In this document: in pieces, positions 1 to 64,000 of the stretch
Numbering within the stretch: the first letter of the stretch is position 1
Layout of the letters: every line of letters begins with the position of its first letter
From: a virus
Reading direction: 5' to 3' (one strand)
DNA: 64,000 nucleotides
Virus record (IMG/VR): IMGVR_UViG_3300042511_000879
Location: 124,001 to 188,000 of that record
Program-made: the position numbers and the translations under genes
The notes under the pieces: generated by a model
Seen by the model: the letters and a program-made list of their open reading frames with translations, nothing else
Databases searched by the model: none
What the model was told of the DNA's origin: nothing

Positions 1-747
1 TTTATTACATTCACCTGACATAATGGTTCCTTTTCTTCCCATTAGGTAATTTGCTGCTGCCGTCATTTCAGCAGAGAAGTATTTGCTTATATCAAATTTA
101 GGTTTTCCAGCAGAATATCCTGTTAGTTTATCGATTCTTGATAGCGTATCACTAATCTCTCTCCAAAATTCAAAGTTACTAACTTTTGATTTTACACCAG
201 CTCTAATCGCTGAATTTCCATTACTATAATCTTTAACTTCAAAAGCATCTTTGTTGTTAATAATAACATCATAGCTCTCTCCACCACCTTGAATTACTGC
301 ACCTTTAATTAACCATGCAATAAGGGCTTCTCCTTTTCCAAGTCCTGTTGGCTTTTGGTCGAATAATTTACCAAGTACTGAATTTCTGTTTGAATACATC
401 GAAACGGTTAAGTCCTTTGGTGCAATTGCTGAATATAAATATTTTGCTAGCTCTACTGACTCTTTTGGATTCAGTGATGCAAAATAATTTAGAATGAAAG
501 TTGTTGGAATTCCATTTGGATAGTTTTTTGCAAACTCTTTATAATCTACAATTTTTCCTTGTGAGTTAATTGCATTAATTAGAGCCATATTTCCATGAAG
601 AGAACCTGGATTATCTACCTCTCCTTGCATACTATCTGCATTAACCTTTTCATTTAATGTTAAATCAAAAGAATTCACTATTGCAGAATCTATTGATGTG
701 TTTAATGCCGCTTCAAAACGGGCTTTAAAATCTCCTACTGTACTCAT
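1..747 (-). CDS. Hypothetical protein, C-terminus beyond left edge
   Basis: ATG at 747; the frame stays open to the left edge, so about 249 N-terminal residues are visible. I do not recognise the family. Around residues 157-170 the protein has GESYDVI followed by FEVKDYS, a D...ExK spacing like the metal site of PD-(D/E)XK nucleases; this is only a resemblance and no other nuclease feature is clear. It starts a few bases after the HAD gene on the same strand and is probably co-transcribed with it. Confidence 0.75.
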   Translation of the reverse strand, partial: MSTVGDFKARFEAALNTSIDSAIVNSFDLTLNEKVNADSMQGEVDNPGSLHGNMALINAINSQGKIVDYKEFAKNYPNGIPTTFILNYFASLNPKESVELAKYLYSAIAPKDLTVSMYSNRNSVLGKLFDQKPTGLGKGEALIAWLIKGAVIQGGGESYDVIINNKDAFEVKDYSNGNSAIRAGVKSKVSNFEFWREISDTLSRIDKLTGYSAGKPKFDISKYFSAEMTAAANYLMGRKGTIMSGECNK

Positions 748-753
748 AATTTT

Positions 754-1305
754 CTAGTGTTTAGCAAGATGTGTCTTGATCGTTGTACCAAGTTCACTCT
801 CTAGTTGTTTTATTAGTTTTATATTGTTTCTATCGTCGTCGAAGAACGTGATATCCGTGTAACCCTGGTCAATAAACCAGCGCATTGCATCCTGTTTTCT
901 TTGTTGTATGTTTCCGGTAAGTCCGTGAACTGGGTCATTAACTGCCCAAATTAGTTTTTTATCGATATGGAATCCTAAGTGAAAGCGGAACCATTCATAT
1001 ATCATCGATTGATTATCTCTAGCAGTAATAACTCCAATCGCAACTCCATTCTTGTAGTTTGTTGTAAGTACCTTAAAGTATTTATCGATTAATCGCCCAG
1101 CTTTCATAATCTCTAAGGATCTGAATTGGTCAAAGTTAACCAAGTGGTTTTGACCCTTCTCGTAAGAGTTAAACTCTTCTGGAGTCAGTTCAAAGGATTT
1201 TCCGGTCTTGGTATCAGTGACTACGATTTTAGCGGGTGTAATTGCTATTGTATCATCAATATCAAAAATAAGGATTTTATCAGTAGTATACTTTTCGTTT
1301 AACAT
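754..1305 (-). CDS. HAD-superfamily phosphatase
   Basis: 183 residues. HAD motif I is DIDDT at residues 15-19 (nucleophile Asp and general acid Asp), motif II is the Thr of GVITARD near residue 93, motif III a Lys in QQRKQDA, and motif IV is FFDDD near residue 155. These are the four catalytic motifs of the family, so phosphatase activity is likely; the substrate cannot be read from sequence. Phage HAD proteins of this size commonly act on nucleotide or RNA 5'/3' phosphates. A GATATATAA promoter-like motif lies about 20-30 nt upstream. Confidence 0.8.
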   Translation of the reverse strand: MLNEKYTTDKILIFDIDDTIAITPAKIVVTDTKTGKSFELTPEEFNSYEKGQNHLVNFDQFRSLEIMKAGRLIDKYFKVLTTNYKNGVAIGVITARDNQSMIYEWFRFHLGFHIDKKLIWAVNDPVHGLTGNIQQRKQDAMRWFIDQGYTDITFFDDDRNNIKLIKQLESELGTTIKTHLAKH

Positions 1306-1322
1306 GACATTTGATATTATTT

Positions 1323-1337
1323 AGTATTATATATCAA
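1323..1337 (-). promoter_or_regulatory. Late-type promoter motif
   Basis: On the minus strand the sequence reads TTTGATATATAATAC, 20-30 nt before the start of the HAD gene. The same GATATATAA core recurs before fibre, leader-bearing and lysis genes in this window. Confidence 0.4.
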
Positions 1338-1350
1338 ATTTTAGTAATGT

Positions 1351-1581
1351 TTAAGCTTGCAAATCGATATTTGGCTCTTCTAAAAAGTCTTCATTGATAT
1401 TTTCAGCGTATTCATTGATATTTTCAATGTATACTATATTAAAAAAAGATAATCTTTGTTTTAATTCATTTAGTGAATTAAAATACTCTAGATGCGGCTG
1501 ACCTGTTTCTACTACCTGGCCTTCTAAAAGTTCTCCATAATGAAAAACATCGGTTTCGTTGTGCGCTAAAAAATATCTCAT
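1351..1581 (-). CDS. Small hypothetical protein
   Basis: 76 residues, acidic C-terminal half with two ENINE repeats. Its start overlaps the stop of the BspA-like fibre gene by 4 nt, which implies translational coupling and a possible fibre-assembly or accessory role (inference). No family recognised. Confidence 0.65.
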   Translation of the reverse strand: MRYFLAHNETDVFHYGELLEGQVVETGQPHLEYFNSLNELKQRLSFFNIVYIENINEYAENINEDFLEEPNIDLQA

Positions 1582-4373
1582 ATTTGTCCTCCATCTATTA
1601 TTGTCCAGTTATTTGGAGCTGATGTTAATATTGCTCTTTCTGGAGCTGCAGCTGCACTATATTTAGTTGTTCCAAAGCTAATTACTTTATTTGCAAGAAC
1701 TGGTCTAGATGACCAGCCTTCAAGTAAATTATCGTAGTCTGTAGTTGATAATCCTATTCCATCTGCGAAGGTTTCGTTTAATATAGTAGAAGAATTAAAT
1801 GAGGTTACCAATGAAACATTCCAAGAATTAAGATTTTGATTAAAACTAGCAGCGTTATAAAACATAGCAGTCATATCTGTAACTTTAGCAGTATTCCAAT
1901 TTCCAATGTTTTGGTTAAACTGGCTTACAGCGTTTCCTGTCTTATTAAAAAACATATATGACATATTAGTAGCCTCCAAAGTGTCCCATGCATTATATGT
2001 AGAAGCTCCAATAGTAACACTAAATGTTCTTAAATTTTGATTAAATAATGGTTGATTTTTAAACATATTTAAAAACGTTTTTACTTTTGATGTGTTAAAA
2101 TTTCTAATAGAATTAAATGAAGAATTATTAAATACTCCTTGTGCATCAGAATTTAATAAATTTGCATTAAACATACTCGACATATCTGTTACGTTTAGCG
2201 TGTCCCACGCAGTGTATGTAGAAGCTCCAACTGTTACTTGTTTTGTTCCTACGCTTTTATCATAAAGAATTTGTCCTCTAAACATGCTCTGCATTGTAGT
2301 AACTTTTGATGTGTTCCAATTATCTATATTCTGATTAAAAATTCCGGTATTACGATAAACACCAAAGACATTAGACATATTCGTTACATTTAATGTGTCC
2401 CATGCAGTATACGTAACGCCATTAATAGTAGTTACTGTTGTGTTTATATCGCGATTAAATAATGGTTGATTTTGAAACATTGCAGCAAATGTTGTTACTT
2501 TTGATGTATTCCAATTACCAATAGCTGAACTGCCTCCACTATTAAATACCCCGCTAAGTGTATTTGCTGTAGTATATGCATTAAGCATACCAGACATGTT
2601 TGTTACATTTAATGTGTCCCACGCAGTATACGTAACACCATTAATAGTAGATACCCTTGTTCCAATAGGTTGATTAAATGATTGTTGACAATTAAACAAA
2701 CTTGCCATTGTAGTAACCTTTGATGTGTTCCAGTGTTTAATTGAATCGCTTCCACCATTATTAAATGATCCCGCCCGTACTGAGCTATTACTGGTGAAAG
2801 CATTAGATAAACTCGTAACATTTTCAATATTCCATGCGGTATATGTATTACCGCCAACCGTTACTACTTTGGTTCCAACATCTTGATTAAAAAATGCCTG
2901 TCTTTGACAAAAAGCAACAAGTGTTGTAACTTTAGACGTATTCCAGTTTTTAATACTATTTGAGCCTCCATTATTAAATATCCCAAAAGAATCTGCGGTA
3001 TTTAAGAAAGAATTGAACATAAATGACATAGAAGTTACGTTTAACGTGTCCCATGCTGTGTAAGTAACACCATTTACGGTTACTACTTTGGTACCAATAT
3101 CATAATTAAACACTGGATTACCCGAAAACATAGAGTTCATTAATGTTACCTTAGACGTATTCCAATTCTTAATACTGTCTGAACCTCCATTATTAAACTT
3201 GCTAGGAGGTACAGCAACCCCTGTAGCAGCGGCACTTTGGAACATACTACTCATATCAGTTACATTTAAAGTATCCCAGGCAGTATAAGTAACGCCGTTC
3301 ACGGTTACAACTTTAGTTCCGATATCTTGATTAAACGCAGTATTTCTTGCAAACATTGCTGACATATTTGTAACTTTAGAAGTATTCCAGTTACTTATTG
3401 GCTGGTTAAATGACGTATAAGTTCCACCTGGCACCGTTCCATCTGCTCCAAACATAAACCTCATAGAAGTTGCGTTTGACGTGTCCCATTTATTAATATC
3501 GGGACTACCTCCGTTGTTAAACTTAGCAGCGTGTACAAACATTAATTCAAATGTAGTAACATTGGAAGTATTCCAATTACTGATATTGTCATCAAAATTA
3601 ATATTGCCATCAAAGACTGAAAACATGTTTGTAATACTTGATGTATTCCATTCATTAATCCGATTAACTCGTACTAAACGAGTACAAGAGTGAAGCAGTC
3701 GAAAAAAACTCGTCATTCCAGTTGTGTCAAGAACATCTCTTACATTATCCAGCATTAAATTACCACAACCCATAAATATGGCAGTGTTATCTCCTGGTCT
3801 TAAAGGACCCCACCATCCAATTGATAAAATCTTAAGTCTATCTCCAGTATTATTAAATGTCCATCCTGTTACAGTTCCTGCTATATAAACATTATATGTT
3901 CCTGTTGTTGCGTAAGTATGCGTTGTTTGTGCTTGGTCCCAGGTTGTTATTGTATCTGATGTTCCATCGCCCCAATAAACAGTACAATTGTAAGTACCGG
4001 TACTAACTAATGGTAATTTGAATTGTGCTGCAGTACTACTACCAGTCGATATGTTATCAGTTTTGATTACGAAATTAAAAGAATTTCTAATAGTAAAAAA
4101 GTTACTTGTAGATTTAACACTACCCTTGGAGTTGGTTGCTTTAACTACACATCTTAATATTCCATTACTAATGTCCGGAAGTGTGTAAGTGTTTGCAGTA
4201 GCTCCTGATATTGGGCTACCCTCTAAAAACCATTGGTATGTATATGTTGATGTTGGACCGTCAAATACACCATCAGTTACAGATAGCACTGAACCAATCG
4301 ATGTATTTCCACTTACTACCGGAGCGGCAATAAATTGTCCCTGTTTTTTTCTAGATGATATTATACGTCTCAT
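1578..4373 (-). CDS. BspA-like (DUF285) repeat adhesin / tail fibre
   Basis: 931 residues. Residues about 15-95 look like an Ig-like domain (ends in CVVKATNSKGS). Residues about 96-190 are PKD-like (YWGDGTSD, HTYATTGTYNVYI). From about 200 to 900 there are a dozen BspA/DUF285 leucine-rich-type repeats built on WNTSKVTxMxxMF and AWDTLNVTDMSSMF with FNQ/FNNGG spacers. This domain mediates surface binding in BspA-type proteins of Bacteroidota and mycoplasmas. In the context of a 20-kb block of fibre genes it is best read as a host-binding tail fibre or head adhesin. It overlaps its neighbours on both sides by 4 nt. There is no signal peptide, consistent with a virion protein. Confidence 0.85.
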   Translation of the reverse strand: MRRIISSRKKQGQFIAAPVVSGNTSIGSVLSVTDGVFDGPTSTYTYQWFLEGSPISGATANTYTLPDISNGILRCVVKATNSKGSVKSTSNFFTIRNSFNFVIKTDNISTGSSTAAQFKLPLVSTGTYNCTVYWGDGTSDTITTWDQAQTTHTYATTGTYNVYIAGTVTGWTFNNTGDRLKILSIGWWGPLRPGDNTAIFMGCGNLMLDNVRDVLDTTGMTSFFRLLHSCTRLVRVNRINEWNTSSITNMFSVFDGNINFDDNISNWNTSNVTTFELMFVHAAKFNNGGSPDINKWDTSNATSMRFMFGADGTVPGGTYTSFNQPISNWNTSKVTNMSAMFARNTAFNQDIGTKVVTVNGVTYTAWDTLNVTDMSSMFQSAAATGVAVPPSKFNNGGSDSIKNWNTSKVTLMNSMFSGNPVFNYDIGTKVVTVNGVTYTAWDTLNVTSMSFMFNSFLNTADSFGIFNNGGSNSIKNWNTSKVTTLVAFCQRQAFFNQDVGTKVVTVGGNTYTAWNIENVTSLSNAFTSNSSVRAGSFNNGGSDSIKHWNTSKVTTMASLFNCQQSFNQPIGTRVSTINGVTYTAWDTLNVTNMSGMLNAYTTANTLSGVFNSGGSSAIGNWNTSKVTTFAAMFQNQPLFNRDINTTVTTINGVTYTAWDTLNVTNMSNVFGVYRNTGIFNQNIDNWNTSKVTTMQSMFRGQILYDKSVGTKQVTVGASTYTAWDTLNVTDMSSMFNANLLNSDAQGVFNNSSFNSIRNFNTSKVKTFLNMFKNQPLFNQNLRTFSVTIGASTYNAWDTLEATNMSYMFFNKTGNAVSQFNQNIGNWNTAKVTDMTAMFYNAASFNQNLNSWNVSLVTSFNSSTILNETFADGIGLSTTDYDNLLEGWSSRPVLANKVISFGTTKYSAAAAPERAILTSAPNNWTIIDGGQI

Positions 4374-4618
4374 CCAAGTAATGGTGCTAAATAGTCTGCG
4401 ATTGCCGCTTCTGTTGCATATGGTACTGCAGCATCATCTTGAAAATCTGTAAAATTTATTATAGTCAGCGTGGAGATATTAGTAACTCCTGTGTGAATTA
4501 ATGTAACTGATGTTGCAGTAAACTCTAAAATTGAGTAAAGCGCTGCATTTCCATATGTAGTTGTTCCATCTGTTTCTATTCTTAGTTGATTATCAACCTT
4601 CCAAACTTTTGTTGCCAT
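4370..4618 (-). CDS. Small hypothetical protein in fibre operon
   Basis: 82 residues, Thr/Ile-rich and beta-prone, ending in DYLAPLLG. Its stop overlaps the start of the BspA-like gene by 4 nt. No family recognised; position suggests a fibre-associated or baseplate-decorating role. Confidence 0.65.
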   Translation of the reverse strand: MATKVWKVDNQLRIETDGTTTYGNAALYSILEFTATSVTLIHTGVTNISTLTIINFTDFQDDAAVPYATEAAIADYLAPLLG

Positions 4619-4656
4619 CTTTATTGTTTTAAGTATTTTTATAAAGTATTAATTAA

Positions 4657-4670
4657 CTTATATATCTGTT
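4657..4670 (-). promoter_or_regulatory. Late-type promoter motif
   Basis: Minus strand reads CAGATATATAAGTT about 45 nt before the 4370-4618 gene; matches the recurrent GATATATAA core and could start the BspA fibre transcript. Confidence 0.4.
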
Positions 4671-4685
4671 TAATTCGATGTACGA

Positions 4686-5066
4686 TTATAGTATTATTGC
4701 ATTGCGAGGAGGATCAGGCACGGTCACTGTAATAGAAACTGGATTTTTTAGTGCTTCTATTTGATTTGCAATACTAGTTTCTATTGCTAATACCTTCTCT
4801 TCTCCCATTGCTGCTTTTGTCCAAGCAACTGTTTGCTCACTTGTAAGTTCATTAAAAGGTATAAAATCTGCAACGTTTTCTGTATTTAATATTTGCATTC
4901 CAAAACTAGATGCTGTAATTGGTGTTGTTGAGTAATTTATTCCTCCTATTACATTATAATGTACATTGTGTATTACATTAGTGTAATCTCCTAGCGTCGG
5001 ATATATGTCAACCCTATTGCAATTCCAATTGTAGATAATTTCTGAAATTTCGGTTTGTTCTGGCAT
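4686..5066 (-). CDS. Fibre-associated small protein, paralogue A
   Basis: 126 residues. It aligns by eye with the adjacent 5077-5460 product: both share a start of NW, a central VIxNxHxxxxG...S segment, then DFxPxNxxTS and a helical C-terminal half with I-Q/L repeats. I read them as tandem duplicates of a short family often found next to phage fibre genes. Function unknown. Confidence 0.7.
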   Translation of the reverse strand: MPEQTEISEIIYNWNCNRVDIYPTLGDYTNVIHNVHYNVIGGINYSTTPITASSFGMQILNTENVADFIPFNELTSEQTVAWTKAAMGEEKVLAIETSIANQIEALKNPVSITVTVPDPPRNAIIL

Positions 5067-5075
5067 TTTTGTTTA

Positions 5076-5090
5076 ATTATATATTTGATT
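5076..5090 (-). promoter_or_regulatory. Late-type promoter motif overlapping a stop codon
   Basis: Minus strand reads AATCAAATATATAATTA. The TAA inside it is the stop codon of the 5077-5460 gene and the motif lies 10-20 nt before the next start. Confidence 0.3.
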
Positions 5091-5460
5091 CTATTATTGG
5101 AGAACTAAAAAGTGGTCCCATAATTGTGGTAGGACTAATTAATAAAGCTATTTTCCCCTCTAGATTTGTTTTCATCCAATCCAATTTAGATATTTGGGTT
5201 TCTTCTCCTGGTAGAGTTTCTGGTATGGCTCCTAAGATTGATTCTAACCAACCTTCTACATCTGATGTTGTTACATCATTATAAGGAGTAAAGTCTTCAG
5301 GATTTGGTTCTCCTATTGTGGTTACTCCATACATTTCAGATGTTATTCCATTTTCATCTGTAGCACGGTATCTCCAGTGAATATTTTGGATTACGTCCGA
5401 TAATCCGTCTAGGCTTACAGCTCTTTCTACAGCTGGAATTGTCCAATTAAATGTTATCAT
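5077..5460 (-). CDS. Fibre-associated small protein, paralogue B
   Basis: 127 residues, tandem paralogue of the 4686-5066 product (shared VIQNIHWRYR / VIHNVHYNVI segment, then DFTPYND / DFIPFNE). Both copies are intact, so they may form a heteromer or have diverged for different fibres. Function unknown. Confidence 0.7.
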   Translation of the reverse strand: MITFNWTIPAVERAVSLDGLSDVIQNIHWRYRATDENGITSEMYGVTTIGEPNPEDFTPYNDVTTSDVEGWLESILGAIPETLPGEETQISKLDWMKTNLEGKIALLISPTTIMGPLFSSPIIESNI

Positions 5461-5478
5461 TTTTATTATTTATTTTTA

Positions 5479-7239
5479 TTAATTAACGTGTGAATATTTG
5501 TAAATGTCTCCATTATAAACGCAGAAGTATACGTCGTATCCGGTTACAGTTGATACAATACAAGTATCTGTCCAATTTCTAGGTGTTAGTCCTAGGGCAG
5601 TAAATTGAGGGCCTTGACCACCACTACCAAAATCTCCAGGTCGGTATTGCCTAATGTCTCCAGTAGTTGTGGAACTTGATTCTCCAGTCCACATGTCGGT
5701 ATTTGGTGCTATACTAAATCTTTTTGAATATGAAAATATGCTCGCATATTCAAACGTTGATGAAGCTGCTGGTTTTACGTACATTCCGGAACTTCCTGCA
5801 CTAACATATATGTCTCCATTAGCTGCAGTGGCCATACCTTCCCAGTTTCTAATAGTCTGTCCTGTTGTTGTAAATGTTGTTGCTCCAGATGGTTGTTTAT
5901 AAATATCTCCACCATATACACTAGCATAAATATCCCCATTTGGTGTTGCTGTTATACCATTCCAGTTTCTAATAGTCTGTCCTGTTGCAGTAAATGTTGT
6001 TGCTCCACTTGCTTGCTTAAGTATATCTCCAGTATATAGTGCATAATACATGTCTCCATTGGGAGCACCTGCGAAACAACCTGCTCCGGGTATAGTCTGT
6101 CCTGTTGCTATAAATGTGCCACTAGCTGCGGATTTTTTATAGATAGCTCCAGTACTAATGGAAGCATATATATCTCCATTAGCCGCGTCTCCAATAGACG
6201 TCCATGTTCTAGAAGTTTGACCTAACGGAGAAAGACTTGGAGTACTCCAACTATTTCCTTGTGATATATAAAATGTAGCCGAAGCTGCGGATTCGTTACC
6301 TGATAAATCAACAGCAGTAACCCACCAAGTAATTGGGGCGCCACCACCAAAACCTCCAAAGAATGTATTGCTAATGCGCATTGCACTTTTTCCAACAAGA
6401 TAAGATCCTATGGTATCATAACGCGTCGGAAGAGAAATATTTCTTGGTCTAGTATATTTTCCTAAAGTAGAAAATAGTATAGGGAATATTTTAGGTACAA
6501 TATGAATTGTCTGTACTGTAAAACTTCCAGATTCCCTAACATATAGGTTATAGTGATGCAACATATCATTGTCAGTTGAAGGATCCCATGTAAAATCAAT
6601 ATACCTCGTAGTACCTCCAATTATAGACTTTGCTCCCGTAAAGTTAGGAGGTGTTGATGGAGCCACATTAGGACTTTCATAAACTGAAGTATAAATTCCT
6701 TGAATTATGCTAGATTCGTCTATATAATATATAAGGGGATTTGTCCCTCCTTGTCGTTGATACCATCCTTGAGAATATGTTTCTTCTACTCCAAACCCAG
6801 AAGCACCTCCAGTATTACTACCATATACTATTGAACCTACTACCGGTGGGTTATCTGTTACCCAAAATGATACAAAAAGCGAATCATTTTGAACTAATGG
6901 ACCGCCGTAATCGGTATGTTTATAAGAAACGTATTTGGCCACGATTGTATCTGCAACCGTAGAATATATCCATGAATTTGTTGGGTCTATATTTATTCCG
7001 TAATATACCAATGGAACTCCACTTGCCCAAGCACTTTTAGGAACTAATTGTAAACTCCCATACGTACTTAAATTACTTGCATTAAGGCTATATTTTGCCT
7101 GCATAGCAGTTTTATCCATACATTGATTAGCCGCAGGAAGTGTTGTAAAATGAGACTGACCCGACAGCAGAGGAATTCCACTCGTCGAGGCATCTAGATA
7201 ACTAACCATTTGATTACTTGCAACATCATTCCATGCCAT
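5479..7239 (-). CDS. Tail fibre with FN3-like domain and propeller-like repeats
   Basis: 586 residues. The N-terminal ~190 residues are unassigned. Residues about 195-325 resemble a fibronectin type III domain (FTWDPSTDNDMLHHYNLYVRE and ITWWVTAVDLSGNES). From about 340 to 586 there are five or so repeats of about 45 residues with the pattern NGDIYxSxxxGxIYK...FxxTGQTxRNW, typical of a tachylectin-like or other beta-propeller. Such propellers bind glycans, so a receptor-binding role is likely. Its start overlaps the stop of the S74 fibre gene by 1 nt. Confidence 0.75.
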   Translation of the reverse strand: MAWNDVASNQMVSYLDASTSGIPLLSGQSHFTTLPAANQCMDKTAMQAKYSLNASNLSTYGSLQLVPKSAWASGVPLVYYGINIDPTNSWIYSTVADTIVAKYVSYKHTDYGGPLVQNDSLFVSFWVTDNPPVVGSIVYGSNTGGASGFGVEETYSQGWYQRQGGTNPLIYYIDESSIIQGIYTSVYESPNVAPSTPPNFTGAKSIIGGTTRYIDFTWDPSTDNDMLHHYNLYVRESGSFTVQTIHIVPKIFPILFSTLGKYTRPRNISLPTRYDTIGSYLVGKSAMRISNTFFGGFGGGAPITWWVTAVDLSGNESAASATFYISQGNSWSTPSLSPLGQTSRTWTSIGDAANGDIYASISTGAIYKKSAASGTFIATGQTIPGAGCFAGAPNGDMYYALYTGDILKQASGATTFTATGQTIRNWNGITATPNGDIYASVYGGDIYKQPSGATTFTTTGQTIRNWEGMATAANGDIYVSAGSSGMYVKPAASSTFEYASIFSYSKRFSIAPNTDMWTGESSSTTTGDIRQYRPGDFGSGGQGPQFTALGLTPRNWTDTCIVSTVTGYDVYFCVYNGDIYKYSHVN

Positions 7240-9941
7240 TATTTCTCTAATTGTTTTATTCTGTTCTCCAATTCTTGTATCTTTGCAACCAGGACTTCAA
7301 TGTAATTTATTGTAAGCATTCCATCATCACCTTTATTAACCTGGTCAGGATATGTTTCTTGAACTTCTTGTGCAACATATCCTATATGTATCTTAGTATC
7401 TCGTCCATCCTTCCAGGTAAATTTAATAGTATCTCCATCTCTTTCAATAATATCTTTTAACCTAGCATCAGATGTATTAAAGAATCCAGGAGATGTAACA
7501 TTTGTTGAAAAGTACCCTGCTCCAGTTACATTTAGTTTGTATCCATTTGGGTTTGTATTTCCTATACCTACACCTGTCCCATTATCGTAAATTTGACTAT
7601 TTGCTAAACTATATCCATCTGTGTATTTTGATAAATAATTAGCTGTTCCTACTCCTGTAAATGCTACATCTTTAAATGAAGAATATGCTGTTGCAGATCC
7701 CCATGTCTGTTGCCAGATACGCATTCCTATTGCATCTTTTCTGAACATTACTAGGTTATCATTTCCTCCTGAAGAGTCTTGATATGATCTCAGATGTATG
7801 AAATCTGCATAAGGTCCAGTATTATTGTTTGCCCAAGAAGTGAATCCAAACTTAAGTCTGTTTGCTGTTGATTCACTTGGTGAAATTGTCCTATTATCCT
7901 CTCCAGTTAGTAGTCCCGAAGTTGTAGCCGTAGCAGAGTTTCCTGTAATATTAATACCCCAATCTCCTGATGCAACGCTTTTTATAGAAATCATCGCATT
8001 TGTAGGAGATACTGAACGATAATAATTATCTCCTTGTTTAGTAATAAATGAACTAATTGATGTTCCACTTCCTGGATTGCCATCATCAGACATATTTATA
8101 TAGTTACCATTAATATATCCATTACCATCTCTTACAACAATATAATTTCCTAATGTTGATGTAGATGCATGGTAATTATCAACAGTATCTGCATTAGTTG
8201 CATTAGTTGCTGTACCTGTTAAGGCTCCTATAAAGGTTGTTGCGGAAATATCTCCAATAATTTCTGTACTTCTCTTCGCAGGTAAGGGATTTGCTGCCCA
8301 TGCAATTGATGTAAAACTTGGTACAACTGTTGAATACATATCAAATAAAACATATGGAGTACTTGAATTTGAAGCCCATATATATACTCCTACCCAACCT
8401 CCTACTACCTCTATATTACCTATTCTTAAGTAATCCGCAGCTGACGCTACTGCTGCGGATAGTCGCGTTTGTCCTGAATTTATTGAAGTTGCGCCGAGTG
8501 ATGTATAAATACCGAATTCTATTTCAAGAACTCCCATAATAGGTGCCCAGTTCCAATCACCTCCTACTCGGATTCTACCTCCTGCAAAAGCGGCGCCAGC
8601 CGAAGTATTGTATAATCTTACAAACCATCTACCACTTCCGGCATCGTTTCCAATTCCAGGGTAAGGAAGTACTATTCTTCTAAAATAATGGCCTGTATCT
8701 AATTTAATACTTCCATGTAATACAGTTTCAACGGTACTTGAAGTACCTAAAACAATTTGATTATTTTTAGTTGTAATTGCCTGGTATCCTATAGCTACAC
8801 TATTAGTAACATTAGCTAACTGCCCAACAATACCTCCTGCCTCTGAACCAATAAAAGTGTTTTGAGACCCACTTATAATAAGCGAGCCTGATAAATTTCC
8901 AATGGCAGTATTGTTATTTCCTGTAACAATCTTTAAAGATTGATGCCCAATAGCTGTAGTGAAACTACTTCCAGTTGGTGTTTGAGATACTGCTTGATAT
9001 CCGAGTACTGTATTTTGATTTCCCGTGTTATCGAGTAATGTATTTAAACCAATTCCTATATTAGTAGCGGCATTATTACCACCTCTCCATATAGTAATTG
9101 TATTTACTATAATATTATCCGTAAAGTTTTTTAGTCCTGAAAATTGTTGGTTATTTATTGTAATTACTCCTCCAAAAGCGGTTGTAGCTGGTTGCAAGGT
9201 TAAAGTACCACTTATTAATGTAGCACCAGTTGCATTAGATGCCGTTGCTACCGAAGGAATAGGAGCTAGAGTTGATACACTTGGCGCACCTTGTTCTCCC
9301 ATAGGTCCAAAAACACAATTCTTTAGTCCATTTATCGATGATACATTAGCAAAACTAGAATCAAGATACAATGGAGCTCCAATTGCTCTTGGTACAATTC
9401 TTATAGTTACACCATCTTTCAAATATCTTATATTATAACCATCGTATGTAATTGATACTATAGTATCTGTTGTAAATGTAGAAGATGGATTAATGAATAC
9501 ATTACTTTCATAGATATACAAAATGTTTTCATTTATAAACCATGCATAATCAATAGATGTGTATGAAGAATTAAGTGTTGGATCACTATTTAATCCAACC
9601 ATTAAAGCAAGTCCTATAGTAGTTGTTAATTGAGTTGACATATAACATCCTCTAGCATATCCTTCCGCAGAATATACTTGTCCATCCCATTGACCGGCAT
9701 TACCTGCTGCTTTATAAAAAGCATTTGAATTTTCACCGTAAGTAACACCACCGCTAAATAATGGCGTCCAATTTGAAGTACCTCTAAACCCTTGGAAACC
9801 TTGTACTCCTTGGAAACCTTGGAAACCTCGTACTCCTTGGAAACCTTGGAAACCTCGTACTCCTTGATATCCTTGATATCCTTGATATCCTTGATATCCT
9901 TGAAAACCTTGTGTTAATCCGACGTATGGGTAATGTGCCAT
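7239..9941 (-). CDS. Collagen-like tail fibre with C-terminal S74 intramolecular chaperone
   Basis: 900 residues. Residues about 10-52 are G-x-Q collagen triplets (GYQGYQ, GFQGFQ). Residues about 55-215 form a lectin-like domain that recurs twice in the giant protein upstream ([26 protein letters not shown]). Around 285-400 there are YadA-head-like repeats (NTAIGN, NTFIGSEAGG). The C-terminus is a peptidase S74 chaperone: SDARLKDII, then IGYVAQEVQETYP and a terminal coiled coil (VAKIQELENRIKQLE). S74 domains trimerise fibres and cleave themselves off at the Ser. A structured RNA element lies in its 5' leader. Confidence 0.88.
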   Translation of the reverse strand: MAHYPYVGLTQGFQGYQGYQGYQGYQGVRGFQGFQGVRGFQGFQGVQGFQGFRGTSNWTPLFSGGVTYGENSNAFYKAAGNAGQWDGQVYSAEGYARGCYMSTQLTTTIGLALMVGLNSDPTLNSSYTSIDYAWFINENILYIYESNVFINPSSTFTTDTIVSITYDGYNIRYLKDGVTIRIVPRAIGAPLYLDSSFANVSSINGLKNCVFGPMGEQGAPSVSTLAPIPSVATASNATGATLISGTLTLQPATTAFGGVITINNQQFSGLKNFTDNIIVNTITIWRGGNNAATNIGIGLNTLLDNTGNQNTVLGYQAVSQTPTGSSFTTAIGHQSLKIVTGNNNTAIGNLSGSLIISGSQNTFIGSEAGGIVGQLANVTNSVAIGYQAITTKNNQIVLGTSSTVETVLHGSIKLDTGHYFRRIVLPYPGIGNDAGSGRWFVRLYNTSAGAAFAGGRIRVGGDWNWAPIMGVLEIEFGIYTSLGATSINSGQTRLSAAVASAADYLRIGNIEVVGGWVGVYIWASNSSTPYVLFDMYSTVVPSFTSIAWAANPLPAKRSTEIIGDISATTFIGALTGTATNATNADTVDNYHASTSTLGNYIVVRDGNGYINGNYINMSDDGNPGSGTSISSFITKQGDNYYRSVSPTNAMISIKSVASGDWGINITGNSATATTSGLLTGEDNRTISPSESTANRLKFGFTSWANNNTGPYADFIHLRSYQDSSGGNDNLVMFRKDAIGMRIWQQTWGSATAYSSFKDVAFTGVGTANYLSKYTDGYSLANSQIYDNGTGVGIGNTNPNGYKLNVTGAGYFSTNVTSPGFFNTSDARLKDIIERDGDTIKFTWKDGRDTKIHIGYVAQEVQETYPDQVNKGDDGMLTINYIEVLVAKIQELENRIKQLEK

Positions 9942-9962
9942 TGTTTATTTTTATTATTTTTA

Positions 9963-10076
9963 AAAAGACCGGAGGATAGGGAGGGATACGAACATCATTT
10001 TTCCCGAAGGAACAGTTACGAACAACTATGTTCCCAAAGGAACAAGAACGGACTTCTACCTCCCTATCCTCCGACT
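9963..10076 (-). ncRNA. Multi-branched structured RNA element / possible large terminator
   Basis: Between two fibre genes. CGGAGGATAGGGAGG (minus strand, 10073-10059) pairs perfectly over 15 bp with 9984-9970, closing a junction that holds at least two hairpins: TGTTCC-TTTG-GGAACA (10044-10029) and TTCC-TTCG-GGAA (10012-10001, a C(UUCG)G-type loop), plus a weaker AGTT/AACT stem. The closing stem is followed by GTCTTTTTA. It could be an unusually elaborate intrinsic terminator, an RNA-processing site or a leader element. It is much more GC-rich than its surroundings. Confidence 0.7.
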
Positions 10077-10080
10077 TATA

Positions 10081-13000
10081 TTATGGTAAGTGAGTTTCAA
10101 ACATACATTTTAATACAGTTGGCACATGTAGCGGATTAATAAATGCACATGGATTACCATATAATGCACTTGCGGCATAATCTAACATGAAAGGCGCTTT
10201 ATGATGTATAATTTTAATAACTCTACTTAATGGTCCGGAAACAATTTCACCATAATGTAAACCCGTGACAGGATTAATTGGACCTGCATTTCCATCCCAA
10301 GCAACATATCTAAATGCAACATACATAGGAATATAAACTGGAGAATATGCAAATCTAGATGTAGGCAGATTCTTCTGGGAACGCTTATTTGCCGATGGTA
10401 CATAAGTATAATAGTCAGCGTCCTGTCCTGATTGATCACGATACTTTACTAAAAACTCTTGCCATCTTCCTGAAATCATCGGAGCTAAATTTATATATTG
10501 GTTATGACCTGTTACTTCAAAATGATTAGGTCTATCAACTCCTATAAACCCGGTTGTGATATTATTCTGATGATTTCCAGATCGGTTCCAATAGTTATTT
10601 CCCCATGCAGGATATGGAAAACTTCCATTAGGGTACCATGGCGCCGGTACTATATAACCTCCACCTGGACGATAATTTGGTTTCTTATTTTTCTTTCTAT
10701 AAAGAACCATTTCTATATATATATTATCATATACATTAAATACTTCCGATGACAAATCTTGTGTAATTGCGTATGGTGCAGAATCTAATGTTAATACGCT
10801 TCCGGCGGAATTAGTTACCATATTAATGGAATTAATTACTATAGGATCACCTAACTTAATTGATGGCACTGGCAAATTTCCTTTACCAATTGTCCCTTTT
10901 TCTCCCATCGGTCCAAAAACCAAATTTATTAACTTTTTGGTTGATGATACGTAATAAAGACTAGAATCAAGATACAATGGAGCTCCAATTACTCTTGATA
11001 CAGTTCTTTGTACTACTCCATCTTTCCAATATCTTATATTATAACCATCATATGTTATACTTAATACGGTATTTGCGAAAGTTCCTCCATAAGTTATTGC
11101 ATCTCCATTAATATCAACAGTGACACTTCCATTTTCAATTATATAAAGATCACCTGCTGCGCAGTACCAACAATAATCGATACTAGTATAACTACTATTG
11201 GCTGTTGGATCGCTATTTAATCCAACCATAAGTTGTTCACCAGTATTACTTAATTGAGTTGATACATAAGCTCCTCTAGTATATCCTTCTAAAGAATATA
11301 CTTGTCCATCCCATTGAGCATCATTACCTGTTGCTTTATAGAAAGTATTTGAATTTTCTGCATAAGTTACTCCGCCATTGAATAATGGTGTCCAATTTGA
11401 TGAACCTCTAAAACCTTGGAAACCTTGGGCTCCTTGTATTCCCTGAGCACCTTGGAAACCTTGAGCACCTTGTATTCCTTGAGCACCTTGGAAACCTTGA
11501 GCACCTTGGAAACCTTGGGCTCCTCCGAGTGCAATACTACTCCTAAAACCAACAGTCCCATCACTTTCTTTTACAAGAATATCGGTTGTTGTTCCGGCTG
11601 GAACAGTTGTAATTTTAAGTTTTGCTCCTGTTGTAATGTTTTTGTCACCATCCCAAGTAAACGGTTTTTCAATTTCGCTACCTAGTCCTTGATCACCCCA
11701 TCTTGCACTTAAAAGTTTAATTGACGAAATCCGAATTGGAGCCGGAGTTGTAGCTGTAAGTGTTAAACGAGAATATGCATCTCCGCCATACCAATTAACA
11801 TAAAACCACGCAGCGATTGCATTATGATTATTTGTCGAAGTATGTCTTACTATCCAATTTATATTATCTGCAGAAGTTTCATATACAACATTTTTTATTG
11901 GTGCTGTAGCTGTATAAGTTGAACCAATAACTAACCATTCTCCTATTGACCACTCCATTCCTGTCCAATTCCATCTTACAGAAGTTACTGTAACTCCATC
12001 AGCAACTTCGATTGTTTGATTTTCTTTTTGCGCAAATACTTCTTTATTAAGCGTTGCTGCATTATATGTTACATTATTAGATGAAGTTGAAAATGTTGGT
12101 GAAAACCTAGAAAATGCAAATAAGTCATGCCATAAATAAGGTGATATTGGTGTTTGAGCTACTTGTGTCGTATCACTTGTTATTACCTTATTTGTTAATG
12201 TTCCGTTTTGTTTAAAATTATCAATTCCAAGTGCTATAATAGAACCAGCTCCATTAACTAGGTCAGTTCCATTAAATGTTAAATTAGCTTCAGCATTAGC
12301 AGTATTTGTACCACCATCTGAAGTTAAAACTCTATTATCTGATGGGTTTGTTATTGTTGTAAATCCAGGTCCTTGGAAACCTTGAGCGCCTTGGAAACCT
12401 TGGGCTCCTTGGAAACCTTGAGCACCTTGGAAACCTTGGGCTCCTTGTCTACCTTGAGCTCCTTGGAAACCTTGGGCACCTTGGAAACCTTGAGCACCTT
12501 GTATTCCTTGGGCTCCTTGGAAACCTTGAAAACCCTGGGCTCCTTGTATTCCTTGGGCTCCTTGGAAACCTTGGGCTCCTTGTCTACCTTGAGCTCCTTG
12601 GAAACCTTGGGCACCTTGGAAACCTTGGGCTCCTTGTATTCCTTGGGCACCTTGGAAACCTTGGGCACCTTGGAAACCTTGAGCACCTTGTATTCCTTGG
12701 GCACCTTGGAAACCTTGGGCTCCTTGTATTCCTTGGGCTCCTTGTATTCCCTGAGCACCTTGAAATCCTTGGGCACCTTGAAAACCTTGGGCTCCTTGTA
12801 TTCCCTGAGCACCTTGAAAACCTTGAACACCTTGGAAACCTTGGGCTCCTTGTATTCCTTGAGCACCTTGAAAACCTTGGAAACCTTGGGCTCCTTGTAT
12901 TCCCTGAGCACCTTGTATTCCCTGAGCACCTTGAAAACCTTGGGCACCTTGTATTCCTTGAGCACCTTGGAAACCTTGAGCTCCTTGGAAACCTTGAGCA

Positions 13001-16000
13001 CCTTGGAAACCTTGGGCTCCTTGTATTCCTTGGGCTCCTTGTATTCCTTGGGCACCTTGGAAACCTTGTATTCCCTGAGCACCTTGGAAACCTTGGGCTC
13101 CTTGTCTACCTTGGGCACCTTGAAAACCTTGGGCTCCTTGTATTCCTTGGGCTCCTTGGAAACCTTGGGCTCCTTGTATTCCTTGAGCACCTTGAAAACC
13201 TTGGAAACCTTGGGCTCCTTGTGGTCCTTGTTCTCCCATTGGTCCAAAAACAACATTCTTTAAACCATTAGGTGTACCATTAGTATATGATATTGTACGG
13301 AAGAAAGTAGAATCAAAATATAGAGCGTTACCTATTGCCCTTGCAACAGTTCGTTGTAGAATACCATCTTTCCAATATCTTACATTATAACCATCATATG
13401 TTATTTGTAAAATAGTATCTGATGTATATGCACCTAAAGCAACTATTACACCTCCACTTTCATAGATTTCTACACTATTGTATTCAGTGACATACCATGC
13501 ATAATTAATACCTGGAAAACTAGGCGATGCAGAAGGATTATCACTTAAACCAAATAGTATATAATTAAGATTTGATTGTGGTTGAGCCGATACATAACAT
13601 CCTCTAGTATAACCCTCTAATGAATATACTTCAGCATCAAAAATATCATCGTTACCTATTGCTTTATGAAATATATTTGAATTTGCACCATATACTGTGC
13701 CACCATTAAAAACAGGTGTCCAATTTGCTACTCCTCTAATTCCTTGGAAGCCTTGAGCACCTTGGAAACCTTGGGCTCCTTGTATTCCCTGAGCACCTTG
13801 AAAACCTTGGGCTCCTTGTATTCCCTGAGCACCTTGAAAACCTTGGGCTCCTTGTATTCCCTGAGCACCTTGAAAACCTTGGGCTCCTTGTATTCCTTGA
13901 GCTCCTTGAAAACCTTGAGCACCTTGAAAACCTTGGGCACCTTGGAAACCTTGAGCACCTTGTATTCCTTGAGCACCTTGAAAACCTTGTGCTCCTTGTC
14001 TACCTTGTGCTCCTTGTATTCCTTGAGCACCTTGAAAACCTTGAGCACCTTGAAAACCTTGTGCTCCTTGTATTCCTTGAGCACCTTGAAAACCTTGGGC
14101 TCCTTGTATTCCCTGAGCACCTTGGAAGCCTTGAGCACCTTGAAAACCTTGAAAACCTTGGGCACCTTGTATTCCTTGGGCACCTTGAAAACCTTGGGCT
14201 CCTTGTATTCCCTGGGCACCTTGAAAACCTTGGGCTCCTTGTATTCCTTGAGCACCTTGGAAGCCTTGAGCTCCTTGTATTCCTTGAGCACCTTGAAAAC
14301 CTTGGGCTCCTTGTATTCCTTGAGCACCTTGGAAGCCTTGAGCACCTTGAAAACCTTGAAAACCTTGGGCACCTTGTCTACCTTGGGCTCCTTGGAAACC
14401 TTGGGCTCCTTGTATTCCCTGAGCACCTTGAAAACCTTGGGCTCCTTGTATTCCTTGGGCACCTTGGATTCCTTGGGCACCTTGTATTCCTTGAGCACCT
14501 TGTATTCCTTGAGCACCTTGAGCACCTTGGAAACCTTGAGCACCTTGTATTCCTTGGGCACCTTGAGCACCTTGGAAACCTTGAGCACCTTGGAAACCTT
14601 GAGCACCTTGGAAACCTTGTACTCCTTGAGCACCTTGGAAACCTTGGGCACCTTGGAAACCTTGGATTCCTTGGGCACCTTGGATTCCTTGGGCACCTTG
14701 TATTCCTTGAGCACCTTGTATTCCTTGAGCACCTTGTATTCCTTGAGCACCTTGGAAACCTTGGGCACCTTGGAAACCTTGAGCACCTTGGAAACCTTGG
14801 GCACCTTGGATTCCTTGGGCACCTTGTATTCCCTGGGCACCTTGTATTCCCTGGGCACCTTGGAAACCTTGGGCACCTTGGATTCCTTGGGCACCTTGGA
14901 AACCTTGAGCACCTTGTATTCCTTGAGCACCTTGTATTCCTTGAGCACCTTGGATTCCTTGAGCACCTTGTATTCCCTGGGCACCTTGTATTCCTTGGGC
15001 ACCTTGGAAACCTTGAGCACCTTGTATTCCCTGGGCACCTTGTATTCCTTGAGCTCCTTGGATTCCTTGAGCACCTTGGATTCCTTGAGCACCTTGGATT
15101 CCTTGAGCACCTTGGATTCCTTGAGCACCTTGGATTCCCTGAGCACCTTGTATTCCTTGGGCACCTTGTATTCCTTGAGCACCTTGAAAACCTTGTGCTC
15201 CTTGTATTCCTTGAGCACCTTGAAAACCTTGAGCACCTTGAAAACCTTGTGCACCTTGAAAACCTTGAACACCTTGGAAACCTTGGGCTCCTTGTATTCC
15301 TTGAGCACCTTGAAAACCTTGGGCTCCTTGTATTCCTTGAGCACCTTGTATTCCTTGAGCACCTTGGAAACCTTGTACTCCTTGAGTTCCTTCAATACCT
15401 AATGATGTTACAACATAAGAATAGTATTGACTACCTTCTGTATAAAAAGTAACAGGATGATTACCTGAAGATTGATCGACTACATAGACATTAACAATCA
15501 TTCTATCCGTAGGATCAATTTGATATGATGCAGGTATTACTAAATCTACGTAATTTTCAACTGGTATAGTGGATTCAATCCAACCTATAAGTACTTGATT
15601 TGTTGATATTGGCGCTGCTGCGTATGGTGTACCGGTACTATCTGCTAGTTGTATAGTACAGAATGTATCTGTATTAAAACCAGTTGCTCCTTTTAAGAAA
15701 TGTAAATGAAATTTTTGAGGTCCTGGTGGAATAACATTAACTCCTAATCCACTTGCATCAGTAATATATGTTTGAACTAATACTGGAGTTGTTCCAGTAG
15801 TTGTTACTGTAATAGTTTGAACCGATCCAGTGGTTGGTAATGTACCTATTTGTTTATATTCTAAAGGTGTCTGTGTTACTGATTGATTAAAATAGTATAT
15901 CTGTCCGGATGAAACGCCTAATGGACCTTGGTCACCTTGAAAACCTTGAGCTCCTTGTATTCCCTGAGCACCTTGGAAACCTTGGGCACCTTGAAAACCT

Positions 16001-17172
16001 TGGGCACCTTGAAAACCTTGAAATCCTTGGGCTCCTTGTATTCCTTGGGCACCTTGAAAACCTTGGGCACCTTGAAAACCTTGAAATCCTTGGGCACCTT
16101 GAAAACCTTGGGCACCTTGAAAACCTTGAAATCCTTGGGCTCCTTGTATTCCCTGAGCACCTTGGAAACCTTGGGCACCTTGAAAACCTTGGGCACCTTG
16201 AAAACCTTGGGCACCTTGAAAACCTTGAAAACCTTGGGCACCTTGAAAACCTTGAAAACCTTGGGCTCCTTGTATTCCCTGAGCACCTTGGAAACCTTGG
16301 GCTCCTTGTATTCCCTGAGCTCCTTGTATTCCCTGAGCACCTTGTAATCCTTGGGCTCCTTGAAAACCTTGGGCTCCTTGAAAACCTTGTATTCCCTGAG
16401 CACCTTGAAAACCTTGGGCACCTTGTATTCCCTGGGCGCCTTGAAATCCTTGAGCACCTTGTATTCCTTGAGCACCTTGTATTCCCTGAGCACCTTGAAA
16501 ACCTTGGGCACCTTGGAAACCTTGGGCTCCTTGAAAACCTTGAGCACCTTGAAAACCTTGTATTCCTTGGGCTCCTTGTATTCCCTGAGCACCTTGAAAT
16601 CCTTGGGCTCCTTGTATTCCCTGGGCGCCTTGAAATCCTTGAGCACCTTGAAATCCTTGGGCTCCTTGTATTCCCTGAGCACCTTGAAAACCTTGGGCAC
16701 CTTGGAAACCTTGGGCTCCTTGTATTCCCTGGGCACCTTGTATTCCTTGGGCTCCTTGTATTCCCTGAGCACCTTGAAAACCTTGGGCACCTTGGAAACC
16801 TTGGGCTCCTTGTATTCCCTGGGCGCCTTGGAAACCTTGAGCACCTTGAAATCCTTGGGCTCCTTGTATTCCTTGGGCACCTTGAAAACCTTGGGCACCT
16901 TGAAAACCTTGGGCGCCTTGGAAACCTTGAGCACCTTGTCTACCTTGGGCACCTTGTATTCCTTGAGCACCTTGAAATCCTTGAGCACCAGTTCCTTGGA
17001 AGCCTTGAGCACCTTGGAAACCCTGAGGACCATTAGCTGGCCCTTGAGGACCTTGAGGTCCTGTGTCAACAGTTCCACCTAGATTTTTTAGTGAACCATA
17101 TTTGTCATGGACGAATACCGGACCTAGGTCTGTGCTGGAATTTCCATATTTATCTAGTCTTTGTATGTTCAT
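10081..17172 (-). CDS. Giant collagen-like multidomain fibre protein
   Basis: 2363 residues. Collagen-like G-x-Q segments: about 35-425, 593-1145, 1311-1602 and 1883-1922, built from GAQGFQ and GAQGIQ hexapeptides, with Gln nearly always in the third position and hardly any Pro. Between them: a beta domain at 423-592 ([12 protein letters not shown]), a lectin-like domain at 1146-1310, a unique domain at 1603-1882, a second lectin-like domain at 1923-2085 and a C-terminal domain at 2086-2363 with GWPxx/His-rich stretches. Collagen-like fibres in phages form long trimeric stalks. The DNA repeats leave several frames open on both strands. The start overlaps the next gene's stop by 4 nt. Confidence 0.9.
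12366..13225 (-). repeat. 18-bp collagen-coding repeats, array 3
   Basis: In-frame tandem 18-bp units coding [12 protein letters not shown] and variants such as GRQ, about 290 codons. Units differ at synonymous sites, and the pattern continues without spacers. Confidence 0.9.
13737..15390 (-). repeat. 18-bp collagen-coding repeats, array 2
   Basis: The longest array, about 550 codons of [12 protein letters not shown] units. Near 15050-15150 five almost identical units occur in a row, which suggests recent slippage expansion. Confidence 0.9.
15930..17050 (-). repeat. 18-bp collagen-coding repeats, array 1
   Basis: About 375 codons of [12 protein letters not shown] units with occasional GFQGFQ. 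It begins after a short non-repetitive N-terminus and a GPQGPQGPA lead-in, the only proline-containing triplets. Confidence 0.9.
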
Positions 17173-17468
17173 GAAACTTCGGCTGATATGTAGTATGTGG
17201 TATTGGGTTGTGTAGATTCTAGGTGAATATAATCACCTTTTGCAAATTTATATTGAGTAACATCTCTAACTGAATCTCCATCATTTAAGATAAACTTGTA
17301 AAGAAGCGTTTCAATAGCCCCTGCAGCAGTATCAAGTCGGCTAACTGTAAGATTGTAACTCGCGGTTATATTATTGATAACTAGAAGAGAAATTATCATG
17401 CTATCGTAGGCGCAATTTATTTGAGTTCCGCCTGGAATATCAATGGTACCTTGAAATACTAAATTCAT
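17169..17468 (-). CDS. Small beta-rich hypothetical protein
   Basis: 99 residues, predicted mostly beta (alternating hydrophobics, [10 protein letters not shown] at the end). Start at 17468 with an AT-only leader. Overlaps the giant fibre start by 4 nt, so probably a co-translated accessory or base of that fibre. No family recognised. Confidence 0.7.
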   Translation of the reverse strand: MNLVFQGTIDIPGGTQINCAYDSMIISLLVINNITASYNLTVSRLDTAAGAIETLLYKFILNDGDSVRDVTQYKFAKGDYIHLESTQPNTTYYISAEVS

Positions 17469-17480
17469 AATTTTTTCTTT

Positions 17481-17496
17481 TTTATTATATATTCGT
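17481..17496 (-). promoter_or_regulatory. Late-type promoter motif
   Basis: Minus strand reads ACGAATATATAATAAA about 15 nt before the 17169-17468 gene; this would transcribe the giant fibre operon. A short AGGAG-TCC-CTCCT hairpin lies just upstream. Confidence 0.4.
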
Positions 17497-17522
17497 AAAT
17501 CAGGAGGGACTCCTTATAAGGG

Positions 17523-18134
17523 TTAAGAGTCTATTGAAGATTTAATTTCTTTTTGTAGGGAATCTACTGTGCTTTTATCCTTTTTTAAGGATTTTACAAG
17601 GATTCTTTTAATATCAGAATCTGCCATTTTAATAAGTTTTTCAGTGGACTTCATTCTGGCATCAAGTTTAACAGTACTTACGTATTTTTGAAGAGTTTCA
17701 TTTTCCTGTCCAATAGCATCCATGTTATCAATGATTGCATTTTCTAGTTCGGTTAATGAATCCTCTTTAAGTTGAAATGCTGCACTACCGCTATTAGTAC
17801 TACTGCTACTATAAGAACTTGGACGTGATGTTTCAGAATATGTATATGGGTCCTCTTCTGCTGAAGCTTCAGCTTCAGCTTGAAGTTCCTCAATTTGGTC
17901 TTGTTCAATTTTTAACTTTCCAAGTTCAACTCTAACGTCAACCAATTTATCTGCTAATTGTCGAAGTTTTCTCTTTTTCATTGGATTTAAAAAAATACCC
18001 TTAATCCAATCAAAGAAACCCTCATTTATAAGTTGATTGATTTGTTCTTCATTCAGTTCGCCTTCATGAATTCTATGGATTTCTTGAACCATATCGCTCA
18101 TTTGGTACTCTTCAAATAATTTAACCTTTTTCAT
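17523..18134 (-). CDS. Leader-bearing putative capsid-internal protein
   Basis: 203 residues. Begins MKKVKLFEEY, identical in its first nine residues to the 23548-24018 product and close to other members of the downstream leader family. Possible prohead-protease sites ([LI]-x-E before G/A/S) are I22-H-E24|G and I36-N-E38|G. The rest is charged and helical with a Ser-rich linker at about 105-120 and coiled-coil propensity. The stop of the metallopeptidase gene is directly adjacent, so the two are probably co-expressed. Function unknown; packaging into the head is inferred from the leader only. Confidence 0.75.
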   Translation of the reverse strand: MKKVKLFEEYQMSDMVQEIHRIHEGELNEEQINQLINEGFFDWIKGIFLNPMKKRKLRQLADKLVDVRVELGKLKIEQDQIEELQAEAEASAEEDPYTYSETSRPSSYSSSSTNSGSAAFQLKEDSLTELENAIIDNMDAIGQENETLQKYVSTVKLDARMKSTEKLIKMADSDIKRILVKSLKKDKSTVDSLQKEIKSSIDS

Positions 18135-18797
18135 TTAGAATTGTGGAATTGCTCCAATTTTTTTAGCACGTTTTCTCCAAAGATCGACCACTTGTGTTCT
18201 CTCCGGTTGACTTAAACCTTGAGTATCTAAGTATCTATTTAGGGTATTTATCATTATTTCTCCGCGAACTTGAGATTCTAATCGGAGTCCTTCTAGATTT
18301 GCATCAATTTCTTTGGGTAGGATGAGGTAGGTTGATTGAGGTAAGAGCCCTTGGTGTATCAATTCACGTTCCATAGAATCATCACCAGATGGCTTGCCAG
18401 GTATGTAGTTTCCAATGCTCTCACCACCTTGGGTTATATGTTCTACTTCATGTCGGACAACATCAATAAGATGGAAATATAGTTCACTAAAGTATTCAGG
18501 AAGCCAAGCGGCTTCGATACCAAAATCAATAATTATAAATGGCGTTTGAGAGTTGTCATCATTGTCAAAGTCTCGACTATCGGCTCCTGTTGAATCAAAT
18601 GATGTGAATCCTAGGATTGGTTGTCCATTAACACTTCCAAAATAAATTGTAGCATCAATGTCGAATTCGGGTCCATTCGCTTTTACTTGTTTAAATAAGG
18701 TTGAATGGGTTTTGCCTAAATGATAGTCCAAATTCCATTGAGCAAAAATATCATTTGCTAACCTTAAAGACATTCGGTCAAGTGTTTTTTGAGTCAT
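18135..18797 (-). CDS. Predicted zinc metallopeptidase (HExxH)
   Basis: 220 residues. A clear zincin motif HEVEH lies at about residues 115-119 (DVVRHEVEHIT), and about 50 residues later KEIDANLEG offers an Asp/Glu third ligand. The region between is Gly-rich. Catalytic activity is therefore likely but the target is unknown. It is immediately upstream of a leader-bearing protein gene (1-nt spacing), so a role in processing or delivering that protein is possible. Its own N-terminus (LDRMSLRLAN) resembles that of the 22573-23082 product (LDRISLNIAL). Confidence 0.7.
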   Translation of the reverse strand: MTQKTLDRMSLRLANDIFAQWNLDYHLGKTHSTLFKQVKANGPEFDIDATIYFGSVNGQPILGFTSFDSTGADSRDFDNDDNSQTPFIIIDFGIEAAWLPEYFSELYFHLIDVVRHEVEHITQGGESIGNYIPGKPSGDDSMERELIHQGLLPQSTYLILPKEIDANLEGLRLESQVRGEIMINTLNRYLDTQGLSQPERTQVVDLWRKRAKKIGAIPQF

Positions 18798-18850
18798 ATT
18801 CTTGTTTAATATTATATGAACCCATTCTAAAAAGTTTATCTATATTTTAT

Positions 18851-18866
18851 AAAATTATATACGAAG
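18851..18866 (-). promoter_or_regulatory. Late-type promoter motif
   Basis: Minus strand reads TCGTATATAATTTTAT 55-70 nt before the metallopeptidase start, a variant of the late-type core. Confidence 0.3.
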
Positions 18867-18872
18867 ATATTT

Positions 18873-19931
18873 TTAAAAACCACAGCTCGCACTAGTGTCT
18901 CCAATAACACCTTCTGTTGATATTTCGTATAAGCCACCGTCCCAATAAGTTCCAGACGCAGGATAGGCTTGAGTTTGATTTAATCCAAAATAAAGACCAC
19001 CTCCATTATAAGGAAATGTTAAAAGAGAATTAGTATATACGATATCTCCAGTAGAAAGTGCAGCTAGACTTTTTGCAGCAAAAAGAGGTTCAGTGACTTC
19101 ATACGGAGGAGCGCAGCCTGGGTTAGTTTCAAAAACGTTGTCGGATCCGCCAATGGGAGTCCTATAAAATTGATAAAATGCAGGAACTTCCAGTCGATTA
19201 ACTAATTTAATGTTACCTTGAGGCACTGAATTAACCTTGAATGTTGCACCCGGTGATATACTTAATACATATTGTCCTAATCCAGGAGTTCCAGTTTCTA
19301 CTACAAGGTATGGTGCCGTTCCGGAAATGTTCAATGCAGTGTAAAGAATAGAATCAGTAGGTGGCGATAGATATAAATAATCATAATTATAATCTACAAG
19401 TGCAAGTCGGATATCCGGTTGTGTGTTAAACGCATCAATAGCATTGGCATTTAAAGATATAGCATTCCATCCATCGGTTGGAGCTACTGGAGTTGCAATA
19501 TAATCGGTAGTATTACCGCTCATTGATCCACCTGTGTTGTATCCTGATATTTGGAAGAAATCAGCTGCTGAAATATTTGTGGTAGTTGATGGTTTATCTG
19601 CCTGCACTACCATAATATTATTAGCTAGATCTCCTCCAAAGTGTACCCATAATGTTGCAGAAGTGATTTGAGTTGTAAAGCCACTGTCCATTGTAGAAAA
19701 TGCCATAAAGTATCTACTAATTGCTGCTCGCCAATTGCCGAATGTGAAATTGTTCCAAGAAGCTCCAATGGAGTCTTGTACATCTTGATTAACTCTAGCA
19801 ATAGGAAGGTTACCATATCCATTATCACGGTTAGATAGCCATTGATTTTGGTCAAATTGTTCTCCAAAGGAATCTGAATCTTCAACTAAAATGCTTCCTC
19901 TAGTTGTCGCTGATGTTATATTATATTCCAT
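18873..19931 (-). CDS. Putative fibre or baseplate-associated structural protein
   Basis: 352 residues. The first ~190 residues resemble DNRLRE-like carbohydrate-associated beta domains (SRYFMAFST, TSATLWVHFGG, and a late PYLVVET). The second half has a FKVNSVPQGNIKLVN segment and a Gly/Tyr-rich C-terminus. No transmembrane segment or signal peptide. It overlaps the collagen-like fibre gene by 1 nt, and the two probably form part of the same appendage. Family assignment is tentative. Confidence 0.65.
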   Translation of the reverse strand: MEYNITSATTRGSILVEDSDSFGEQFDQNQWLSNRDNGYGNLPIARVNQDVQDSIGASWNNFTFGNWRAAISRYFMAFSTMDSGFTTQITSATLWVHFGGDLANNIMVVQADKPSTTTNISAADFFQISGYNTGGSMSGNTTDYIATPVAPTDGWNAISLNANAIDAFNTQPDIRLALVDYNYDYLYLSPPTDSILYTALNISGTAPYLVVETGTPGLGQYVLSISPGATFKVNSVPQGNIKLVNRLEVPAFYQFYRTPIGGSDNVFETNPGCAPPYEVTEPLFAAKSLAALSTGDIVYTNSLLTFPYNGGGLYFGLNQTQAYPASGTYWDGGLYEISTEGVIGDTSASCGF

Positions 19932-22567
19932 TATTCTAAAATTGATGATATTAGTTCAACCCAAGTTTGATCTGGATTAAAATAGATTGTTGATGTATTA
20001 TCTATATTATGTCCAATAATTCTAACTACATTACCTGAAGCAGTTGGGGCTGTTGCTGTAAATAATCCATCACTGGTAGACATGTATAGGGTTGATCCTG
20101 ATATTGAAGTAGTGTATGATGCTGCATTATATCTAGCATATCCTCTTATTAACATACCAGCTGCTGGATTTGTTCCGAGTGCTATAGCAAGCATTCCTAA
20201 CGAATGCGTAGTTGATGTTGAATTTGTTAATGTCCATGTTAATGATGAATTTAGGTAATATAATGATCCTGGCGTAAATCCTTGAGCACCAGTTCCAAAA
20301 TATGCAATTTCACCAGATGATGCAGGAGCAGCAGCAGGAGGTACATAATTTCCTCCGGTTCCTTGATAGCCTTGATATCCTTGAAAACCTTGAGCACCTT
20401 GGAATCCTTGAGCACCTTGGAAACCTTGAGCACCAGTTCCTTGGGCACCTTGGAAGCCTTGAGCACCTTGGAAGCCTTGAGCACCTTGGAAACCTTGAGC
20501 ACCTTGGAATCCTTGAGCACCAGTTCCTTGAGCACCTTGGAAACCTTGAGCACCAGTTCCTTGAGCACCTTGGAAGCCTTGAGCACCTTGGAATCCTTGA
20601 GCACCTTGGAAACCTTGAGCACCAGTTCCTTGAGCACCTTGGAATCCTTGAGCACCAGTTCCTTGAGCACCTTGGAATCCTTGAGCACCAGTTCCTTGGG
20701 CACCTTGGAATCCTTGGAAACCTCGATCACCTCGATCACCGGCTCTACTAAATGTAACCATTGCTCCTGTTCCTGGTACCATGGTACCAATACCTCCTAT
20801 ATAACTAACAGTTATGTAACCCATATTACTTACGCTAGTAGAAAGTATTTGATAATCTGCGTAATCGGAGGTTCTTCCTAAACGGCTAATTCGTAAATTA
20901 CCTTTAATTGGGTTCGTACTAGTACCCAATGCAGTTACCCAGCTAGTGGAACTTGCACCATCAGCATCAAAATTACTAGTAAAGATAGTTGTTGTAGTTG
21001 CAAATGTAGTGCCATTAAATCCAATACCCCCGGGCGGTGGAGATTGAAAAGTACCATAAAAATTAACAACAAACCTTAAACTATCTCCTCCATAATTTCC
21101 AAAACTTCCTTGTATTCCCTGAAAACCTTGGGCTCCTTGGAATCCTTGATCACCTTGGAAACCTTGGGCTCCTTGTATTCCTTGAGCACCTTGATATCCT
21201 TGATATCCTCGATCTCCAATGTCTCCTGTTCTTTGGAACGTAATATAAGCACGTTGGTCTGGAGGTGCAGTTCCACCAACAGGGCTAGAAATAAATGCAA
21301 TTGGAACGTCGAAATGGTCATTATGTTCAGTATGGTTACCTGTTATATTAAAAAGTGCATAAAGTAGAGGGTCAGTATATGAGGTTATTTTAAACGTACC
21401 TTTAATTTGAGAAGATGAGTCATCAATTGTCTGTAAGAATGATTGGATATCCACTGAGTTATAGTCTAAATATGAAATATACATCATTGTACCAAATTCA
21501 TTGATTCTTACATGTCCTGCAGTCAAATTTGTAGGATCAGTTGTAATATCATCATAATAAAACTCAAACGTTGCTCCACCAAAAGATCCTGGTTCACCTT
21601 GGTCTCCTTGTGTTCCTTGAAATCCTTGTACACCTTGTGCACCTTGAAATCCTTGAAATCCTCGAGGACCTGTTTTTGCATATGATACTATAAGTTCAGT
21701 ACCTACAGGCCAAGTTGTTCCAATAGCAGATACAGTTCCTCCAACGTATGATAATTCAATAGTACTATAAGTTCCAGTGCTTCCACCAGTTATTGTATAG
21801 TCTAAATATTCAGTTGTTCTGCCTGGTTTGGTAATTCTTAAACTTCCTCCAAGTGCAATCATTGAAGTAAACCATGCAGTTGCATTTGCATTATCATCAT
21901 CCGTATTGCTTGCAATAATAGTAAGAGTTGGGCTAGGAAGTGTTGTTGTATTACTAAATGTAATTGCTCCAAATCCCGCAGTAACTCCATTATAACTTCC
22001 TACTAAAAATCTTAAACTATCTCCACCATAATTTCCTACTGATCCTACAGATCCTTGATGTCCTTGTCTACCTTGAAAACCTTGATAACCTTGATAACCT
22101 TGGGCTCCAGGAGTTCCAGGGCTTCCAGGTGTACCTACAGCTGAAGCTCCTTGTGTTCCTTGAAAACCTTGCGTTCCTTGTCGACCTTGAGCACCTTGAA
22201 AACCTTGGAAACCTTGTCTACCTTGAGCTCCTTGTCGACCTTGAAATCCTTGGTCTCCTGTAGTTGTAGCAACTGCAGTAGGTACCCATACCCTGTCGCC
22301 AACGAGTGCTCCAGCTAGGATTAAAGCAGTATCACCCGAGGTTACAATATATAATTTAAGTACCTTTTCAACATCATTATCAATATCGATAGTTCCATCA
22401 TTATTAGTTCCCATTACTCTGAATCCATGAATAACTTGTCCAATTAAGTCCAAGTTGTAATCCATTTCTGGGTGAAATAAGGCTCTTCCAAGTTCTCCTG
22501 GATATAAAGGGTTATATTTACCCAATGGTCCTCGTTCTTCAGAATTTTGTAAATTATCTTGTGGCAT
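19931..22567 (-). CDS. Collagen-like fibre with three repeated beta domains
   Basis: 878 residues. After an N-terminal ~100-residue attachment domain come short G-x-Q collagen stretches that separate three related beta domains: residues about 177-300 (GGDSLRFLVGSY), 328-450 (GGATFEFYYDD) and 492-607 (GGDSLRFVVNFY). Each has a central (L/I)RI or FKI strand followed by DPL/GRTT. A longer collagen segment with [11 protein letters not shown] units runs from about 610 to 742, then a C-terminal globular domain. Such beta domains embedded in collagen stalks are known from other marine and T4-like phage fibres. The upstream leader contains TATAAATA, the T4 late-promoter core. Confidence 0.85.
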   Translation of the reverse strand: MPQDNLQNSEERGPLGKYNPLYPGELGRALFHPEMDYNLDLIGQVIHGFRVMGTNNDGTIDIDNDVEKVLKLYIVTSGDTALILAGALVGDRVWVPTAVATTTGDQGFQGRQGAQGRQGFQGFQGAQGRQGTQGFQGTQGASAVGTPGSPGTPGAQGYQGYQGFQGRQGHQGSVGSVGNYGGDSLRFLVGSYNGVTAGFGAITFSNTTTLPSPTLTIIASNTDDDNANATAWFTSMIALGGSLRITKPGRTTEYLDYTITGGSTGTYSTIELSYVGGTVSAIGTTWPVGTELIVSYAKTGPRGFQGFQGAQGVQGFQGTQGDQGEPGSFGGATFEFYYDDITTDPTNLTAGHVRINEFGTMMYISYLDYNSVDIQSFLQTIDDSSSQIKGTFKITSYTDPLLYALFNITGNHTEHNDHFDVPIAFISSPVGGTAPPDQRAYITFQRTGDIGDRGYQGYQGAQGIQGAQGFQGDQGFQGAQGFQGIQGSFGNYGGDSLRFVVNFYGTFQSPPPGGIGFNGTTFATTTTIFTSNFDADGASSTSWVTALGTSTNPIKGNLRISRLGRTSDYADYQILSTSVSNMGYITVSYIGGIGTMVPGTGAMVTFSRAGDRGDRGFQGFQGAQGTGAQGFQGAQGTGAQGFQGAQGTGAQGFQGAQGFQGAQGFQGAQGTGAQGFQGAQGTGAQGFQGAQGFQGAQGFQGAQGFQGAQGTGAQGFQGAQGFQGAQGFQGYQGYQGTGGNYVPPAAAPASSGEIAYFGTGAQGFTPGSLYYLNSSLTWTLTNSTSTTHSLGMLAIALGTNPAAGMLIRGYARYNAASYTTSISGSTLYMSTSDGLFTATAPTASGNVVRIIGHNIDNTSTIYFNPDQTWVELISSILE
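20365..20735 (-). repeat. Collagen-coding repeats
   Basis: In-frame units coding [11 protein letters not shown] and GFQGAQ, about 120 codons. They leave the opposite strand open as well. Confidence 0.85.
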
Positions 22568-22572
22568 ACGTT

Positions 22573-23082
22573 TTATTTATATTTATAGTATAGTTTCTTT
22601 AATTTTTCTACAGAATCTTGAAAATAGATTGAAATATATCCGCATTCAATATAGTTATATTGCAGTAAAATATATTCATTAAGTTTAAAACTATCAAAAA
22701 GTTCTTTAACTTCTATCATGTCAATTAAATATCCTTTATTTAGGTTTAAAATTGAAATTTTATTAACATTTGAAGTTTTTGTTACAAATTCTTCTCCTGA
22801 ATTATAGACTAAATTTTTATCTGTATCATTTTTATCAAAACTAAATGATTTTAATTCAAAAAGATTAAGTGACTTACAATCCAGATTTTCAAATCCTGAA
22901 GGACTTGCCCATCGCTCAATAAATGCTATTAGAACATCAATGTTCTCAAATTTAACAGTTTTAGTAATGTTGGTATGATGTTCCCTCATAGAAAAAAGCA
23001 TGTTAAAAACTGGACCTTCATTCTGTTGAATTTGGTCTAAGTATTTTAGGGCAATATTGAGAGATATTCTGTCAAGTATCAT
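22573..23082 (-). CDS. Hypothetical protein
   Basis: 169 residues, no signal peptide or membrane segment, Asn/Lys/Phe-rich. N-terminus LDRISLNIALKYL resembles that of the 18135-18797 metallopeptidase (LDRMSLRLANDIF), but it has no HExxH. Abuts the tail-anchored protein upstream (1-nt spacing). Function unknown. Confidence 0.7.
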   Translation of the reverse strand: MILDRISLNIALKYLDQIQQNEGPVFNMLFSMREHHTNITKTVKFENIDVLIAFIERWASPSGFENLDCKSLNLFELKSFSFDKNDTDKNLVYNSGEEFVTKTSNVNKISILNLNKGYLIDMIEVKELFDSFKLNEYILLQYNYIECGYISIYFQDSVEKLKKLYYKYK

Positions 23083-23466
23083 TTATACGAAATATTTTCT
23101 CATTAGAAATGTAACTATTGCTCCACTTGCTGTTAATAAGGCAATAAGTACTTTAACAACTCCATTTTTCCATCTGACAAGAGATTTATGTTCTTCAATT
23201 AATTTATCACGCTCAACCTTCCATTCCTCTTGTTCTTGTCTAAATTCTGAATTCTTTTTATTTTCTACAATCACACCATCAAAGGGATTCAGGAGTTGTT
23301 TTTTCAATCCTCTAATCTCTTCTTTCATTTCATTTTGATTCTCCATCAATTTTTCTAATGTGTTCTCTATTTGAATATAATTAGGGTCTTCAATTCGTCT
23401 TTTGAATGAAGAAAATAAATCATACAGTTCAAGAATCATTTCTTGTGGGCTTTGGTCTTGCTTCAT
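23083..23466 (-). CDS. Coiled-coil protein with C-terminal membrane anchor (XhlA-like)
   Basis: Using the ATG at 23466 gives 127 residues (an ATG at 23475 would add three but lies inside the stem of a palindrome). Residues about 30-95 form a charged coiled coil (ENTLEKLMENQNEMKEE). The last ~25 residues are one hydrophobic helix with a basic tail (VLIALLTASGAIVTFLMRKYF). This layout is that of XhlA-type phage membrane proteins that work with holins; a lysis or membrane-tether role is plausible but unproven. Confidence 0.65.
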   Translation of the reverse strand: MKQDQSPQEMILELYDLFSSFKRRIEDPNYIQIENTLEKLMENQNEMKEEIRGLKKQLLNPFDGVIVENKKNSEFRQEQEEWKVERDKLIEEHKSLVRWKNGVVKVLIALLTASGAIVTFLMRKYFV

Positions 23467-23472
23467 ATACAG

Positions 23473-23522
23473 CATTGGGTCTTTTTAGTCTATAATATAT
23501 ATCAAACTAAAAAGACCCAATG
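23473..23522. repeat. Perfect 16-bp palindrome with promoter motif in the loop
   Basis: CATTGGGTCTTTTTAG (23473-23488) is the exact reverse complement of 23507-23522; the 18-nt spacer contains the late-type motif GATATATATTATAG on the minus strand. Confidence 0.85.
23489..23506 (-). promoter_or_regulatory. Late-type promoter motif inside palindrome loop
   Basis: Minus strand TTTGATATATATTATAGA, 25-40 nt before the XhlA-like gene. Transcripts starting here would lose the 5' arm of the palindrome. Confidence 0.4.
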
Positions 23523-23530
23523 TGGGTTTT
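23508..23530 (-). terminator. Intrinsic terminator of the leader-protein operon
   Basis: Minus strand: ACCCA-CAT-TGGGT followed by CTTTTTAG, 20 nt after the stop codon region of the 23548-24018 gene. Its stem overlaps one arm of the larger palindrome. Confidence 0.7.
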
Positions 23531-23547
23531 ACTATGTATTTATAGGA

Positions 23548-24018
23548 TTATTTATATAACTTTGCAGTAAAGTTACGGGCTCCTCTTGGAAGATTCTCGC
23601 CGTGAGGTCCTTTTGCTTTATAATCTTGTAGTAATTTAATGGCCTCTTCAGGTGATGTTGCTTCAACTTCCCAATCCCATTCCATTCCATTCGTATCATC
23701 GAAAAATACTGTGTAAATACTTTTCTTTGCTTCATCTATTCCAGAGCCAATTTCAGGAGTTCCATAGTGTGCAATCCATTCTTCTCTAGTCATGTTAGCA
23801 GCTTGAGCCTGCATTCCTAAGAAATCATATTCATGCATAATTGTTTCAGATTCTGTAACTTTATCATAAAGTTCAGTATCTCCATTCCATTTCCAATCAG
23901 CAGCATCAAAATCTTTAAGTTTCTTAGCTTTTTGATATTCTGAAGACGATAAATGGTCAGCATTAAGATTTATAGCACCTTCGCCAATAAACTCTTCGAA
24001 TAATTTTACTTTTTTCAT
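23548..24018 (-). CDS. Leader-bearing putative injected protein 7 of operon
   Basis: 156 residues. Leader MKKVKLFEEFIGE|G: Glu13 followed by Gly, a candidate prohead-protease cut. A second candidate site is I94-D-E96|A, which would release a ~60-residue C-terminal module (KKSIYTVFFDD, then a helical EEAIKLLQDYK). The middle region has several aromatic and acidic residues. Last gene before the terminator at 23508-23530. I recognise no enzyme family. Confidence 0.8.
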   Translation of the reverse strand: MKKVKLFEEFIGEGAINLNADHLSSSEYQKAKKLKDFDAADWKWNGDTELYDKVTESETIMHEYDFLGMQAQAANMTREEWIAHYGTPEIGSGIDEAKKSIYTVFFDDTNGMEWDWEVEATSPEEAIKLLQDYKAKGPHGENLPRGARNFTAKLYK

Positions 24019-24025
24019 ATCTTTA

Positions 24026-24832
24026 TTAATTTTTTGGCCAGATCATTAGAGTTCCTGGATCGTTCCATTCTAACCACCAACCTGTTTTTTCAACTGTTGT
24101 TCTAAACTGTTTTAGTACTCCATTAGCATATTTTGATGAGTTGCTATAGTAATCAAAAATTGGATTACCTCCAAGTTCTTCTCCATTATCACCTGCGATC
24201 CAAATTCCTTCAGTTTGTCCGTTGAATTCTTCAGAAGTTCGGACAGTTCTAAGTTTGTATTTAGTTTCTAATAGGTTCATCAATTCGTCTCTAGTAGAAT
24301 CTTTTGCCTCATTCATAAATGATTCTGTAAGATTACCATCCTTGTCTATGGCATCTGAATAAAGATATTCTCCTTTGCCATTGTAAGTAACTGTTTTTGC
24401 TACATATTCTTTTGTCTCAGGATTCCAATAATGAGTTTTACCACCAGGTTCTGTCATTTTTTTCAGGACTCCATTTCTAGCATTACTAATTAGTGTTGCA
24501 TTAACCTTTGCAGTTAAGGTGTCGTGATTTGTTAATTTATCTTGGGAGGCTGCTGCTAAGGCTTCATTAGTAACTGATTCATTCCAAACAACCTGTCCTC
24601 CAGCATCTTCAATATGAAACTTGGCTCTTGGAAATTCTTTTTTAAGGGCTTCATATTTTGCAGGGATCAAGTCTTGAATTTTAATATTGTTCGACTGTCC
24701 AACTACTTTATTATACTCAATGGCTACAATCGACCATGGTCCACCATCTCCGGCTCTAACGCCTTTCATCATTTTACCCCAAGAAGTTGTGGCTTCTGCG
24801 ATATATTGTTCAAATAATTTTACTTTTTTCAT
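24026..24832 (-). CDS. Leader-bearing putative injected protein 6 of operon
   Basis: 268 residues. Leader MKKVKLFEQYIAE|A (Glu13). Internal sites that fit the same rule: T88-N-E90|A, L168-T-E170|S and M173-N-E175|A. They split the chain into roughly 77-, 80- and 93-residue modules. The last module (DELMNLLETKYKLR...GWWLEWNDP) resembles small soluble phage domains but I cannot name it. The start overlaps the upstream stop by 4 nt (ATGA type). Candidate polyprotein packaged in the capsid. Confidence 0.8.
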   Translation of the reverse strand: MKKVKLFEQYIAEATTSWGKMMKGVRAGDGGPWSIVAIEYNKVVGQSNNIKIQDLIPAKYEALKKEFPRAKFHIEDAGGQVVWNESVTNEALAAASQDKLTNHDTLTAKVNATLISNARNGVLKKMTEPGGKTHYWNPETKEYVAKTVTYNGKGEYLYSDAIDKDGNLTESFMNEAKDSTRDELMNLLETKYKLRTVRTSEEFNGQTEGIWIAGDNGEELGGNPIFDYYSNSSKYANGVLKQFRTTVEKTGWWLEWNDPGTLMIWPKN

Positions 24833-25194
24833 AGTGAATAAAAAGGTCCTTTGTTTATTTTTTTAAGATATGTCATTTCAGAGTCAGTCAATTTAGATGC
24901 AATTAACTTTTGCCATTGTCCTCTTTGTTTTGTACGAGGTAGTAATAAAAATTGTTTAATGTCCTCATCACTTTCTAGACGTGAAACAATTTTAGTAACG
25001 GCAGCATCCGATTTCCATTTTTTATATTGGTCTTTCCAAGACGTTGAGTTTTGAAAGTCTTGTCCTGCGTCAGTTCCTAACCACATTGCAAAAATCCATG
25101 GAGAAAACCATGTAAGTCCCCAAGCAACTGGTAAAAGAGTATCTATTAGATTAGCCTCGTTAACAAATTCTTCGTATAGTTTTACATGTTTCAT
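24829..25194 (-). CDS. Leader-bearing putative injected protein 5, hydrophobic
   Basis: 121 residues from the ATG at 25194, which overlaps the preceding stop codon as ATGA; an ATG at 25200 would add two residues. Leader MKHVKLYEEFVNE|A (Glu13). Directly after the leader is a hydrophobic Trp-rich segment (LLPVAWGLTWFSPWIFAMWL), likely membrane-active or membrane-inserting; the remainder is basic and helical. A hydrophobic packaged protein could act at the host membrane during or after DNA entry (inference). Confidence 0.78.
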   Translation of the reverse strand: MKHVKLYEEFVNEANLIDTLLPVAWGLTWFSPWIFAMWLGTDAGQDFQNSTSWKDQYKKWKSDAAVTKIVSRLESDEDIKQFLLLPRTKQRGQWQKLIASKLTDSEMTYLKKINKGPFYSL

Positions 25195-25958
25195 TTCCAT
25201 TTTAAGTTTAATTCATCAGTCATTGCATCCATTAAATCATTAAATTTAGACGGATCTTTCATTACTGCTTTTATCTTAGTTTTTATCTCATCATCAGATA
25301 GTTTCAAATTTCTTACCCAACCTTTAGCATCAGCTAGATTCATTGGGTCTTTAAAGAAATCTTTTATATTGGTAGATTCGTTAACTGTAGATTCATGAAC
25401 ACCTGGTCCATTTTCTATTTTCTCTAATGAAACCCAATATACTTTATCATTTCCGTAATTGTCTACAAAACTGGATTCTACGCCTGTCCATCTTTTAATA
25501 AATTTACCTAAACCTGATTGAGGTCCTCCGTATTTATCGTCTTTTACTTTAACCATTAAATATTCCTCATTACTTGAGGGTCTCTTTGATGGGGCCTTAA
25601 ACTCTACAACATTGAATTGTTTTCTGATTAAAGTTTCCAGTTTTTTAATATCGCTATCAATTCCATTATTAGATTCCTTAATTGGAATTTCCGGCATGTA
25701 TTTATATTTTTGGTATTGATTGTTTGAAAGCTCTGTAGCCTTAATGTACTTTTCTAACTGATCGACTGTATTAAATATACGTCCACCTGCATCAATATCA
25801 TAACCTTTGTAGTATTGGTTATATTTGGCAGCAAGTTTTCCACCATTCATTTTCTCCCATTCTTTCTTAAAAAGAATTTGGTCGTTTCCAACAATTTCAT
25901 TTGGAAATACATCCTTACCTTCAGTAATGTACTGCTCGAATAATTTTACTTTTTTCAT
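25191..25958 (-). CDS. Leader-bearing putative injected protein 4 of operon
   Basis: 255 residues. Leader MKKVKLFEQYITE|G (Glu13). Internal candidate sites V187-H-E189|S and V192-N-E194|S precede a compact helical C-terminal module of about 60 residues (NIKDFFKDPMNLADAKGWV). The N-terminal module contains GYDIDAGGRIFNTVDQLEKYI. No catalytic motif recognised. Sits in the middle of the seven-gene operon with overlapping or near-overlapping neighbours. Confidence 0.8.
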   Translation of the reverse strand: MKKVKLFEQYITEGKDVFPNEIVGNDQILFKKEWEKMNGGKLAAKYNQYYKGYDIDAGGRIFNTVDQLEKYIKATELSNNQYQKYKYMPEIPIKESNNGIDSDIKKLETLIRKQFNVVEFKAPSKRPSSNEEYLMVKVKDDKYGGPQSGLGKFIKRWTGVESSFVDNYGNDKVYWVSLEKIENGPGVHESTVNESTNIKDFFKDPMNLADAKGWVRNLKLSDDEIKTKIKAVMKDPSKFNDLMDAMTDELNLKWK

Positions 25959-25967
25959 ACTAATGAA

Positions 25968-26342
25968 TTATACTCGAGAAACCCAAGTATATATGTTTTT
26001 GTTAGGAACTCCTAATAGAGTATCTCGAACTTCCATTCTAATTAAATAATCTTTATCTGTTTTACCATCAATAAACTTACAAGTGATTACATCACCGGTT
26101 TTAGCTTTTGATAGGTCCAAAGATGCAATGTCTCTAACACTGAATCCTGCTGATTCAGGTGATTTACCTTTCTCCCAGAAACTAACTAATGCCTGTGCCG
26201 CTTTAGTTGAATCATTATTTGCTTTTACAGTATTGTTTGAACCAATACTTGGTATGGTAACTTCTTCCCAGTAGGTTGCACCACTCATTTTCTCTTTTTT
26301 TGATTCATTTACAAATCCTTCGAATGTAGATATGTGTTTCAT
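25968..26342 (-). CDS. Leader-bearing putative injected protein 3 of operon
   Basis: 124 residues from the ATG at 26342, which is 1 nt after the upstream stop and begins the leader MKHISTFEGFVNE|S (Glu13). An in-frame upstream start at 26429 would put the leader inside the protein and overlap the neighbour, so I reject it. After the leader: a soluble alpha/beta domain with GDVITCKFIDGKTDKDYLIRMEV near the C-terminus. Function unknown. Confidence 0.78.
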   Translation of the reverse strand: MKHISTFEGFVNESKKEKMSGATYWEEVTIPSIGSNNTVKANNDSTKAAQALVSFWEKGKSPESAGFSVRDIASLDLSKAKTGDVITCKFIDGKTDKDYLIRMEVRDTLLGVPNKNIYTWVSRV

Positions 26343-26343
26343 A

Positions 26344-26814
26344 TTATTGTACTTGTATATTTGTTCTAATTGATAATCCTGAATAACCATTCCAGATTCC
26401 AATGTTAAAGTCTGGTATAATTTTTTCAATTTTCTTTAAATTACCAATATGTATTGCGGTCATTGGTAATTCTATAAACCAAACTCCATAATTTGTAGTT
26501 GCAGTTAATTGATATTTTTTCATACCAATTCCAATAAGACTATCAATTATCTTTTGAACCTCTTCTGGATATACTTCAGACTTTGCCTCGTTTGTAAGAC
26601 TTTCATTTTCATTCCAAATAGTTTGTAACCAAGCCTCTAAACTTTTGAGTTCTTTAACTGACTTTGGTTTGCCATATTCGTCCATAAAAGCCTTTCTGAA
26701 TCCCGTGAAAGAATCTGCCTCTTGAGCCATGATATGAATATCTCCAATACTGGATTCATAAATAAAGGATTGAGACTCTCCTAAGAACTCGTTAAATAGT
26801 TGCATATGTTTCAT
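26344..26814 (-). CDS. Leader-bearing putative injected protein 2 of operon
   Basis: 156 residues. Leader MKHMQLFNEFLGE|S (Glu13; L-G-E|S fits the T4 gp21 rule). An internal T74-N-E76|A follows a WNENESL stretch and is followed by a second ~80-residue module (EVYPEEVQKIIDSLIGIGMKK) that looks like a separate alpha/beta fold. Function unknown. Confidence 0.8.
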   Translation of the reverse strand: MKHMQLFNEFLGESQSFIYESSIGDIHIMAQEADSFTGFRKAFMDEYGKPKSVKELKSLEAWLQTIWNENESLTNEAKSEVYPEEVQKIIDSLIGIGMKKYQLTATTNYGVWFIELPMTAIHIGNLKKIEKIIPDFNIGIWNGYSGLSIRTNIQVQ

Positions 26815-26816
26815 GA

Positions 26817-27503
26817 TTATTCTATTGATGTTACATCTTTTTCTAAGTTTTCAGTTGAAAACTCGATAGGTAATGAAACGTAACTCTTTTTAGTATCGCC
26901 ATAAGGGGCTGCAAAAATCTTTCCGGAAGAGATTCCAGAAGTTTTAGTAACTTTCCATGTTTCACCATCTTTAAAGTTTAGAATAGTACCAACTTTAATG
27001 TCTTTAACATTGATTCCTTCGCTAACTTCTGATTCATTAACTTCAAATCCATCTGATTGGATTGCTTTCTTAGCCTTACGCAATTCAACTGCATTTTTGG
27101 CTTTAACCATCATCTCTTCAGAATCTATTCCAGGCTCTGCAATCGCATCAACTCCAGCATCATGTAAAATGTTTTGAACGTATTCTACGTCATCCTCATC
27201 GGTATTGTAATTAAAAGAGAATGAATATTCTTTAGCTTCATTTAAGTTTCTTTCAAAGATTAAACCCGGGTCTTGTAATGCACTACTACCAGAAATATTT
27301 TTGGCAATAGCCATAATAACATCTTCATATCTTTTTTTAGTTAATGATTCGCTATGTTCTGTATTTAATACAGGTGCAATCTGTTTAACTAATTTATCTA
27401 TTAAAGATGTATCAATTTTAGACTTCCTTGAATTAATACTTTTATTAGAAACTGATATCATAGCTTCATTTAAGAATTCTTCGAATAATTGTGTATATTT
27501 CAT
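26817..27503 (-). CDS. Leader-bearing putative injected protein 1 (promoter-proximal)
   Basis: 228 residues. Leader MKYTQLFEEFLNE|A (Glu13). Internal sites L86-N-E88|A, V154-N-E156|S and V159-S-E161|G divide it into three modules: a helical one (15-88), an alpha/beta one with DVEYVQNILHDAGVDA (89-156; resembles ACT/ferredoxin-like small folds only loosely), and a beta module with GTILNFKDGETWKVT (162-228). First gene of the operon, directly after a late-type promoter motif. Confidence 0.8.
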   Translation of the reverse strand: MKYTQLFEEFLNEAMISVSNKSINSRKSKIDTSLIDKLVKQIAPVLNTEHSESLTKKRYEDVIMAIAKNISGSSALQDPGLIFERNLNEAKEYSFSFNYNTDEDDVEYVQNILHDAGVDAIAEPGIDSEEMMVKAKNAVELRKAKKAIQSDGFEVNESEVSEGINVKDIKVGTILNFKDGETWKVTKTSGISSGKIFAAPYGDTKKSYVSLPIEFSTENLEKDVTSIE

Positions 27504-27522
27504 ATTATTAATATATTATATT

Positions 27523-27536
27523 TTGTTTATATATCA
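27523..27536 (-). promoter_or_regulatory. Late-type promoter of the leader-protein operon
   Basis: Minus strand CTTGATATATAAAC; its TAA is the stop codon of the deoxyribonucleotidase gene. About 20-30 nt before the first gene of the seven-gene operon. Confidence 0.45.
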
Positions 27537-27982
27537 AGATTTTCAAGATAGTTTATAATCTCGGTCCAATCCTCAAATCCTGGTTGTCCAAACTGAATCC
27601 ATTCTCCACGGAATTCGGCAGCGCCATTATTTGGACGGTCGTCGATTAAGAAATCACCAATACAAAGGTCTTTACGATGTGAGATAATTAACCTCTTGTG
27701 CGCATATTTACCAAGATTCTTTTGTACCCATCTTCTTTTAGATGAGAAACTTGTTGGATTGCTCCAAGGTGCAGTTGTTAGGAAATAGATGTCAAATTTA
27801 TCCCATAGGTATTTGACTGCTTCAATAGCACCTGGAATAGGTTCTGGTTCTTCAAAAAGTTCTTTGTCAATTGAAGTTAACCTCCCAAGTTTTTCAACGG
27901 CATTGGGTCCATGTCTCTTGATTGCATGACTCTCTAAGTCTACCATTACTCCATCAAGGTCAATATAAAGTATTTTTTTCAT
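27527..27982 (-). CDS. 5'(3')-deoxyribonucleotidase-like HAD phosphatase
   Basis: 151 residues. HAD motif I DLDGV at residues 7-11, motif II LTTAPWS near 70, a conserved Lys/Arg segment (SSKRRWVQKNLG) and motif IV FLIDDRPNN near 110-118. This order and length match the NT5C family that dephosphorylates deoxyribonucleoside monophosphates and so helps balance dNTP pools. The gene follows a terminator-promoter cassette, giving it an own early/middle-type promoter. Confidence 0.82.
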   Translation of the reverse strand: MKKILYIDLDGVMVDLESHAIKRHGPNAVEKLGRLTSIDKELFEEPEPIPGAIEAVKYLWDKFDIYFLTTAPWSNPTSFSSKRRWVQKNLGKYAHKRLIISHRKDLCIGDFLIDDRPNNGAAEFRGEWIQFGQPGFEDWTEIINYLENLDI

Positions 27983-27988
27983 AGTGTT

Positions 27989-28040
27989 TTAATTATAATG
28001 TAAATATAAACAAAAAACCTGACACGGTAAAATGTCAGGT
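27989..28040 (-). promoter_or_regulatory. Early/middle-type promoter cassette A
   Basis: Minus strand: TTTTACCG, then TTTTTTGTTTATATTTACATTATAATT, then a 10-nt spacer to the deoxyribonucleotidase start. TATATTTAC resembles the Bacteroidota -7 box. The upstream terminator U-tract is part of it. Confidence 0.6.
28012..28039 (-). terminator. Intrinsic terminator within cassette A
   Basis: Minus strand CCTGACA-TTTTACCG-TGTCAGG followed by TTTTTTG. It ends the 28061-28303 transcript; the TTTTACCG promoter element forms its loop. Confidence 0.75.
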
Positions 28041-28060
28041 TAATTATTTTTGTTAAAGTT

Positions 28061-28303
28061 TTAATATTTATCGTTACGTCTTCTTTCGTCTCTTTTATAC
28101 AATCTTCGAAAAACCATAGATAGCCCAAAGAATGATCCCGCAATACAATACAAAGCGAAATTCGCCCATAGCAAACTTCCAGTCATCCCTATCAGCCAAT
28201 ATTGGACGGCGTCGAACCCCAAAGGGTTGAAAAACAGGGCTAACATCATGCACCATGTCGCCAGGTTTGATTTGGTTATTTTTATTTTTTGTATAAGTTT
28301 CAC
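28061..28303 (-). CDS. Small two-helix membrane protein
   Basis: 80 residues with a GTG start. Two hydrophobic helices at about 16-38 and 40-62 and a strongly basic tail (RRLYKRDERRRNDKY), so the C-terminus should be cytoplasmic. A competing ATG frame (28095-28316) overlaps it and ends in a single hydrophobic segment; the membrane-protein composition and proximity to the terminator favour this frame. Function unknown. Confidence 0.55.
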   Translation of the reverse strand: MKLIQKIKITKSNLATWCMMLALFFNPLGFDAVQYWLIGMTGSLLWANFALYCIAGSFFGLSMVFRRLYKRDERRRNDKY

Positions 28304-28345
28304 TATCGGGGTCCATAATTATTAATTTAGTTAAAATACTGAATA

Positions 28346-28840
28346 TTAAACGAAATATATTTCTTCGAAGTGAAGAACATCAAGTTTATTATTAACATTA
28401 ATTAATTCTAATGCATTAATTAAGTCAGAATATTCAATAACAGAATCTGTTTGAATTTGTCTAAAACCTTGTAAGAAATCAAAGGTTGCCAAATCAATTG
28501 CAAAAATTGATTGAGAATCTTTCATATATTTATTAAAAAGGTCCAGTTCTAATTGGTAAGCTTTTTCAACAATATCAACTAGACTTGTAAATTTAAAATT
28601 AGGTTCAACCTTTGGTAAGGCAGGAACACAATTCCAATCTACTAAATACTTTTGTAATTTTTGAGCATGTTCTAATTCTGATGCAGTTTCACCAGCAAAG
28701 AAAGCTGTTGCATTTTTGTAGTTTTTATCAGCACACCAGTTGTGAGCAGCGTTGTAAAAATAATGTGCAGTGTACTCATCACCAATTCGGGCATTAAGAG
28801 TATTTACTACCACGTCACTAAGAGTCATTGGATTTACCAT
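28346..28840 (-). CDS. Ferritin (non-haem, FtnA-like)
   Basis: 164 residues, the length of bacterial ferritins, and collinear with E. coli FtnA over the whole chain. Ferroxidase-site candidates are D21/E22 (for E17), E55 and H58 in ELEHAQKL (for E50 and H53), E98 in QLELDLF (for E94) and Q128/Q130 (for Q127). The conserved pattern N...C..K.Y..A..F ... DFLQGF is present. Ferritins form 24-mer cages that oxidise and store iron. Possible roles: iron supply for phage enzymes or protection from oxidative stress. A late-type motif lies about 25 nt upstream. Confidence 0.85.
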   Translation of the reverse strand: MVNPMTLSDVVVNTLNARIGDEYTAHYFYNAAHNWCADKNYKNATAFFAGETASELEHAQKLQKYLVDWNCVPALPKVEPNFKFTSLVDIVEKAYQLELDLFNKYMKDSQSIFAIDLATFDFLQGFRQIQTDSVIEYSDLINALELINVNNKLDVLHFEEIYFV

Positions 28841-28861
28841 AAAATTTATTATATTTTTTAT

Positions 28862-28873
28862 AGGTTATATATC
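28862..28873 (-). promoter_or_regulatory. Late-type promoter motif before ferritin
   Basis: Minus strand GGATATATAACC, about 25 nt upstream of the ferritin start. Confidence 0.4.
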
Positions 28874-28875
28874 CA

Positions 28876-29445
28876 TTAATTAAAAAGTTTCTTTAGGCTA
28901 CGACTTTCTACAATTTGTTTAACTTTATTAACATACCCAGGGTCTTCTGCATAACTTGCATCCAAATATTGATAGTACTCCGATTCACTTTTAATATTTC
29001 CTAAGTACCTACTCTGATAGAATGCATAATCATAGACACTTTCTCTCCACGAATTATATTCAGCATGGTTAAGATTGGTCCCAATTGATGTGGTTATCCT
29101 GGATTTGGCCTCTCGCATACCAAAGAGATTATTGTTCTCAAGGAAAACTTCGCTCTTCCATTGGCCAGTTTCTATCATCGATTGTGCCATAGGAATCCAT
29201 GGATATCTTACGTTTAAGTCAGCAAGCATAGTAGCCATCTTCTCTTTACTAAATGCATCCTTTTCATTAATGAGGGTGATTCTCTCCTCTGATGTTAAAT
29301 TTTGAATAGAATTACTGAGTCCAATCTGGTACGCGATAAAACTCGCGCTAATAAACATAATTAAAAAGATGGTTCCAATCTTAAAATAAATAGATGTTCT
29401 AATCCTTTTAAATGCTAAAGAATCTTTGCAATAAGTGTAAATCAT
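28876..29445 (-). CDS. Membrane-anchored glucosaminidase (peptidoglycan hydrolase)
   Basis: 189 residues. A hydrophobic helix at about 22-45 after a basic N-terminus is a signal anchor. Residues about 70-185 match the glucosaminidase (FlgJ/LytG, PF01832) fold: AQSMIETGQWKSE contains the catalytic Glu, followed by NNNLFGMRE and YNSWRESVYDYAFY. It would cut glycan strands from the outer face of the inner membrane. Transcribed from its own cassette-type promoter, so it may act earlier than the amidase endolysin. Confidence 0.85.
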   Translation of the reverse strand: MIYTYCKDSLAFKRIRTSIYFKIGTIFLIMFISASFIAYQIGLSNSIQNLTSEERITLINEKDAFSKEKMATMLADLNVRYPWIPMAQSMIETGQWKSEVFLENNNLFGMREAKSRITTSIGTNLNHAEYNSWRESVYDYAFYQSRYLGNIKSESEYYQYLDASYAEDPGYVNKVKQIVESRSLKKLFN

Positions 29446-29455
29446 AATTTAGTGT

Positions 29456-29500
29456 TTAATATTAATATGTAAATATAAACAAAAAACCTGACACGGTAAA
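29456..29500 (-). promoter_or_regulatory. Early/middle-type promoter cassette B
   Basis: Minus strand TTTTACCGTGTCAGG then TTTTTTGTTTATATTTACATATTAATATT. Only one arm of the terminator stem is retained, so this copy is a promoter without a hairpin. Confidence 0.55.
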
Positions 29501-29523
29501 ACTTTTATTGAATTATTTTCAAT

Positions 29524-29549
29524 AAAAAAAGCGTACCATAAGATACGCT
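29524..29549 (-). terminator. Intrinsic terminator
   Basis: Minus strand AGCGTATC-TTAT-GGTACGCT followed by TTTTTT, just after the stop of the 29559-29726 gene. Confidence 0.75.
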
Positions 29550-29558
29550 TTAATTCTT

Positions 29559-29726
29559 TTAACCCGGACCGCCAACTCCAAACATTACCAAGTCTTCCGA
29601 TTCATAGTAATCTAAATCAAAATAATCGCAGTCAAAACGGACTACTTCATTAATTTGATCCTCGTTAATCTTTTCTTTAACCCTTGGAATGTCTATCAAA
29701 GTGGCTTCTGCTTCGATAAACTCCAT
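29559..29726 (-). CDS. Very small acidic protein
   Basis: 55 residues starting MEFIEAEATL and ending FGVGGPG, rich in Asp/Glu/Tyr. ATG at 29726, stop TAA at 29559, then an intrinsic terminator. A late-type promoter motif precedes it. The highly acidic composition resembles small phage host-modifying or DNA-mimic proteins, but no function can be assigned. Confidence 0.6.
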   Translation of the reverse strand: MEFIEAEATLIDIPRVKEKINEDQINEVVRFDCDYFDLDYYESEDLVMFGVGGPG

Positions 29727-29755
29727 TGTATTAAGATATTTTAGGTTTTAGTACC

Positions 29756-29768
29756 AGTTTATATATCG
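29756..29768 (-). promoter_or_regulatory. Late-type promoter motif overlapping a stop codon
   Basis: Minus strand GGCGATATATAAAC; TAA is the stop of the 29759-29953 gene. About 35 nt before the small acidic gene. Confidence 0.35.
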
Positions 29769-29953
29769 CCTTTAATTCGGTCTTCCCAGTAAGATGCATA
29801 ATCTGCAACAGTTCCTTTGAATTGTCGAATTTTTACCAGTCTTGGGTCTTCGCCATCTCCTGGTTCGACTGGATTAATTTCATTATTAGGTTGAATATCC
29901 TCTAAGCCGATTGTTTTGGCCTCGTCAATTGTAAATTCTTTAAATGTTTTCAT
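29759..29953 (-). CDS. Small leader-bearing putative capsid-internal protein
   Basis: 64 residues. Begins MKTFKEFTIDE|A: an N-terminal leader of the same type as the seven-gene operon, with I9-D-E11|A as candidate cut. The mature ~53-residue part is acidic, with a PVEPGDGEDPR linker and a helical end (DYASYWEDRIKG). Own late-type promoter motif upstream. Lies outside the leader-protein operon. Confidence 0.7.
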   Translation of the reverse strand: MKTFKEFTIDEAKTIGLEDIQPNNEINPVEPGDGEDPRLVKIRQFKGTVADYASYWEDRIKGDI

Positions 29954-29957
29954 TAAT
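29944..29957 (-). promoter_or_regulatory. Late-type promoter motif
   Basis: Minus strand CGTGATATATAATT, immediately upstream of the 29759-29953 start codon. Confidence 0.35.
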
Positions 29958-29963
29958 TATATA

Positions 29964-30281
29964 TCACGATATGTAATTTAATAAAATGTAACTTAATTTA
30001 TATCCTACAAAGGCTCCAATCGCTGATGGTATTGGAAACACTATTAGTTTTCCAAAATCTGTAACATATTTAGGTCTATTTAAAATCTTACCCATAAAAG
30101 AATAGTATGTCAAATAACCTAGTATAACTGCAATGTCGGTTTTGGTTGCAATAAATACTACTAAGGTGGCTCCAATAAAAGCAAATATAAAGTTATCTCT
30201 GACCCCTTCCCAAATTTCTTTATTGGTGGCTTCTTTCCACTCCTTAACTATTTTACGGACTTTTGCTTTATGTTCTTTCAT
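29964..30281 (-). CDS. Small integral membrane protein
   Basis: 105 residues. Basic amphipathic N-terminus, then hydrophobic segments at about 28-47, 50-66 and 78-102. Two or three membrane helices. Holin is one possibility given lysis genes nearby, but there is no specific motif. Confidence 0.65.
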   Translation of the reverse strand: MKEHKAKVRKIVKEWKEATNKEIWEGVRDNFIFAFIGATLVVFIATKTDIAVILGYLTYYSFMGKILNRPKYVTDFGKLIVFPIPSAIGAFVGYKLSYILLNYIS

Positions 30282-30282
30282 A

Positions 30283-30483
30283 CTATGGATGATAATTGTA
30301 GTTAGTATAATCAGTAGTAGTAGTGGCTTGATAACTTAAATTTATGTTTTCTTCCATTTTTAATATCATACCTACTAAAGTTTCAGGTTGTTCCTTGATT
30401 AGTTTAATTAAAGTTTTTGATGTAATGTTTTCAAAGATTTGAACACCATTGTCAGATTTTGCCTTAAGTTCATATACTACCAT
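30283..30483 (-). CDS. Small hypothetical protein
   Basis: 66 residues, beta-alpha N-terminal half (VVYELKAKSDNGVQIFENI) and a Thr/Tyr/Asn-rich tail. Sits between thymidylate synthase and a membrane protein with 1-3 nt spacing. No family recognised. Confidence 0.6.
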   Translation of the reverse strand: MVVYELKAKSDNGVQIFENITSKTLIKLIKEQPETLVGMILKMEENINLSYQATTTTDYTNYNYHP

Positions 30484-30486
30484 AAA

Positions 30487-31704
30487 TTAGTTACTTAGTG
30501 GTGCTTTAATTTCTGCGTGTGATTGATAGTTCTCAACAGTAAAATCACCTCTATCATATGTGAATATTCCGCCACCTATTCTCATTTTATTGTTTGGGTT
30601 TATTTTTAACGTCGGTAATGGAAAAGGTTCACTAGTACTGTATGGAATGTTATAAGTTTCAAAATACTCACTCATACCCCCACCAAATGGCATTAATTCA
30701 TCAACTGCTTTATTGTATTGTTCCTCACCCATTTTGTCTTTTAGCATTTCTGCCCTTTCTGGGAATTTTAATTCTCTTCCTATTTGTTTCTTTGCTTGTT
30801 CAATATGATTTGAATAAAGGTGAACATCGCCAAGATTTCCAATTAACTGATCAGGAACCATATTGACCTCTTTTGCCAAGATTTCTAATAGGAGTCCATA
30901 ACTTGTAATGTTGAATGGTAAACCTAAGAATGTATCTACTGAACGTTGATTCCACATTAGGGAGATTGCTCTGGTTGGGATTCCAGTTAAATCATTACCT
31001 TCCATATTTACTGAATCATAACCATATCTTTTCCAATATAAATCTTCTCTTTCACCTTCACTCAACTCTCTTGTATAAACTTGAATTCCATAATGACAAG
31101 GTGGAAGAACCATTTGGTCTAATTCTCCAACATTCCAAGCATTGACCATTAATCGTCTTGAGTCTGGATTTGTTTTAAGATCGTTGATTAGATTTTGGAT
31201 TTGGTCTACCCATACGTTCCCAATAAAGATTTCACCTGTTTCTGAGTTCATGGTAGGTTTTACATCCCATTTTCTCCATTGCTTACCATAAATAGGCCCC
31301 AACTCACCCCACATCTTTCCAAACTCATTATCTGTTTTAATTTTGTTGATGAACTCTTCTTGCGTTAATGATTCTACCTGACCAGTCATTCCCATTGTAA
31401 TTGAATATCTCTTATAACAGTCTCCATCCCAAATATGGCAATTATTATCAACCAAATACTTAATATTTGTATCACCTCGTAAGAACCAAAGAAGTTCTGT
31501 TACGATTGTTTTGAATGGCATCTTTTTAGTTGTAAGTAGTGGAAACCCTTCGGACATTTTGTGTCTTATTTGGCGTCCAAAAACTGAGACCGTTCCTGTA
31601 CCTGTCCTGTCACCTTTAACTACTCCATTGTCTAATATGTCTTGGAGCAGGTTGGTGTATTGCTTGTCTAAAGTATTATTTTTTATCGCATTTATTTTTT
31701 CCAT
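30487..31704 (-). CDS. thyA: Thymidylate synthase
   Basis: 405 residues from the ATG at 31704; an upstream in-frame TTG-region extension is less likely because residues MEKINAIKNNTLDKQY start the normal fold. Catalytic Cys203 in LPPCHYGIQ; folate/dUMP residues in DRTGTGTVSVFG, PLLTTKKMPFK, DSRRLMVNAWN, NQRSVDTFLGLPFNI and DVHLYSNH. It makes dTMP from dUMP. It is about 140 residues longer than the ~264-residue bacterial enzyme, owing to insertions near 95-130, 215-235 and 310-360. The first codons lie inside the end of the GIY-YIG endonuclease gene. Confidence 0.93.
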   Translation of the reverse strand: MEKINAIKNNTLDKQYTNLLQDILDNGVVKGDRTGTGTVSVFGRQIRHKMSEGFPLLTTKKMPFKTIVTELLWFLRGDTNIKYLVDNNCHIWDGDCYKRYSITMGMTGQVESLTQEEFINKIKTDNEFGKMWGELGPIYGKQWRKWDVKPTMNSETGEIFIGNVWVDQIQNLINDLKTNPDSRRLMVNAWNVGELDQMVLPPCHYGIQVYTRELSEGEREDLYWKRYGYDSVNMEGNDLTGIPTRAISLMWNQRSVDTFLGLPFNITSYGLLLEILAKEVNMVPDQLIGNLGDVHLYSNHIEQAKKQIGRELKFPERAEMLKDKMGEEQYNKAVDELMPFGGGMSEYFETYNIPYSTSEPFPLPTLKINPNNKMRIGGGIFTYDRGDFTVENYQSHAEIKAPLSN

Positions 31705-32236
31705 GGTCTCTACTAATAACGGTTTTTGTTGTAAATTTTCCACATATACTACATGTAGCACAGTTTTTTTCTTTATTTTTTGGTTTTTTTAGTGACTCTA
31801 TATGTGTATTACTTAAAGGTTTTCCTTTTTTAGTTTTTGAAGTTGATTCACTTCTTTTTTTAATTCTTTCAGGTGAATCTTTTTGTTTACTTCTAGCAAT
31901 ACTTAATTTTTTTCTGTGCTCGTCTGTAAATATAACACCTTTTTTAAAACCTCCAGTATTACCTCCATCTCCTTGCTCAGGTATTAAATTTGCAAATTCT
32001 TTACTATTAACAACATCCCATAATTTTGAATAATACAAACCCATTTGTATTAATTTTTCTTTATCTTCAGTTTCAAATAAAATTGTTGTTTTTATATCAT
32101 TAGATGATATGTTATGTGTTTTTAAATGTCTTTTCCATACGGTGCCACTTCCCTTATATTTATAAGGATCGGTATTTACACATTTTCCTAGATATTTTAA
32201 ACCTAATGGTGATTCTTTTAAATATAATATTATCAT
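31676..32236 (-). CDS. GIY-YIG-type homing endonuclease with NUMOD3 motifs
   Basis: 186 residues. The N-terminal ~90 residues look like a diverged GIY-YIG nuclease (LGLKYLGKCVNTDPYKYKGSG), followed by NUMOD3 DNA-binding motifs (FTDEHRKKLSIARSK, SNTHIESLKKPK) and a C-terminal Cys zinc-finger-like end (CATCSICGKF...CDKK) that is also present in the 37072-37746 product. Free-standing and placed directly upstream of thyA, overlapping its first ~29 nt. Likely a selfish mobile gene. Confidence 0.8.
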   Translation of the reverse strand: MIILYLKESPLGLKYLGKCVNTDPYKYKGSGTVWKRHLKTHNISSNDIKTTILFETEDKEKLIQMGLYYSKLWDVVNSKEFANLIPEQGDGGNTGGFKKGVIFTDEHRKKLSIARSKQKDSPERIKKRSESTSKTKKGKPLSNTHIESLKKPKNKEKNCATCSICGKFTTKTVISRDHGKNKCDKK

Positions 32237-32247
32237 GATAAATTGTT

Positions 32248-32262
32248 TTATTTATATATCAC
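32248..32262 (-). promoter_or_regulatory. Late-type promoter motif
   Basis: Minus strand TATCGTGATATATAA, 12-25 nt before the endonuclease start; could also read into thyA. Confidence 0.35.
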
Positions 32263-32285
32263 GATAATATTATCTAAATTGTTCA

Positions 32286-32684
32286 TTACAATATGTCTTT
32301 ATATGAATCTGTTTCTTTTAATATTGCGTCAAATGAGATTAAATTATCAACCCTAACTGTATTATCTTCAAGGACATGTCCTATCATCCTAGGTCTAAAT
32401 ACAATATCATCTAATAGAGTTTTTAACTCCTTTCCCCTGGGCGTATCGAGGACTTTGATTTCTGCAAAAAGAGTATCTCCTTCCACTTGAAGGTTTTCGA
32501 CTTGATGCGAAACTCTTTCTAAAGAGGTAAAAGAAGTACTTTCAGGATAACCAAGTTCTCCAAACATTTGAACTCCATTCGAAACTTTCTGTTTAAATTG
32601 AGCAACCATTTGTTCTAAACATTCATCAGTGTACATTCTACCATTAAGATTAACCGTGTTGGATTTTAATACTGATGTTTTCAT
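32286..32684 (-). CDS. Degenerate gp21/S80 prohead-protease-fold protein
   Basis: 132 residues. NTVNLNGRMYTDECLEQMV, FGELGYP and the following VENLQVEGDTLFAEIKVLDT align with T4 gp21 (VVNRNKRLYP, ALGELNHP, VYGRARVIE). The catalytic His of the NHP motif is replaced by Tyr (GYP), and the region that should hold GVSSRG reads FRPRMIG, so it looks catalytically dead and is shorter (T4 gp21 has about 212 residues). It may be a regulator or scaffold-binding paralogue. Neighbouring genes are unknown. Confidence 0.6.
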   Translation of the reverse strand: MKTSVLKSNTVNLNGRMYTDECLEQMVAQFKQKVSNGVQMFGELGYPESTSFTSLERVSHQVENLQVEGDTLFAEIKVLDTPRGKELKTLLDDIVFRPRMIGHVLEDNTVRVDNLISFDAILKETDSYKDIL

Positions 32685-33395
32685 TCATTTAACTATTTGA
32701 GTTGGAAGTTCTAATTTAAGAAATTTGTAAAGTGCCTCTTGAGATGGTCTGGCATTCTCATGTTGGTGTGGTATAATCCAAGCCTTTCCGTCATAATTAA
32801 CAATAGGCTTTGGCGTAATCATATACTCTAAAATTCCAACAGCATTTGTAGTAACTACGTCTTGATGCTTTTCATTAACAATTGTAAATCTACCATCCAG
32901 TAAATCATACACTCTGAAAAGGTCACCTTCAAAGTTTAAGAGACTTAAACGAGGACAGTGCGTCGTATGCACATAATTGGCCTTTGATTTATCAAGTTCT
33001 TTGATTTTAGTTGCAACTTTTAATATTGCTGAATTGATATGCTTTTGCTTTTCTTCATACATTTTTACAATATCTTCACGTCTTCCATCATCAAGAAGGG
33101 TTTTAAAAACTAATTTTTCAATCTTGCTAATTAACTTTGATTTGATGCTCATTGGAGCCGATTCTACTGGAAGGAATATCAATTCCTCAATTTCGTATTT
33201 GTCAAATTTAAGTTTGAATTTAACCGAACGTGAGTATTTTTCAATAACTTCTAAATCAACGTTCATATAAACTACAGGGCCAAGTTTAACCCACAACACC
33301 CTTCCACCTTCTTGGGGTTTTGGCAATTGAACCTTTACACTAGAACCAATAACATTGTCTAGCATAAATTCAATATATTTCTTATTTAGTTCCAT
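32685..33395 (-). CDS. Hypothetical protein
   Basis: 236 residues, basic, with a central helix (MYEEKQKHINSAILKVATKIKELDK) and a mixed alpha/beta C-terminal half (GKAWIIPHQHENARPSQEALYKFL). No membrane segment or motif recognised. Abuts both neighbours. Confidence 0.7.
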   Translation of the reverse strand: MELNKKYIEFMLDNVIGSSVKVQLPKPQEGGRVLWVKLGPVVYMNVDLEVIEKYSRSVKFKLKFDKYEIEELIFLPVESAPMSIKSKLISKIEKLVFKTLLDDGRREDIVKMYEEKQKHINSAILKVATKIKELDKSKANYVHTTHCPRLSLLNFEGDLFRVYDLLDGRFTIVNEKHQDVVTTNAVGILEYMITPKPIVNYDGKAWIIPHQHENARPSQEALYKFLKLELPTQIVK

Positions 33396-33611
33396 CTAGC
33401 TATTGATTTGCTCGTTGTCAGTCCCTTTGTCAAATCTTCCTAAGAAGTACTTATATGCTTTGTACCCGCAATACGCAAACCATGAAACAATAAAGAATTC
33501 TATTGCAGGACCTGGGTAATTTGTAAATACCCATAGAAAGGCACTAACTATGAACATTAAGACTCCAATAGAGCCAATTGCGGCAAAGATTGCCTTGATT
33601 TTGTTAATCAT
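33396..33611 (-). CDS. Small two-helix membrane protein
   Basis: 71 residues with hydrophobic helices at about 8-30 and 36-52 and a hydrophilic tail. Function unknown; directly follows the lysis-region transcript. Confidence 0.65.
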   Translation of the reverse strand: MINKIKAIFAAIGSIGVLMFIVSAFLWVFTNYPGPAIEFFIVSWFAYCGYKAYKYFLGRFDKGTDNEQINS

Positions 33612-33628
33612 TATATAAAGTTTTAAAA

Positions 33629-33937
33629 TTAAACACTCTCGTTATCGGTAAAATCTTTTAGGTCTTTGATTTCTTGTTGCAATTCAGTTACTCTCCATTC
33701 ATAATCAAAAAGTTCATCTGTAGTAATCTTGCCATGTTTGCATAATTTTCTTGCAGCAGCAAGTTCCTTTTTTGCAGATTGTAGCATTTTATATAGATGA
33801 GAATCTGATTGCTTGTAAGATTCAGTGTCCTTATTAACTTTAATAATTTCAGGAGTCTTTTCTTTATTAATTACATTAAATGAAAATTGTTTGAAGCAAC
33901 TTAAGAATTCTTTGACGGTAGTTTTAATGCTGTCCAT
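33629..33937 (-). CDS. Hypothetical coiled-coil protein
   Basis: 102 residues. C-terminal half is helical and heptad-like (LYKMLQSAKKELAAARKLCKHGKITTDELFDYEWRV split into two helices). No family recognised. Confidence 0.65.
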   Translation of the reverse strand: MDSIKTTVKEFLSCFKQFSFNVINKEKTPEIIKVNKDTESYKQSDSHLYKMLQSAKKELAAARKLCKHGKITTDELFDYEWRVTELQQEIKDLKDFTDNESV

Positions 33938-34005
33938 TCGTTAGATTTATAATTTATATAGGTTTGGTCCTATTTGTTTCATTATATTTATTAACGATTT
34001 AAAAA

Positions 34006-34032
34006 CAAAAAAGACCTTAATTACTTAAGGTC
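34006..34032 (-). terminator. Intrinsic terminator
   Basis: Minus strand GACCTTAA-GTAA-TTAAGGTC followed by TTTTTTG, after the 34060-34344 gene. Confidence 0.8.
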
Positions 34033-34059
34033 TCCTAAAAATCTAATCCGGTCTGATTC

Positions 34060-34344
34060 TTATATAGAACCAGGCTGTAGTACTGAAATTGCTTTAGCAA
34101 TCATAACTGAATCTCTTACAGTAAGAGCTCCAGAAGATTGTGCCATTTGAGCAGCTTGGATTAATACATTTACTGCACCATTTTGGTCCATACCTTCAAT
34201 TTGATCGAAGATTGGGATGATTTCTTCAACACCAAGTCCATTTGTTGGGTTCTCAGCTTGAGGTCCTTCATTTACTAGAGCTGAATCTGGTCCAAATACT
34301 CTTTCAGATTCTGGATTTTGGTCTAATACACTTTGTTTTTCCAT
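34060..34344 (-). CDS. Small acidic protein, own promoter and terminator
   Basis: 94 residues. N-terminal Asn/Pro/Glu-rich segment, then helices (GAVNVLIQAAQMAQ, DSVMIAKAISVL). Preceded by an AT-rich leader with TATTATATAATA and followed by a strong terminator, so it is a single-gene unit, which suggests abundant expression such as a virion or host-takeover protein. No family recognised. Confidence 0.7.
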   Translation of the reverse strand: MEKQSVLDQNPESERVFGPDSALVNEGPQAENPTNGLGVEEIIPIFDQIEGMDQNGAVNVLIQAAQMAQSSGALTVRDSVMIAKAISVLQPGSI

Positions 34345-34399
34345 TTTGATTTGTTTTGATTTAAAATTATTATATAATATTTTTTAGGTTTGTTTCACC

Positions 34400-35296
34400 C
34401 TATAGTGATTTTAACATTTTAATTAATTCCGGCTGCGGTGACATGTCAGTCTTGTCGCGTCTTGTGTTTGTATGAGTCAACATCCCTTTCACCTTTCCGG
34501 CCCATGCATCTTTATTAAATTCAAATGCTTCATTTGGTGTTTTAGTGGTTAACCATTCAACAAGTCCTTTTTTGATATTAATACCATTACGGTCTTTAAT
34601 GAATAGTATAAGTTCTCTAAGTGCCTCGATTTGAGCCTCTGAATATTTATGGTGATATTGTGAACCTCTAAATTTGAATCCTAAGTCACAAACCTGGTCT
34701 GGATGTACAATTGTTCCAACATAAGTTTTAAATACATTTCCAACCTTTGTTAAAGGTCCAAAGTTACATACTTCAATCCCAACTGAATTATTATGCATAC
34801 TTTGAGAACCATTATCTCCTAAGTGGGCTGCAAATCCTCCATCTGGCATGCATTTTACAATAACACCATCGTATTTTGTACTTTTACCATTAACTGAAGG
34901 TCCTCCAATTAAAAACTCTGTTGCAATTTTACCTCTAGTATCATCATTCCATTGGTCTACTACGGCAATTGGATTTTCTCCTCCGGCAGTATGATGCAGG
35001 AATAAGTACTCAGGTTTATTAGGACCTGCATGGTACTCATCTTTGTCAAGATAATAAATATCGAAGGCATTTAATGTAATTTCACTGTCCAAATGTTTTT
35101 CAAGTTCAGCACCAAAAATTAATTTCTGCGTGGTTGGACCAACGAGTCCATCAATTGCCAATCCATGGCTCCCTTGAAAGTTCTTAACTGCTAAATCTGT
35201 TCCAGGTCCAAAGGTTCCATCAACTTTAACACCTAAGGCTTTTTGTAGCAACTTAACGTCTTCGCCACTATCTCCTCTTTTTAATAAATTTCTCAT
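34400..35296 (-). CDS. Endolysin: peptidoglycan-binding domain plus N-acetylmuramoyl-L-alanine amidase
   Basis: 298 residues. Residues 1-65 are a PG_binding_1 domain (RGDSGEDVKLLQKALGV, DGTFGPGTDLAVKNFQ, DGLVGPTT). Residues about 92-290 are an Amidase_2 (PGRP-like) domain with zinc-ligand candidates H101/H102 in LFLHHTAGG and a C-terminal H...RRDKTDMSPQ motif. It cleaves between MurNAc and the stem peptide. No signal peptide, so it should depend on a holin. Together with the 28876-29445 glucosaminidase and the 36708-36998 anchored protein it makes a lysis set. Confidence 0.9.
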   Translation of the reverse strand: MRNLLKRGDSGEDVKLLQKALGVKVDGTFGPGTDLAVKNFQGSHGLAIDGLVGPTTQKLIFGAELEKHLDSEITLNAFDIYYLDKDEYHAGPNKPEYLFLHHTAGGENPIAVVDQWNDDTRGKIATEFLIGGPSVNGKSTKYDGVIVKCMPDGGFAAHLGDNGSQSMHNNSVGIEVCNFGPLTKVGNVFKTYVGTIVHPDQVCDLGFKFRGSQYHHKYSEAQIEALRELILFIKDRNGINIKKGLVEWLTTKTPNEAFEFNKDAWAGKVKGMLTHTNTRRDKTDMSPQPELIKMLKSL

Positions 35297-35718
35297 TCTA
35301 ATATGTTTTTTAAATTATCTATACATTCTTGTACTTGGTTATAAATTGCATCAGGATTCTTATGTTCAAAAATACATCTATAAACTGTTTTATTAGACAT
35401 AAGATGAACTAATTCACATCTCATAATAAACTTTGGTTTTTTAAGTAGAAGTGGCTGTAAGTGAATTACATTCCAAATTTGGCTCTTGGCCTCTCCAATA
35501 AATCCACACTCAGTTACAACATTTGCAGTTAGTAAATACTCGTCACTTGATATTGAAGCAAATTTCTGAAGTTCTTTAATACCATTTGCAATTAAATAAA
35601 GCCTATATGCAGTTTGATAGGTTGAATCAAGAACTGCACGTAATGTTGTTGCATCTATTTTCTTACTAATGTATGGTTTTGGTAGTTTTACTTTTTCAAA
35701 TAGGACTTCAATTAGCAT
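35293..35718 (-). CDS. Hypothetical protein
   Basis: 141 residues, soluble, alpha/beta. Stop overlaps the endolysin start by 4 nt, so translation is coupled to lysis genes. No family recognised. Confidence 0.68.
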   Translation of the reverse strand: MLIEVLFEKVKLPKPYISKKIDATTLRAVLDSTYQTAYRLYLIANGIKELQKFASISSDEYLLTANVVTECGFIGEAKSQIWNVIHLQPLLLKKPKFIMRCELVHLMSNKTVYRCIFEHKNPDAIYNQVQECIDNLKNILE

Positions 35719-36515
35719 ACATTTTTTTCTTTAATAGATACAAAGTTTCTATGCGCGTTGTCATACACTTGCATAACATCAGGTGCGGTTACTGCTCGGG
35801 TTTCTCCAGTTCTAGCTATTAATCCGGATTCATCATTAACAATTATACGATCGATTTCGATAGGAGCACCTACTATTCCGTCGTACACATCTTCAATTAA
35901 ATCCTCTTCATCAATAAAATCTTCAAGAGAAGCCCTTTCCCATTCATCCATCTCTTCTTGTAAGTCATCATAAGATTCTACAACATTTCTCATTGATTCA
36001 ACCTGCTCTTCTACACTAACCTCTTCATGAAGTACTTCTAAGTCTTCAACCTGGGTTGGTGTTGTGACATCCTCTGGTTTAATATAGTCTACCAATGATT
36101 TTATAAACCCAAGTGCTACAAGCGGTAAGATTGCTCCAGAAACACCTGCAAGTAATCTTTTTTGTGCTATAGGTTCCCATTCTACGAGGTTAAATAATTC
36201 TACCCATCCCTGATAATCTTTAATGTTTGTATATGCGTAGTACATATTTCCTTGCATTTGCATTCCAGTGATTAAAATAAATAGACCCCATACTATGGTT
36301 TTATTCATTTTATCTAAGGTAATTAATGCAGCTAGAGATGCAGCAGCTCCTAATTCAAATCCAACTGCTAATGATATTGCTAACCATTCTGGATTTGATA
36401 GCCTAAAAAAGTCAACTACGTGTATTGTTGATATAATACTCACTAATAAATAAAGTGAAACGAATGTTCCAATTATAAATGTGTTAACTGTCTTGCTCTT
36501 TGTTGATTTCATCAT
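35712..36515 (-). CDS. Multi-pass membrane protein with acidic cytoplasmic tail
   Basis: 267 residues. Four hydrophobic segments at about 12-32, 44-65, 72-88 and 120-140, then a ~120-residue very acidic tail (DDLQEEMDEWERASLEDFIDEEDLIEDV in part). Overlaps both neighbours, within the lysis cluster. A holin is conceivable but this is larger than usual; function unassigned. Confidence 0.68.
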   Translation of the reverse strand: MMKSTKSKTVNTFIIGTFVSLYLLVSIISTIHVVDFFRLSNPEWLAISLAVGFELGAAASLAALITLDKMNKTIVWGLFILITGMQMQGNMYYAYTNIKDYQGWVELFNLVEWEPIAQKRLLAGVSGAILPLVALGFIKSLVDYIKPEDVTTPTQVEDLEVLHEEVSVEEQVESMRNVVESYDDLQEEMDEWERASLEDFIDEEDLIEDVYDGIVGAPIEIDRIIVNDESGLIARTGETRAVTAPDVMQVYDNAHRNFVSIKEKNVC

Positions 36516-36708
36516 CTTCTTGTTTTTTATAAAAAATCTTATTAACTAAAAGATCCGGATTATCTAAGGTCTCAGCTCGACCGGCACATCCACAATCTTC
36601 ATAACCCAGGGCCTTTGCAATCCTGTCGGCTGCAATGTCGGCTCTAACAAACCTGGCAGCTTTTGACAGGTCAGTTCCGAATCCGTGGGTTTTTTTCTCG
36701 ATAGCCAT
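36484..36708 (-). CDS. Small hypothetical protein with CGC motif
   Basis: 74 residues. A central ALGYEDCGCAGRAETLDNP segment with two close Cys may bind metal. N-terminus helical with Ala/Arg/Asp pattern. Overlaps its downstream neighbour by about 30 nt and touches the upstream one at one base. Confidence 0.65.
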   Translation of the reverse strand: MAIEKKTHGFGTDLSKAARFVRADIAADRIAKALGYEDCGCAGRAETLDNPDLLVNKIFYKKQEDDEINKEQDS

Positions 36709-36998
36709 TACTTAGATTTCTGCAATACTTCTATTTCTGCTTCGATTTGATTTTGTCTTTGAACATCCAGAATTTTTCTATCCGTTGCTTGTATCATTCG
36801 CTTCTCAGCGTTTAATCCTTCAATTTTAACATCTTTTGATGTTGGAAGTTGATTGATAATTTCAGTGTTTGCCTTATTAACTTTCTTTAAGGTTGTTACC
36901 TCAGAGTCAATACTACATGATTTAAAATATACAAGTACTAGTAGCACTGCAATAACTTTAAGACCATGTGTTGCAAAAAATTGATTAATTTTGTTCAT
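36708..36998 (-). CDS. Membrane-anchored coiled-coil protein, possible i-spanin
   Basis: 96 residues. One hydrophobic helix at about 12-28 (LKVIAVLLVLVYFKSCS), then a long charged coiled coil (TTLKKVNKANTEIINQL ... RKILDVQRQNQIEAEIEVLQ). This is the architecture of an inner-membrane spanin subunit, and it lies in the lysis cluster. FKSC could also be a poor lipobox. No matching outer-membrane partner is obvious nearby. Confidence 0.65.
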   Translation of the reverse strand: MNKINQFFATHGLKVIAVLLVLVYFKSCSIDSEVTTLKKVNKANTEIINQLPTSKDVKIEGLNAEKRMIQATDRKILDVQRQNQIEAEIEVLQKSK

Positions 36999-37071
36999 AA
37001 TTGTTAATTTTGTTATTTATTATTTATCTCTTTTATTTTTGCAGGAGTTAGGGATTATATTAAGAATCGGT

Positions 37072-37746
37072 CTATTGTTTCTTTTTACAATTGTCAAAAT
37101 GCCATCTAACCATTGCTGCTTTATTGCCAATTCTATTACAATGTATGCATTTTGCAGTTTTCACAATTGATTGACCTTTAATCCAACCTTTAGGTACTTC
37201 ATCAATATTTTTGAATCTCCTATTCTCTTTGGTATTTGGGTCATGATAAACATTTACTCCTGTATTTAATTCTCTTAAATATTCTTTAAACTCTTCAGAG
37301 GGTTTATAATCAAACTCTAATTGTTTTTTCTTGATTTTAGCTTTGGTTTCTTCAGACATTTTATTTCCCTTACAATAAGTATTTCCAAGATGTGCTTGCC
37401 TTAACTTTTCTCTAGTTTCTAATGAATATGGGCCATTCCAATCAAATCCGGAGCTTGTTTGCTTTGATTTATTGTAAAAAGATTCATTTATTCCTACATT
37501 AAATTTAGTATGTAGTTTAATCTCAAGTTGCATTGCTTCTTTTCGTGAATTAAACACAGAGACAATAACATATTTATAATCTTGAGGATTGTTCTTCTGG
37601 TCATTTCTGAATTCTTTGTCTGATGCGCTTGAAAAATACTTGACACCTAAATCTTTACATGGCTCTATATTTGAACTCCTTGTGCCGTAATAATGTTTGT
37701 TGAGTTTTGTGTTGGTAATCCTATACACATAGTGATATTTGTTCAT
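37072..37746 (-). CDS. GIY-YIG homing endonuclease with NUMOD3 and zinc finger
   Basis: 224 residues. GIY-YIG nuclease at 1-90: YHYVYRITNTKLNKHYYGT, an Arg in the helix after FSS, and Glu of LEIKLHTKF as metal ligand. NUMOD3-like DNA-binding region at 105-150 (SLETREKLRQAHLGN, MSEETKAKIKKKQ). C-terminal finger CIHC...HFDNC, related to the end of the thyA-linked endonuclease. Free-standing selfish gene between lysis and peptidase genes. Confidence 0.85.
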   Translation of the reverse strand: MNKYHYVYRITNTKLNKHYYGTRSSNIEPCKDLGVKYFSSASDKEFRNDQKNNPQDYKYVIVSVFNSRKEAMQLEIKLHTKFNVGINESFYNKSKQTSSGFDWNGPYSLETREKLRQAHLGNTYCKGNKMSEETKAKIKKKQLEFDYKPSEEFKEYLRELNTGVNVYHDPNTKENRRFKNIDEVPKGWIKGQSIVKTAKCIHCNRIGNKAAMVRWHFDNCKKKQ

Positions 37747-37763
37747 AATTTTAAAATATATTT

Positions 37764-37780
37764 AGTCGTTATAATATATA
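37764..37780 (-). promoter_or_regulatory. Late-type promoter motif
   Basis: Minus strand AAAGATATATATTATAA, 20-30 nt before the endonuclease start. Confidence 0.35.
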
Positions 37781-37876
37781 TCTTTATTTTTTATGAAGCT
37801 TAAAAGAAAGGTCCTTGGATATGAACATGAAATAAGAGAACGACCAAATATATCTTTCTACCAAAGACCTTATAAA

Positions 37877-38983
37877 TTATTTGTTATTTATTTCTTTTAT
37901 CTTTTCAGGTGTTAATGCCTTTAAGAATTCAACATATAATCGTATGGCATATTTAACATCGTTCTTGTGACACATTTCTACAGTGGTATGCATGTATCTT
38001 AGTGGAGTTGCCAAGATTGCAGTTGGTGTACCCTCTAAAAAGAAGGACATTGTATCATTACCCATTGAACCGACTGTTAATTGAACTGGAATCTTAGCCT
38101 CTTTTGCAACCTCTCTTAACATTTTGTTAATTTTTCGGTGATTTTGTGCAGTGTACTCTAAACATGGACCTTCTCCACCTTTATTATCTCCATCTTTTGC
38201 TTTATCTATTTTAGGAGTATCAGTTGCATGGCAAACATCATGCACTAGGGCCAAATCAGCTTTAAGTGTTTTTGCAATTAAAGTGGCTCCATGTAATCCT
38301 ACCTCCTCTTGAACTGAATTAACTACATATAAATCATAAGGTAAATATGCATCCTCTTCTACCAGTTTTCTTAGGGCTTCAGCAATAATATAACCACCAA
38401 TCTTGTTGTCTAATGAACGTCCAACATAATAGTTTCCAATCTCTTCTAATTGAGTGTCAAATGTGATTAAGTTTCCAATTTCAACTCCAGCTTTTACAAC
38501 AGCCTCCTTGTCTTTAAGACCCATATCAACCCATAGTTCCTCTGGACTGTAACCCATCGAAGTGTATTCTTTTCGGGTATGAATTGCTGGCCATCCAAAA
38601 AGTCCTCTTAATTTTCTACCATCATGAGTGTGTATCATTACCGTTTTAGAAGGTGCAATCATATTGTCGCTTCCACCATGTCTTTTTACCCGGATCATTC
38701 CATCACTGTCGATGTTTGTAATAATCCATGCAATTTCATCACAATGCGCTTCAATTACAACTTTAGGAGTCCATGGCTCTAAACCTTGTCCAGATTTTGT
38801 TTTTCCGCGGAAGACTGCATAAGCCGTACCATACGCATCAATTTTTACATTTCCATTTACTAATGGTCTAACATAATCCAACCAGATCTTTTGACCCTCT
38901 CCTTCTTGGGCTACTGGAGCGTACGCATTAAGGTAGTTATATAAGAACTCCTTATTTTTCTTCAATTGTTTTGTTTTCTTCAT
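37877..38983 (-). CDS. M42-family metallo-aminopeptidase
   Basis: 368 residues, full length for the family. Two-metal ligands: H80 and D82 in EAHCDE, D192 in GRSLDNKIGG, E226/E227 in SVQEEVGLHGA, D249 in LVHDVCH and H332 in RYMHTTVEM. M42 enzymes are tetrahedral aminopeptidases (glutamyl aminopeptidase, TET) that degrade peptides. Phage versions are rare. It could recycle peptides made by host proteolysis or by head maturation, or trim a specific target. Its start overlaps the nuclease gene by 32 nt. Confidence 0.88.
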   Translation of the reverse strand: MKKTKQLKKNKEFLYNYLNAYAPVAQEGEGQKIWLDYVRPLVNGNVKIDAYGTAYAVFRGKTKSGQGLEPWTPKVVIEAHCDEIAWIITNIDSDGMIRVKRHGGSDNMIAPSKTVMIHTHDGRKLRGLFGWPAIHTRKEYTSMGYSPEELWVDMGLKDKEAVVKAGVEIGNLITFDTQLEEIGNYYVGRSLDNKIGGYIIAEALRKLVEEDAYLPYDLYVVNSVQEEVGLHGATLIAKTLKADLALVHDVCHATDTPKIDKAKDGDNKGGEGPCLEYTAQNHRKINKMLREVAKEAKIPVQLTVGSMGNDTMSFFLEGTPTAILATPLRYMHTTVEMCHKNDVKYAIRLYVEFLKALTPEKIKEINNK

Positions 38984-39716
38984 TATATTGATTTAATCGT
39001 TTCATAAATTCTTTAAAGTAATGTTTTATGTCACTTTGTGTTAGTGTAAATATTTGGGGTTTGTCTTCTAGTTCATTAGCAATCCATACTTCTCCTCCAC
39101 TCGGTACATTTCCAGTACGTTCCCAAAATGCGATTGCATATCCTGCGACTTGAAGGAAATAATCTTCTATCCACTCGTCCCGTTTAGGCTTTCGACTATT
39201 CTTATAGTCTATGATTAAGATTTTGTTTCCAACCATTTCGGAAGCATTATCAAGAGTTCCGGCGTAACCTCGGCCTGACCATATAAATTTCTCAGCGGCA
39301 AGTACCTTAACAACCCTATCAAAAAAATCAGGATGGTGTGTCCAGAACTTCAGAAAGAATTCCCAACCAGCCTTCAACCATGTTTCCCCTAAGGGATCCT
39401 CATTGAACTGGTTGACTTCAATATCCGTCTTTGATATGAATATCAATTGAGATAGTCGTTGATTCGGTGTACCTTGGAGTCCTTTGTATAATTCTAGAAG
39501 ACGGTGCATTATAGTTCCTCGATTCATCGATAGATTTGAGATTCTATCTGCTTCCTCATGTCCAATCTTGTTTCGCCATTCATCAAGTCCACTTTGGTCT
39601 TTTGTATTTCCAAGAATTGTCGTCATACTTGGATAGGTTCCAAGTACAAGTCCATTTGTGGTTACTCTGTAATATCTACGGCCATTGATTTCTACCCGTT
39701 CAATAGATTCTTCCAT
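38952..39716 (-). CDS. PD-(D/E)XK exonuclease (RecB/MGME1/Cas4-like)
   Basis: 254 residues from the ATG at 39716, which overlaps the previous stop (TAATG); a longer in-frame form to 39803 would lie inside the neighbour. Nuclease core: RGTIMHRLLELYKG near 65, YAGTLDNASEMVGNKILIIDYKN at about 168-190 (D and D-Y-K of the PD-(D/E)XK site), and QVAGYAIAFWE (QxxxY motif). This set is typical of RecB-like single-strand exonucleases including MGME1. Likely DNA recombination or host DNA degradation. Confidence 0.83.
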   Translation of the reverse strand: MEESIERVEINGRRYYRVTTNGLVLGTYPSMTTILGNTKDQSGLDEWRNKIGHEEADRISNLSMNRGTIMHRLLELYKGLQGTPNQRLSQLIFISKTDIEVNQFNEDPLGETWLKAGWEFFLKFWTHHPDFFDRVVKVLAAEKFIWSGRGYAGTLDNASEMVGNKILIIDYKNSRKPKRDEWIEDYFLQVAGYAIAFWERTGNVPSGGEVWIANELEDKPQIFTLTQSDIKHYFKEFMKRLNQYNEENKTIEEK

Positions 39717-40138
39717 TAAAACATGGAAATTATCCAATTGATAAAATATCCAACTCCTGTTAGGATTCCGGCAAATAATAAGTTTCTGACAACGGCAGTC
39801 CATGTAAAGTAATCATTGTCAGGATACAGTACAACAAGATACTGTGCACTTCCTTCAATTTTACTTATTTCAGGGTATGAAAGGTCTGAAAGTCCGTATT
39901 TGATTAGAATATCATTGATAGGTCCCAATTGTTGAAATACTATCGATTGTTGTACCAAGTCTGGTTGACCTAAAAACTCATTTTGAATTTCTACAACACC
40001 ATAGATTCGACCAATCATGTCAACTCTAAGTCCGGCAGCGGTAAGTTCTGGCTCAACGGCCTTAACTGCTTTATAAAATTTTCTTGTAATCCATGCCTCT
40101 TTAAAGAATCGAGGCCAATATAATAGTGCATTTTTCAT
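39716..40138 (-). CDS. Hypothetical protein with C-terminal membrane helix
   Basis: 140 residues. Soluble alpha/beta N-terminal part and a C-terminal hydrophobic stretch at about 118-138 (LLFAGILTGVGYFINWII). Possibly tail-anchored. First gene of the nuclease-peptidase unit, transcribed after the strong terminator at 40188-40216. Confidence 0.68.
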   Translation of the reverse strand: MKNALLYWPRFFKEAWITRKFYKAVKAVEPELTAAGLRVDMIGRIYGVVEIQNEFLGQPDLVQQSIVFQQLGPINDILIKYGLSDLSYPEISKIEGSAQYLVVLYPDNDYFTWTAVVRNLLFAGILTGVGYFINWIISMF

Positions 40139-40187
40139 AGTGCTAATTTTTATATTTATATTCTATATTTTAGATTTGTTTCTAAAT

Positions 40188-40216
40188 TAAAAAAGGGACC
40201 CTTTACAGAGTCCCTT
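40188..40216 (-). terminator. Intrinsic terminator after the RNA genes
   Basis: Minus strand AAGGGACTC-TGTAAAG-GGTCCCTT then TTTTTT, 8-40 nt downstream of the structured RNA at 40225-40455. Confidence 0.8.
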
Positions 40217-40224
40217 TAGTTTTG

Positions 40225-40455
40225 GGTAGGTCAGAGGCCTTCTGCCTACCGAGACCTTGTCGTTGCCACAACAGCAGAGCGTACCAAGACACTTTGTTTT
40301 TAGAAGGTCACCAACATCACCTTCAGTGGTAGCTTTAGGAATACTTATCTATTCCAAGGTTTCGAATTCTTTTATGTCTTGTTCTGAAAGACTCAACGAC
40401 TGTTTCATCGTTACCGCACGCCACTACTTGATACCTCAACGCGAACTGGTTTTAA
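40225..40455 (-). ncRNA. Candidate structured non-coding RNA next to tRNA-Leu
   Basis: A 230-nt, relatively GC-rich segment with no good gene. Stem-loops on the minus strand: GGAATA-GATAAG-TATTCC (40355-40338), GAAGGT...ACCTTC (40324-40303), GTTG-TGG-CAAC near 40265, and GGTAGG-CAGA-AGGCC-TCTG-A-CCTACC (40250-40225), followed by a terminator. T4 encodes small stable RNAs C and D of unknown role in its tRNA cluster; this could be an analogue. An alternative reading is a short peptide gene interrupted by TAG at about 40352. Confidence 0.5.
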
Positions 40456-40460
40456 GATTG

Positions 40461-40540
40461 TAGGCCGAAAGGGAGTCGAACCCTCACGCATAAGCGTCAC
40501 CGTTTAAGGATGATGTGTCTACCATTCCACCACCGGCCTA
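40461..40540 (-). tRNA. tRNA-Leu (anticodon UAA)
   Basis: Acceptor arms TAGGCCG / CGGCCTA; D arm with GGTGGAATGGTAGACAC, the class II type; anticodon arm TCATC-CTTAAAC-GGTGA with loop anticodon TAA; long variable arm CGC-TTAT-GCG; T arm with GTTCGACT. CCA is not encoded, which fits the phage CCA-adding enzyme. Confidence 0.85.
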
Positions 40541-40617
40541 AATTTACAGGATAACTGTTTGTTTGAATTACAGTCAAAGTTTTTTAGTTTGCTGAACGTA
40601 TCCTTTAAAATATTGTT

Positions 40618-40794
40618 TTAAGCATTTTTAGCTTCAGAGATATGAGTTCTCACATCTTGAGCCAAAGTCTTAATAGTTTGCATTGCTTTACGAACTCTTG
40701 TTCCAGCAGCGCCATTTTGTTTTTCTTCAAATTTAGCAGCATCTACTCTAATAGAATCAACAGCCTCTACGATTTGATTTAATAAATCTTCCAT
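40618..40794 (-). CDS. Histone H1-like (Hc1-type) DNA-binding protein
   Basis: 58 residues. The core KQNGAAGTRVRKAMQTIKTLAQDVR matches the small Hc1/histone-H1-like proteins of Bacteroidota (pattern GN-AAGTRVRKGMQELK-LAQ). ATG at 40794, TAA at 40618. These proteins bind DNA non-specifically through a basic helix. Phage use could be genome compaction, silencing or takeover of the host nucleoid. A late-type motif lies about 25-35 nt upstream. Confidence 0.8.
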   Translation of the reverse strand: MEDLLNQIVEAVDSIRVDAAKFEEKQNGAAGTRVRKAMQTIKTLAQDVRTHISEAKNA

Positions 40795-40816
40795 TGTTAT
40801 AGTTTTTAAATTTAGA

Positions 40817-40830
40817 TGTTATATATCCCT
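40817..40830 (-). promoter_or_regulatory. Late-type promoter motif before histone-like gene
   Basis: Minus strand GGGATATATAACAT, 23-36 nt upstream of the start. Confidence 0.4.
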
Positions 40831-40843
40831 TTTAAATAATGTT

Positions 40844-41056
40844 TCAAAAATTAGATGGTTTTCCATCAACTAAGATTGAAATAACCGGCTCATCGCTATT
40901 TGATGTTATGTATTTAACATAGGCCTTTGGGTTCTTAATGTTATCATACACTTTAATTCTGGTTGCATAATGAACCTCAACTACACTTCCACCTGGGATG
41001 GCTGATTGCGGGTTAGTTCGGAATTCTTGTCCGACAAATACTTTATTCTTTTCCAT
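40844..41056 (-). CDS. Small hypothetical protein
   Basis: 70 residues, beta-rich (SVVEVHYATRIKVYDNI, PVISILVDGKPSNF). Start overlaps its neighbour by 14 nt. No family recognised. Confidence 0.6.
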   Translation of the reverse strand: MEKNKVFVGQEFRTNPQSAIPGGSVVEVHYATRIKVYDNIKNPKAYVKYITSNSDEPVISILVDGKPSNF

Positions 41057-41285
41057 TTATTACTACTTTTCTAATTCTGTTAAATAATTTTTCAAGGTCT
41101 TCTATAGAATCTACTGACCATTTTTTGGTTTTAAGGACAAAGAAACAATCATTATCTCGGTCAATTCCAAGACTTGAACGGGCTTCGATTTCTAGGAATT
41201 CAAACTCATCAGGGTCAGATATACAATTACCATCTTGTGAGAAACGGAATGATGCCTCTTCTAATATTAATCCTTGTTCTTCCAT
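41043..41285 (-). CDS. Small hypothetical protein
   Basis: 80 residues, acidic, beta N-terminal half and a C-terminal helix (SIEDLEKLFNRIRKVV). In a run of five short co-directional genes before DNA ligase. Function unknown. Confidence 0.6.
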   Translation of the reverse strand: MEEQGLILEEASFRFSQDGNCISDPDEFEFLEIEARSSLGIDRDNDCFFVLKTKKWSVDSIEDLEKLFNRIRKVVINGKE

Positions 41286-41286
41286 G

Positions 41287-41502
41287 TTATTTCTTTTGTT
41301 TTAATTTCATGCTCTTAGGCTCACTAATAATTTTTAGGTATGATGCCTTGTCTTTTAGACACTTTGTACAATAAGGCGCATAATATTCGTCATGATTATC
41401 TTCGACTCCTCGATGCGATTTCCTGGAAACTGTGTAAAGGTCCTTGCTAGGAAAATCATCCAAGCAGTTTGTACATATTGTAAGTGATACTTCTCTTGCC
41501 AT
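41287..41502 (-). CDS. Small zinc-ribbon-like protein
   Basis: 71 residues. CTNCLDDF and PYCTKCLKD supply two CxxC pairs about 33 residues apart, a treble-clef or zinc-ribbon pattern. Basic C-terminus. Could bind nucleic acid or a host protein; no family named. Confidence 0.65.
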   Translation of the reverse strand: MAREVSLTICTNCLDDFPSKDLYTVSRKSHRGVEDNHDEYYAPYCTKCLKDKASYLKIISEPKSMKLKQKK

Positions 41503-41503
41503 A

Positions 41504-41836
41504 TTATTCGGTATAAAATGATTTAACTTTCTTTACATATCCTTGTTTGTAGCCAACAATAGTTCCTTCATCGTTTTCCTCATAACTCCAAGTAGGAACA
41601 GGTTCGGTGTTGAGATATGAACGTAGGTCTCGATGATGTACCTTTCCATGAATTGCATTATGCGCCGGATGTGACTCAATGAATGCTCCATCCATACGAT
41701 TCCAAAATACTTTAGATTGGTGTGGACTTCCAGTCTCCCAAGGTAACCAAACCTCAACAGTATCTCCATCATAAATCATTTTGCCAAAAGAATCTCTTCC
41801 TATCCAATATGCTTTCTTATAGTGTCTAATTGTCAT
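41504..41836 (-). CDS. Hypothetical protein (YopX-like pattern)
   Basis: 110 residues. GKMIYDGDTVEVWLPW, a later VFWNRMDGAFI and a His-rich loop recall the YopX-like small beta domain found in phages, but the match is loose. Function unknown. Confidence 0.6.
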   Translation of the reverse strand: MTIRHYKKAYWIGRDSFGKMIYDGDTVEVWLPWETGSPHQSKVFWNRMDGAFIESHPAHNAIHGKVHHRDLRSYLNTEPVPTWSYEENDEGTIVGYKQGYVKKVKSFYTE

Positions 41837-41841
41837 CTTAA

Positions 41842-42087
41842 TTATTTTGCATAGTTACGGTCTAAAAGGTCATGCCATGTTAGTACTCCAACCAAATGCG
41901 GAAGTGAATATGAATCAGTGTTCATTTCCCAATTTCCATCAAAATTAGTGAATTGAACCATATAACAGTCCTCTAGAATTGTTATTAAACATTTATCGTT
42001 GGCCCATTTATTAGGACCAACATTCTTAAATGAGTTTCTCTCTAAGAAACGTTCCGCGTAAGGATTAACAATCTCTTCCATTTTCAT
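41842..42087 (-). CDS. Small hypothetical protein
   Basis: 81 residues (79 if the second ATG is used). NPYAERFLERNSFKNVGPN KW start with beta/alpha pattern, Trp-rich. Start overlaps the DNA ligase stop by 23 nt. Confidence 0.6.
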   Translation of the reverse strand: MKMEEIVNPYAERFLERNSFKNVGPNKWANDKCLITILEDCYMVQFTNFDGNWEMNTDSYSLPHLVGVLTWHDLLDRNYAK

Positions 42088-43354
42088 ATATTGCTTTTAC
42101 GGTTGGAAATCTTAAAGATATTCCGCCATTTTGATTTTTTGTCTCTTCGAAGTACTGAACTGTTATTTGTTTTCCAAGAATTTCGTTAGGATTCTCGAAG
42201 TAGAATCTTTTTTGTTCGTGAGAGAACCCACTACCAACTTGAACTCTATAACCTTTATGCTCAATTACAACATTTCGCATCATCATCTCTGCAACCTCTT
42301 TACCATCTACGATAACTCTATTGACTGCATATTCGATGTCAACTACAACATATTCTGCATCGTAGAATTGTTTTACCTTAAGTACATCGTTACTACGTTT
42401 TCCTTGGTAAGGAGCATCTTTACGTAACATTAGTCCTTCCCATCCATTTTCTTTTGCCTGAACTACATGATACGTTAGCATTCTCTCATCTAATAAGATA
42501 GTCTGGGGTAGGTAGTCAATTTTGGTAAATTCTCTTTGAAAGAAAAGGTTATCCAATTGAACATTTCGGATTCCAAAGGTTGTAGTACCTTCTTTGTTAA
42601 TGAATTCCTCCATGGTTAAAAGGTCAAACATATAAAAGAATGGATTTTCAATTGTATGGTCTTTACGTTTGATTTCTTTAATGATACCTTGGAAGTTTTC
42701 ATTTCCATTAGCATCCAATATACAGATTTCTCCATCAATAACCATATTCTTTAGGCCTAATGAGATAATCTCAGCGTCCAGGTTCTTAAGAGTCATAAAC
42801 TCATTTCCAGCTCTAGAGAAATATGTAGGTTCTCCATCTTCATTAATGATACAAATACATCTACATCCGTCCAATTTACGACTTACAAACCAAATATCAT
42901 CAAAGTCTACCTTCTTTGCCGTTTTCTCATCGTAAGAATTAGCCAATGCAACATCGAATGTAGGAATCAACCCTGGAATCACTTTGTTAATCATAGATGT
43001 TGTCGAACGGGTCTTAAGGTTTCTATCAATTATATTAAAAATCAACTCCTCGTAATCCCTATTTGCTTCGATGAACCCATTAACACAACTAATTGCAGTA
43101 TGTCCGGTAATGTTACGGTCATTCAAATCATCAAGCAATTGTGATAGGTTCGGATAGTTTTGTTTTACCAAGTTAGAATTCTTTTTGCAATTCTCTGAGG
43201 AGACACCATACTGTTTAAAAGTATTATAGGTGTAATTAAGAGCAAGAAGTACTGAATCGTTTTTGGCATACTTTTTAAGTACGTTTAATTTGTCAGTATT
43301 AGAGTTAGTTTGATTCGACTCAGTAACGAAATCTTGAATGTCTTGTAAGTTCAT
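42065..43354 (-). CDS. ATP-dependent DNA ligase
   Basis: 429 residues from ATG 43354; the in-frame extension to 43387 would lie inside the promoter and is rejected. Motif I is SRKLDGCR with the adenylated Lys160; motif IIIa/IV VIDGEIC and GLMLRKD; motif V VLKVKQF. N-terminal ~130 residues are a helical domain as in T4 gp30; a C-terminal OB-fold follows. It seals nicks during phage DNA replication and recombination. Cassette C promoter lies directly upstream. Confidence 0.92.
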   Translation of the reverse strand: MNLQDIQDFVTESNQTNSNTDKLNVLKKYAKNDSVLLALNYTYNTFKQYGVSSENCKKNSNLVKQNYPNLSQLLDDLNDRNITGHTAISCVNGFIEANRDYEELIFNIIDRNLKTRSTTSMINKVIPGLIPTFDVALANSYDEKTAKKVDFDDIWFVSRKLDGCRCICIINEDGEPTYFSRAGNEFMTLKNLDAEIISLGLKNMVIDGEICILDANGNENFQGIIKEIKRKDHTIENPFFYMFDLLTMEEFINKEGTTTFGIRNVQLDNLFFQREFTKIDYLPQTILLDERMLTYHVVQAKENGWEGLMLRKDAPYQGKRSNDVLKVKQFYDAEYVVVDIEYAVNRVIVDGKEVAEMMMRNVVIEHKGYRVQVGSGFSHEQKRFYFENPNEILGKQITVQYFEETKNQNGGISLRFPTVKAIYENGRDC

Positions 43355-43359
43355 ATTTG

Positions 43360-43412
43360 TTTTAATTAGATATGTAAATATAATCAATATATTTCAATCG
43401 GTAAAACTTTTT
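43360..43412 (-). promoter_or_regulatory. Early/middle-type promoter cassette C
   Basis: Minus strand GTTTTACCGATTGAAAT, then ATTGATTATATTTACATATCTAATTAAAAC, directly before DNA ligase. No hairpin. Confidence 0.6.
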
Positions 43413-43436
43413 GATAAAAAGTTATTAACAATTTGT

Positions 43437-43501
43437 AGTCAGGACAGGAATCGAACCTGCAACGCGAAACTTAATTCGTCTTAGCCTACTTTCACCTGAC
43501 T
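43437..43501 (-). tRNA. tRNA-like gene, short (65 nt), anticodon unresolved
   Basis: Acceptor arms AGTCAGG / CCTGACT pair perfectly and the T arm GCAGG-TTCGATT-CCTGT is canonical. The middle is too short for a standard D arm plus anticodon arm; the best central stem is CGAA-TTAAGT-TTCG with a 6-nt loop. Either a degenerate tRNA or an unusual one. Confidence 0.5.
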
Positions 43502-43560
43502 TCCGTTCTAATGGAGGCATCGCACCTCAAAGACTGTTCATAAACTAGTTTAATTAGCGT

Positions 43561-43645
43561 AGTCAGGACAGGATTCGAACCTGTATGAGTTTCTTTCACC
43601 TCCACTCCATATAGAGTTGCGTCTCTCCAATTCCGCCACCTGACC
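43561..43645 (-). tRNA. tRNA-like gene, class II type, anticodon unresolved
   Basis: Shares the acceptor (GGTCAGG / CCTGACT) and T arm (ACAGG-TTCGAAT-CCTGT) with its neighbour at 43437. The D arm GCG-GAATTGGAGAGA-CGC is of the Leu/Ser class. The following stem ACTC-TATATG-GAGT has a 6-nt loop, so I cannot assign an anticodon. 85 nt in length. Confidence 0.55.
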
Positions 43646-43807
43646 TTTTGCAATTATGGTTGATTAGACCTCATGAAGTTTATTGCCCTCCAAGCCCAGT
43701 TTCCGTAACGGCGCAACTGAATTTCAAAACCCGCTCTTGCCTCACGCCCAAGAGTATGTCGGTACGTTTTATAGATACGCACATCATCTGAGTAATCAAC
43801 TCATTGT
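43646..43807 (-). ncRNA. Structured spacer RNA between tRNA-like genes
   Basis: Minus strand contains CTCTTG-GGCGTGAGG-CAAGAG (about 43738-43758) and CAGTT-gcg-CCG-TTA-CGG-a-AACTG (about 43698-43720). No gene in any frame is convincing. Could be a small stable RNA co-transcribed with the tRNA genes. Confidence 0.35.
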
Positions 43808-43924
43808 GGTCAGTGTAGGATTCGAACCTACAAGTAATGGAAGTTCCTCAACCTCTCCTCTATGTTCAGTGACTTTGCGTCCTGCCCTTTGTTTTATACT
43901 TTGGTGCCATTTCTCCACCTGACT
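43808..43924 (-). tRNA. Over-long tRNA-like gene (117 nt)
   Basis: T arm GTAGG-TTCGAAT-CCTAC is canonical and the 5' side begins AGTCAGGTG as in the two neighbouring tRNA-like genes, with a D-arm-like GGTG-GAGAAATGG-CACC. A hairpin GAGGTT-GAGG-AACTTC could be a long variable arm. Between D arm and variable arm are ~45 nt, about 28 more than an anticodon arm needs. An insertion or a non-tRNA function are both possible. Confidence 0.45.
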
Positions 43925-44082
43925 CCTTCGCTAATGTTAAAAACTGATCCAATCCTCCTAAAAATCATTAACTTGCTACTTACTCTATAATAGGCTCGCC
44001 CGTCCCGTTTTAAATATAAGTTTACCTGAAACTTCAGTGAGTTGTTGATTGACCACTCCCACCTACTCAAGTAGTTTTTAGT

Positions 44083-44140
44083 AGAGAGGGAAGATTCGAA
44101 CTTCCTGTGTTGGCACTGCCCACTTTAACCAGACCTCTCC
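44083..44140 (-). tRNA. Very short tRNA-like gene (58 nt)
   Basis: Acceptor GGAGAGG / CCTCTCT and T arm GGAAG-TTCGAAT-CTTCC are intact, but only 28 nt lie between them, too few for D and anticodon arms. Possibly a tRNA remnant or a tRNA-like processing signal. Confidence 0.45.
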
Positions 44141-44168
44141 TAGCTCTGCAGAGCCGTTTTATTTTTGA

Positions 44169-44251
44169 AATCGGTAAGGGATTCGAACCCCTATCCGGAC
44201 TTACCGTCCATGTTAACCCTAGCAGGAATACTCCTGTTACACCAACCGATT
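44169..44251 (-). tRNA. tRNA-like gene, anticodon unresolved
   Basis: Acceptor AATCGGT / ACCGATT is a perfect 7-bp pair, T arm AGGGG-TTCGAAT-CCCTT, and a variable-arm-like hairpin GGAC-GGTAA-GTCC. The D and anticodon arms do not fold in the standard way by eye (AGGA-GTAT-TCCT stem instead). 83 nt. Confidence 0.55.
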
Positions 44252-44324
44252 AATTTACCAACCTTGGTCTTTCTTATTAACTAACAGGATTTCTCACATT
44301 AGAAGAACAAGAGCAGGGTTACTG

Positions 44325-44394
44325 ATTGAGTGCAATGGGCGACGTCTTCCTACTGTTAACCCTTGTTCGGAAATTATGCGCTCTACCTCTCAAT
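44325..44394 (-). other. Possible further tRNA-like structure
   Basis: ATTGAG / CTCAAT can close a 70-nt element that contains a D-arm-like GAGGTAGAGC, but there is no T-arm TTCGA motif. Shares TAGGG/AGGGTTAACA with the 44169-44251 gene. Low support. Confidence 0.25.
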
Positions 44395-44473
44395 TAACAG
44401 CGAGCATTGGTAAATCTAAAGAACCTGACCTGACCTTCCAGATAGTACATGTCACAATTAATTTGGCGCCGTG

Positions 44474-44689
44474 TTATGTAGCAGGTTCTTCATTATCCAT
44501 GGATTCAATTAACTCATCATACTTGCCTGAGTGATAATCTTCTACCATTTGTTGAATTCTTAAATCTCTTGATTCAACACCTTTTCTTAGTTTTTCAAGC
44601 TGTTCCGGTGTTGGATTGTTATTTACTGTATAGATAACACCAATATCATCTAATTTATCAGTAATTTCCTTAGCATCAAACTTTTTCAT
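44474..44689 (-). CDS. Small hypothetical protein
   Basis: 71 residues, charged and helical (TPEQLEKLRKGVESRDLRIQQ). First gene after the RNA array, with an AT-only leader. No family recognised. Confidence 0.6.
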   Translation of the reverse strand: MKKFDAKEITDKLDDIGVIYTVNNNPTPEQLEKLRKGVESRDLRIQQMVEDYHSGKYDELIESMDNEEPAT

Positions 44690-44701
44690 ATCTCTTTTCT
44701 A

Positions 44702-45283
44702 TTATATCATTACATCAACAAATTGTTTCTTCCAATCTAACCAAGGTTCAGAGGTTACTCCGAAGTGAGTTAAATATTTCCAATGCATAAACAATTTGCG
44801 TTCATTCCAATCTTTATAATTCTTAATCAAGGCATCCTGTCTGTCCAATTCTTGTTTATATGCTTCTGATTTTTTTGCAAGAGCCGTAAAACTGCTATCA
44901 AGTTTTGCAAGACGTTTTACCACTTTCTCGGTTGGAAGACCCTGTACTGCTAGAGTTACTATCAATTCCTTCAAGTTAACAATTTTATCCACCATTGAAT
45001 TAAGGGTCGGAACTGTTGCATTATAAGAGGTCTTTGCAGATTCTCTTGACCTTTGAAACCCTTCAAAGTTTCTTTGTAATTCTCCGTCTTCAATGTCTTC
45101 GTTTATCAGGGCTTCTGGGTCGATTCCATAGAATTGATCGAATTGTTCTCCTCCAGGAAGAGGTGCCTTTGATGCATGTTCAGCAACTTCTATTGATTTG
45201 GCTGCTGAAAGAACTGCAACGTAACAATTAGCTCTTTGAGTTTCTAAAAGCTCTTTGACTTGTTTTTCTGTGAATAGTTTCAT
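44702..45283 (-). CDS. Hypothetical helical protein
   Basis: 193 residues. Long helices with heptad character around 95-160 (MVDKIVNLKELIVTL, LAKKSEAYKQELDRQDAL) and an acidic central loop. Possibly an oligomeric regulator; no known motif. Confidence 0.68.
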   Translation of the reverse strand: MKLFTEKQVKELLETQRANCYVAVLSAAKSIEVAEHASKAPLPGGEQFDQFYGIDPEALINEDIEDGELQRNFEGFQRSRESAKTSYNATVPTLNSMVDKIVNLKELIVTLAVQGLPTEKVVKRLAKLDSSFTALAKKSEAYKQELDRQDALIKNYKDWNERKLFMHWKYLTHFGVTSEPWLDWKKQFVDVMI

Positions 45284-45284
45284 A

Positions 45285-45620
45285 TTATTTTCTTAAATAT
45301 TTTCGGAAATTTGTAGTTGCTCTAACGATTATATCGATTCTGCTCTCAGGGTTCATTTCCATAATACGTTCAACACAATCATAAAATTTACCAGGAGTGT
45401 ATGTTGATTCTCTTTTGACCTTTCTAGTTTTGTTCAATTGATATATTGTACTTTGTCCATATCCACGATAACTTAAACCAGAATATTTACGGCGGACATA
45501 TCCACTTTCATAACTTAAATAATCACACCCAGTAATTGGGTCATGAAAACATTGAGTTCCATTATTTGCCTGTCTTTCGGTTGTTAATTCAATTAGCCCG
45601 ATTGCTGATGTTTTTGTCAT
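45285..45620 (-). CDS. Hypothetical protein
   Basis: 111 residues, basic, Tyr/Arg-rich centre (SGYVRRKYSGLSYRGYGQS) that could bind nucleic acid, C-terminal helix with RTTNFRKYLRK. Nearly abuts its neighbours. Confidence 0.62.
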   Translation of the reverse strand: MTKTSAIGLIELTTERQANNGTQCFHDPITGCDYLSYESGYVRRKYSGLSYRGYGQSTIYQLNKTRKVKRESTYTPGKFYDCVERIMEMNPESRIDIIVRATTNFRKYLRK

Positions 45621-45626
45621 GATATA

Positions 45627-45929
45627 TTATTTTAAGTTAAAAAATCTTTTAAATCTGTTTTGGATTGAATAGTACTCTGGTGTTTCTGTTTCAATAACGA
45701 ATCTTCTTTTTTTCTTATCTGATAAATTATCAAAATCCATCCAGTTACTAATCATATCAGCCATTTCGCATATACCAGCGCTCTTAGCTCTTATTGTAAG
45801 TAATTTGTAGAAGTCTTCAGGACTTGTTTTTGTATAATCCACTAGTGTAGAAATCTTAGGTTCTTTAGCAACATAAGGTTTTTGATTTCTTAATAATTGT
45901 GAAGCGGCAATTGCAGAATATGGAAACAT
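45627..45929 (-). CDS. Hypothetical protein
   Basis: 100 residues, helical, basic end (NRFKRFFNLK). Starts directly after cassette D's far side, with the downstream genes in one run. No family recognised. Confidence 0.6.
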   Translation of the reverse strand: MFPYSAIAASQLLRNQKPYVAKEPKISTLVDYTKTSPEDFYKLLTIRAKSAGICEMADMISNWMDFDNLSDKKKRRFVIETETPEYYSIQNRFKRFFNLK

Positions 45930-45940
45930 AATAGTTCTTT

Positions 45941-46015
45941 GTTTTAATTAGATATGTAAATATAATCAATAGTTTTGAATCCGGAAACTATTTTGTGTTA
46001 AATTTATGTTAAAAT
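45941..46015 (-). promoter_or_regulatory. Early/middle-type promoter cassette D
   Basis: Minus strand TTTAACATAAATTTAACAC, then TTTCCGGATTC, then ATTGATTATATTTACATATCTAATTAAAAC. The first block contains the stop codon of the upstream gene. Confidence 0.55.
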
Positions 46016-46444
46016 TTCACAATATGTTTCGTAGTCAATATTCTTAGAAGTGTGCGAAATCTTTTTCATAGTTCGGGCTCTTTCCAAGATTCGTGCAACA
46101 ATTAATTGATCAGCCTCTTGGTCTTCCGGCCAGTCATTGTATAACCATTTGAACTCCTTTATTTCGTCTAACTGCCATTCAATTGTGGCATTCATCCCTC
46201 GATTAATCAGTTCACTTCTAAGAGCATTAAACCTGAGATGGATATACAACAATTTGTCATAAAAGAATGTAACGTGTCCACTTCCAAGTGTAAAAGATTG
46301 TTGAATATTACCTAACATCGACTTTCCCTCTTTCCTGGCCCTTTTAATTGCAAGAGCATTAGTCCTCAGGATTTCTCGATACTCTGCAACAAGGTGCTGG
46401 TCGCATAATTTTATCGGTCGGATATGTGCATTAATTCGTGTCAT
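46004..46444 (-). CDS. Hypothetical protein
   Basis: 146 residues, His/Arg-rich. Helical centre (LVAEYREILRTNALAIKRARKEG) and beta segment (GSGHVTFFYDKLLYIHLRF). Its stop codon lies in promoter cassette D. Function unknown. Confidence 0.65.
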   Translation of the reverse strand: MTRINAHIRPIKLCDQHLVAEYREILRTNALAIKRARKEGKSMLGNIQQSFTLGSGHVTFFYDKLLYIHLRFNALRSELINRGMNATIEWQLDEIKEFKWLYNDWPEDQEADQLIVARILERARTMKKISHTSKNIDYETYCEILT

Positions 46445-46445
46445 A

Positions 46446-46682
46446 TTAATCTCCTGAATCTACAGTATGAATTACAGTGTAGGTCTGGTCTTCAATAAGG
46501 ACATCAAACCCATACTCATTATAACATCTGCCTAAGTTTCTTTGAGTTCCCGAACCAGGTACTTTGAATTCTTGCAGGGCTCGATAATCTTCACCCGTTT
46601 GTTTGTTCCATCCATTTGCGGTGCCTAAATTAATTACACCATCTTTTGCCTGTTTTACTAATTGTAGTTGTTGGTAGTTCAT
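46446..46682 (-). CDS. Small hypothetical protein
   Basis: 78 residues, Gln/Gly-rich, beta C-terminal half (YGFDVLIEDQTYTVIHTV). First gene after cassette E. No family recognised. Confidence 0.6.
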   Translation of the reverse strand: MNYQQLQLVKQAKDGVINLGTANGWNKQTGEDYRALQEFKVPGSGTQRNLGRCYNEYGFDVLIEDQTYTVIHTVDSGD

Positions 46683-46689
46683 ATTTTTG

Positions 46690-46765
46690 GTTTTAATTAT
46701 AGTGTAAATATAAACAAAAAACCCCAGACTAAAAAATCTGGAGTGTTAAAATTATGTTAAAGTTT
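46690..46765 (-). promoter_or_regulatory. Early/middle-type promoter cassette E
   Basis: Minus strand CTTTAACATAATTTTAACACTCC, a terminator hairpin, then TTTTTTGTTTATATTTACACTATAATTAAAAC. Full form of the repeated cassette. Confidence 0.6.
46715..46744 (-). terminator. Intrinsic terminator within cassette E
   Basis: Minus strand ACTCCAGA-TTTTTTAG-TCTGGGGT followed by TTTTTG. Confidence 0.75.
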
Positions 46766-46767
46766 TG

Positions 46768-46932
46768 TTAACCTAAAAATTCTTCGTCTTCATCGAAATC
46801 AAGAAGATTATCCGTCTTAGTCTCTTTTTTAATCTCATTTCCATTATCATCTAAATGAGGAGCCCTATGTAATTCGTATGCTACATATATACCTACAATT
46901 ACAAAATAAATTATAACTGCTAGTCCCACCAT
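46768..46932 (-). CDS. Small single-pass membrane protein
   Basis: 54 residues, MVGLAVIIYFVIVGIYVAYE membrane helix at the N-terminus and an acidic tail ending DFDEDEEFLG. ATG at 46932 lies inside the end of the 46920-47555 gene (13-nt overlap); stop at 46768 just before cassette E. Function unknown. Confidence 0.65.
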   Translation of the reverse strand: MVGLAVIIYFVIVGIYVAYELHRAPHLDDNGNEIKKETKTDNLLDFDEDEEFLG

Positions 46933-47555
46933 CGTTCGATATTTTGTTCCATTAATTTGAATAACAATTTTCTTGCTCGGTCATGATTAATGTGTCCGAT
47001 GTTCATTGCAATTATTTGTTTGTCCTCTTCGCGACCCTTTCTACCAAAAACTCCTTCTCCGTTTAGAACCTTTTTATAAATCAGTGGATATTTCTTAAAG
47101 TAGTCATCAAAGTTCTCTTCTAATAATTTGGACTCCCAAGAAGATAGGGTTGGTTTGTCCGGAACAGGTTCAAACCAATGTTTTGTTTTGTGATAGTCGG
47201 AGTACTCAGAACTATAAAACTCGTCTTGAACCAGTCCCATTAACTTAACGCATAATCTCATAGTACGGGCATCCTCTTGGGCTCTGGTATGTAAATCTCT
47301 ACGACCAATGTAATCAGCCTGTGCTGAAATTTTATGTTTCATTATCTCAAAGATATAGTGAGAATCCCAGTGACGGTCCTTCCAAATAATAGGCAACCAA
47401 TACCAAACGCTTTTTATTCCTCGTTTAAATGTTGTATGCATATACCTACCATCATGATTCCACCAAATCGGAATGTATCGAAGTTTTTTTACAATCCAAG
47501 GTTTTTTGGCTCTTTCATCTGCCCATTGGTCAAAAATGTCTAATTCTGGTTCCAT
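46920..47555 (-). CDS. Hypothetical protein, Trp/His-rich
   Basis: 211 residues. Many Trp, His, Arg (KPWIVKKLRYIPIWWNHDGRY; RRDLHTRAQEDARTMRLCVKLMG). Conserved-looking phage protein; the HTRAQEDAR segment looks helical and could be nucleic-acid-binding. No catalytic motif recognised. Confidence 0.65.
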   Translation of the reverse strand: MEPELDIFDQWADERAKKPWIVKKLRYIPIWWNHDGRYMHTTFKRGIKSVWYWLPIIWKDRHWDSHYIFEIMKHKISAQADYIGRRDLHTRAQEDARTMRLCVKLMGLVQDEFYSSEYSDYHKTKHWFEPVPDKPTLSSWESKLLEENFDDYFKKYPLIYKKVLNGEGVFGRKGREEDKQIIAMNIGHINHDRARKLLFKLMEQNIERWWD

Positions 47556-47559
47556 ATCT

Positions 47560-47988
47560 TTATATTAATTTTAGTGCTTCAAATAATCCTTCCTCAAGGG
47601 CATCTTCCCATTTTCGGTGAAGTCCCCAATCAACTCCATTTGGAAGATTCTGCCAATCCCATTCCTCAGCTGCTAAATTCATTGGATTGCCAATAAATCT
47701 ACTAATCATGTAGCAAAATTTAGGAGCGGAGGTCTGGTCAATATCTACGTCTACATAGATTTGATGTACTTTTCGCAACCATTTTTGCAATAAGGCCTGA
47801 GTCGGCGCAGAATATCTTAAAGAATCATAATCAATATGGTCATCTTCATAATCAAATGGAGACTCGTTAACAATATCGTAATAATTGCCAAATTCTCCTT
47901 TTAAATCATAAGCATTATTAACAGGTACATTAAATCCCTTTTCTTTAGATAATTGGGCTACTTCGAATGTTATATATTGTTCTTCCAT
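47560..47988 (-). CDS. Hypothetical protein
   Basis: 142 residues from ATG 47988, overlapping the preceding stop (TAATG); a TTG two codons earlier is less likely. Acidic, with VDVDIDQTSAPKF and a Trp-rich C-terminal half ending EEGLFEALKLI. Resembles small phage proteins of unknown role. Confidence 0.65.
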   Translation of the reverse strand: MEEQYITFEVAQLSKEKGFNVPVNNAYDLKGEFGNYYDIVNESPFDYEDDHIDYDSLRYSAPTQALLQKWLRKVHQIYVDVDIDQTSAPKFCYMISRFIGNPMNLAAEEWDWQNLPNGVDWGLHRKWEDALEEGLFEALKLI

Positions 47989-48182
47989 TACCAATCCTCT
48001 TCGTGACTTATATCTAATGTTGTTCCAGTTTTATGGCTCTTAACCACTACTCCCATACCCATTCCATACGGGGTGAATGTATAATCATAGTGACCGTACT
48101 CTCCAAAGAGTTCTTTAATCTTTGCTTGCCATTCTTGGAGTTCCGCCTCCTGTCTTTCGGTTAATGTAAAACTTCTTGTCAT
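47988..48182 (-). CDS. Small hypothetical protein
   Basis: 64 residues, N-terminal helix (ERQEAELQEWQAKIKELFGEYG) then beta strands. Overlaps the exonuclease gene by 4 nt. Unknown. Confidence 0.6.
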   Translation of the reverse strand: MTRSFTLTERQEAELQEWQAKIKELFGEYGHYDYTFTPYGMGMGVVVKSHKTGTTLDISHEEDW

Positions 48183-48859
48183 AGCTCATAACACGTTCTA
48201 AGTAACATTACTACATCCATTGCATCTTCGACTGCATTGTGAGTTACCACACCATCGATTCCTGCACGTTTTTTACATTCGTCCAATCCTGGAACGCTCT
48301 CATCGTTAATCCAATCAACAAATAGGATTCCTGGGTCCAATACTCTACTACGAATTGAAAAGACTTGTTTCCATCTTGGAAGTTTCTCTAAGAATTTCTT
48401 GTCAAATCCTGCAAAGTTTTTACCAGCACATGTCAAGTAGGTTTTTACCATATTTGAACCTAAAATTGGATATGGAATACCATCGACTATTTTCATTTGT
48501 TTATTTAAAAAGTTAGGGTCTAAATCAACCAAACCATTTCTATAACAAAATTGATATAGTGCCTCTACTACCTCATCTTCATGATAAAACTTGGCTCCAA
48601 ATGATTCCTCAACCAGTTTCTTTTCATCTTCGGTACGGGCTTCAGAATAGTCCTTCATCGCCTGAATTAAATCCTTGTTTAAATTTAAGGCAAAGATACT
48701 ACCATAAACACTTTCGCGTTTTATAACCGCGTGGAATTTTGGTAGGTCTTCGAATGGAAGTTGATTTAAAGTGTCTTCAATCACTGCTCCTATTGAAAGG
48801 ATTTGATTAAATTCAGAGTCTAATCCTGTAGTTTCGATATCGATGGAAATGTACTTCAT
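48179..48859 (-). CDS. DnaQ-like 3'-5' exonuclease
   Basis: 226 residues. ExoI DIETTG at 7-12, ExoII region AGKNFAGFDKKF near 145, ExoIII-epsilon THNAVEDAMDVVML near 206-218. The HxAxxD form places it with RNase T/oligoribonuclease/DnaQ enzymes. Possible roles are proofreading or RNA trimming; the nearby tRNA and RNA-repair genes favour RNA (inference). Confidence 0.85.
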   Translation of the reverse strand: MKYISIDIETTGLDSEFNQILSIGAVIEDTLNQLPFEDLPKFHAVIKRESVYGSIFALNLNKDLIQAMKDYSEARTEDEKKLVEESFGAKFYHEDEVVEALYQFCYRNGLVDLDPNFLNKQMKIVDGIPYPILGSNMVKTYLTCAGKNFAGFDKKFLEKLPRWKQVFSIRSRVLDPGILFVDWINDESVPGLDECKKRAGIDGVVTHNAVEDAMDVVMLLRTCYEL

Positions 48860-49071
48860 AATCCTTTTTCTTTTTTATATATTTCTAATAGTTTTTTATA
48901 AGAATAGTTAGGAGATTTATTTACCTCATTAAATATACACCATTCTGCAAACTCAATAGCAAATTCACCTGCTAGCCTTTCATGTTCAATAGCAACTTCC
49001 TCTACAGTACCTTCATAATGCTCTTCAACATCATTAATAAACCATTGTTGGAATCTTTCGTTTAGTGTCAT
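48856..49071 (-). CDS. Small hypothetical protein
   Basis: 71 residues, acidic N-terminal half and basic helical end (YSYKKLLEIYKKEKGL). Overlaps the exonuclease gene by 4 nt, hinting at coupling. Unknown. Confidence 0.6.
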   Translation of the reverse strand: MTLNERFQQWFINDVEEHYEGTVEEVAIEHERLAGEFAIEFAEWCIFNEVNKSPNYSYKKLLEIYKKEKGL

Positions 49072-49080
49072 AATTATATC

Positions 49081-49443
49081 TTAAATTCGTGAAAAGTTTA
49101 CAAATTCTGTCGCCTTTCTGGCATCATTGAATATCTTTAAGGCACTTTTCATGCTTACTTTTCTACCTGTTCTGGTAGTTAATAGTTCGAATCCTGACTC
49201 TTCGAATCGGTCATCAACTCCCCAAAATAAATAATAGTTCGATACCTTTTGGCCAGTCTTCTTATTATAAGAAGTCTTGTAGGTTGTTTTTTCAAACCTA
49301 CCCCATTTTGGTGAAACGTATGGTCTTTGTGTTGATGCTCCAAGCGCAATTACACTTGGAAGTTCTTTGCCATCTTCTAATCGCTGGAAGCTCATTAAGA
49401 TTTCTACCGTTTTAAGGTCTTTATGTACTATGAAATTTCCCAT
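49081..49443 (-). CDS. Hypothetical protein
   Basis: 120 residues, basic, beta-rich, Tyr/Lys loops (KTTYKTSYNKKTGQKV). No family recognised. Confidence 0.62.
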   Translation of the reverse strand: MGNFIVHKDLKTVEILMSFQRLEDGKELPSVIALGASTQRPYVSPKWGRFEKTTYKTSYNKKTGQKVSNYYLFWGVDDRFEESGFELLTTRTGRKVSMKSALKIFNDARKATEFVNFSRI

Positions 49444-49444
49444 C

Positions 49445-49666
49445 TTATTCCTCTAGTTTTACAAATTCATATGTACCCTTAATCAAACTGTTTAGGGCAA
49501 TTCCTTGCGATTCGGCGTTCGCAAATTCTTGATAGACCCCTGCAGGTACCTCAATATATCTGTAAGTCGCATGGCCAAAAACCACATAAAGGTTTTTACT
49601 CTCATACTCGTATGTCGATGCTTTAATCGTGGACGAATCATAAATGTTTGTTTGTGTTTTAATCAT
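49445..49666 (-). CDS. KTSC-domain protein
   Basis: 73 residues. SSTIKASTYEYESKNLYVVF, YRYIEVPAGVYQEFANAES and a final G-x-x-L-N-S-x-I-K-G-T-Y-E-F match the small KTSC domain seen at the C-terminus of some lysyl-tRNA synthetases and in phages. Its biochemical role is unknown. Confidence 0.75.
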   Translation of the reverse strand: MIKTQTNIYDSSTIKASTYEYESKNLYVVFGHATYRYIEVPAGVYQEFANAESQGIALNSLIKGTYEFVKLEE

Positions 49667-49853
49667 TTTCTTGTTCTTTTGCTACTAAATTTCTATGTTT
49701 TTCAGTAAGTGTCACTACTAATTCTTTGTAGGTGTCGACCGCGTCGTTTGCATTAACTGTTTTAGCTCTGATCAAGTCTAATGTCTTAGCATCTTTAATC
49801 ATGATTGTGTCTACACTTAATTCTACCAAAATACTTCCAATTACTGTTTTCAT
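49659..49853 (-). CDS. Small hypothetical protein
   Basis: 64 residues, beta N-terminus and a helical C-terminus (VDTYKELVVTLTEKHRNLV). First gene after cassette F. Unknown. Confidence 0.6.
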   Translation of the reverse strand: MKTVIGSILVELSVDTIMIKDAKTLDLIRAKTVNANDAVDTYKELVVTLTEKHRNLVAKEQEND

Positions 49854-49875
49854 GTGATTTGTTTTTAAATTGTTG

Positions 49876-49948
49876 TTTTAATTATAATGTAAATATAATC
49901 AATATGTATGATTCCGGAAAATCAGGAGTGTTAAAATTATGTTAAAGT
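49876..49948 (-). promoter_or_regulatory. Early/middle-type promoter cassette F
   Basis: Minus strand CTTTAACATAATTTTAACACTCC (holding the stop codon of the amidotransferase gene), TTTTCCGGAATC, then ATTGATTATATTTACATTATAATTAAAAC. No hairpin. Confidence 0.58.
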
Positions 49949-50532
49949 TTATTGAGTGGATATTCATTGTTCTCGCATTCGTCCCGTTCAGGGTGCCACT
50001 GAACTGCCCAAATCCTCTTCTCTAAGTCTTGAAATCCTTCAACAGTACCATCAGTAGCCCTGTGGGTAATCTCAAAGTTCAATGGAACCCAACGACAGTG
50101 CTGGTGGTGACGTGAATTAACGGTCTTTGAATCTCCATCAATATCATATATTTGATGAAACTGGGATAGTCTAAATGAATGATCGTCATCGTCGTCAAAT
50201 GTATCATTGAGATGATTTTCAGTAAGATGTTCGGATATATTTTCAACCTCTCCGCCAAAGTAAACATTTAAGAGTTGCATTCCTCGACAAATTCCAATAA
50301 TTGGTTGGCCATTTTCAAGGGCACTAGTAATCCATTCGGTTTCTCTAGCATCTCTTTTAGGACTTTTACCAATATCTCCACCTCCGCAAAGTATTAATGG
50401 AGCATCGATGTTTTTACATTCGGTTCCTAAGAAATATGGTTTAAAACCATTTTCAATTAACCATTCGCGGTACATCTGCTTTTCAAGTTCTCCATATGGC
50501 GGAGCCACTAATACTTTAGGTGTTTTAATCAT
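49942..50532 (-). CDS. Class I glutamine amidotransferase-like (PuuD/C26 family)
   Basis: 196 residues. Catalytic triad: C82 in GICRGMQ, and His-Glu in VQWHPERDE near 180-184. The oxyanion Gly motif LCGGGDIGK at 48-56, and NSRHHQHCR near 142 as in gamma-glutamyl-GABA hydrolases. It would hydrolyse gamma-glutamyl amide bonds. Phage forms are uncommon; it could remove gamma-glutamyl groups from a polyamine or a modified base, or act as an amidotransferase partner. The first cassette upstream is G. Confidence 0.8.
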   Translation of the reverse strand: MIKTPKVLVAPPYGELEKQMYREWLIENGFKPYFLGTECKNIDAPLILCGGGDIGKSPKRDARETEWITSALENGQPIIGICRGMQLLNVYFGGEVENISEHLTENHLNDTFDDDDDHSFRLSQFHQIYDIDGDSKTVNSRHHQHCRWVPLNFEITHRATDGTVEGFQDLEKRIWAVQWHPERDECENNEYPLNKL

Positions 50533-50936
50533 TAAAATGTGTTATTATAAACCTGTCGGCCTTCAGCATGTTCATCACATAGGGTTGCAAGCCAACTTCC
50601 ACCTCTGAGTTCTCCTAGTTCTCCGCACTTTTCACAAGTAATATATGAGGCATCTTCAGCCAAACGGATTCGACTGTAAACATCTTCACTAACTCCATTT
50701 GTATAGAATCGTAGTCCTCCAAACTTTTCTTTAACTTGACAAATCTGTTTGTCCCATCCAAGTTCAATAAGGTCTACTATAAGTCTCTTTAAGATTCCTA
50801 GCCAACCATTATCTACGGCAAAGTAACCTCTAGCAGTAATGGGATCCCGTCCAGTGTAGTAACCATTTTCAAGTCCTCCGATGCCTTTTAAAAAAGCCTC
50901 AAAGTCCTCATCGGTCATATAGTTATTGTTCTTCAT
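50532..50936 (-). CDS. Hypothetical protein with CxxC finger
   Basis: 134 residues. ITCEKCGELGELRGG...CDEHAEG gives CxxC...CxxH, a small zinc finger near the C-terminus; KEKFGGLRFYTNG precedes it. This arrangement is found in other phages but has no assigned function. Overlaps both neighbours by one base. Confidence 0.65.
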   Translation of the reverse strand: MKNNNYMTDEDFEAFLKGIGGLENGYYTGRDPITARGYFAVDNGWLGILKRLIVDLIELGWDKQICQVKEKFGGLRFYTNGVSEDVYSRIRLAEDASYITCEKCGELGELRGGSWLATLCDEHAEGRQVYNNTF

Positions 50937-51307
50937 TATTTTATTTGGCTATAAAGTTTGGTTAATATTGTCTCTTTTTTACCACGGATTACCTCTTCAA
51001 GGTCTGTTCGCTGTTTCGATACTTCCTCTCTGATTCTTTTAACAGCTCTTTCCGTTACTTTTGCATTCAGATTTAATGGATAGATTTGTTTTGTGTTAAC
51101 AATTTCTGCCTTTTCGGCATCGATAATTAGGTCAAGGTGAAGCGATGGTACTTGGATATAAAATTTTGCCACATCCGGATCTTTAAGAGGTGTTTCAGCC
51201 TTAGGGTGATACAACAACTTTAGAATATTTCGGTAACCTCTTAAGTCTTCCGAAGATAATTCTTGTCTAAATTTTTTAGCAAATTTAATCTTAGTTCTTC
51301 TAAACAT
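50936..51307 (-). CDS. Hypothetical protein
   Basis: 123 residues, basic, helical ends (FAKKFRQELSSEDLRGYRN; RAVKRIREEVSKQRTDLEEVIRG). No family recognised. Confidence 0.62.
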   Translation of the reverse strand: MFRRTKIKFAKKFRQELSSEDLRGYRNILKLLYHPKAETPLKDPDVAKFYIQVPSLHLDLIIDAEKAEIVNTKQIYPLNLNAKVTERAVKRIREEVSKQRTDLEEVIRGKKETILTKLYSQIK

Positions 51308-51313
51308 AACCTT

Positions 51314-51889
51314 TTATTTTAAAAATTGTAAAATCTTTTCTTTAACACCTTGCTGTTTAATTCCTTCTGCCATTTTTGGAGTATTAACAAAGTTAGATAG
51401 TCCCCATACTTGTTCCTTTCCATGAGAATCCGCTTCTCCTAATTCTAAGTCATCAACGCAAACCCAATTGGTAATTTCTGGATGATCGGTTAGATATTGT
51501 CGAACTTCGATAGAACGCTGCTGTTCGTACATTGTTCTTCGGGTCCATTCAAATTCATCTGGTTTATCACAACCAATATATCTTTTAGTGAATGCGATAG
51601 GTTTCTTTAAGATTCCCTGTGATTCGTAGTATTCTCCAATTTCCTCTAAGTTTGCATGTAACCTCCAGTCGGAACTTACTACTATTTCGGCACAAGTCTC
51701 TTCCAAGATTTGGTTTAATACCTTAATTGCTTTTTTATCAAAGTTGTCAAATCGTATGTCAACCGGAGCTATAGTATCGCTAGTCGCTTCAGGATTAAGT
51801 TTTTTGTACTTAGCCCATTTCTTTGAACGACCTCCCCAGTTATTATCTAGGCATATTACTCCGTCATTGTCTAAAAATATTACTTTCAT
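51314..51889 (-). CDS. HAD-domain protein of the RNA-repair (Swiss Army Knife) type
   Basis: 191 residues. Motif I FLDNDGVIC at 5-13, FDKKAIKVLNQILEE, VVSSDWRLHANLEEI (motif II Ser) near 75-90 and WVCVDDLELG (motif IV) near 150. This matches HAD domains associated with RNA-repair gene sets in phages, which remove 3' or 2'-3' cyclic phosphates. The adjacent cREC-type gene supports an RNA-end context. Confidence 0.75.
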   Translation of the reverse strand: MKVIFLDNDGVICLDNNWGGRSKKWAKYKKLNPEATSDTIAPVDIRFDNFDKKAIKVLNQILEETCAEIVVSSDWRLHANLEEIGEYYESQGILKKPIAFTKRYIGCDKPDEFEWTRRTMYEQQRSIEVRQYLTDHPEITNWVCVDDLELGEADSHGKEQVWGLSNFVNTPKMAEGIKQQGVKEKILQFLK

Positions 51890-51890
51890 C

Positions 51891-52115
51891 CTAGTTTCTA
51901 ATTAATTCTATTTTTGTATTCTTGTAGTGCTCTACTAGTTTATCTTTAAGATGTCTTTTAACTTCCCAACTTAAATCTGTTTGGGTTGAAAGCCATTTAT
52001 GGTACAAATCTATTAAATTTCTGGAACGAATTATCTGTTGCATTGTAGTGCATGAATTAATCGTTTTAACTATCCATTCCTCGATTTCCATTGGTGTATT
52101 TCCTTCTGCTGCCAT
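51891..52115 (-). CDS. Small hypothetical protein
   Basis: 74 residues, helical (EEWIVKTINSCTTMQQIIRSRNLIDLYHKW). Lies in the RNA-repair-like cluster. Unknown. Confidence 0.6.
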   Translation of the reverse strand: MAAEGNTPMEIEEWIVKTINSCTTMQQIIRSRNLIDLYHKWLSTQTDLSWEVKRHLKDKLVEHYKNTKIELIRN

Positions 52116-52116
52116 A

Positions 52117-52323
52117 CTATAATTTTGTTAGTGGTACCCATTGTCCGTCTTTAAACTTATGTGGGATTCCGTTAATAGTTCTGAATTGTGAATGAGGGTC
52201 TACATTGATTTCCTCTTTCTTGAGTTTTCCAAGTACGTTTTCAAAGTCCTCTTGGGATGTCCTCCGTCTTACCGTACTTGGGTCAACTTTCTTCTTTCTA
52301 CGAGGTCCATTATAATATGCCAT
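52117..52323 (-). CDS. Small basic hypothetical protein
   Basis: 68 residues from ATG 52323. N-terminus MAYYNGPRRKKKVDP is basic, then charged. The longer in-frame form would need a TTG start and overlap the neighbour by 34 nt. Unknown; may bind nucleic acid. Confidence 0.6.
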   Translation of the reverse strand: MAYYNGPRRKKKVDPSTVRRRTSQEDFENVLGKLKKEEINVDPHSQFRTINGIPHKFKDGQWVPLTKL

Positions 52324-52325
52324 AG

Positions 52326-52730
52326 TTATACAGTATGTTCGATTCTTACACGGATGCAATTCTGAGGCAATCTATGAATATGTCTATAGTTATTAATATA
52401 ACCCATCATATTTGCACTACCAACTGCATTTGCAGAGTGTATTACAACATCAACAACATTAGCTCCATCCAACCATTGATTGACCAACCATTTAGTGCAA
52501 TCCATTCCAGTCTTTTCTGTAATATTATCATAGTTCAATTCGTAATTGTGGTACACATTTTTATGCCATTCGGCCATTGCAGTGTCTCCTAGGTCATGGT
52601 CTAATGAAATCAAGTCAATATTTTCAAGTCCAATTTCGGTAACTTTTTCTACAAATTCATCGTAACTTCTAACAACAACCCAGTCTTTTTCAACCGGTGT
52701 TCTTACGTCATCTAAATATACTCTAATCAT
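52326..52730 (-). CDS. Cyclic-phosphate-processing receiver-domain (cREC) protein
   Basis: 134 residues. YLDDVRTP at 5-12, DLISLDHDLG near 38-47 and VIHSANAVGSANM near 98-110 match the cREC family, a receiver-like fold tied to RNA 2'-3' cyclic-phosphate processing and RNA repair. Near the HAD protein, DnaQ-like exonuclease and CCA enzyme. Cassette G lies upstream (52740). Confidence 0.78.
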   Translation of the reverse strand: MIRVYLDDVRTPVEKDWVVVRSYDEFVEKVTEIGLENIDLISLDHDLGDTAMAEWHKNVYHNYELNYDNITEKTGMDCTKWLVNQWLDGANVVDVVIHSANAVGSANMMGYINNYRHIHRLPQNCIRVRIEHTV

Positions 52731-52739
52731 TTTGCGTTT

Positions 52740-52815
52740 GTTTTAATTTGATATGTAAATATAATCAATAAGTTTGAATCGGGAAAACTTTAACTGTTAA
52801 AATTATGTTAAAGTT
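52740..52815 (-). promoter_or_regulatory. Early/middle-type promoter cassette G
   Basis: Minus strand CTTTAACATAATTTTAACAG (with the stop codon of the glycosyltransferase-methyltransferase gene), TTTTCCCGATTC, then TTGATTATATTTACATATCAAATTAAAAC. No hairpin. Confidence 0.58.
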
Positions 52816-54043
52816 TTAATTTTGTAAGTATTCCTAAACCGTGAGATTCTTCATAATTATAGAAATTAAGATTGTATTTAATACTTAAATCTTCGCATGC
52901 CTTATACACTTCTGGAAAGGACAAGGTATCATGAAAAACGGTAATTTCTGCATGTTGAACACACCATTCCCCGCACTTGTAAGTATCTTCGTATGTGTGT
53001 ATAATATCAACATGAGCCATATTATATACTTCAGGATTATCTTTAATATAATCCTCGTATGAACTTCTAATAAGATTTATATTTGTAAATTCCGCAAGAT
53101 TTGATTTAGTAGCCTCAAGCATATCTTCTCTTAATCCAGCGTGTATGTCTCCAACGAAGGTATCGACCCCGTCTACTGTATTAAAGTAATTTGCAAAGGC
53201 AGATGTTGAATATCCAAATTCAACGCCGAATTCGATCGCTTTTTCTGTTTTTATACCTGATCTTTTTATTAAATCTTGCAAGATTGTTGGTATATTTCCC
53301 CAAGCTGTTGGTTGTTGGGTTGCCAACTTTGGCCATTCTCTAGTTTGAGGAGTAAAAATAGTGTGCATACTTTTGTTTTTTATATATTTATTAATAGTTG
53401 TTTCAATTAGCGGAGGATATACCGATCCACATTCGAATGTAGATTCAAAGTTTGCTTCTACGGAACCTATCCAAAATTCTTCTAGGTATATATTGGTAGT
53501 ATCGATTAAAAAATCAGCATTTAAGTTTCTTAAATGCTTATGGGTTGCCCACCAATAATTTCCACTAAAATGTGGATCATACCCTTCGTCATGTCGTCTG
53601 TAATTAGGGCCAATAGCGTCATATCCATCGTCTAGCATTTGGATATTAGGTAGCCAGTCGCAAAATGTAACCCAGTCACATGAATTTCTCCAATCATCTT
53701 GAAATATTTCGCGGGTAGTAACGCCCTTTGAATGAAAATAGCAATAATATCCTTCAACTTCATCTGCCATTTTTTTAAGATTTAGCAGTGTTATTTTAGA
53801 TTCTCGATAATCACTTGGATATTGTGATTTATCAATTTCAATGACAGTTGGAATTATCTTTTTATAGTCTTTAACAATATCTAAAAGCCATTGAATTCTG
53901 TCTCCATGTGGCGATGCTATATGCAATTGTATTGAATCGCATGCATCGTATAAACCACCTAAAAATAACTTAGTCAATTGGTCTTGGATTATACTTTTGT
54001 AATTACCATCTAGATATGTGTGATAAAAAACAATTTTTTTCAT
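52808..54043 (-). CDS. Glycosyltransferase-methyltransferase fusion
   Basis: 411 residues. N-terminal half (1-240) has a rhamnan-type glycosyltransferase pattern: YCYFHSKGV, DWVTFCDWL, YDPHFSGNYWWATH and EEFWIGSVEAN. C-terminal half (265-400) is a class I SAM methyltransferase of the Methyltransf_24 type: AIEFGVEFGYSTSAF (glycine motif), FVGDIHAG, VDIIHTYEDTYKCG and VFHDTLSF. One chain could transfer and then methylate a sugar on DNA, a virion glycan or a host surface. Its stop codon lies in cassette G. Confidence 0.75.
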   Translation of the reverse strand: MKKIVFYHTYLDGNYKSIIQDQLTKLFLGGLYDACDSIQLHIASPHGDRIQWLLDIVKDYKKIIPTVIEIDKSQYPSDYRESKITLLNLKKMADEVEGYYCYFHSKGVTTREIFQDDWRNSCDWVTFCDWLPNIQMLDDGYDAIGPNYRRHDEGYDPHFSGNYWWATHKHLRNLNADFLIDTTNIYLEEFWIGSVEANFESTFECGSVYPPLIETTINKYIKNKSMHTIFTPQTREWPKLATQQPTAWGNIPTILQDLIKRSGIKTEKAIEFGVEFGYSTSAFANYFNTVDGVDTFVGDIHAGLREDMLEATKSNLAEFTNINLIRSSYEDYIKDNPEVYNMAHVDIIHTYEDTYKCGEWCVQHAEITVFHDTLSFPEVYKACEDLSIKYNLNFYNYEESHGLGILTKLKL

Positions 54044-54327
54044 TTCTTTAAATCTTTTAAATAGTTAACAAGTTCTTGTAGTTTGTCGGCATCTTTTGGA
54101 TTAAATATAAATTCATCGAATGCTCCGTAGTTGCATTGTCTTCCAAAAATGTATTTTAATCCGTACTTAACTCGTTCCAAAAATGGTCTTTTAGTTAAAT
54201 GTATATGAAAGTAACATGTTGGATATCTGTGTCCTTCAACCTCATCCTCATCATATAAGATAATAAGTTGATGGTCAGTCGAGTGACATGCACATATTAA
54301 AATTTCTTTGTCTTCAAGTTGTTTCAT
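54040..54327 (-). CDS. Hypothetical protein
   Basis: 95 residues with CACHSTDHQLIILYDEDE at the start and a basic centre (KRPFLERVKYGLKYIFG). The start overlaps the upstream gene by 4 nt. Function unknown. Confidence 0.6.
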   Translation of the reverse strand: MKQLEDKEILICACHSTDHQLIILYDEDEVEGHRYPTCYFHIHLTKRPFLERVKYGLKYIFGRQCNYGAFDEFIFNPKDADKLQELVNYLKDLKK

Positions 54328-54346
54328 AAGTATTATATTTAAAAAA

Positions 54347-54601
54347 CTAGTTTTGTTTATAAACTCTTTTGTAAGCTCCGTAAATCCAACTATAGATTAT
54401 CATGATTGCACAGAAAGAATCTAAGATCGCTATAATCCATTTTACAAAGTCTGGTGTTGGGAATGTATCTGGACCTAACAATATTAATACACCAAACCCG
54501 GTAAATACCCAAACTAATCCTAGAAAACCGGCAACTATTCCTGCGATAAACGTAACTGTCGGTCCAACCAATTCCCAAATAAATTCTAAAAACTTTTTCA
54601 T
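54347..54601 (-). CDS. Small two-helix membrane protein
   Basis: 84 residues with hydrophobic helices at about 10-40 and 50-72 and a basic tail (YGAYKRVYKQN). A second frame overlaps it but is not hydrophobic. Function unknown. Confidence 0.65.
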   Translation of the reverse strand: MKKFLEFIWELVGPTVTFIAGIVAGFLGLVWVFTGFGVLILLGPDTFPTPDFVKWIIAILDSFCAIMIIYSWIYGAYKRVYKQN

Positions 54602-54603
54602 AA

Positions 54604-55344
54604 TTATATTTTTTCAAAAGTTGGTTTCAGCCACATCCCATTTTTAAAGATTAAATCTAAGAATCCTGGAATATCTTGGTCAACGTCAGCAAGTAGTCTA
54701 AAACTTCTTGGAGTATCATGTTTCATCATTTTTATGATTTCCTCTCTGATTCTCTCTCCACTTACAGTTTGTTCTAGTTTCTGTAAAATGTTTGGTTGCT
54801 TCATCGCATTCCAAATATCAGCGTGCATTTGAAAATCTTTAGTGATAGTAAATCTTAGTGCTCTTAGCAAACGAAGTGGGTCATCCATTAGGGTAGCGCT
54901 AGCGTGCATCGGAGTTCTTAAAATTCCAGCCTTTAAGTCCTCTACTCCACCGAATAGGTCAATAAGATTACCATCAACATCTTCTGCAAGGGCGTTTAGG
55001 GTAAAATCTCTACGAATTAAATCGTCTTCCAATGTTCCAAGTTCTAGGATAGGTCTACGGGTTCCTTCAACATATCCAACCTCTTTACGGGCCATTACAA
55101 AATCTGCAACCAGTCCGGCGAACTGATGGTCTTTTGGAAACTTAGCACGAATCGTAAAACAATCTGGAGTACTTAAGAAGATTTCAAAACCTTGGTCCGT
55201 CATCCAGTTTGTCATGATTTGAAAACCATCCTCAACCGTAAAACCTTTAGTATCTTCCAACACGAAAGTGAAATCTATATCTTTAGAGTCCAATCCAAGG
55301 AATTTATCTCGAATACATCCTCCAACACGGTAAATCTTTGCCAT
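54604..55344 (-). CDS. CCA tRNA nucleotidyltransferase-like enzyme
   Basis: 246 residues. Catalytic head motif VGGCIRDKFLG at 7-17 and DIDF at 22-25, then RRDFTLNALAED near 112 and LRALRFT (ERIREEI near 192). This is the poly(A) polymerase/CCA-adding head and neck; it ends about 150 residues short of typical full-length enzymes and lacks an HD domain. It would add or repair CCA ends of the phage tRNAs, whose genes lack CCA. Confidence 0.82.
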   Translation of the reverse strand: MAKIYRVGGCIRDKFLGLDSKDIDFTFVLEDTKGFTVEDGFQIMTNWMTDQGFEIFLSTPDCFTIRAKFPKDHQFAGLVADFVMARKEVGYVEGTRRPILELGTLEDDLIRRDFTLNALAEDVDGNLIDLFGGVEDLKAGILRTPMHASATLMDDPLRLLRALRFTITKDFQMHADIWNAMKQPNILQKLEQTVSGERIREEIIKMMKHDTPRSFRLLADVDQDIPGFLDLIFKNGMWLKPTFEKI

Positions 55345-55354
55345 AATTTGTTTG

Positions 55355-55430
55355 TTTTAATTATAATGTAAATATAAACAAAAAACTCCAGACCGTAAAA
55401 TCTGGAGTGTTAAAATTATGTTAAAGTTTT
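55355..55430 (-). promoter_or_regulatory. Early/middle-type promoter cassette H
   Basis: Minus strand CTTTAACATAATTTTAACACTCC, terminator hairpin, then TTTTTTGTTTATATTTACATTATAATTAAAAC. The upstream gene's stop codon is the TAA of CTTTAA. Confidence 0.6.
55379..55408 (-). terminator. Intrinsic terminator within cassette H
   Basis: Minus strand ACTCCAGA-TTTTACGG-TCTGGAGT then TTTTTTG. Confidence 0.8.
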
Positions 55431-55888
55431 TGATTAATCTTTGTGGTTAGTGCGCCAATCGCATCGTCTAGATTTTCAAAGATTGGAATGTTATATCGAG
55501 TACATACAATGTCGACATTTCCTTTTCGCCAAAACCCTTTAGGACAACATACGATAATATTATCTCTGACATGTAAACCTAATTCTAGGAGACTAATTGG
55601 ACTCTTAGTTTCTGGAGAGAAGTACATGAAGATTATATCTGCATTTTCAAGACTATTCATTTCCCAGTTTACTTGTTGGTTAAATTGAGGATTTGATTGT
55701 TCTTGAGTCCAGCTAGCATCCCAATCATCACGTCTTGGATTGTAAAGTGTTACATTGGTATTAATGTAATTGTTCTCGATTCTCTTTTGCCAATCTTCTG
55801 CCTTTCCCATTTCTATAGAACCGGCTAAAAATACTGAACATTTATTTTCTTGGTTTTGGTACCTGCTATTTGGTTTAATTACTTGCAT
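55421..55888 (-). CDS. Nucleoside 2-deoxyribosyltransferase-like protein
   Basis: 155 residues. VFLAGSIEMGKAEDW near 19-33 (nucleoside-binding), DDWDASW, NQQVNWEMN (catalytic Glu candidate), ADIIFMYFSPETKSPISLLELGLH and a final VCTRYNIP match the family (Nuc_deoxyrib_tr type). Such enzymes exchange bases on deoxyribonucleosides or cleave nucleotides. Could feed modified-base synthesis or hydrolyse a nucleotide signal. Confidence 0.8.
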   Translation of the reverse strand: MQVIKPNSRYQNQENKCSVFLAGSIEMGKAEDWQKRIENNYINTNVTLYNPRRDDWDASWTQEQSNPQFNQQVNWEMNSLENADIIFMYFSPETKSPISLLELGLHVRDNIIVCCPKGFWRKGNVDIVCTRYNIPIFENLDDAIGALTTKINQKL

Positions 55889-55890
55889 AC

Positions 55891-56604
55891 TTATATTATT
55901 TTAATTGCGTTGTGTTTTTTAATTTTAAATGATTGTCGAAGTTTTTCCTCTTCTTCATTATAATGGTAACCCCATCCCAGTTTTATGTTATCTTCCGATA
56001 GTCTTGAACGGAATAGACGGTATCGATTAACCATATAGTCCTCTCCAATATATTTATAATGCAGTAGGTTATATTGATTTAATGAATATGTAACATCACC
56101 CCGAGGGGCTGCCTCATGGCATCCTGGATAGAAATTGATTTCAGAGATTTTGCTTTTATCAAATGCAATACTTTTATTATAATAATGAGTATACTCACCA
56201 TATTGTAAGGTATCAATGCTAATATCTGCTGGGTCTTCGGACATATTAACCATATTCCAACCGGTAAATTTTATTATTGATGTTCCCAGTCCAGATTCAT
56301 ATTCTAATTGTTCTCTAGTAATGAGACCAAGTTCATCAGCATCACAGACAATATTCCAGTCGGTTTTTGAATCTTTCCAGCAATTGTTTTTAATTTCTAG
56401 ATTTTTTCTATCAGAAAAATTATCTCCAGTGTCGTATTGAATAACCTCACAATTAAATTCTTTTGCAATTTCTACAGTTCTGTCCGTTGATTGGTTATTG
56501 TATACAACAATTCGGCAGTCCGGAAATGATGCTCTATAATGTTTAATAAAAAACGGTAGCATAAGTTCTTCATTATATGCTACCGTGTAAATTGTTATTT
56601 GCAT
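55891..56604 (-). CDS. GT2/GT92-like glycosyltransferase
   Basis: 237 residues. N-terminal ITIYTVAYNEELMLPFF and RIVVYNNQSTDRTVEIA bind UDP-sugar; CDADE near 89-93 is the metal-binding DxD; HEAAP and a final RLFRSRLS are acceptor-side motifs. Soluble. With the 52808 fusion it suggests a glycosylation pathway for phage DNA or virion. Overlaps the lipoprotein gene by 10 nt. Confidence 0.8.
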   Translation of the reverse strand: MQITIYTVAYNEELMLPFFIKHYRASFPDCRIVVYNNQSTDRTVEIAKEFNCEVIQYDTGDNFSDRKNLEIKNNCWKDSKTDWNIVCDADELGLITREQLEYESGLGTSIIKFTGWNMVNMSEDPADISIDTLQYGEYTHYYNKSIAFDKSKISEINFYPGCHEAAPRGDVTYSLNQYNLLHYKYIGEDYMVNRYRLFRSRLSEDNIKLGWGYHYNEEEEKLRQSFKIKKHNAIKII

Positions 56605-56870
56605 TCGTGTATTGGATTTTTACAATTTCCTTTATGTGAACCCCATCGAGAACTTCCCGAACCTGCAACTATATACTCGCAACCTTCAAGAGTATAAACT
56701 CTATAGCGTTGATCGTAATATTTTGAAGTACTATCTAATTCGTAACGACTAGCACTAGTATTTTGATGTGGGTCTTTATAATTATCTGGTTTGCAACTAG
56801 TAACCATAAAGATTACTAGTGCAGCCAAAATTACTATTATTAAAGGTACTGGTGAGTACTGTCTATTCAT
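56595..56870 (-). CDS. Small lipoprotein
   Basis: 91 residues. Signal peptide with hydrophobic LIIVILAALVIF and lipobox MVTSC (Cys at about 26), followed by a Ser/Asp/Tyr region and a Cys-containing C-terminus (SHKGNCKNPIHECK). Likely outer- or inner-membrane anchored. Possible superinfection-exclusion function, by analogy with phage lipoproteins; not shown by sequence. Confidence 0.7.
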   Translation of the reverse strand: MNRQYSPVPLIIVILAALVIFMVTSCKPDNYKDPHQNTSASRYELDSTSKYYDQRYRVYTLEGCEYIVAGSGSSRWGSHKGNCKNPIHECK

Positions 56871-58399
56871 TATAGATTAGTTAAACGTTTTCTAATTTCT
56901 GTAAGAGTTGTTTGGTTTTCAAATTGACCATTCAAATAGATAGTTTTTAACAATCCAGACTTTTCATCTTCCCAAGTACATTGGTCTTCTAGTATGTAGA
57001 AATTATCTTCTACAGCTCCAGCAACTCTTAATAAACCTTTTGCAGATTTTTTAACTCCATCATCAGTGATTGGGTCTTTAAAGATTTCTCTTCCAACTCC
57101 ATCAACTTCTACATAGGTGGCTTTCATTGCAAAACCAAAAGTATCTCTAGTGTTATATTGGTATGTAAAACTTCCAACACCTAATACAATGTTTGTACTT
57201 GCAAAACCTTTTGCCTCTAATCTTGTGAAGATTTGTTCAGCACGGTCTAATGTAATACTGTCTCCGTAGATTGCTCCAATATGAGGGTCTAATACTTTAT
57301 AACCTTGGTCGTTAATAGTTCCACCGAATACATCCCAAAGTAATTCAATAACACCTTTTACTTCTGGTTTGTTTAAATATTCATCAGTAGGATTAACTTC
57401 TGCTACTCCACCTAAGTAAGCAACTACGTCATTATCGCTATGAACATTTGTTTTGATTATATTAGCACCGCAAATAATATCTACAGGGTCTCCTGAGTCA
57501 GGACGAATAACTAATTTACCATCTCTTGCAAGGATTTCCTCTTTTAAGGTAACGATATGTTCAGTACAAACTTTCCATAAGTCCCATGTGTCAGAAACTA
57601 CTGAAAGAATTCCTGTTGGATATGTCTCCAATAATCTACGGAAGGTTCCAATCTCATCATCTTTACTTCCAGCACACATTACTGAGTGCTCTGTTGCATT
57701 TACCGAACCAGATACAAATCCAGTTTCATTGTAATATTTACGGGCTCCAAAGATTGCAGGTAAACTATCTGAACCAGAGAAACTTGTTAAGTGTCCTAAT
57801 CCTGAAGAGATTGTAGCATCTATAGAGTCCATACCTCTCATTGAGAAATCATGGGCTTGCCAATCTACGAACCAACCTTTTTCGGCATCAGTTTTTAATT
57901 GCCATTCTGTAAATAATTTACGGTAAGCATGGGAAATAGTTGCACTTGTCATTGGTTTCCATAACAAGTTAGAAATAACTGTCTCCAAGTAATTGGTAAT
58001 CCAATAGAAATCTGGATGTGTGTTGTAAATTGTCAAGACAGGTACTCTCATTGGTACTGTAGCTCCTTCCTCAATCGATTTAACTGCGATTGGTAGGTAA
58101 CCCAAATCATGTAGGGCTTCAAAGTGGCTAACATCGTAGTCAGTATTTAAGTACATTGACAATTCGTTTTTCATTTCGCCACAAACTTTGTCTTTTGGTT
58201 TGCTAAAGAAATCTTTGTCAAAAGCCTCGTGGATTTGTTTCATTACCATTTGTTGGCCGAAACTTACTAGTTGGTTGCAACCTTTAGGAGCATATTTATT
58301 ACTACGAGGAGTAAAGTTCGAATAGACCAACGTAGTCCCTTTTGGATATTGTTGGTGATGTCCTGTTTTGTAACCGTCTGTTAAAAATAATGGGTTCAT
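56870..58399 (-). CDS. nadV: Nicotinamide phosphoribosyltransferase family enzyme (NAMPT/NadV or Namat)
   Basis: 509 residues, full length. Motifs: HDFSMRGM, GLGHLTSFSGSDSL, VVSDTWDLWKV, VIRPDSGDPVDI (phosphoribosyl site), IYGDSITLDRAEQIF and VLGVGSFTYQYNTRD. Makes NMN from nicotinamide and PRPP; the same family includes Namat of the NAD-restoring NARP1 pathway, which uses ADP-ribose-pyrophosphate. A PRPP synthetase-like gene and a macro domain gene follow in the same run. No NMNAT is visible in the window. Confidence 0.9.
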   Translation of the reverse strand: MNPLFLTDGYKTGHHQQYPKGTTLVYSNFTPRSNKYAPKGCNQLVSFGQQMVMKQIHEAFDKDFFSKPKDKVCGEMKNELSMYLNTDYDVSHFEALHDLGYLPIAVKSIEEGATVPMRVPVLTIYNTHPDFYWITNYLETVISNLLWKPMTSATISHAYRKLFTEWQLKTDAEKGWFVDWQAHDFSMRGMDSIDATISSGLGHLTSFSGSDSLPAIFGARKYYNETGFVSGSVNATEHSVMCAGSKDDEIGTFRRLLETYPTGILSVVSDTWDLWKVCTEHIVTLKEEILARDGKLVIRPDSGDPVDIICGANIIKTNVHSDNDVVAYLGGVAEVNPTDEYLNKPEVKGVIELLWDVFGGTINDQGYKVLDPHIGAIYGDSITLDRAEQIFTRLEAKGFASTNIVLGVGSFTYQYNTRDTFGFAMKATYVEVDGVGREIFKDPITDDGVKKSAKGLLRVAGAVEDNFYILEDQCTWEDEKSGLLKTIYLNGQFENQTTLTEIRKRLTNL

Positions 58400-58403
58400 A
58401 GTA

Positions 58404-58649
58404 TTAATATTTAGATATTGTTCTTAAATAAATTGCTTGTTGTCTAATTCCATACTCTCGGGTAAGTAAGCGGTCTGCATAATCATCACGCATAACAACC
58501 ATAACATTATTAGACATTTCAGTTGCATCATGAAAACTATCTCTTCCTAGTATCATTCCTAAAGAATCTGCAAAGGATAGAATTAAATCTGCTAATTGTT
58601 TTGCATTTTTACATTGATTAACTGCTTCCCATTTTTGTAATTCTGTCAT
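58404..58649 (-). CDS. Small hypothetical protein
   Basis: 81 residues, helical (LQKWEAVNQCKNAKQLADLI). First gene after cassette I and directly before the NAMPT gene, so co-expressed with it. Unknown. Confidence 0.62.
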   Translation of the reverse strand: MTELQKWEAVNQCKNAKQLADLILSFADSLGMILGRDSFHDATEMSNNVMVVMRDDYADRLLTREYGIRQQAIYLRTISKY

Positions 58650-58658
58650 AGTGTATCT

Positions 58659-58731
58659 GTTTTAATTATAATGTAAATATAATCAATAGTTTTAAATCGG
58701 TAAAATTGGGAGTGTTAAAATTATGTTAAAT
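58659..58731 (-). promoter_or_regulatory. Early/middle-type promoter cassette I
   Basis: Minus strand ATTTAACATAATTTTAACACTCCC, TTTTACCGATTT, then ATTGATTATATTTACATTATAATTAAAAC. No hairpin; includes the upstream stop codon. Confidence 0.6.
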
Positions 58732-58920
58732 TTCTTCAGGGTCTGGTAAACCTTCTACAATTGTAAACATAATTGGAAATGCCCATGCAAGCCTATTGGT
58801 TGCTCCATAATCTCCAGTCCAAAAGCAATAAGAACTATGTTCAATTGTCATTTCTCGGCATTCAATTTTTTGTATGGTAGTATTACCATCGTGCTTGTGT
58901 ATTACTTTATAATTTCTCAT
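58726..58920 (-). CDS. Small hypothetical protein
   Basis: 64 residues, His/Thr/Trp-rich (MTIEHSSYCFWTGDYGATN). Its stop codon lies in cassette I and its start overlaps the macro-domain gene by 4 nt. Unknown. Confidence 0.6.
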   Translation of the reverse strand: MRNYKVIHKHDGNTTIQKIECREMTIEHSSYCFWTGDYGATNRLAWAFPIMFTIVEGLPDPEEI

Positions 58921-59555
58921 GGTTTATAAATTACAACTGACACTTGCATGTCCCTTAATTCTGTTTGAATAATGTTTTTAATCCTGTTCCAATCTCCACC
59001 AGCCAGTCCGGCTCCAATTTTTGGAAGTCCAATACGTTTACCTGCAAAAGTCTTATTGATTTTACGTAGACAAAGCGCAAGTGCCTCATAATCAATTGGC
59101 TTGGCAACACCATCTTTATGGTTAGCACCATAATTGTACTGTGTGTATGAATTCACAACTATAATATCTTTAACACCTGGTTGACCTGATGACTTTGAGT
59201 TCATTGGAACTGCAACTCCGGGTTCTGTAACCGATGGATGCTTAAACCATAGATATTGGTGTTGATAATCAATAGTACCAAGTTTATTAATGTCTCCACG
59301 ATTTTTGGTTTTTACCAAATGCTCGTAACCCTCGTCGTCATACTCAATATATTGAGTTAGTTCCATTTCAAATTCATCGCATCCAAACGCATCTGCCATT
59401 TGAGGCGCTATTCCGGCGCCCATAGTACAAAAACAATTACACCCATGGGTGATTACATCAAATGTACCCTGTTTTGCCAAACGGATTAGGTCACCTTGGA
59501 TTTCTTGATAGTTTGTTCCCATCGCTGATACTATTTGTTCGTTCAAATATCCCAT
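58917..59555 (-). CDS. Macro-domain protein (ADP-ribose-binding)
   Basis: 212 residues. EIQGDLIRLAKQGTFDVITHGCNCFCTMGAGIA at about 18-50 (in parts) holds the macro-domain adenine Asp and the Gly-rich loop; LPKIGAGLAGGDWNRI near 177-192 is the second substrate loop. Closest in layout to Poa1p/ADP-ribose-1''-phosphate phosphatases. It could remove ADP-ribose from targets or process ADP-ribose-1''-phosphate from tRNA splicing or defence signalling. In the same run as NAMPT and PRPP synthetase. Confidence 0.82.
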   Translation of the reverse strand: MGYLNEQIVSAMGTNYQEIQGDLIRLAKQGTFDVITHGCNCFCTMGAGIAPQMADAFGCDEFEMELTQYIEYDDEGYEHLVKTKNRGDINKLGTIDYQHQYLWFKHPSVTEPGVAVPMNSKSSGQPGVKDIIVVNSYTQYNYGANHKDGVAKPIDYEALALCLRKINKTFAGKRIGLPKIGAGLAGGDWNRIKNIIQTELRDMQVSVVIYKP

Positions 59556-60058
59556 TATGCAAATCTAAATTGTTTAAGGAAATCTCTTAGGAATATGATT
59601 TGGTCTGCTTCCTCTTCAGTTTCGGCAAAATTCATCTTCCATTCATAAAATTGTTTTTCAAGACTTCTACCTCCTAGTTTTTCTTCTATAGCATCTCCTT
59701 CATAATCTGGCCAAGCAACTTTATCATATACTCTATCATCAACTAAGAAAACTACGGCAGTTAATTGGTCTCCCAAATCTGGTTCGTGGAATTCTCCAAT
59801 ACGGATGCATTGGTCATATAATGTAAAATAATGATTGTTAAGAGTTCCTTTGATAAAAGCCGTATTGTTAGTAGTACCTCCATTTAGAATTATAAAGGTC
59901 TTGTCTCTTCGGGCCCATGTCTGGTACTCTGGAGTCTCTGAGAATTCAAGTCCGTATTCAACAACAGCATGACCGAACTGGATGCCTTGCTGAATTGGAC
60001 TAATATTGTAAGGAACTAGTCCGTACATTCTAAATTCTCTATTGTCTCTATTGTTCAT
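59555..60058 (-). CDS. Possible peptidyl-tRNA hydrolase 2-like protein
   Basis: 167 residues. YGLVPYNISPIQQGIQFGHAVVEYG resembles the PTH2 start (LVxRxDLxMxxGKxAAQxxHA), and TFIILNGGT and AVVFLVDD could be core strands. A role in releasing peptides from tRNA would fit the tRNA genes, but the match is partial. Overlaps the macro gene by 1 nt and the 60048 gene by 11 nt. Confidence 0.55.
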   Translation of the reverse strand: MNNRDNREFRMYGLVPYNISPIQQGIQFGHAVVEYGLEFSETPEYQTWARRDKTFIILNGGTTNNTAFIKGTLNNHYFTLYDQCIRIGEFHEPDLGDQLTAVVFLVDDRVYDKVAWPDYEGDAIEEKLGGRSLEKQFYEWKMNFAETEEEADQIIFLRDFLKQFRFA

Positions 60059-60242
60059 CAGTTGCTTTCTTAATTTCTTCAGTTAATATCCTTTCTAGTT
60101 CGGTAGTTGCATCAATTCCAAGATGCTGAAAGAATTCTGATTCTACTACTTCTACCGTTTGTAGTTCATATTTAGAGCCTAAAATTGGGTCCTGAACTAA
60201 TACTAATTGCTCTACAAATATTGTTTTTGGTTTTTTTGACAT
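60048..60242 (-). CDS. Small hypothetical protein
   Basis: 64 residues, acidic, helical C-terminus (TTELERILTEEIKKATDEQ). Adjacent to the PRPP synthetase gene. Unknown. Confidence 0.6.
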   Translation of the reverse strand: MSKKPKTIFVEQLVLVQDPILGSKYELQTVEVVESEFFQHLGIDATTELERILTEEIKKATDEQ

Positions 60243-60243
60243 G

Positions 60244-61116
60244 TTATATTACGTTAAATTGTGTTGTGTTTGTTTTTTGTTCATATTCATTATCTGCAAC
60301 ATTTCTATGAGAATTTGTAGTATAAATGCCTTCGAAGTATTTGTTTAATTCTCCAAATCCGGTGCTAAAAATACCATGAGTTACTACTAGATAAACTTTA
60401 GCAGTTGGTCTGCTTCCTTTGATTGCTTTTGCAAGTTCAATAAAGGTTCTACCACCATCGCAGATATCATCAATGATAACATATTTTAAGTCATCGTGTT
60501 GATTCAATGTAGGAATCTCAGTTCTTAGAATATTTCCACTTCGCATATCACGGACCTTAGTTGCGGTAATAATATTTTCAATTCCAAACTTCTTTGCAAC
60601 ATCATAGATTTTTTTGTAGGCTCCAGCATCTGGACTTACTAAACAAATTCTGTCTTGGGCACCAATCTTATTATCAATCTTTGATAGTGCATGTTTTGCA
60701 AGTGTGTGATTATCTACCTTCTCGTAGTTATTCAAACATGCTTCTAAAACATCTGAATGAGGGTCTAATGTAATTACTGTTACAAAGTTTAAGGAATTGA
60801 TAATTGGGCAAATAACTTGCTTTAAGTAATTAACTCCGCCTTCAACAAATTTACGGTCTGAACGGGCTCCTATAAAATAAGGAACATAAAGTGCAATTTC
60901 TCTGGTTGGTTTAATATTACGAACGGCTGCAGTTGCGCAAATAATCAGTTCTAAGTCTTTAAAGGTATTTAAACGTGAATTGATTTTCACAGCGTCTTCG
61001 TATCTTAATAAGTCTTTCCAATCCGTAAGGTCTACTGTTTGCTGACCGTCAGGAAATTGACTAATTTTGTATTTAATCTGTGATTTTTCTGGGTTAACCA
61101 AGTCTAATATTATCAT
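60244..61116 (-). CDS. prs: PRPP synthetase family enzyme (Prs or ADP-ribose-pyrophosphate synthetase-like)
   Basis: 290 residues. Motifs: FPDGQQTVDL, YVPYFIGARSDRKF (ATP-binding, PYARQDR-like), VITLDPHSD (catalytic loop), LVSPDAGAYKK and IIDDICDGGRTF (ribose-phosphate-binding PRPP loop). Makes PRPP from ribose 5-phosphate and ATP, the co-substrate of NAMPT. The homologous NARP1 enzyme (Adps) acts instead on ADP-ribose. Cannot be separated by sequence alone. Cassette J promoter lies upstream. Confidence 0.88.
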   Translation of the reverse strand: MIILDLVNPEKSQIKYKISQFPDGQQTVDLTDWKDLLRYEDAVKINSRLNTFKDLELIICATAAVRNIKPTREIALYVPYFIGARSDRKFVEGGVNYLKQVICPIINSLNFVTVITLDPHSDVLEACLNNYEKVDNHTLAKHALSKIDNKIGAQDRICLVSPDAGAYKKIYDVAKKFGIENIITATKVRDMRSGNILRTEIPTLNQHDDLKYVIIDDICDGGRTFIELAKAIKGSRPTAKVYLVVTHGIFSTGFGELNKYFEGIYTTNSHRNVADNEYEQKTNTTQFNVI

Positions 61117-61127
61117 CTGATATGTTG

Positions 61128-61180
61128 TTTTTAATTATATGTAAATATAAACAAAAGTTTTTAATCGGTAAAACTTTAAT
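61128..61180 (-). promoter_or_regulatory. Early/middle-type promoter cassette J
   Basis: Minus strand GTTTTACCGATTAAAAACTT, then TTGTTTATATTTACATATAATTAAAAA before the PRPP synthetase gene. Confidence 0.58.
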
Positions 61181-61190
61181 CAATTTATTT

Positions 61191-61559
61191 TTAAAACTTA
61201 TTAACAATTATTCTGGCAGCAACTCGGGTTCCTGTTATAGTTTCATCAATTGACCATTCGAATAGGTCGCTCTTCATAATTTGGTCGCAAATTTCACGTT
61301 TCATTCCATACTTAACAGAATCAAGTGCGAATCCGGGTCTCATTGCCTCTCCAGCTCCATATGTTTTGTCATATTGATTCATGTATTTTTCGGATTGGAT
61401 AACAACTGGTTTGCCATGTCGAATATCATATACGATATTAGTATTTTTAGACTCTTTAATAATCTTACGGCTAAACATACTATAGATTGCTCCAAGAGGT
61501 CCGGTTAACAAAAAGGTTTTTAGGTCAACTTCACGATTTAATAGTTCTTTAATCTTCAT
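61191..61559 (-). CDS. Hypothetical protein
   Basis: 122 residues, basic, with GPLGAIYSMFSRKIIKES and a later TRVAARIIVNKF. Overlaps its neighbour by one base. Unknown. Confidence 0.62.
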   Translation of the reverse strand: MKIKELLNREVDLKTFLLTGPLGAIYSMFSRKIIKESKNTNIVYDIRHGKPVVIQSEKYMNQYDKTYGAGEAMRPGFALDSVKYGMKREICDQIMKSDLFEWSIDETITGTRVAARIIVNKF

Positions 61560-61993
61560 TAGCTACGGTATCTTAATTCATTTTGACGGTAAACGCTCAA
61601 CACTGAACCCTGCCCGTGCGTGATTGCGAATTGGTACCCATAAAAATCATAAACCATTGAAGAGAAGTTCTCGGTTAGACCATCGATTGGGTCTATTTCA
61701 ACACCTTCTTTTGATGCAATTTCCCACATTAAATTCATAAGGTGTAGGGGTCTTTCAGCGTATGTTGAGTAGTGTCTTGCATCATATTTCTCCTGCTTCA
61801 CTAAAATGTCCAACATTAAATAATCAAAGGTAGAATCGTCACAAACACCATACATTTCTAATAACCTCTTGGCTCTTGCCTGTTCGATAGCGTCCCGTTG
61901 GGCAAGTTTATTAAAATAGTCTTCCATCGATTTTTGTCCTTCTGGACTCTTCATATATTCTAATCCTTGCTTAAGTGTTTCGTTTGCGTTCAT
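61559..61993 (-). CDS. Hypothetical protein
   Basis: 144 residues from ATG 61993; the in-frame extension to 62023 overlaps the upstream gene. Helical (KQGLEYMKSPEGQKSMEDYF; LMLDILVKQEKYDAR). No family recognised. Confidence 0.62.
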   Translation of the reverse strand: MNANETLKQGLEYMKSPEGQKSMEDYFNKLAQRDAIEQARAKRLLEMYGVCDDSTFDYLMLDILVKQEKYDARHYSTYAERPLHLMNLMWEIASKEGVEIDPIDGLTENFSSMVYDFYGYQFAITHGQGSVLSVYRQNELRYRS

Positions 61994-61997
61994 ATTT

Positions 61998-62234
61998 TTA
62001 TATTTTAAATAGGTGACATGCATTAACAGAACGTCTTCTTGTTTCTGTACTAAATGATTCAGTTATCTTTCCCCAAAGACCTCTACGTTCTTGCACATTG
62101 TTCAATGTTACTTTAAGTTCATTTACCCTTTCGACAGTTCCTACAACTATAGTAACATGTCCGCTACTTTGTTGTGAATATCCGTATCTTTGTCCAATTT
62201 CAATTGGATTTCCTAGTGCGTCTGTTGCTTCCAT
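61998..62234 (-). CDS. Small hypothetical protein
   Basis: 78 residues, SH3-like or OB-like beta pattern (IEIGQRYGYSQQSSGHVTIV). Adjacent to both neighbours. Unknown. Confidence 0.6.
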   Translation of the reverse strand: MEATDALGNPIEIGQRYGYSQQSSGHVTIVVGTVERVNELKVTLNNVQERRGLWGKITESFSTETRRRSVNACHLFKI

Positions 62235-62236
62235 GT

Positions 62237-62530
62237 TTAAATTTTAAATCGTTTCATTAACTTTAGTTTGTCAATTTCAGCACCCATTGCTTCTAATGAT
62301 TTTGTATCATAGATAACCTCATTAGTTTTTGAGTCCATCATTACTCTATCATATTCTCCAGTTTCTTTACTTCTTGTAACAAAACAATAGATATTTTTTA
62401 GGGCATCTTTAAAAATACCATTATCGGTTTGGGCGTAATTGGTGGTTGTTTTATCATGGAACCATTCATGTGTTCCAGACTCAAAATATAAGCCATCGAT
62501 TTCTAAGAATTGGTTTCTACTATTCATCAT
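62237..62530 (-). CDS. Hypothetical protein
   Basis: 97 residues, mixed alpha/beta with YFESGTHEWFHD and a C-terminal helix. Starts inside the end of a 47-residue membrane-protein gene. Unknown. Confidence 0.6.
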   Translation of the reverse strand: MMNSRNQFLEIDGLYFESGTHEWFHDKTTTNYAQTDNGIFKDALKNIYCFVTRSKETGEYDRVMMDSKTNEVIYDTKSLEAMGAEIDKLKLMKRFKI

Positions 62531-62663
62531 CGTCAGATTTTGAAGACCATTGTGGAGTAAATATTAGTGCCCATAACGGCAATCCTGAACTTGTAAAATA
62601 ACATGCACCTCCGATTAAACCAAAGAATGCTATGTATATAAGTGCTATTGAAATGTATTTCAT
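62520..62663 (-). CDS. Very small membrane protein
   Basis: 47 residues. One or two hydrophobic segments (MKYISIALIYIAFFGLIGG; LPLWALIFT) and an acidic tail SKSDDDE. ATG at 62663, TAG at 62520, overlapping the next start by 11 nt. Unknown. Confidence 0.65.
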   Translation of the reverse strand: MKYISIALIYIAFFGLIGGACYFTSSGLPLWALIFTPQWSSKSDDDE

Positions 62664-62667
62664 AATT

Positions 62668-63204
62668 TTATTTGTTATGGTTCCAATCTATTTTAGGACA
62701 ATATTTATTATACGATGCTTTAACAAAACTTACAATAATCGAATCTTGTTCTTCTACAATAGGATTCCAAATTCGGTAGCCGTGTTCATCATATTTAATG
62801 TTTCGGTTTTTCCATAGTTTTGTTAAATAGTTATAAGCAGTAGCAATTCCAATTCCAAAAGAAAGTACCCATCCCATTCCTCCGATTACAATTGAATGAT
62901 AATATAAGGTGTCTTTAACAGGTTCTACAAAGAGTAAACCAACCCATGATACCATACATATTAGAATAAATAAAATAAACCACGCAATAAATCCTAGACC
63001 TGCACGTTCTCCAGTCGAATGCGTTTGGCTTCTATCTAGTCTCTCCATAATAATTACAGGAAGGGATAGAATCGAATATGGTAGGATAAACGTCCACATT
63101 AGGACAAGTTTCCAGAAGTATGGACATAAGGATTCTGGCATTCTAGAAGTTCCATAGAACCATCTGTACAATTGTGCTGTGTTTGAATTGATGTTTAATT
63201 TCAT
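62668..63204 (-). CDS. Multi-pass membrane protein
   Basis: 178 residues. Hydrophobic segments at about 30-53, 70-92 and 103-125, basic loop RLDRSQTHSTGER and a cytoplasmic C-terminus. Conserved-looking but no family recognised; might be a superinfection-immunity or transport-like protein. Confidence 0.65.
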   Translation of the reverse strand: MKLNINSNTAQLYRWFYGTSRMPESLCPYFWKLVLMWTFILPYSILSLPVIIMERLDRSQTHSTGERAGLGFIAWFILFILICMVSWVGLLFVEPVKDTLYYHSIVIGGMGWVLSFGIGIATAYNYLTKLWKNRNIKYDEHGYRIWNPIVEEQDSIIVSFVKASYNKYCPKIDWNHNK

Positions 63205-63208
63205 AGTT

Positions 63209-63619
63209 TTATTTGTTAATGATTACGTGAAAGTTTTTGTCTGAACTTAGGATTAAGTCATCTACATAAGTTTGAGCCTCATTATTCGAGTCGAATGTTT
63301 TTCCAAAAGATTGTTTGTAACCTAGTCGGATTTCAACATGAGATTTATTGTAAATCCTTTTGTTGGTTTCATCAATTCGATATGATGAATAACCTTCAAA
63401 ATATGATGTTTTAGTTCTATCCCACTGCCATTTTTCATTTCCTGCACAATCTTTGTATTCGTTCCAACCTGCTGGAATTGCCTTATTAGTACCAATTGGA
63501 ATTCCTAAGAACATCTTAGGTGTTGCAGGAATCTCTGGATACCATCGGTAAGCCGTTTCTCTTTCTAGTGTTAAAGTAATTGATTCTACTTTGTCTAATT
63601 CAAAATAATGTTTTTGCAT
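63209..63619 (-). CDS. Hypothetical protein
   Basis: 136 residues, basic, Tyr/Trp/Lys-rich beta-like (YRWYPEIPATPKMFLG; WQWDRTKTSYFEGYSSYRI). Unknown. Confidence 0.62.
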   Translation of the reverse strand: MQKHYFELDKVESITLTLERETAYRWYPEIPATPKMFLGIPIGTNKAIPAGWNEYKDCAGNEKWQWDRTKTSYFEGYSSYRIDETNKRIYNKSHVEIRLGYKQSFGKTFDSNNEAQTYVDDLILSSDKNFHVIINK

Positions 63620-63620
63620 C

Positions 63621-63866
63621 TTAATAGGTATTAGTTATTTGTGTTGTTAGTATATGTGTGTCTCTTTCTTGCGACCCGATTCCTAATGATATTGATTTTC
63701 CATAAGCCATTGCTTTAATCTGATCATCTTTTTCATCAAAGATAAATCTGACAAATCCGGCTCCAGTTGCTATTTCGTTGTGTCCAACCATATCTTTATG
63801 TTGGATAGCTGCTGAGAATATGATGGCACATCCATCAACAATTACGTATTTTGCGGCGCTTAACAT
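63621..63866 (-). CDS. Small hypothetical protein
   Basis: 81 residues, beta-rich (AKYVIVDGCAIIFSAAIQH) with ATG at 63866. Starts just after the stop of the partial gene at the right edge. Unknown. Confidence 0.62.
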   Translation of the reverse strand: MLSAAKYVIVDGCAIIFSAAIQHKDMVGHNEIATGAGFVRFIFDEKDDQIKAMAYGKSISLGIGSQERDTHILTTQITNTY

Positions 63867-63870
63867 TACT

Positions 63871-64000
63871 TTACTTCTATAATGTTAGGGTATGAACTCA
63901 AAAAACCGATACGGTAACCCGATGTTTTGAAGGTATACGTAGAATCTTGTCTCAGTTTACCATACTCGTCGCTTGAATAAAAATTACCGCGGAAAAGGTC
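63871..64000 (-). CDS. C-terminal fragment of a gene cut by the right edge
   Basis: Open to position 64000 with a stop TAA at 63871. The visible 42 residues run DLFRGNFYSSDEYGKL ... SSYPNIIEVK. Too little to identify. Confidence 0.55.

What the first reader, a model, noticed from the sequence alone, without database searches (positions are those of the whole stretch)
23548..27503. Seven-gene operon of proteins with a shared 13-residue leader: candidate capsid-packaged, injected effectors
Seven consecutive minus-strand genes all begin with a related leader (MKKVKLFEQYIAE, MKHVKLYEEFVNE, MKHMQLFNEFLGE, MKYTQLFEEFLNE and others). In every one residue 13 is Glu and residue 14 is Ala, Gly or Ser, preceded by [LIV]-x. 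T4 internal head proteins carry a short N-terminal capsid targeting sequence that ends in Glu and is removed by the gp21 protease, whose rule is [LI]-x-E before A/G/S. The operon has its own promoter motif and terminator. After the leader the proteins are unrelated and match no family I know, which is what one expects of a set of injected host-takeover or anti-defence proteins (T4 IPI* is one).
Basis: partly seen in the sequence, partly recalled or inferred. Interest (0 to 1): 0.88.

Follow-up and report, generated by a model that had tools for sequence, protein, structure and literature searches.

The report
Phage's tagged, protease-cut virion protein arsenal
Seven neighbouring genes of a large T4-like phage all begin with a short tag that closely matches the T4 tag for loading proteins into the phage head; the tag recurs on at least 25 proteins of this phage, on dozens more in related phages, and on relatives of known anti-immunity proteins, so these phages probably carry a swappable set of proteins into the cell with their DNA.

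Summary
Seven consecutive minus-strand genes (23548-27503) carry a 13-residue leader ending [ILV]-x-E before A, G or S. The window lies in a 236-kb T4-like phage with a gp23 capsid protein and a gp21-type (S77) protease. The leader is genome-wide (25-26 genes), conserved as protein, common in IMG/VR contigs and absent from 84,980 bacterial and archaeal genomes. Its conserved residues align with the four T4 IPIII residues that control head targeting and cleavage. In all 11 phages compared, the prohead-core gene between portal and protease begins with the same or a related leader. The window operon starts at a late promoter motif shared with protease, sheath and tube genes. First, similar sites occur inside proteins: linkers such as ESVVNE|A divide long chains into modules, and homologous modules sit after a leader in one phage and after a linker in another, including three window genes. 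Second, recognisable cargo includes Acb1-like (in this phage) and Tad3 (in relatives) anti-defence families. Best reading: an expanded capsid-targeting system that packages and protease-trims an exchangeable effector set. Packaging, cleavage and injection are inferred, not observed. New variant of a known kind.

The parts
23548..24018 (-). Leader gene 7 (156 aa), MKKVKLFEEFIGE|G; two modules, probable internal site KVTE|S at residue 56
   Evidence: second module is a leader-tagged stand-alone protein in L108:135-479
24026..24832 (-). Leader gene 6 (268 aa), MKKVKLFEQYIAE|A; three modules divided at ESVTNE|A (E90) and ESFMNE|A (E175)
   Evidence: AF2 gives confident folds at 18-87 and 178-268, low confidence at leader and linkers
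24829..25194 (-). Leader gene 5 (121 aa), MKHVKLYEEFVNE|A; hydrophobic stretch after the leader
25191..25958 (-). Leader gene 4 (255 aa), MKKVKLFEQYITE|G; modular, ESTVNE|S at E194
   Evidence: first module follows ESVVTE| inside polyprotein L274:8822-10972
25968..26342 (-). Leader gene 3 (124 aa), MKHISTFEGFVNE|S
26344..26814 (-). Leader gene 2 (156 aa), MKHMQLFNEFLGE|S; two modules divided at ESLTNE|A (E76)
26817..27503 (-). Leader gene 1 (228 aa), MKYTQLFEEFLNE|A; three modules divided at NLNE|A (E89) and ESEVSE|G (E162)
   Evidence: middle module fused to a gene-2 module in L118:693-1337
24308..24325 (-). Internal linker ESFMNE before the third module of gene 6
24563..24580 (-). Internal linker ESVTNE of gene 6
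25377..25394 (-). Internal linker ESTVNE of gene 4
26587..26604 (-). Internal linker ESLTNE of gene 2
27018..27035 (-). Internal linker ESEVSE of gene 1
27527..27535 (-). Late promoter motif GATATATAA, 32 nt upstream of the first leader gene
   Evidence: 27 copies on the coding strand, 1 on the other; same motif ahead of protease, sheath, tube and polyprotein genes
23473..23522 (.). Perfect 16-bp inverted repeat at the operon end; the terminator-like hairpin 23527-23515 overlaps it
29759..29953 (-). Further leader-like gene MKTFKEFTIDE|A (64 aa) with its own GATATATAA 12 nt upstream

Best explanation
The leader is a capsid-targeting sequence. Late in infection these proteins are made from the late promoter, bind the prohead core through the leader's aromatic residues (F/Y7, F/Y10), and are cut after Glu13 by the phage's gp21-type S77 protease. 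The same protease probably also cuts at internal [VILT]xE|[AGS] linkers, so multi-module chains release several small proteins inside the head. The mature modules stay with the DNA and enter the next cell at injection, where at least some blunt host defences (Acb1-like, Tad3). Shown here by sequence: leader, sites, protease gene, late promoter motif, leader on the prohead-core gene, module exchange between leader and linker contexts, anti-defence homologues with the leader. Inferred: targeting, cleavage, retention, injection, and the function of the seven window proteins.
For: Same genome has gp23 (1.9e-42) and S77 (4.6e-13) in T4-like order portal, core gene, protease, capsid. T4 ipII/ipIII read MKTYQEFIAE|A; published mutagenesis puts targeting at residues 4 and 7 and processing at 8 and 10 (PMC9026906), which align, counted from the cut, with positions 7, 10, 11 and 13 here. 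The core gene between portal and protease begins with the same or a related leader in 11 of 11 orthologues (MKYVKLFEQFIKE, MKHIKLFEEFVSE, MKIIKTFEDFITE and others). The capsid proteins have a conserved KLYE|D stretch lining up with PAU LME|N, within one residue of the PAU mature N-terminus (585 to 520 aa, N-terminal sequencing, PMC5646251). Leader DNA pattern: at least 118 stretches in viral contigs, 0 in 84,980 cellular genomes, reversed-pattern control 0 in 28 contigs. S77 in 12 of 12 leader contigs of 130 kb or more versus 4 of 8 neutral contigs of similar size. Linker ESxx[NS]E[AGS]: 12 in this proteome against 0.5 by shuffling, all in leader proteins or two polyproteins. Of 20 leader families with homologues inside larger proteins, 17 have E at the projected cut (within 1 residue) against 2.3 at random, maximum 7 in 1000 trials. 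Orthologous polyproteins gain and lose whole modules at linkers. Acb1 in this phage above the Pfam cut-off with HxT/HxT aligned to T4 Acb1, which lacks the leader; Tad3 8.5e-19 with leader in a relative, above cut-off also in a second.
Against: No virion proteomics, cleavage assay or injection data exist for this phage; the host is unknown. Residue 14 is K in about 15% of leader body clusters and E, D or N in others, so P1' specificity is broader than the T4 rule. This phage's own core gene keeps the MKIIKTFEEF start but lacks Glu at position 13. S77 is common in large phages, so its co-occurrence is only modest evidence. The exact leader is absent from T4, PTm1, Lak-A2 and PAU; PAU uses a different form. 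The seven bodies match no known family, so their function is open.
Confidence: 0.84

Rival explanations
1. The leader-tagged proteins and polyproteins are prohead-core filler: they enter the core, are chopped by the protease and leave the head, like most of T4 gp22, so nothing is delivered to the host.
For: One tagged protein is the prohead-core gene next to the protease. A gene just after the capsid gene in G004 contains three linkers. T4 gp22 itself contains an ESTITE|S stretch. Long propeptides are known to be cut repeatedly in SPN3US (PMC10052503).
Against: Many tagged bodies look like enzymes or known inhibitors: Acb1-like, Tad3, NMNAT-like cytidylyltransferase, GNAT, methyltransferase, ATP-grasp, P-loop kinase. 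Bodies are very diverse (112-120 families) and exchange between phages, as expected of cargo under arms-race selection, not of scaffold.
Confidence: 0.1
2. Tagged proteins are packaged and trimmed but mainly condense or protect DNA or aid the head, with few true effectors.
For: Most bodies have no recognisable domain; T4 IPIII affects head assembly (PMC9026906). A Dps/ferritin-like module end was seen by eye in L279:9934-11301.
Against: Acb1 and Tad3 families have established or curated anti-defence roles and sit in the same tagged operons.
Confidence: 0.2
3. The leader is not a capsid signal but a translation-start, stability or other sorting tag shared by one gene-expression class.
For: It is N-terminal in the stand-alone genes and very uniform.
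Against: Synonymous codons vary; position 13 Glu and the linker Glu fall at homologous places in otherwise different chains; the conserved positions are the functional ones of the T4 signal; the prohead-core gene carries it.
Confidence: 0.04

Closest known systems
T4 internal proteins IPI, IPII, IPIII and their capsid targeting sequence (CTS)
   Same: Short N-terminal peptide, aromatic at P7 and P4, I/L/V at P3, Glu at P1, diverse bodies, S77 protease in the genome; IPI* is an injected anti-restriction protein
   Different: 13 instead of 10 residues with a KLFE core; 25 or more tagged genes instead of three IPs plus Alt; P1' not limited to A/G/S; multi-module chains with repeated internal sites
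Sphingomonas phage PAU MKTLTxLYE proteins
   Same: Related gp23 phage; at least 15 tagged genes near its head genes, including two annotated 'internal capsid protein' (gp142, gp154) and scaffolding gp152
   Different: Different leader wording; the evidence behind those annotations was not seen; linker polyproteins not looked for there
Polyvalent proteins of phages and plasmids (Iyer et al. 2017, PMC5512222)
   Same: Many domains in one chain delivered with DNA to counter host defences
   Different: Those often carry their own MPTase; no peptidase domain was found here, and the S77 head protease is the likely processor
phiKZ/SPN3US inner-body and ejection proteins
   Same: Head proteins cut after Glu by a prohead protease and ejected into the host
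   Different: Different capsid lineage; mostly long propeptides rather than short tags; no cassette exchange between tag and linker described in the papers read
Acb1 anti-CBASS nuclease (T4 57B) and Tad3 Thoeris inhibitor
   Same: Pfam matches above cut-off; HxT/HxT tetrad aligned with T4 Acb1
   Different: Here they carry the capsid leader, which T4 Acb1 lacks, suggesting delivery with the DNA

Membership tests
T4-type internal proteins with a CTS | Short N-terminal peptide with the residues needed for targeting and cleavage (IPIII 4, 7, 8, 10) | tested here: met
   aligned positions 7, 10, 11, 13 are F/Y, F/Y, I/V/L, E
T4-type internal proteins with a CTS | gp21-type S77 protease and gp23 capsid in the same phage | tested here: met
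   GELDHP and ISSR stretches present in L010:5510-7432
T4-type internal proteins with a CTS | Expressed with the late, structural genes | tested here: met
   shared promoter motif GATATATAA; sequence evidence only
T4-type internal proteins with a CTS | Protein present in the mature head with the leader removed | not testable with these tools
   needs virion mass spectrometry
T4-type internal proteins with a CTS | Ejected into the host cell | not testable with these tools
   needs infection experiments
Polyvalent proteins (Iyer et al.) | Embedded peptidase domain that releases the parts | tested here: not met
   no peptidase match in the two polyproteins
Acb1 | 2H signature with HxT/HxT catalytic tetrad | tested here: met
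   G000:204974-205540, 31.2 bits against a cut-off of 27, tetrad aligned to T4 57B
Acb1 | Cleaves CBASS cyclic nucleotides | not testable with these tools
   biochemistry needed; other 2H enzymes look similar
Tad3 | Pfam PF25185 above curated cut-off | tested here: met
   L278:9514-10293, 67.9 bits; L413:1240-2004, 70.2 bits; in relatives, not found in the window phage's near-identical records

The most novel reading that the evidence does not exclude
Large T4-like phages use one head protease as the hub of a plug-in protein delivery system: any domain gains entry to the virion either behind a 13-residue tag or as a cassette between ESVVNE-type linkers in a polyprotein, giving tens of separately acting anti-defence and take-over proteins delivered with the DNA in one injection.
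Probability: 0.6. Interest if true: 0.92.

Novelty: new variant of a known kind. Interest (0 to 1): 0.86.

Why it matters
The T4 targeting tag has been known for decades, but with only a few proteins per phage. Here the tag is read directly from sequence on tens of proteins per phage and about 120 body families, nearly all uncharacterised. It turns the question of which phage proteins enter the cell with the DNA into a sequence search, points to a reservoir of candidate inhibitors of bacterial immunity (two known kinds already appear in it), and suggests a natural polyprotein strategy processed by a head protease.

Tried and rejected
Near-identity DNA search in cultured phages: no match. Pfam and PHROGs on the seven bodies: only sub-threshold matches, not used. 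General enrichment of [ILVMF]xE[AGSK] inside leader proteins: not significant; only the specific ESxx[NS]E linker is. A first context-exchange test was contaminated by a protease orthologue caught by a loose leader pattern and was redone with a strict one. T4-type late promoter TATAAATA: no strand or position bias. AlphaFold model of the 1029-aa polyprotein: mean pLDDT 50, not used. Foldseek of the gene-6 model against PDB: nothing significant. PADLOC on leader proteins: only weak single matches. Control of S77 co-occurrence showed it is common in large phages, so it is given little weight. Literature searches found no description of tag/linker cassette exchange; the library is partial.
Full report
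WHERE IT IS. The window is bases 124001-188000 of a 236,071-bp virus record. The record begins and ends with the same gene, so it is probably a complete genome with redundant ends. It encodes a gp23-type capsid protein at 3819-5351 (E 1.9e-42) and an S77 (gp21-type) protease fused to a long scaffold-like part at 5510-7432 (E 4.6e-13), in the T4-like order portal, small acidic core gene, protease, capsid. The nearest named relatives by capsid protein are an uncultured 462-kb phage, Lak phages, Sphingomonas phage PAU and Tenacibaculum phages PTm1 and pT24. A Bacteroidota host is likely but was not tested.

All seven genes and leaders are as described, with E13 and A/G/S14 in 7 of 7. No N-terminal shuffle in 300 produced a single match in the whole phage, against 16 observed. 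Synonymous codon variation shows selection on the peptide. The family is not confined to this operon: 25-26 genes in clusters at about 24-25, 35-40, 44-47, 99, 122-123, 148-151, 205-207 and 218 kb of the genome.

WHY IT IS A CAPSID SIGNAL. T4 ipII and ipIII were read from the T4 record: MKTYQEFIAE|A. Mutational work on IPIII assigned targeting to residues 4 and 7 and processing to residues 8 and 10 (PMC9026906). Counted back from the cut, these correspond to positions 7 (F/Y), 10 (F/Y), 11 (I/V/L) and 13 (E) of the window leader, which are among its conserved positions (the collection was gathered with a pattern that partly fixes these positions, so the seven window genes and one search are the fairer view). 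The orthologous core gene between portal and protease begins with the same or a related leader in all eleven phages compared, with Glu at the cut in nine. The capsid proteins share KLYE|D at the place where PAU's capsid protein, N-terminally sequenced by others (585 to 520 aa, PMC5646251), has LME|N; the published length agrees with that cut to within one residue.

DISTRIBUTION. In 28 leader contigs the reversed pattern never occurs. All 12 leader contigs of 130 kb or more hold S77; neutral contigs of similar size hold it in 4 of 8, so this alone is weak evidence.

LATE EXPRESSION. The motif GATATATAA occurs 27 times on the coding strand and once on the other; 21 of 27 lie 12-48 nt before a gene start. 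It precedes the protease, the capsid gene (118 nt), sheath, tube and a tail-fibre gene, and equally the window operon (27535), other leader operons and both polyproteins. The tagged proteins are therefore probably made when heads are built.

INTERNAL SITES AND POLYPROTEINS. It occurs 12 times in the phage proteome against 0.5 in shuffles, all 12 in four of the seven window proteins and in two long proteins, G000:47431-50520 (1029 aa) and 40119-42860 (913 aa). Both long genes start at the late promoter motif; the second starts MNFDQFLNE|S, itself tag-like. Across 27 related records the linker pattern gives 54 matches and the reversed control one. Aligned orthologues of the 1029-aa protein gain and lose whole modules at the linkers.

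TAG AND LINKER ARE INTERCHANGEABLE. Using bodies only, without the tag, 20 tag families have homologues inside larger proteins; at the projected cut 17 of 20 have Glu (within one residue), against 2.3 at random positions, maximum 7 in 1000 trials. Window examples: the first module of gene 25191 follows ESVVTE| in L274:8822-10972; the third module of gene 24026 is a stand-alone tagged protein in L279:3611-3934; the second module of gene 23548 is a tagged protein in L108:135-479. L118:693-1337 joins modules of two window genes. AlphaFold gives gene 24026 two confident domains (18-87, 178-268) and low confidence at the leader and around both linkers.

CARGO. Of 112 tag families most have no known domain. 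Exceptions are telling: Tad3 (Thoeris inhibitor), Acb1-like 2H phosphoesterase, NMNAT-like cytidylyltransferase, zeta/AAA kinase, GNAT, methyltransferase, ATP-grasp, and by PHROGs RNA ligase, polynucleotide kinase and ParB-like nuclease. The window phage itself has a tagged Acb1-like protein at G000:204974-205540 (31.2 bits, cut-off 27) whose HxT/HxT pairs align with the catalytic tetrad of T4 Acb1 (PMC9117128); T4 Acb1 has no tag. In G008 and G075 tagged Tad3 and tagged Acb1-like genes are near neighbours.

WHAT IS INFERRED. No tool here can show that the proteins are in virions, that the protease cuts at these sites, that modules stay in the head, or that they enter the host. The mechanism stated is the one that explains the tag, the core gene, the promoter, the linkers and the cargo together.

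NOVELTY. The principle (CTS plus S77 protease) is known from T4. The scale, the polyprotein form, the exchange of modules between tag and linker, and the tagged anti-defence families were not found in the papers searched. It is filed as a new variant of a known kind.

Noticed in passing
window 32286-32684 (-): A second, 132-aa S77-like protein (Pfam 5.9e-8, PHROG 1.2e-20) reads GELGYP where the fused protease reads GELDHP and lacks the ISSR stretch, so it is probably a catalytically dead protease relative; also in near-identical relatives G006 and G009.
   Followed up: partly
window 17523-18134 (-): MKKVKLFEEYQMSDMVQEIHRIHEGELNEEQINQLINEGFFDW: leader-like start without Glu13 but with several xNE|x sites further in.
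   Followed up: no
G000:45247-46536 (L012:5247-6536) and relatives: Conserved 429-aa protein with a tag-like N-terminus (ILNFNRFITE|K) and a KTDGQN stretch like the motif of RNA/DNA ligases; beside a 623-aa NMNAT-like protein ending in a linker plus MTFEQFIN.
   Followed up: partly
G000:37762-38538 (L011:17762-18538): DUF3008 protein containing an internal KSFEQFINE|S and a stretch GMGATALP...GSGD that closely resembles a stretch near the start of the mature capsid protein.
   Followed up: no
L281:1067-2815 (G004): The gene soon after the capsid gene carries three ESVV[TN]E linkers, as if extra modules had been inserted into a head protein.
   Followed up: partly
window 7239-22567: Very long collagen-like proteins (GFQGxQG repeats, up to 2363 aa), probably tail fibres, lie beside the leader operon.
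   Followed up: no
window 23473-23522: Perfect 16-bp inverted repeat with an 18-nt AT-rich loop at the operon end, larger than an ordinary terminator stem.
   Followed up: no
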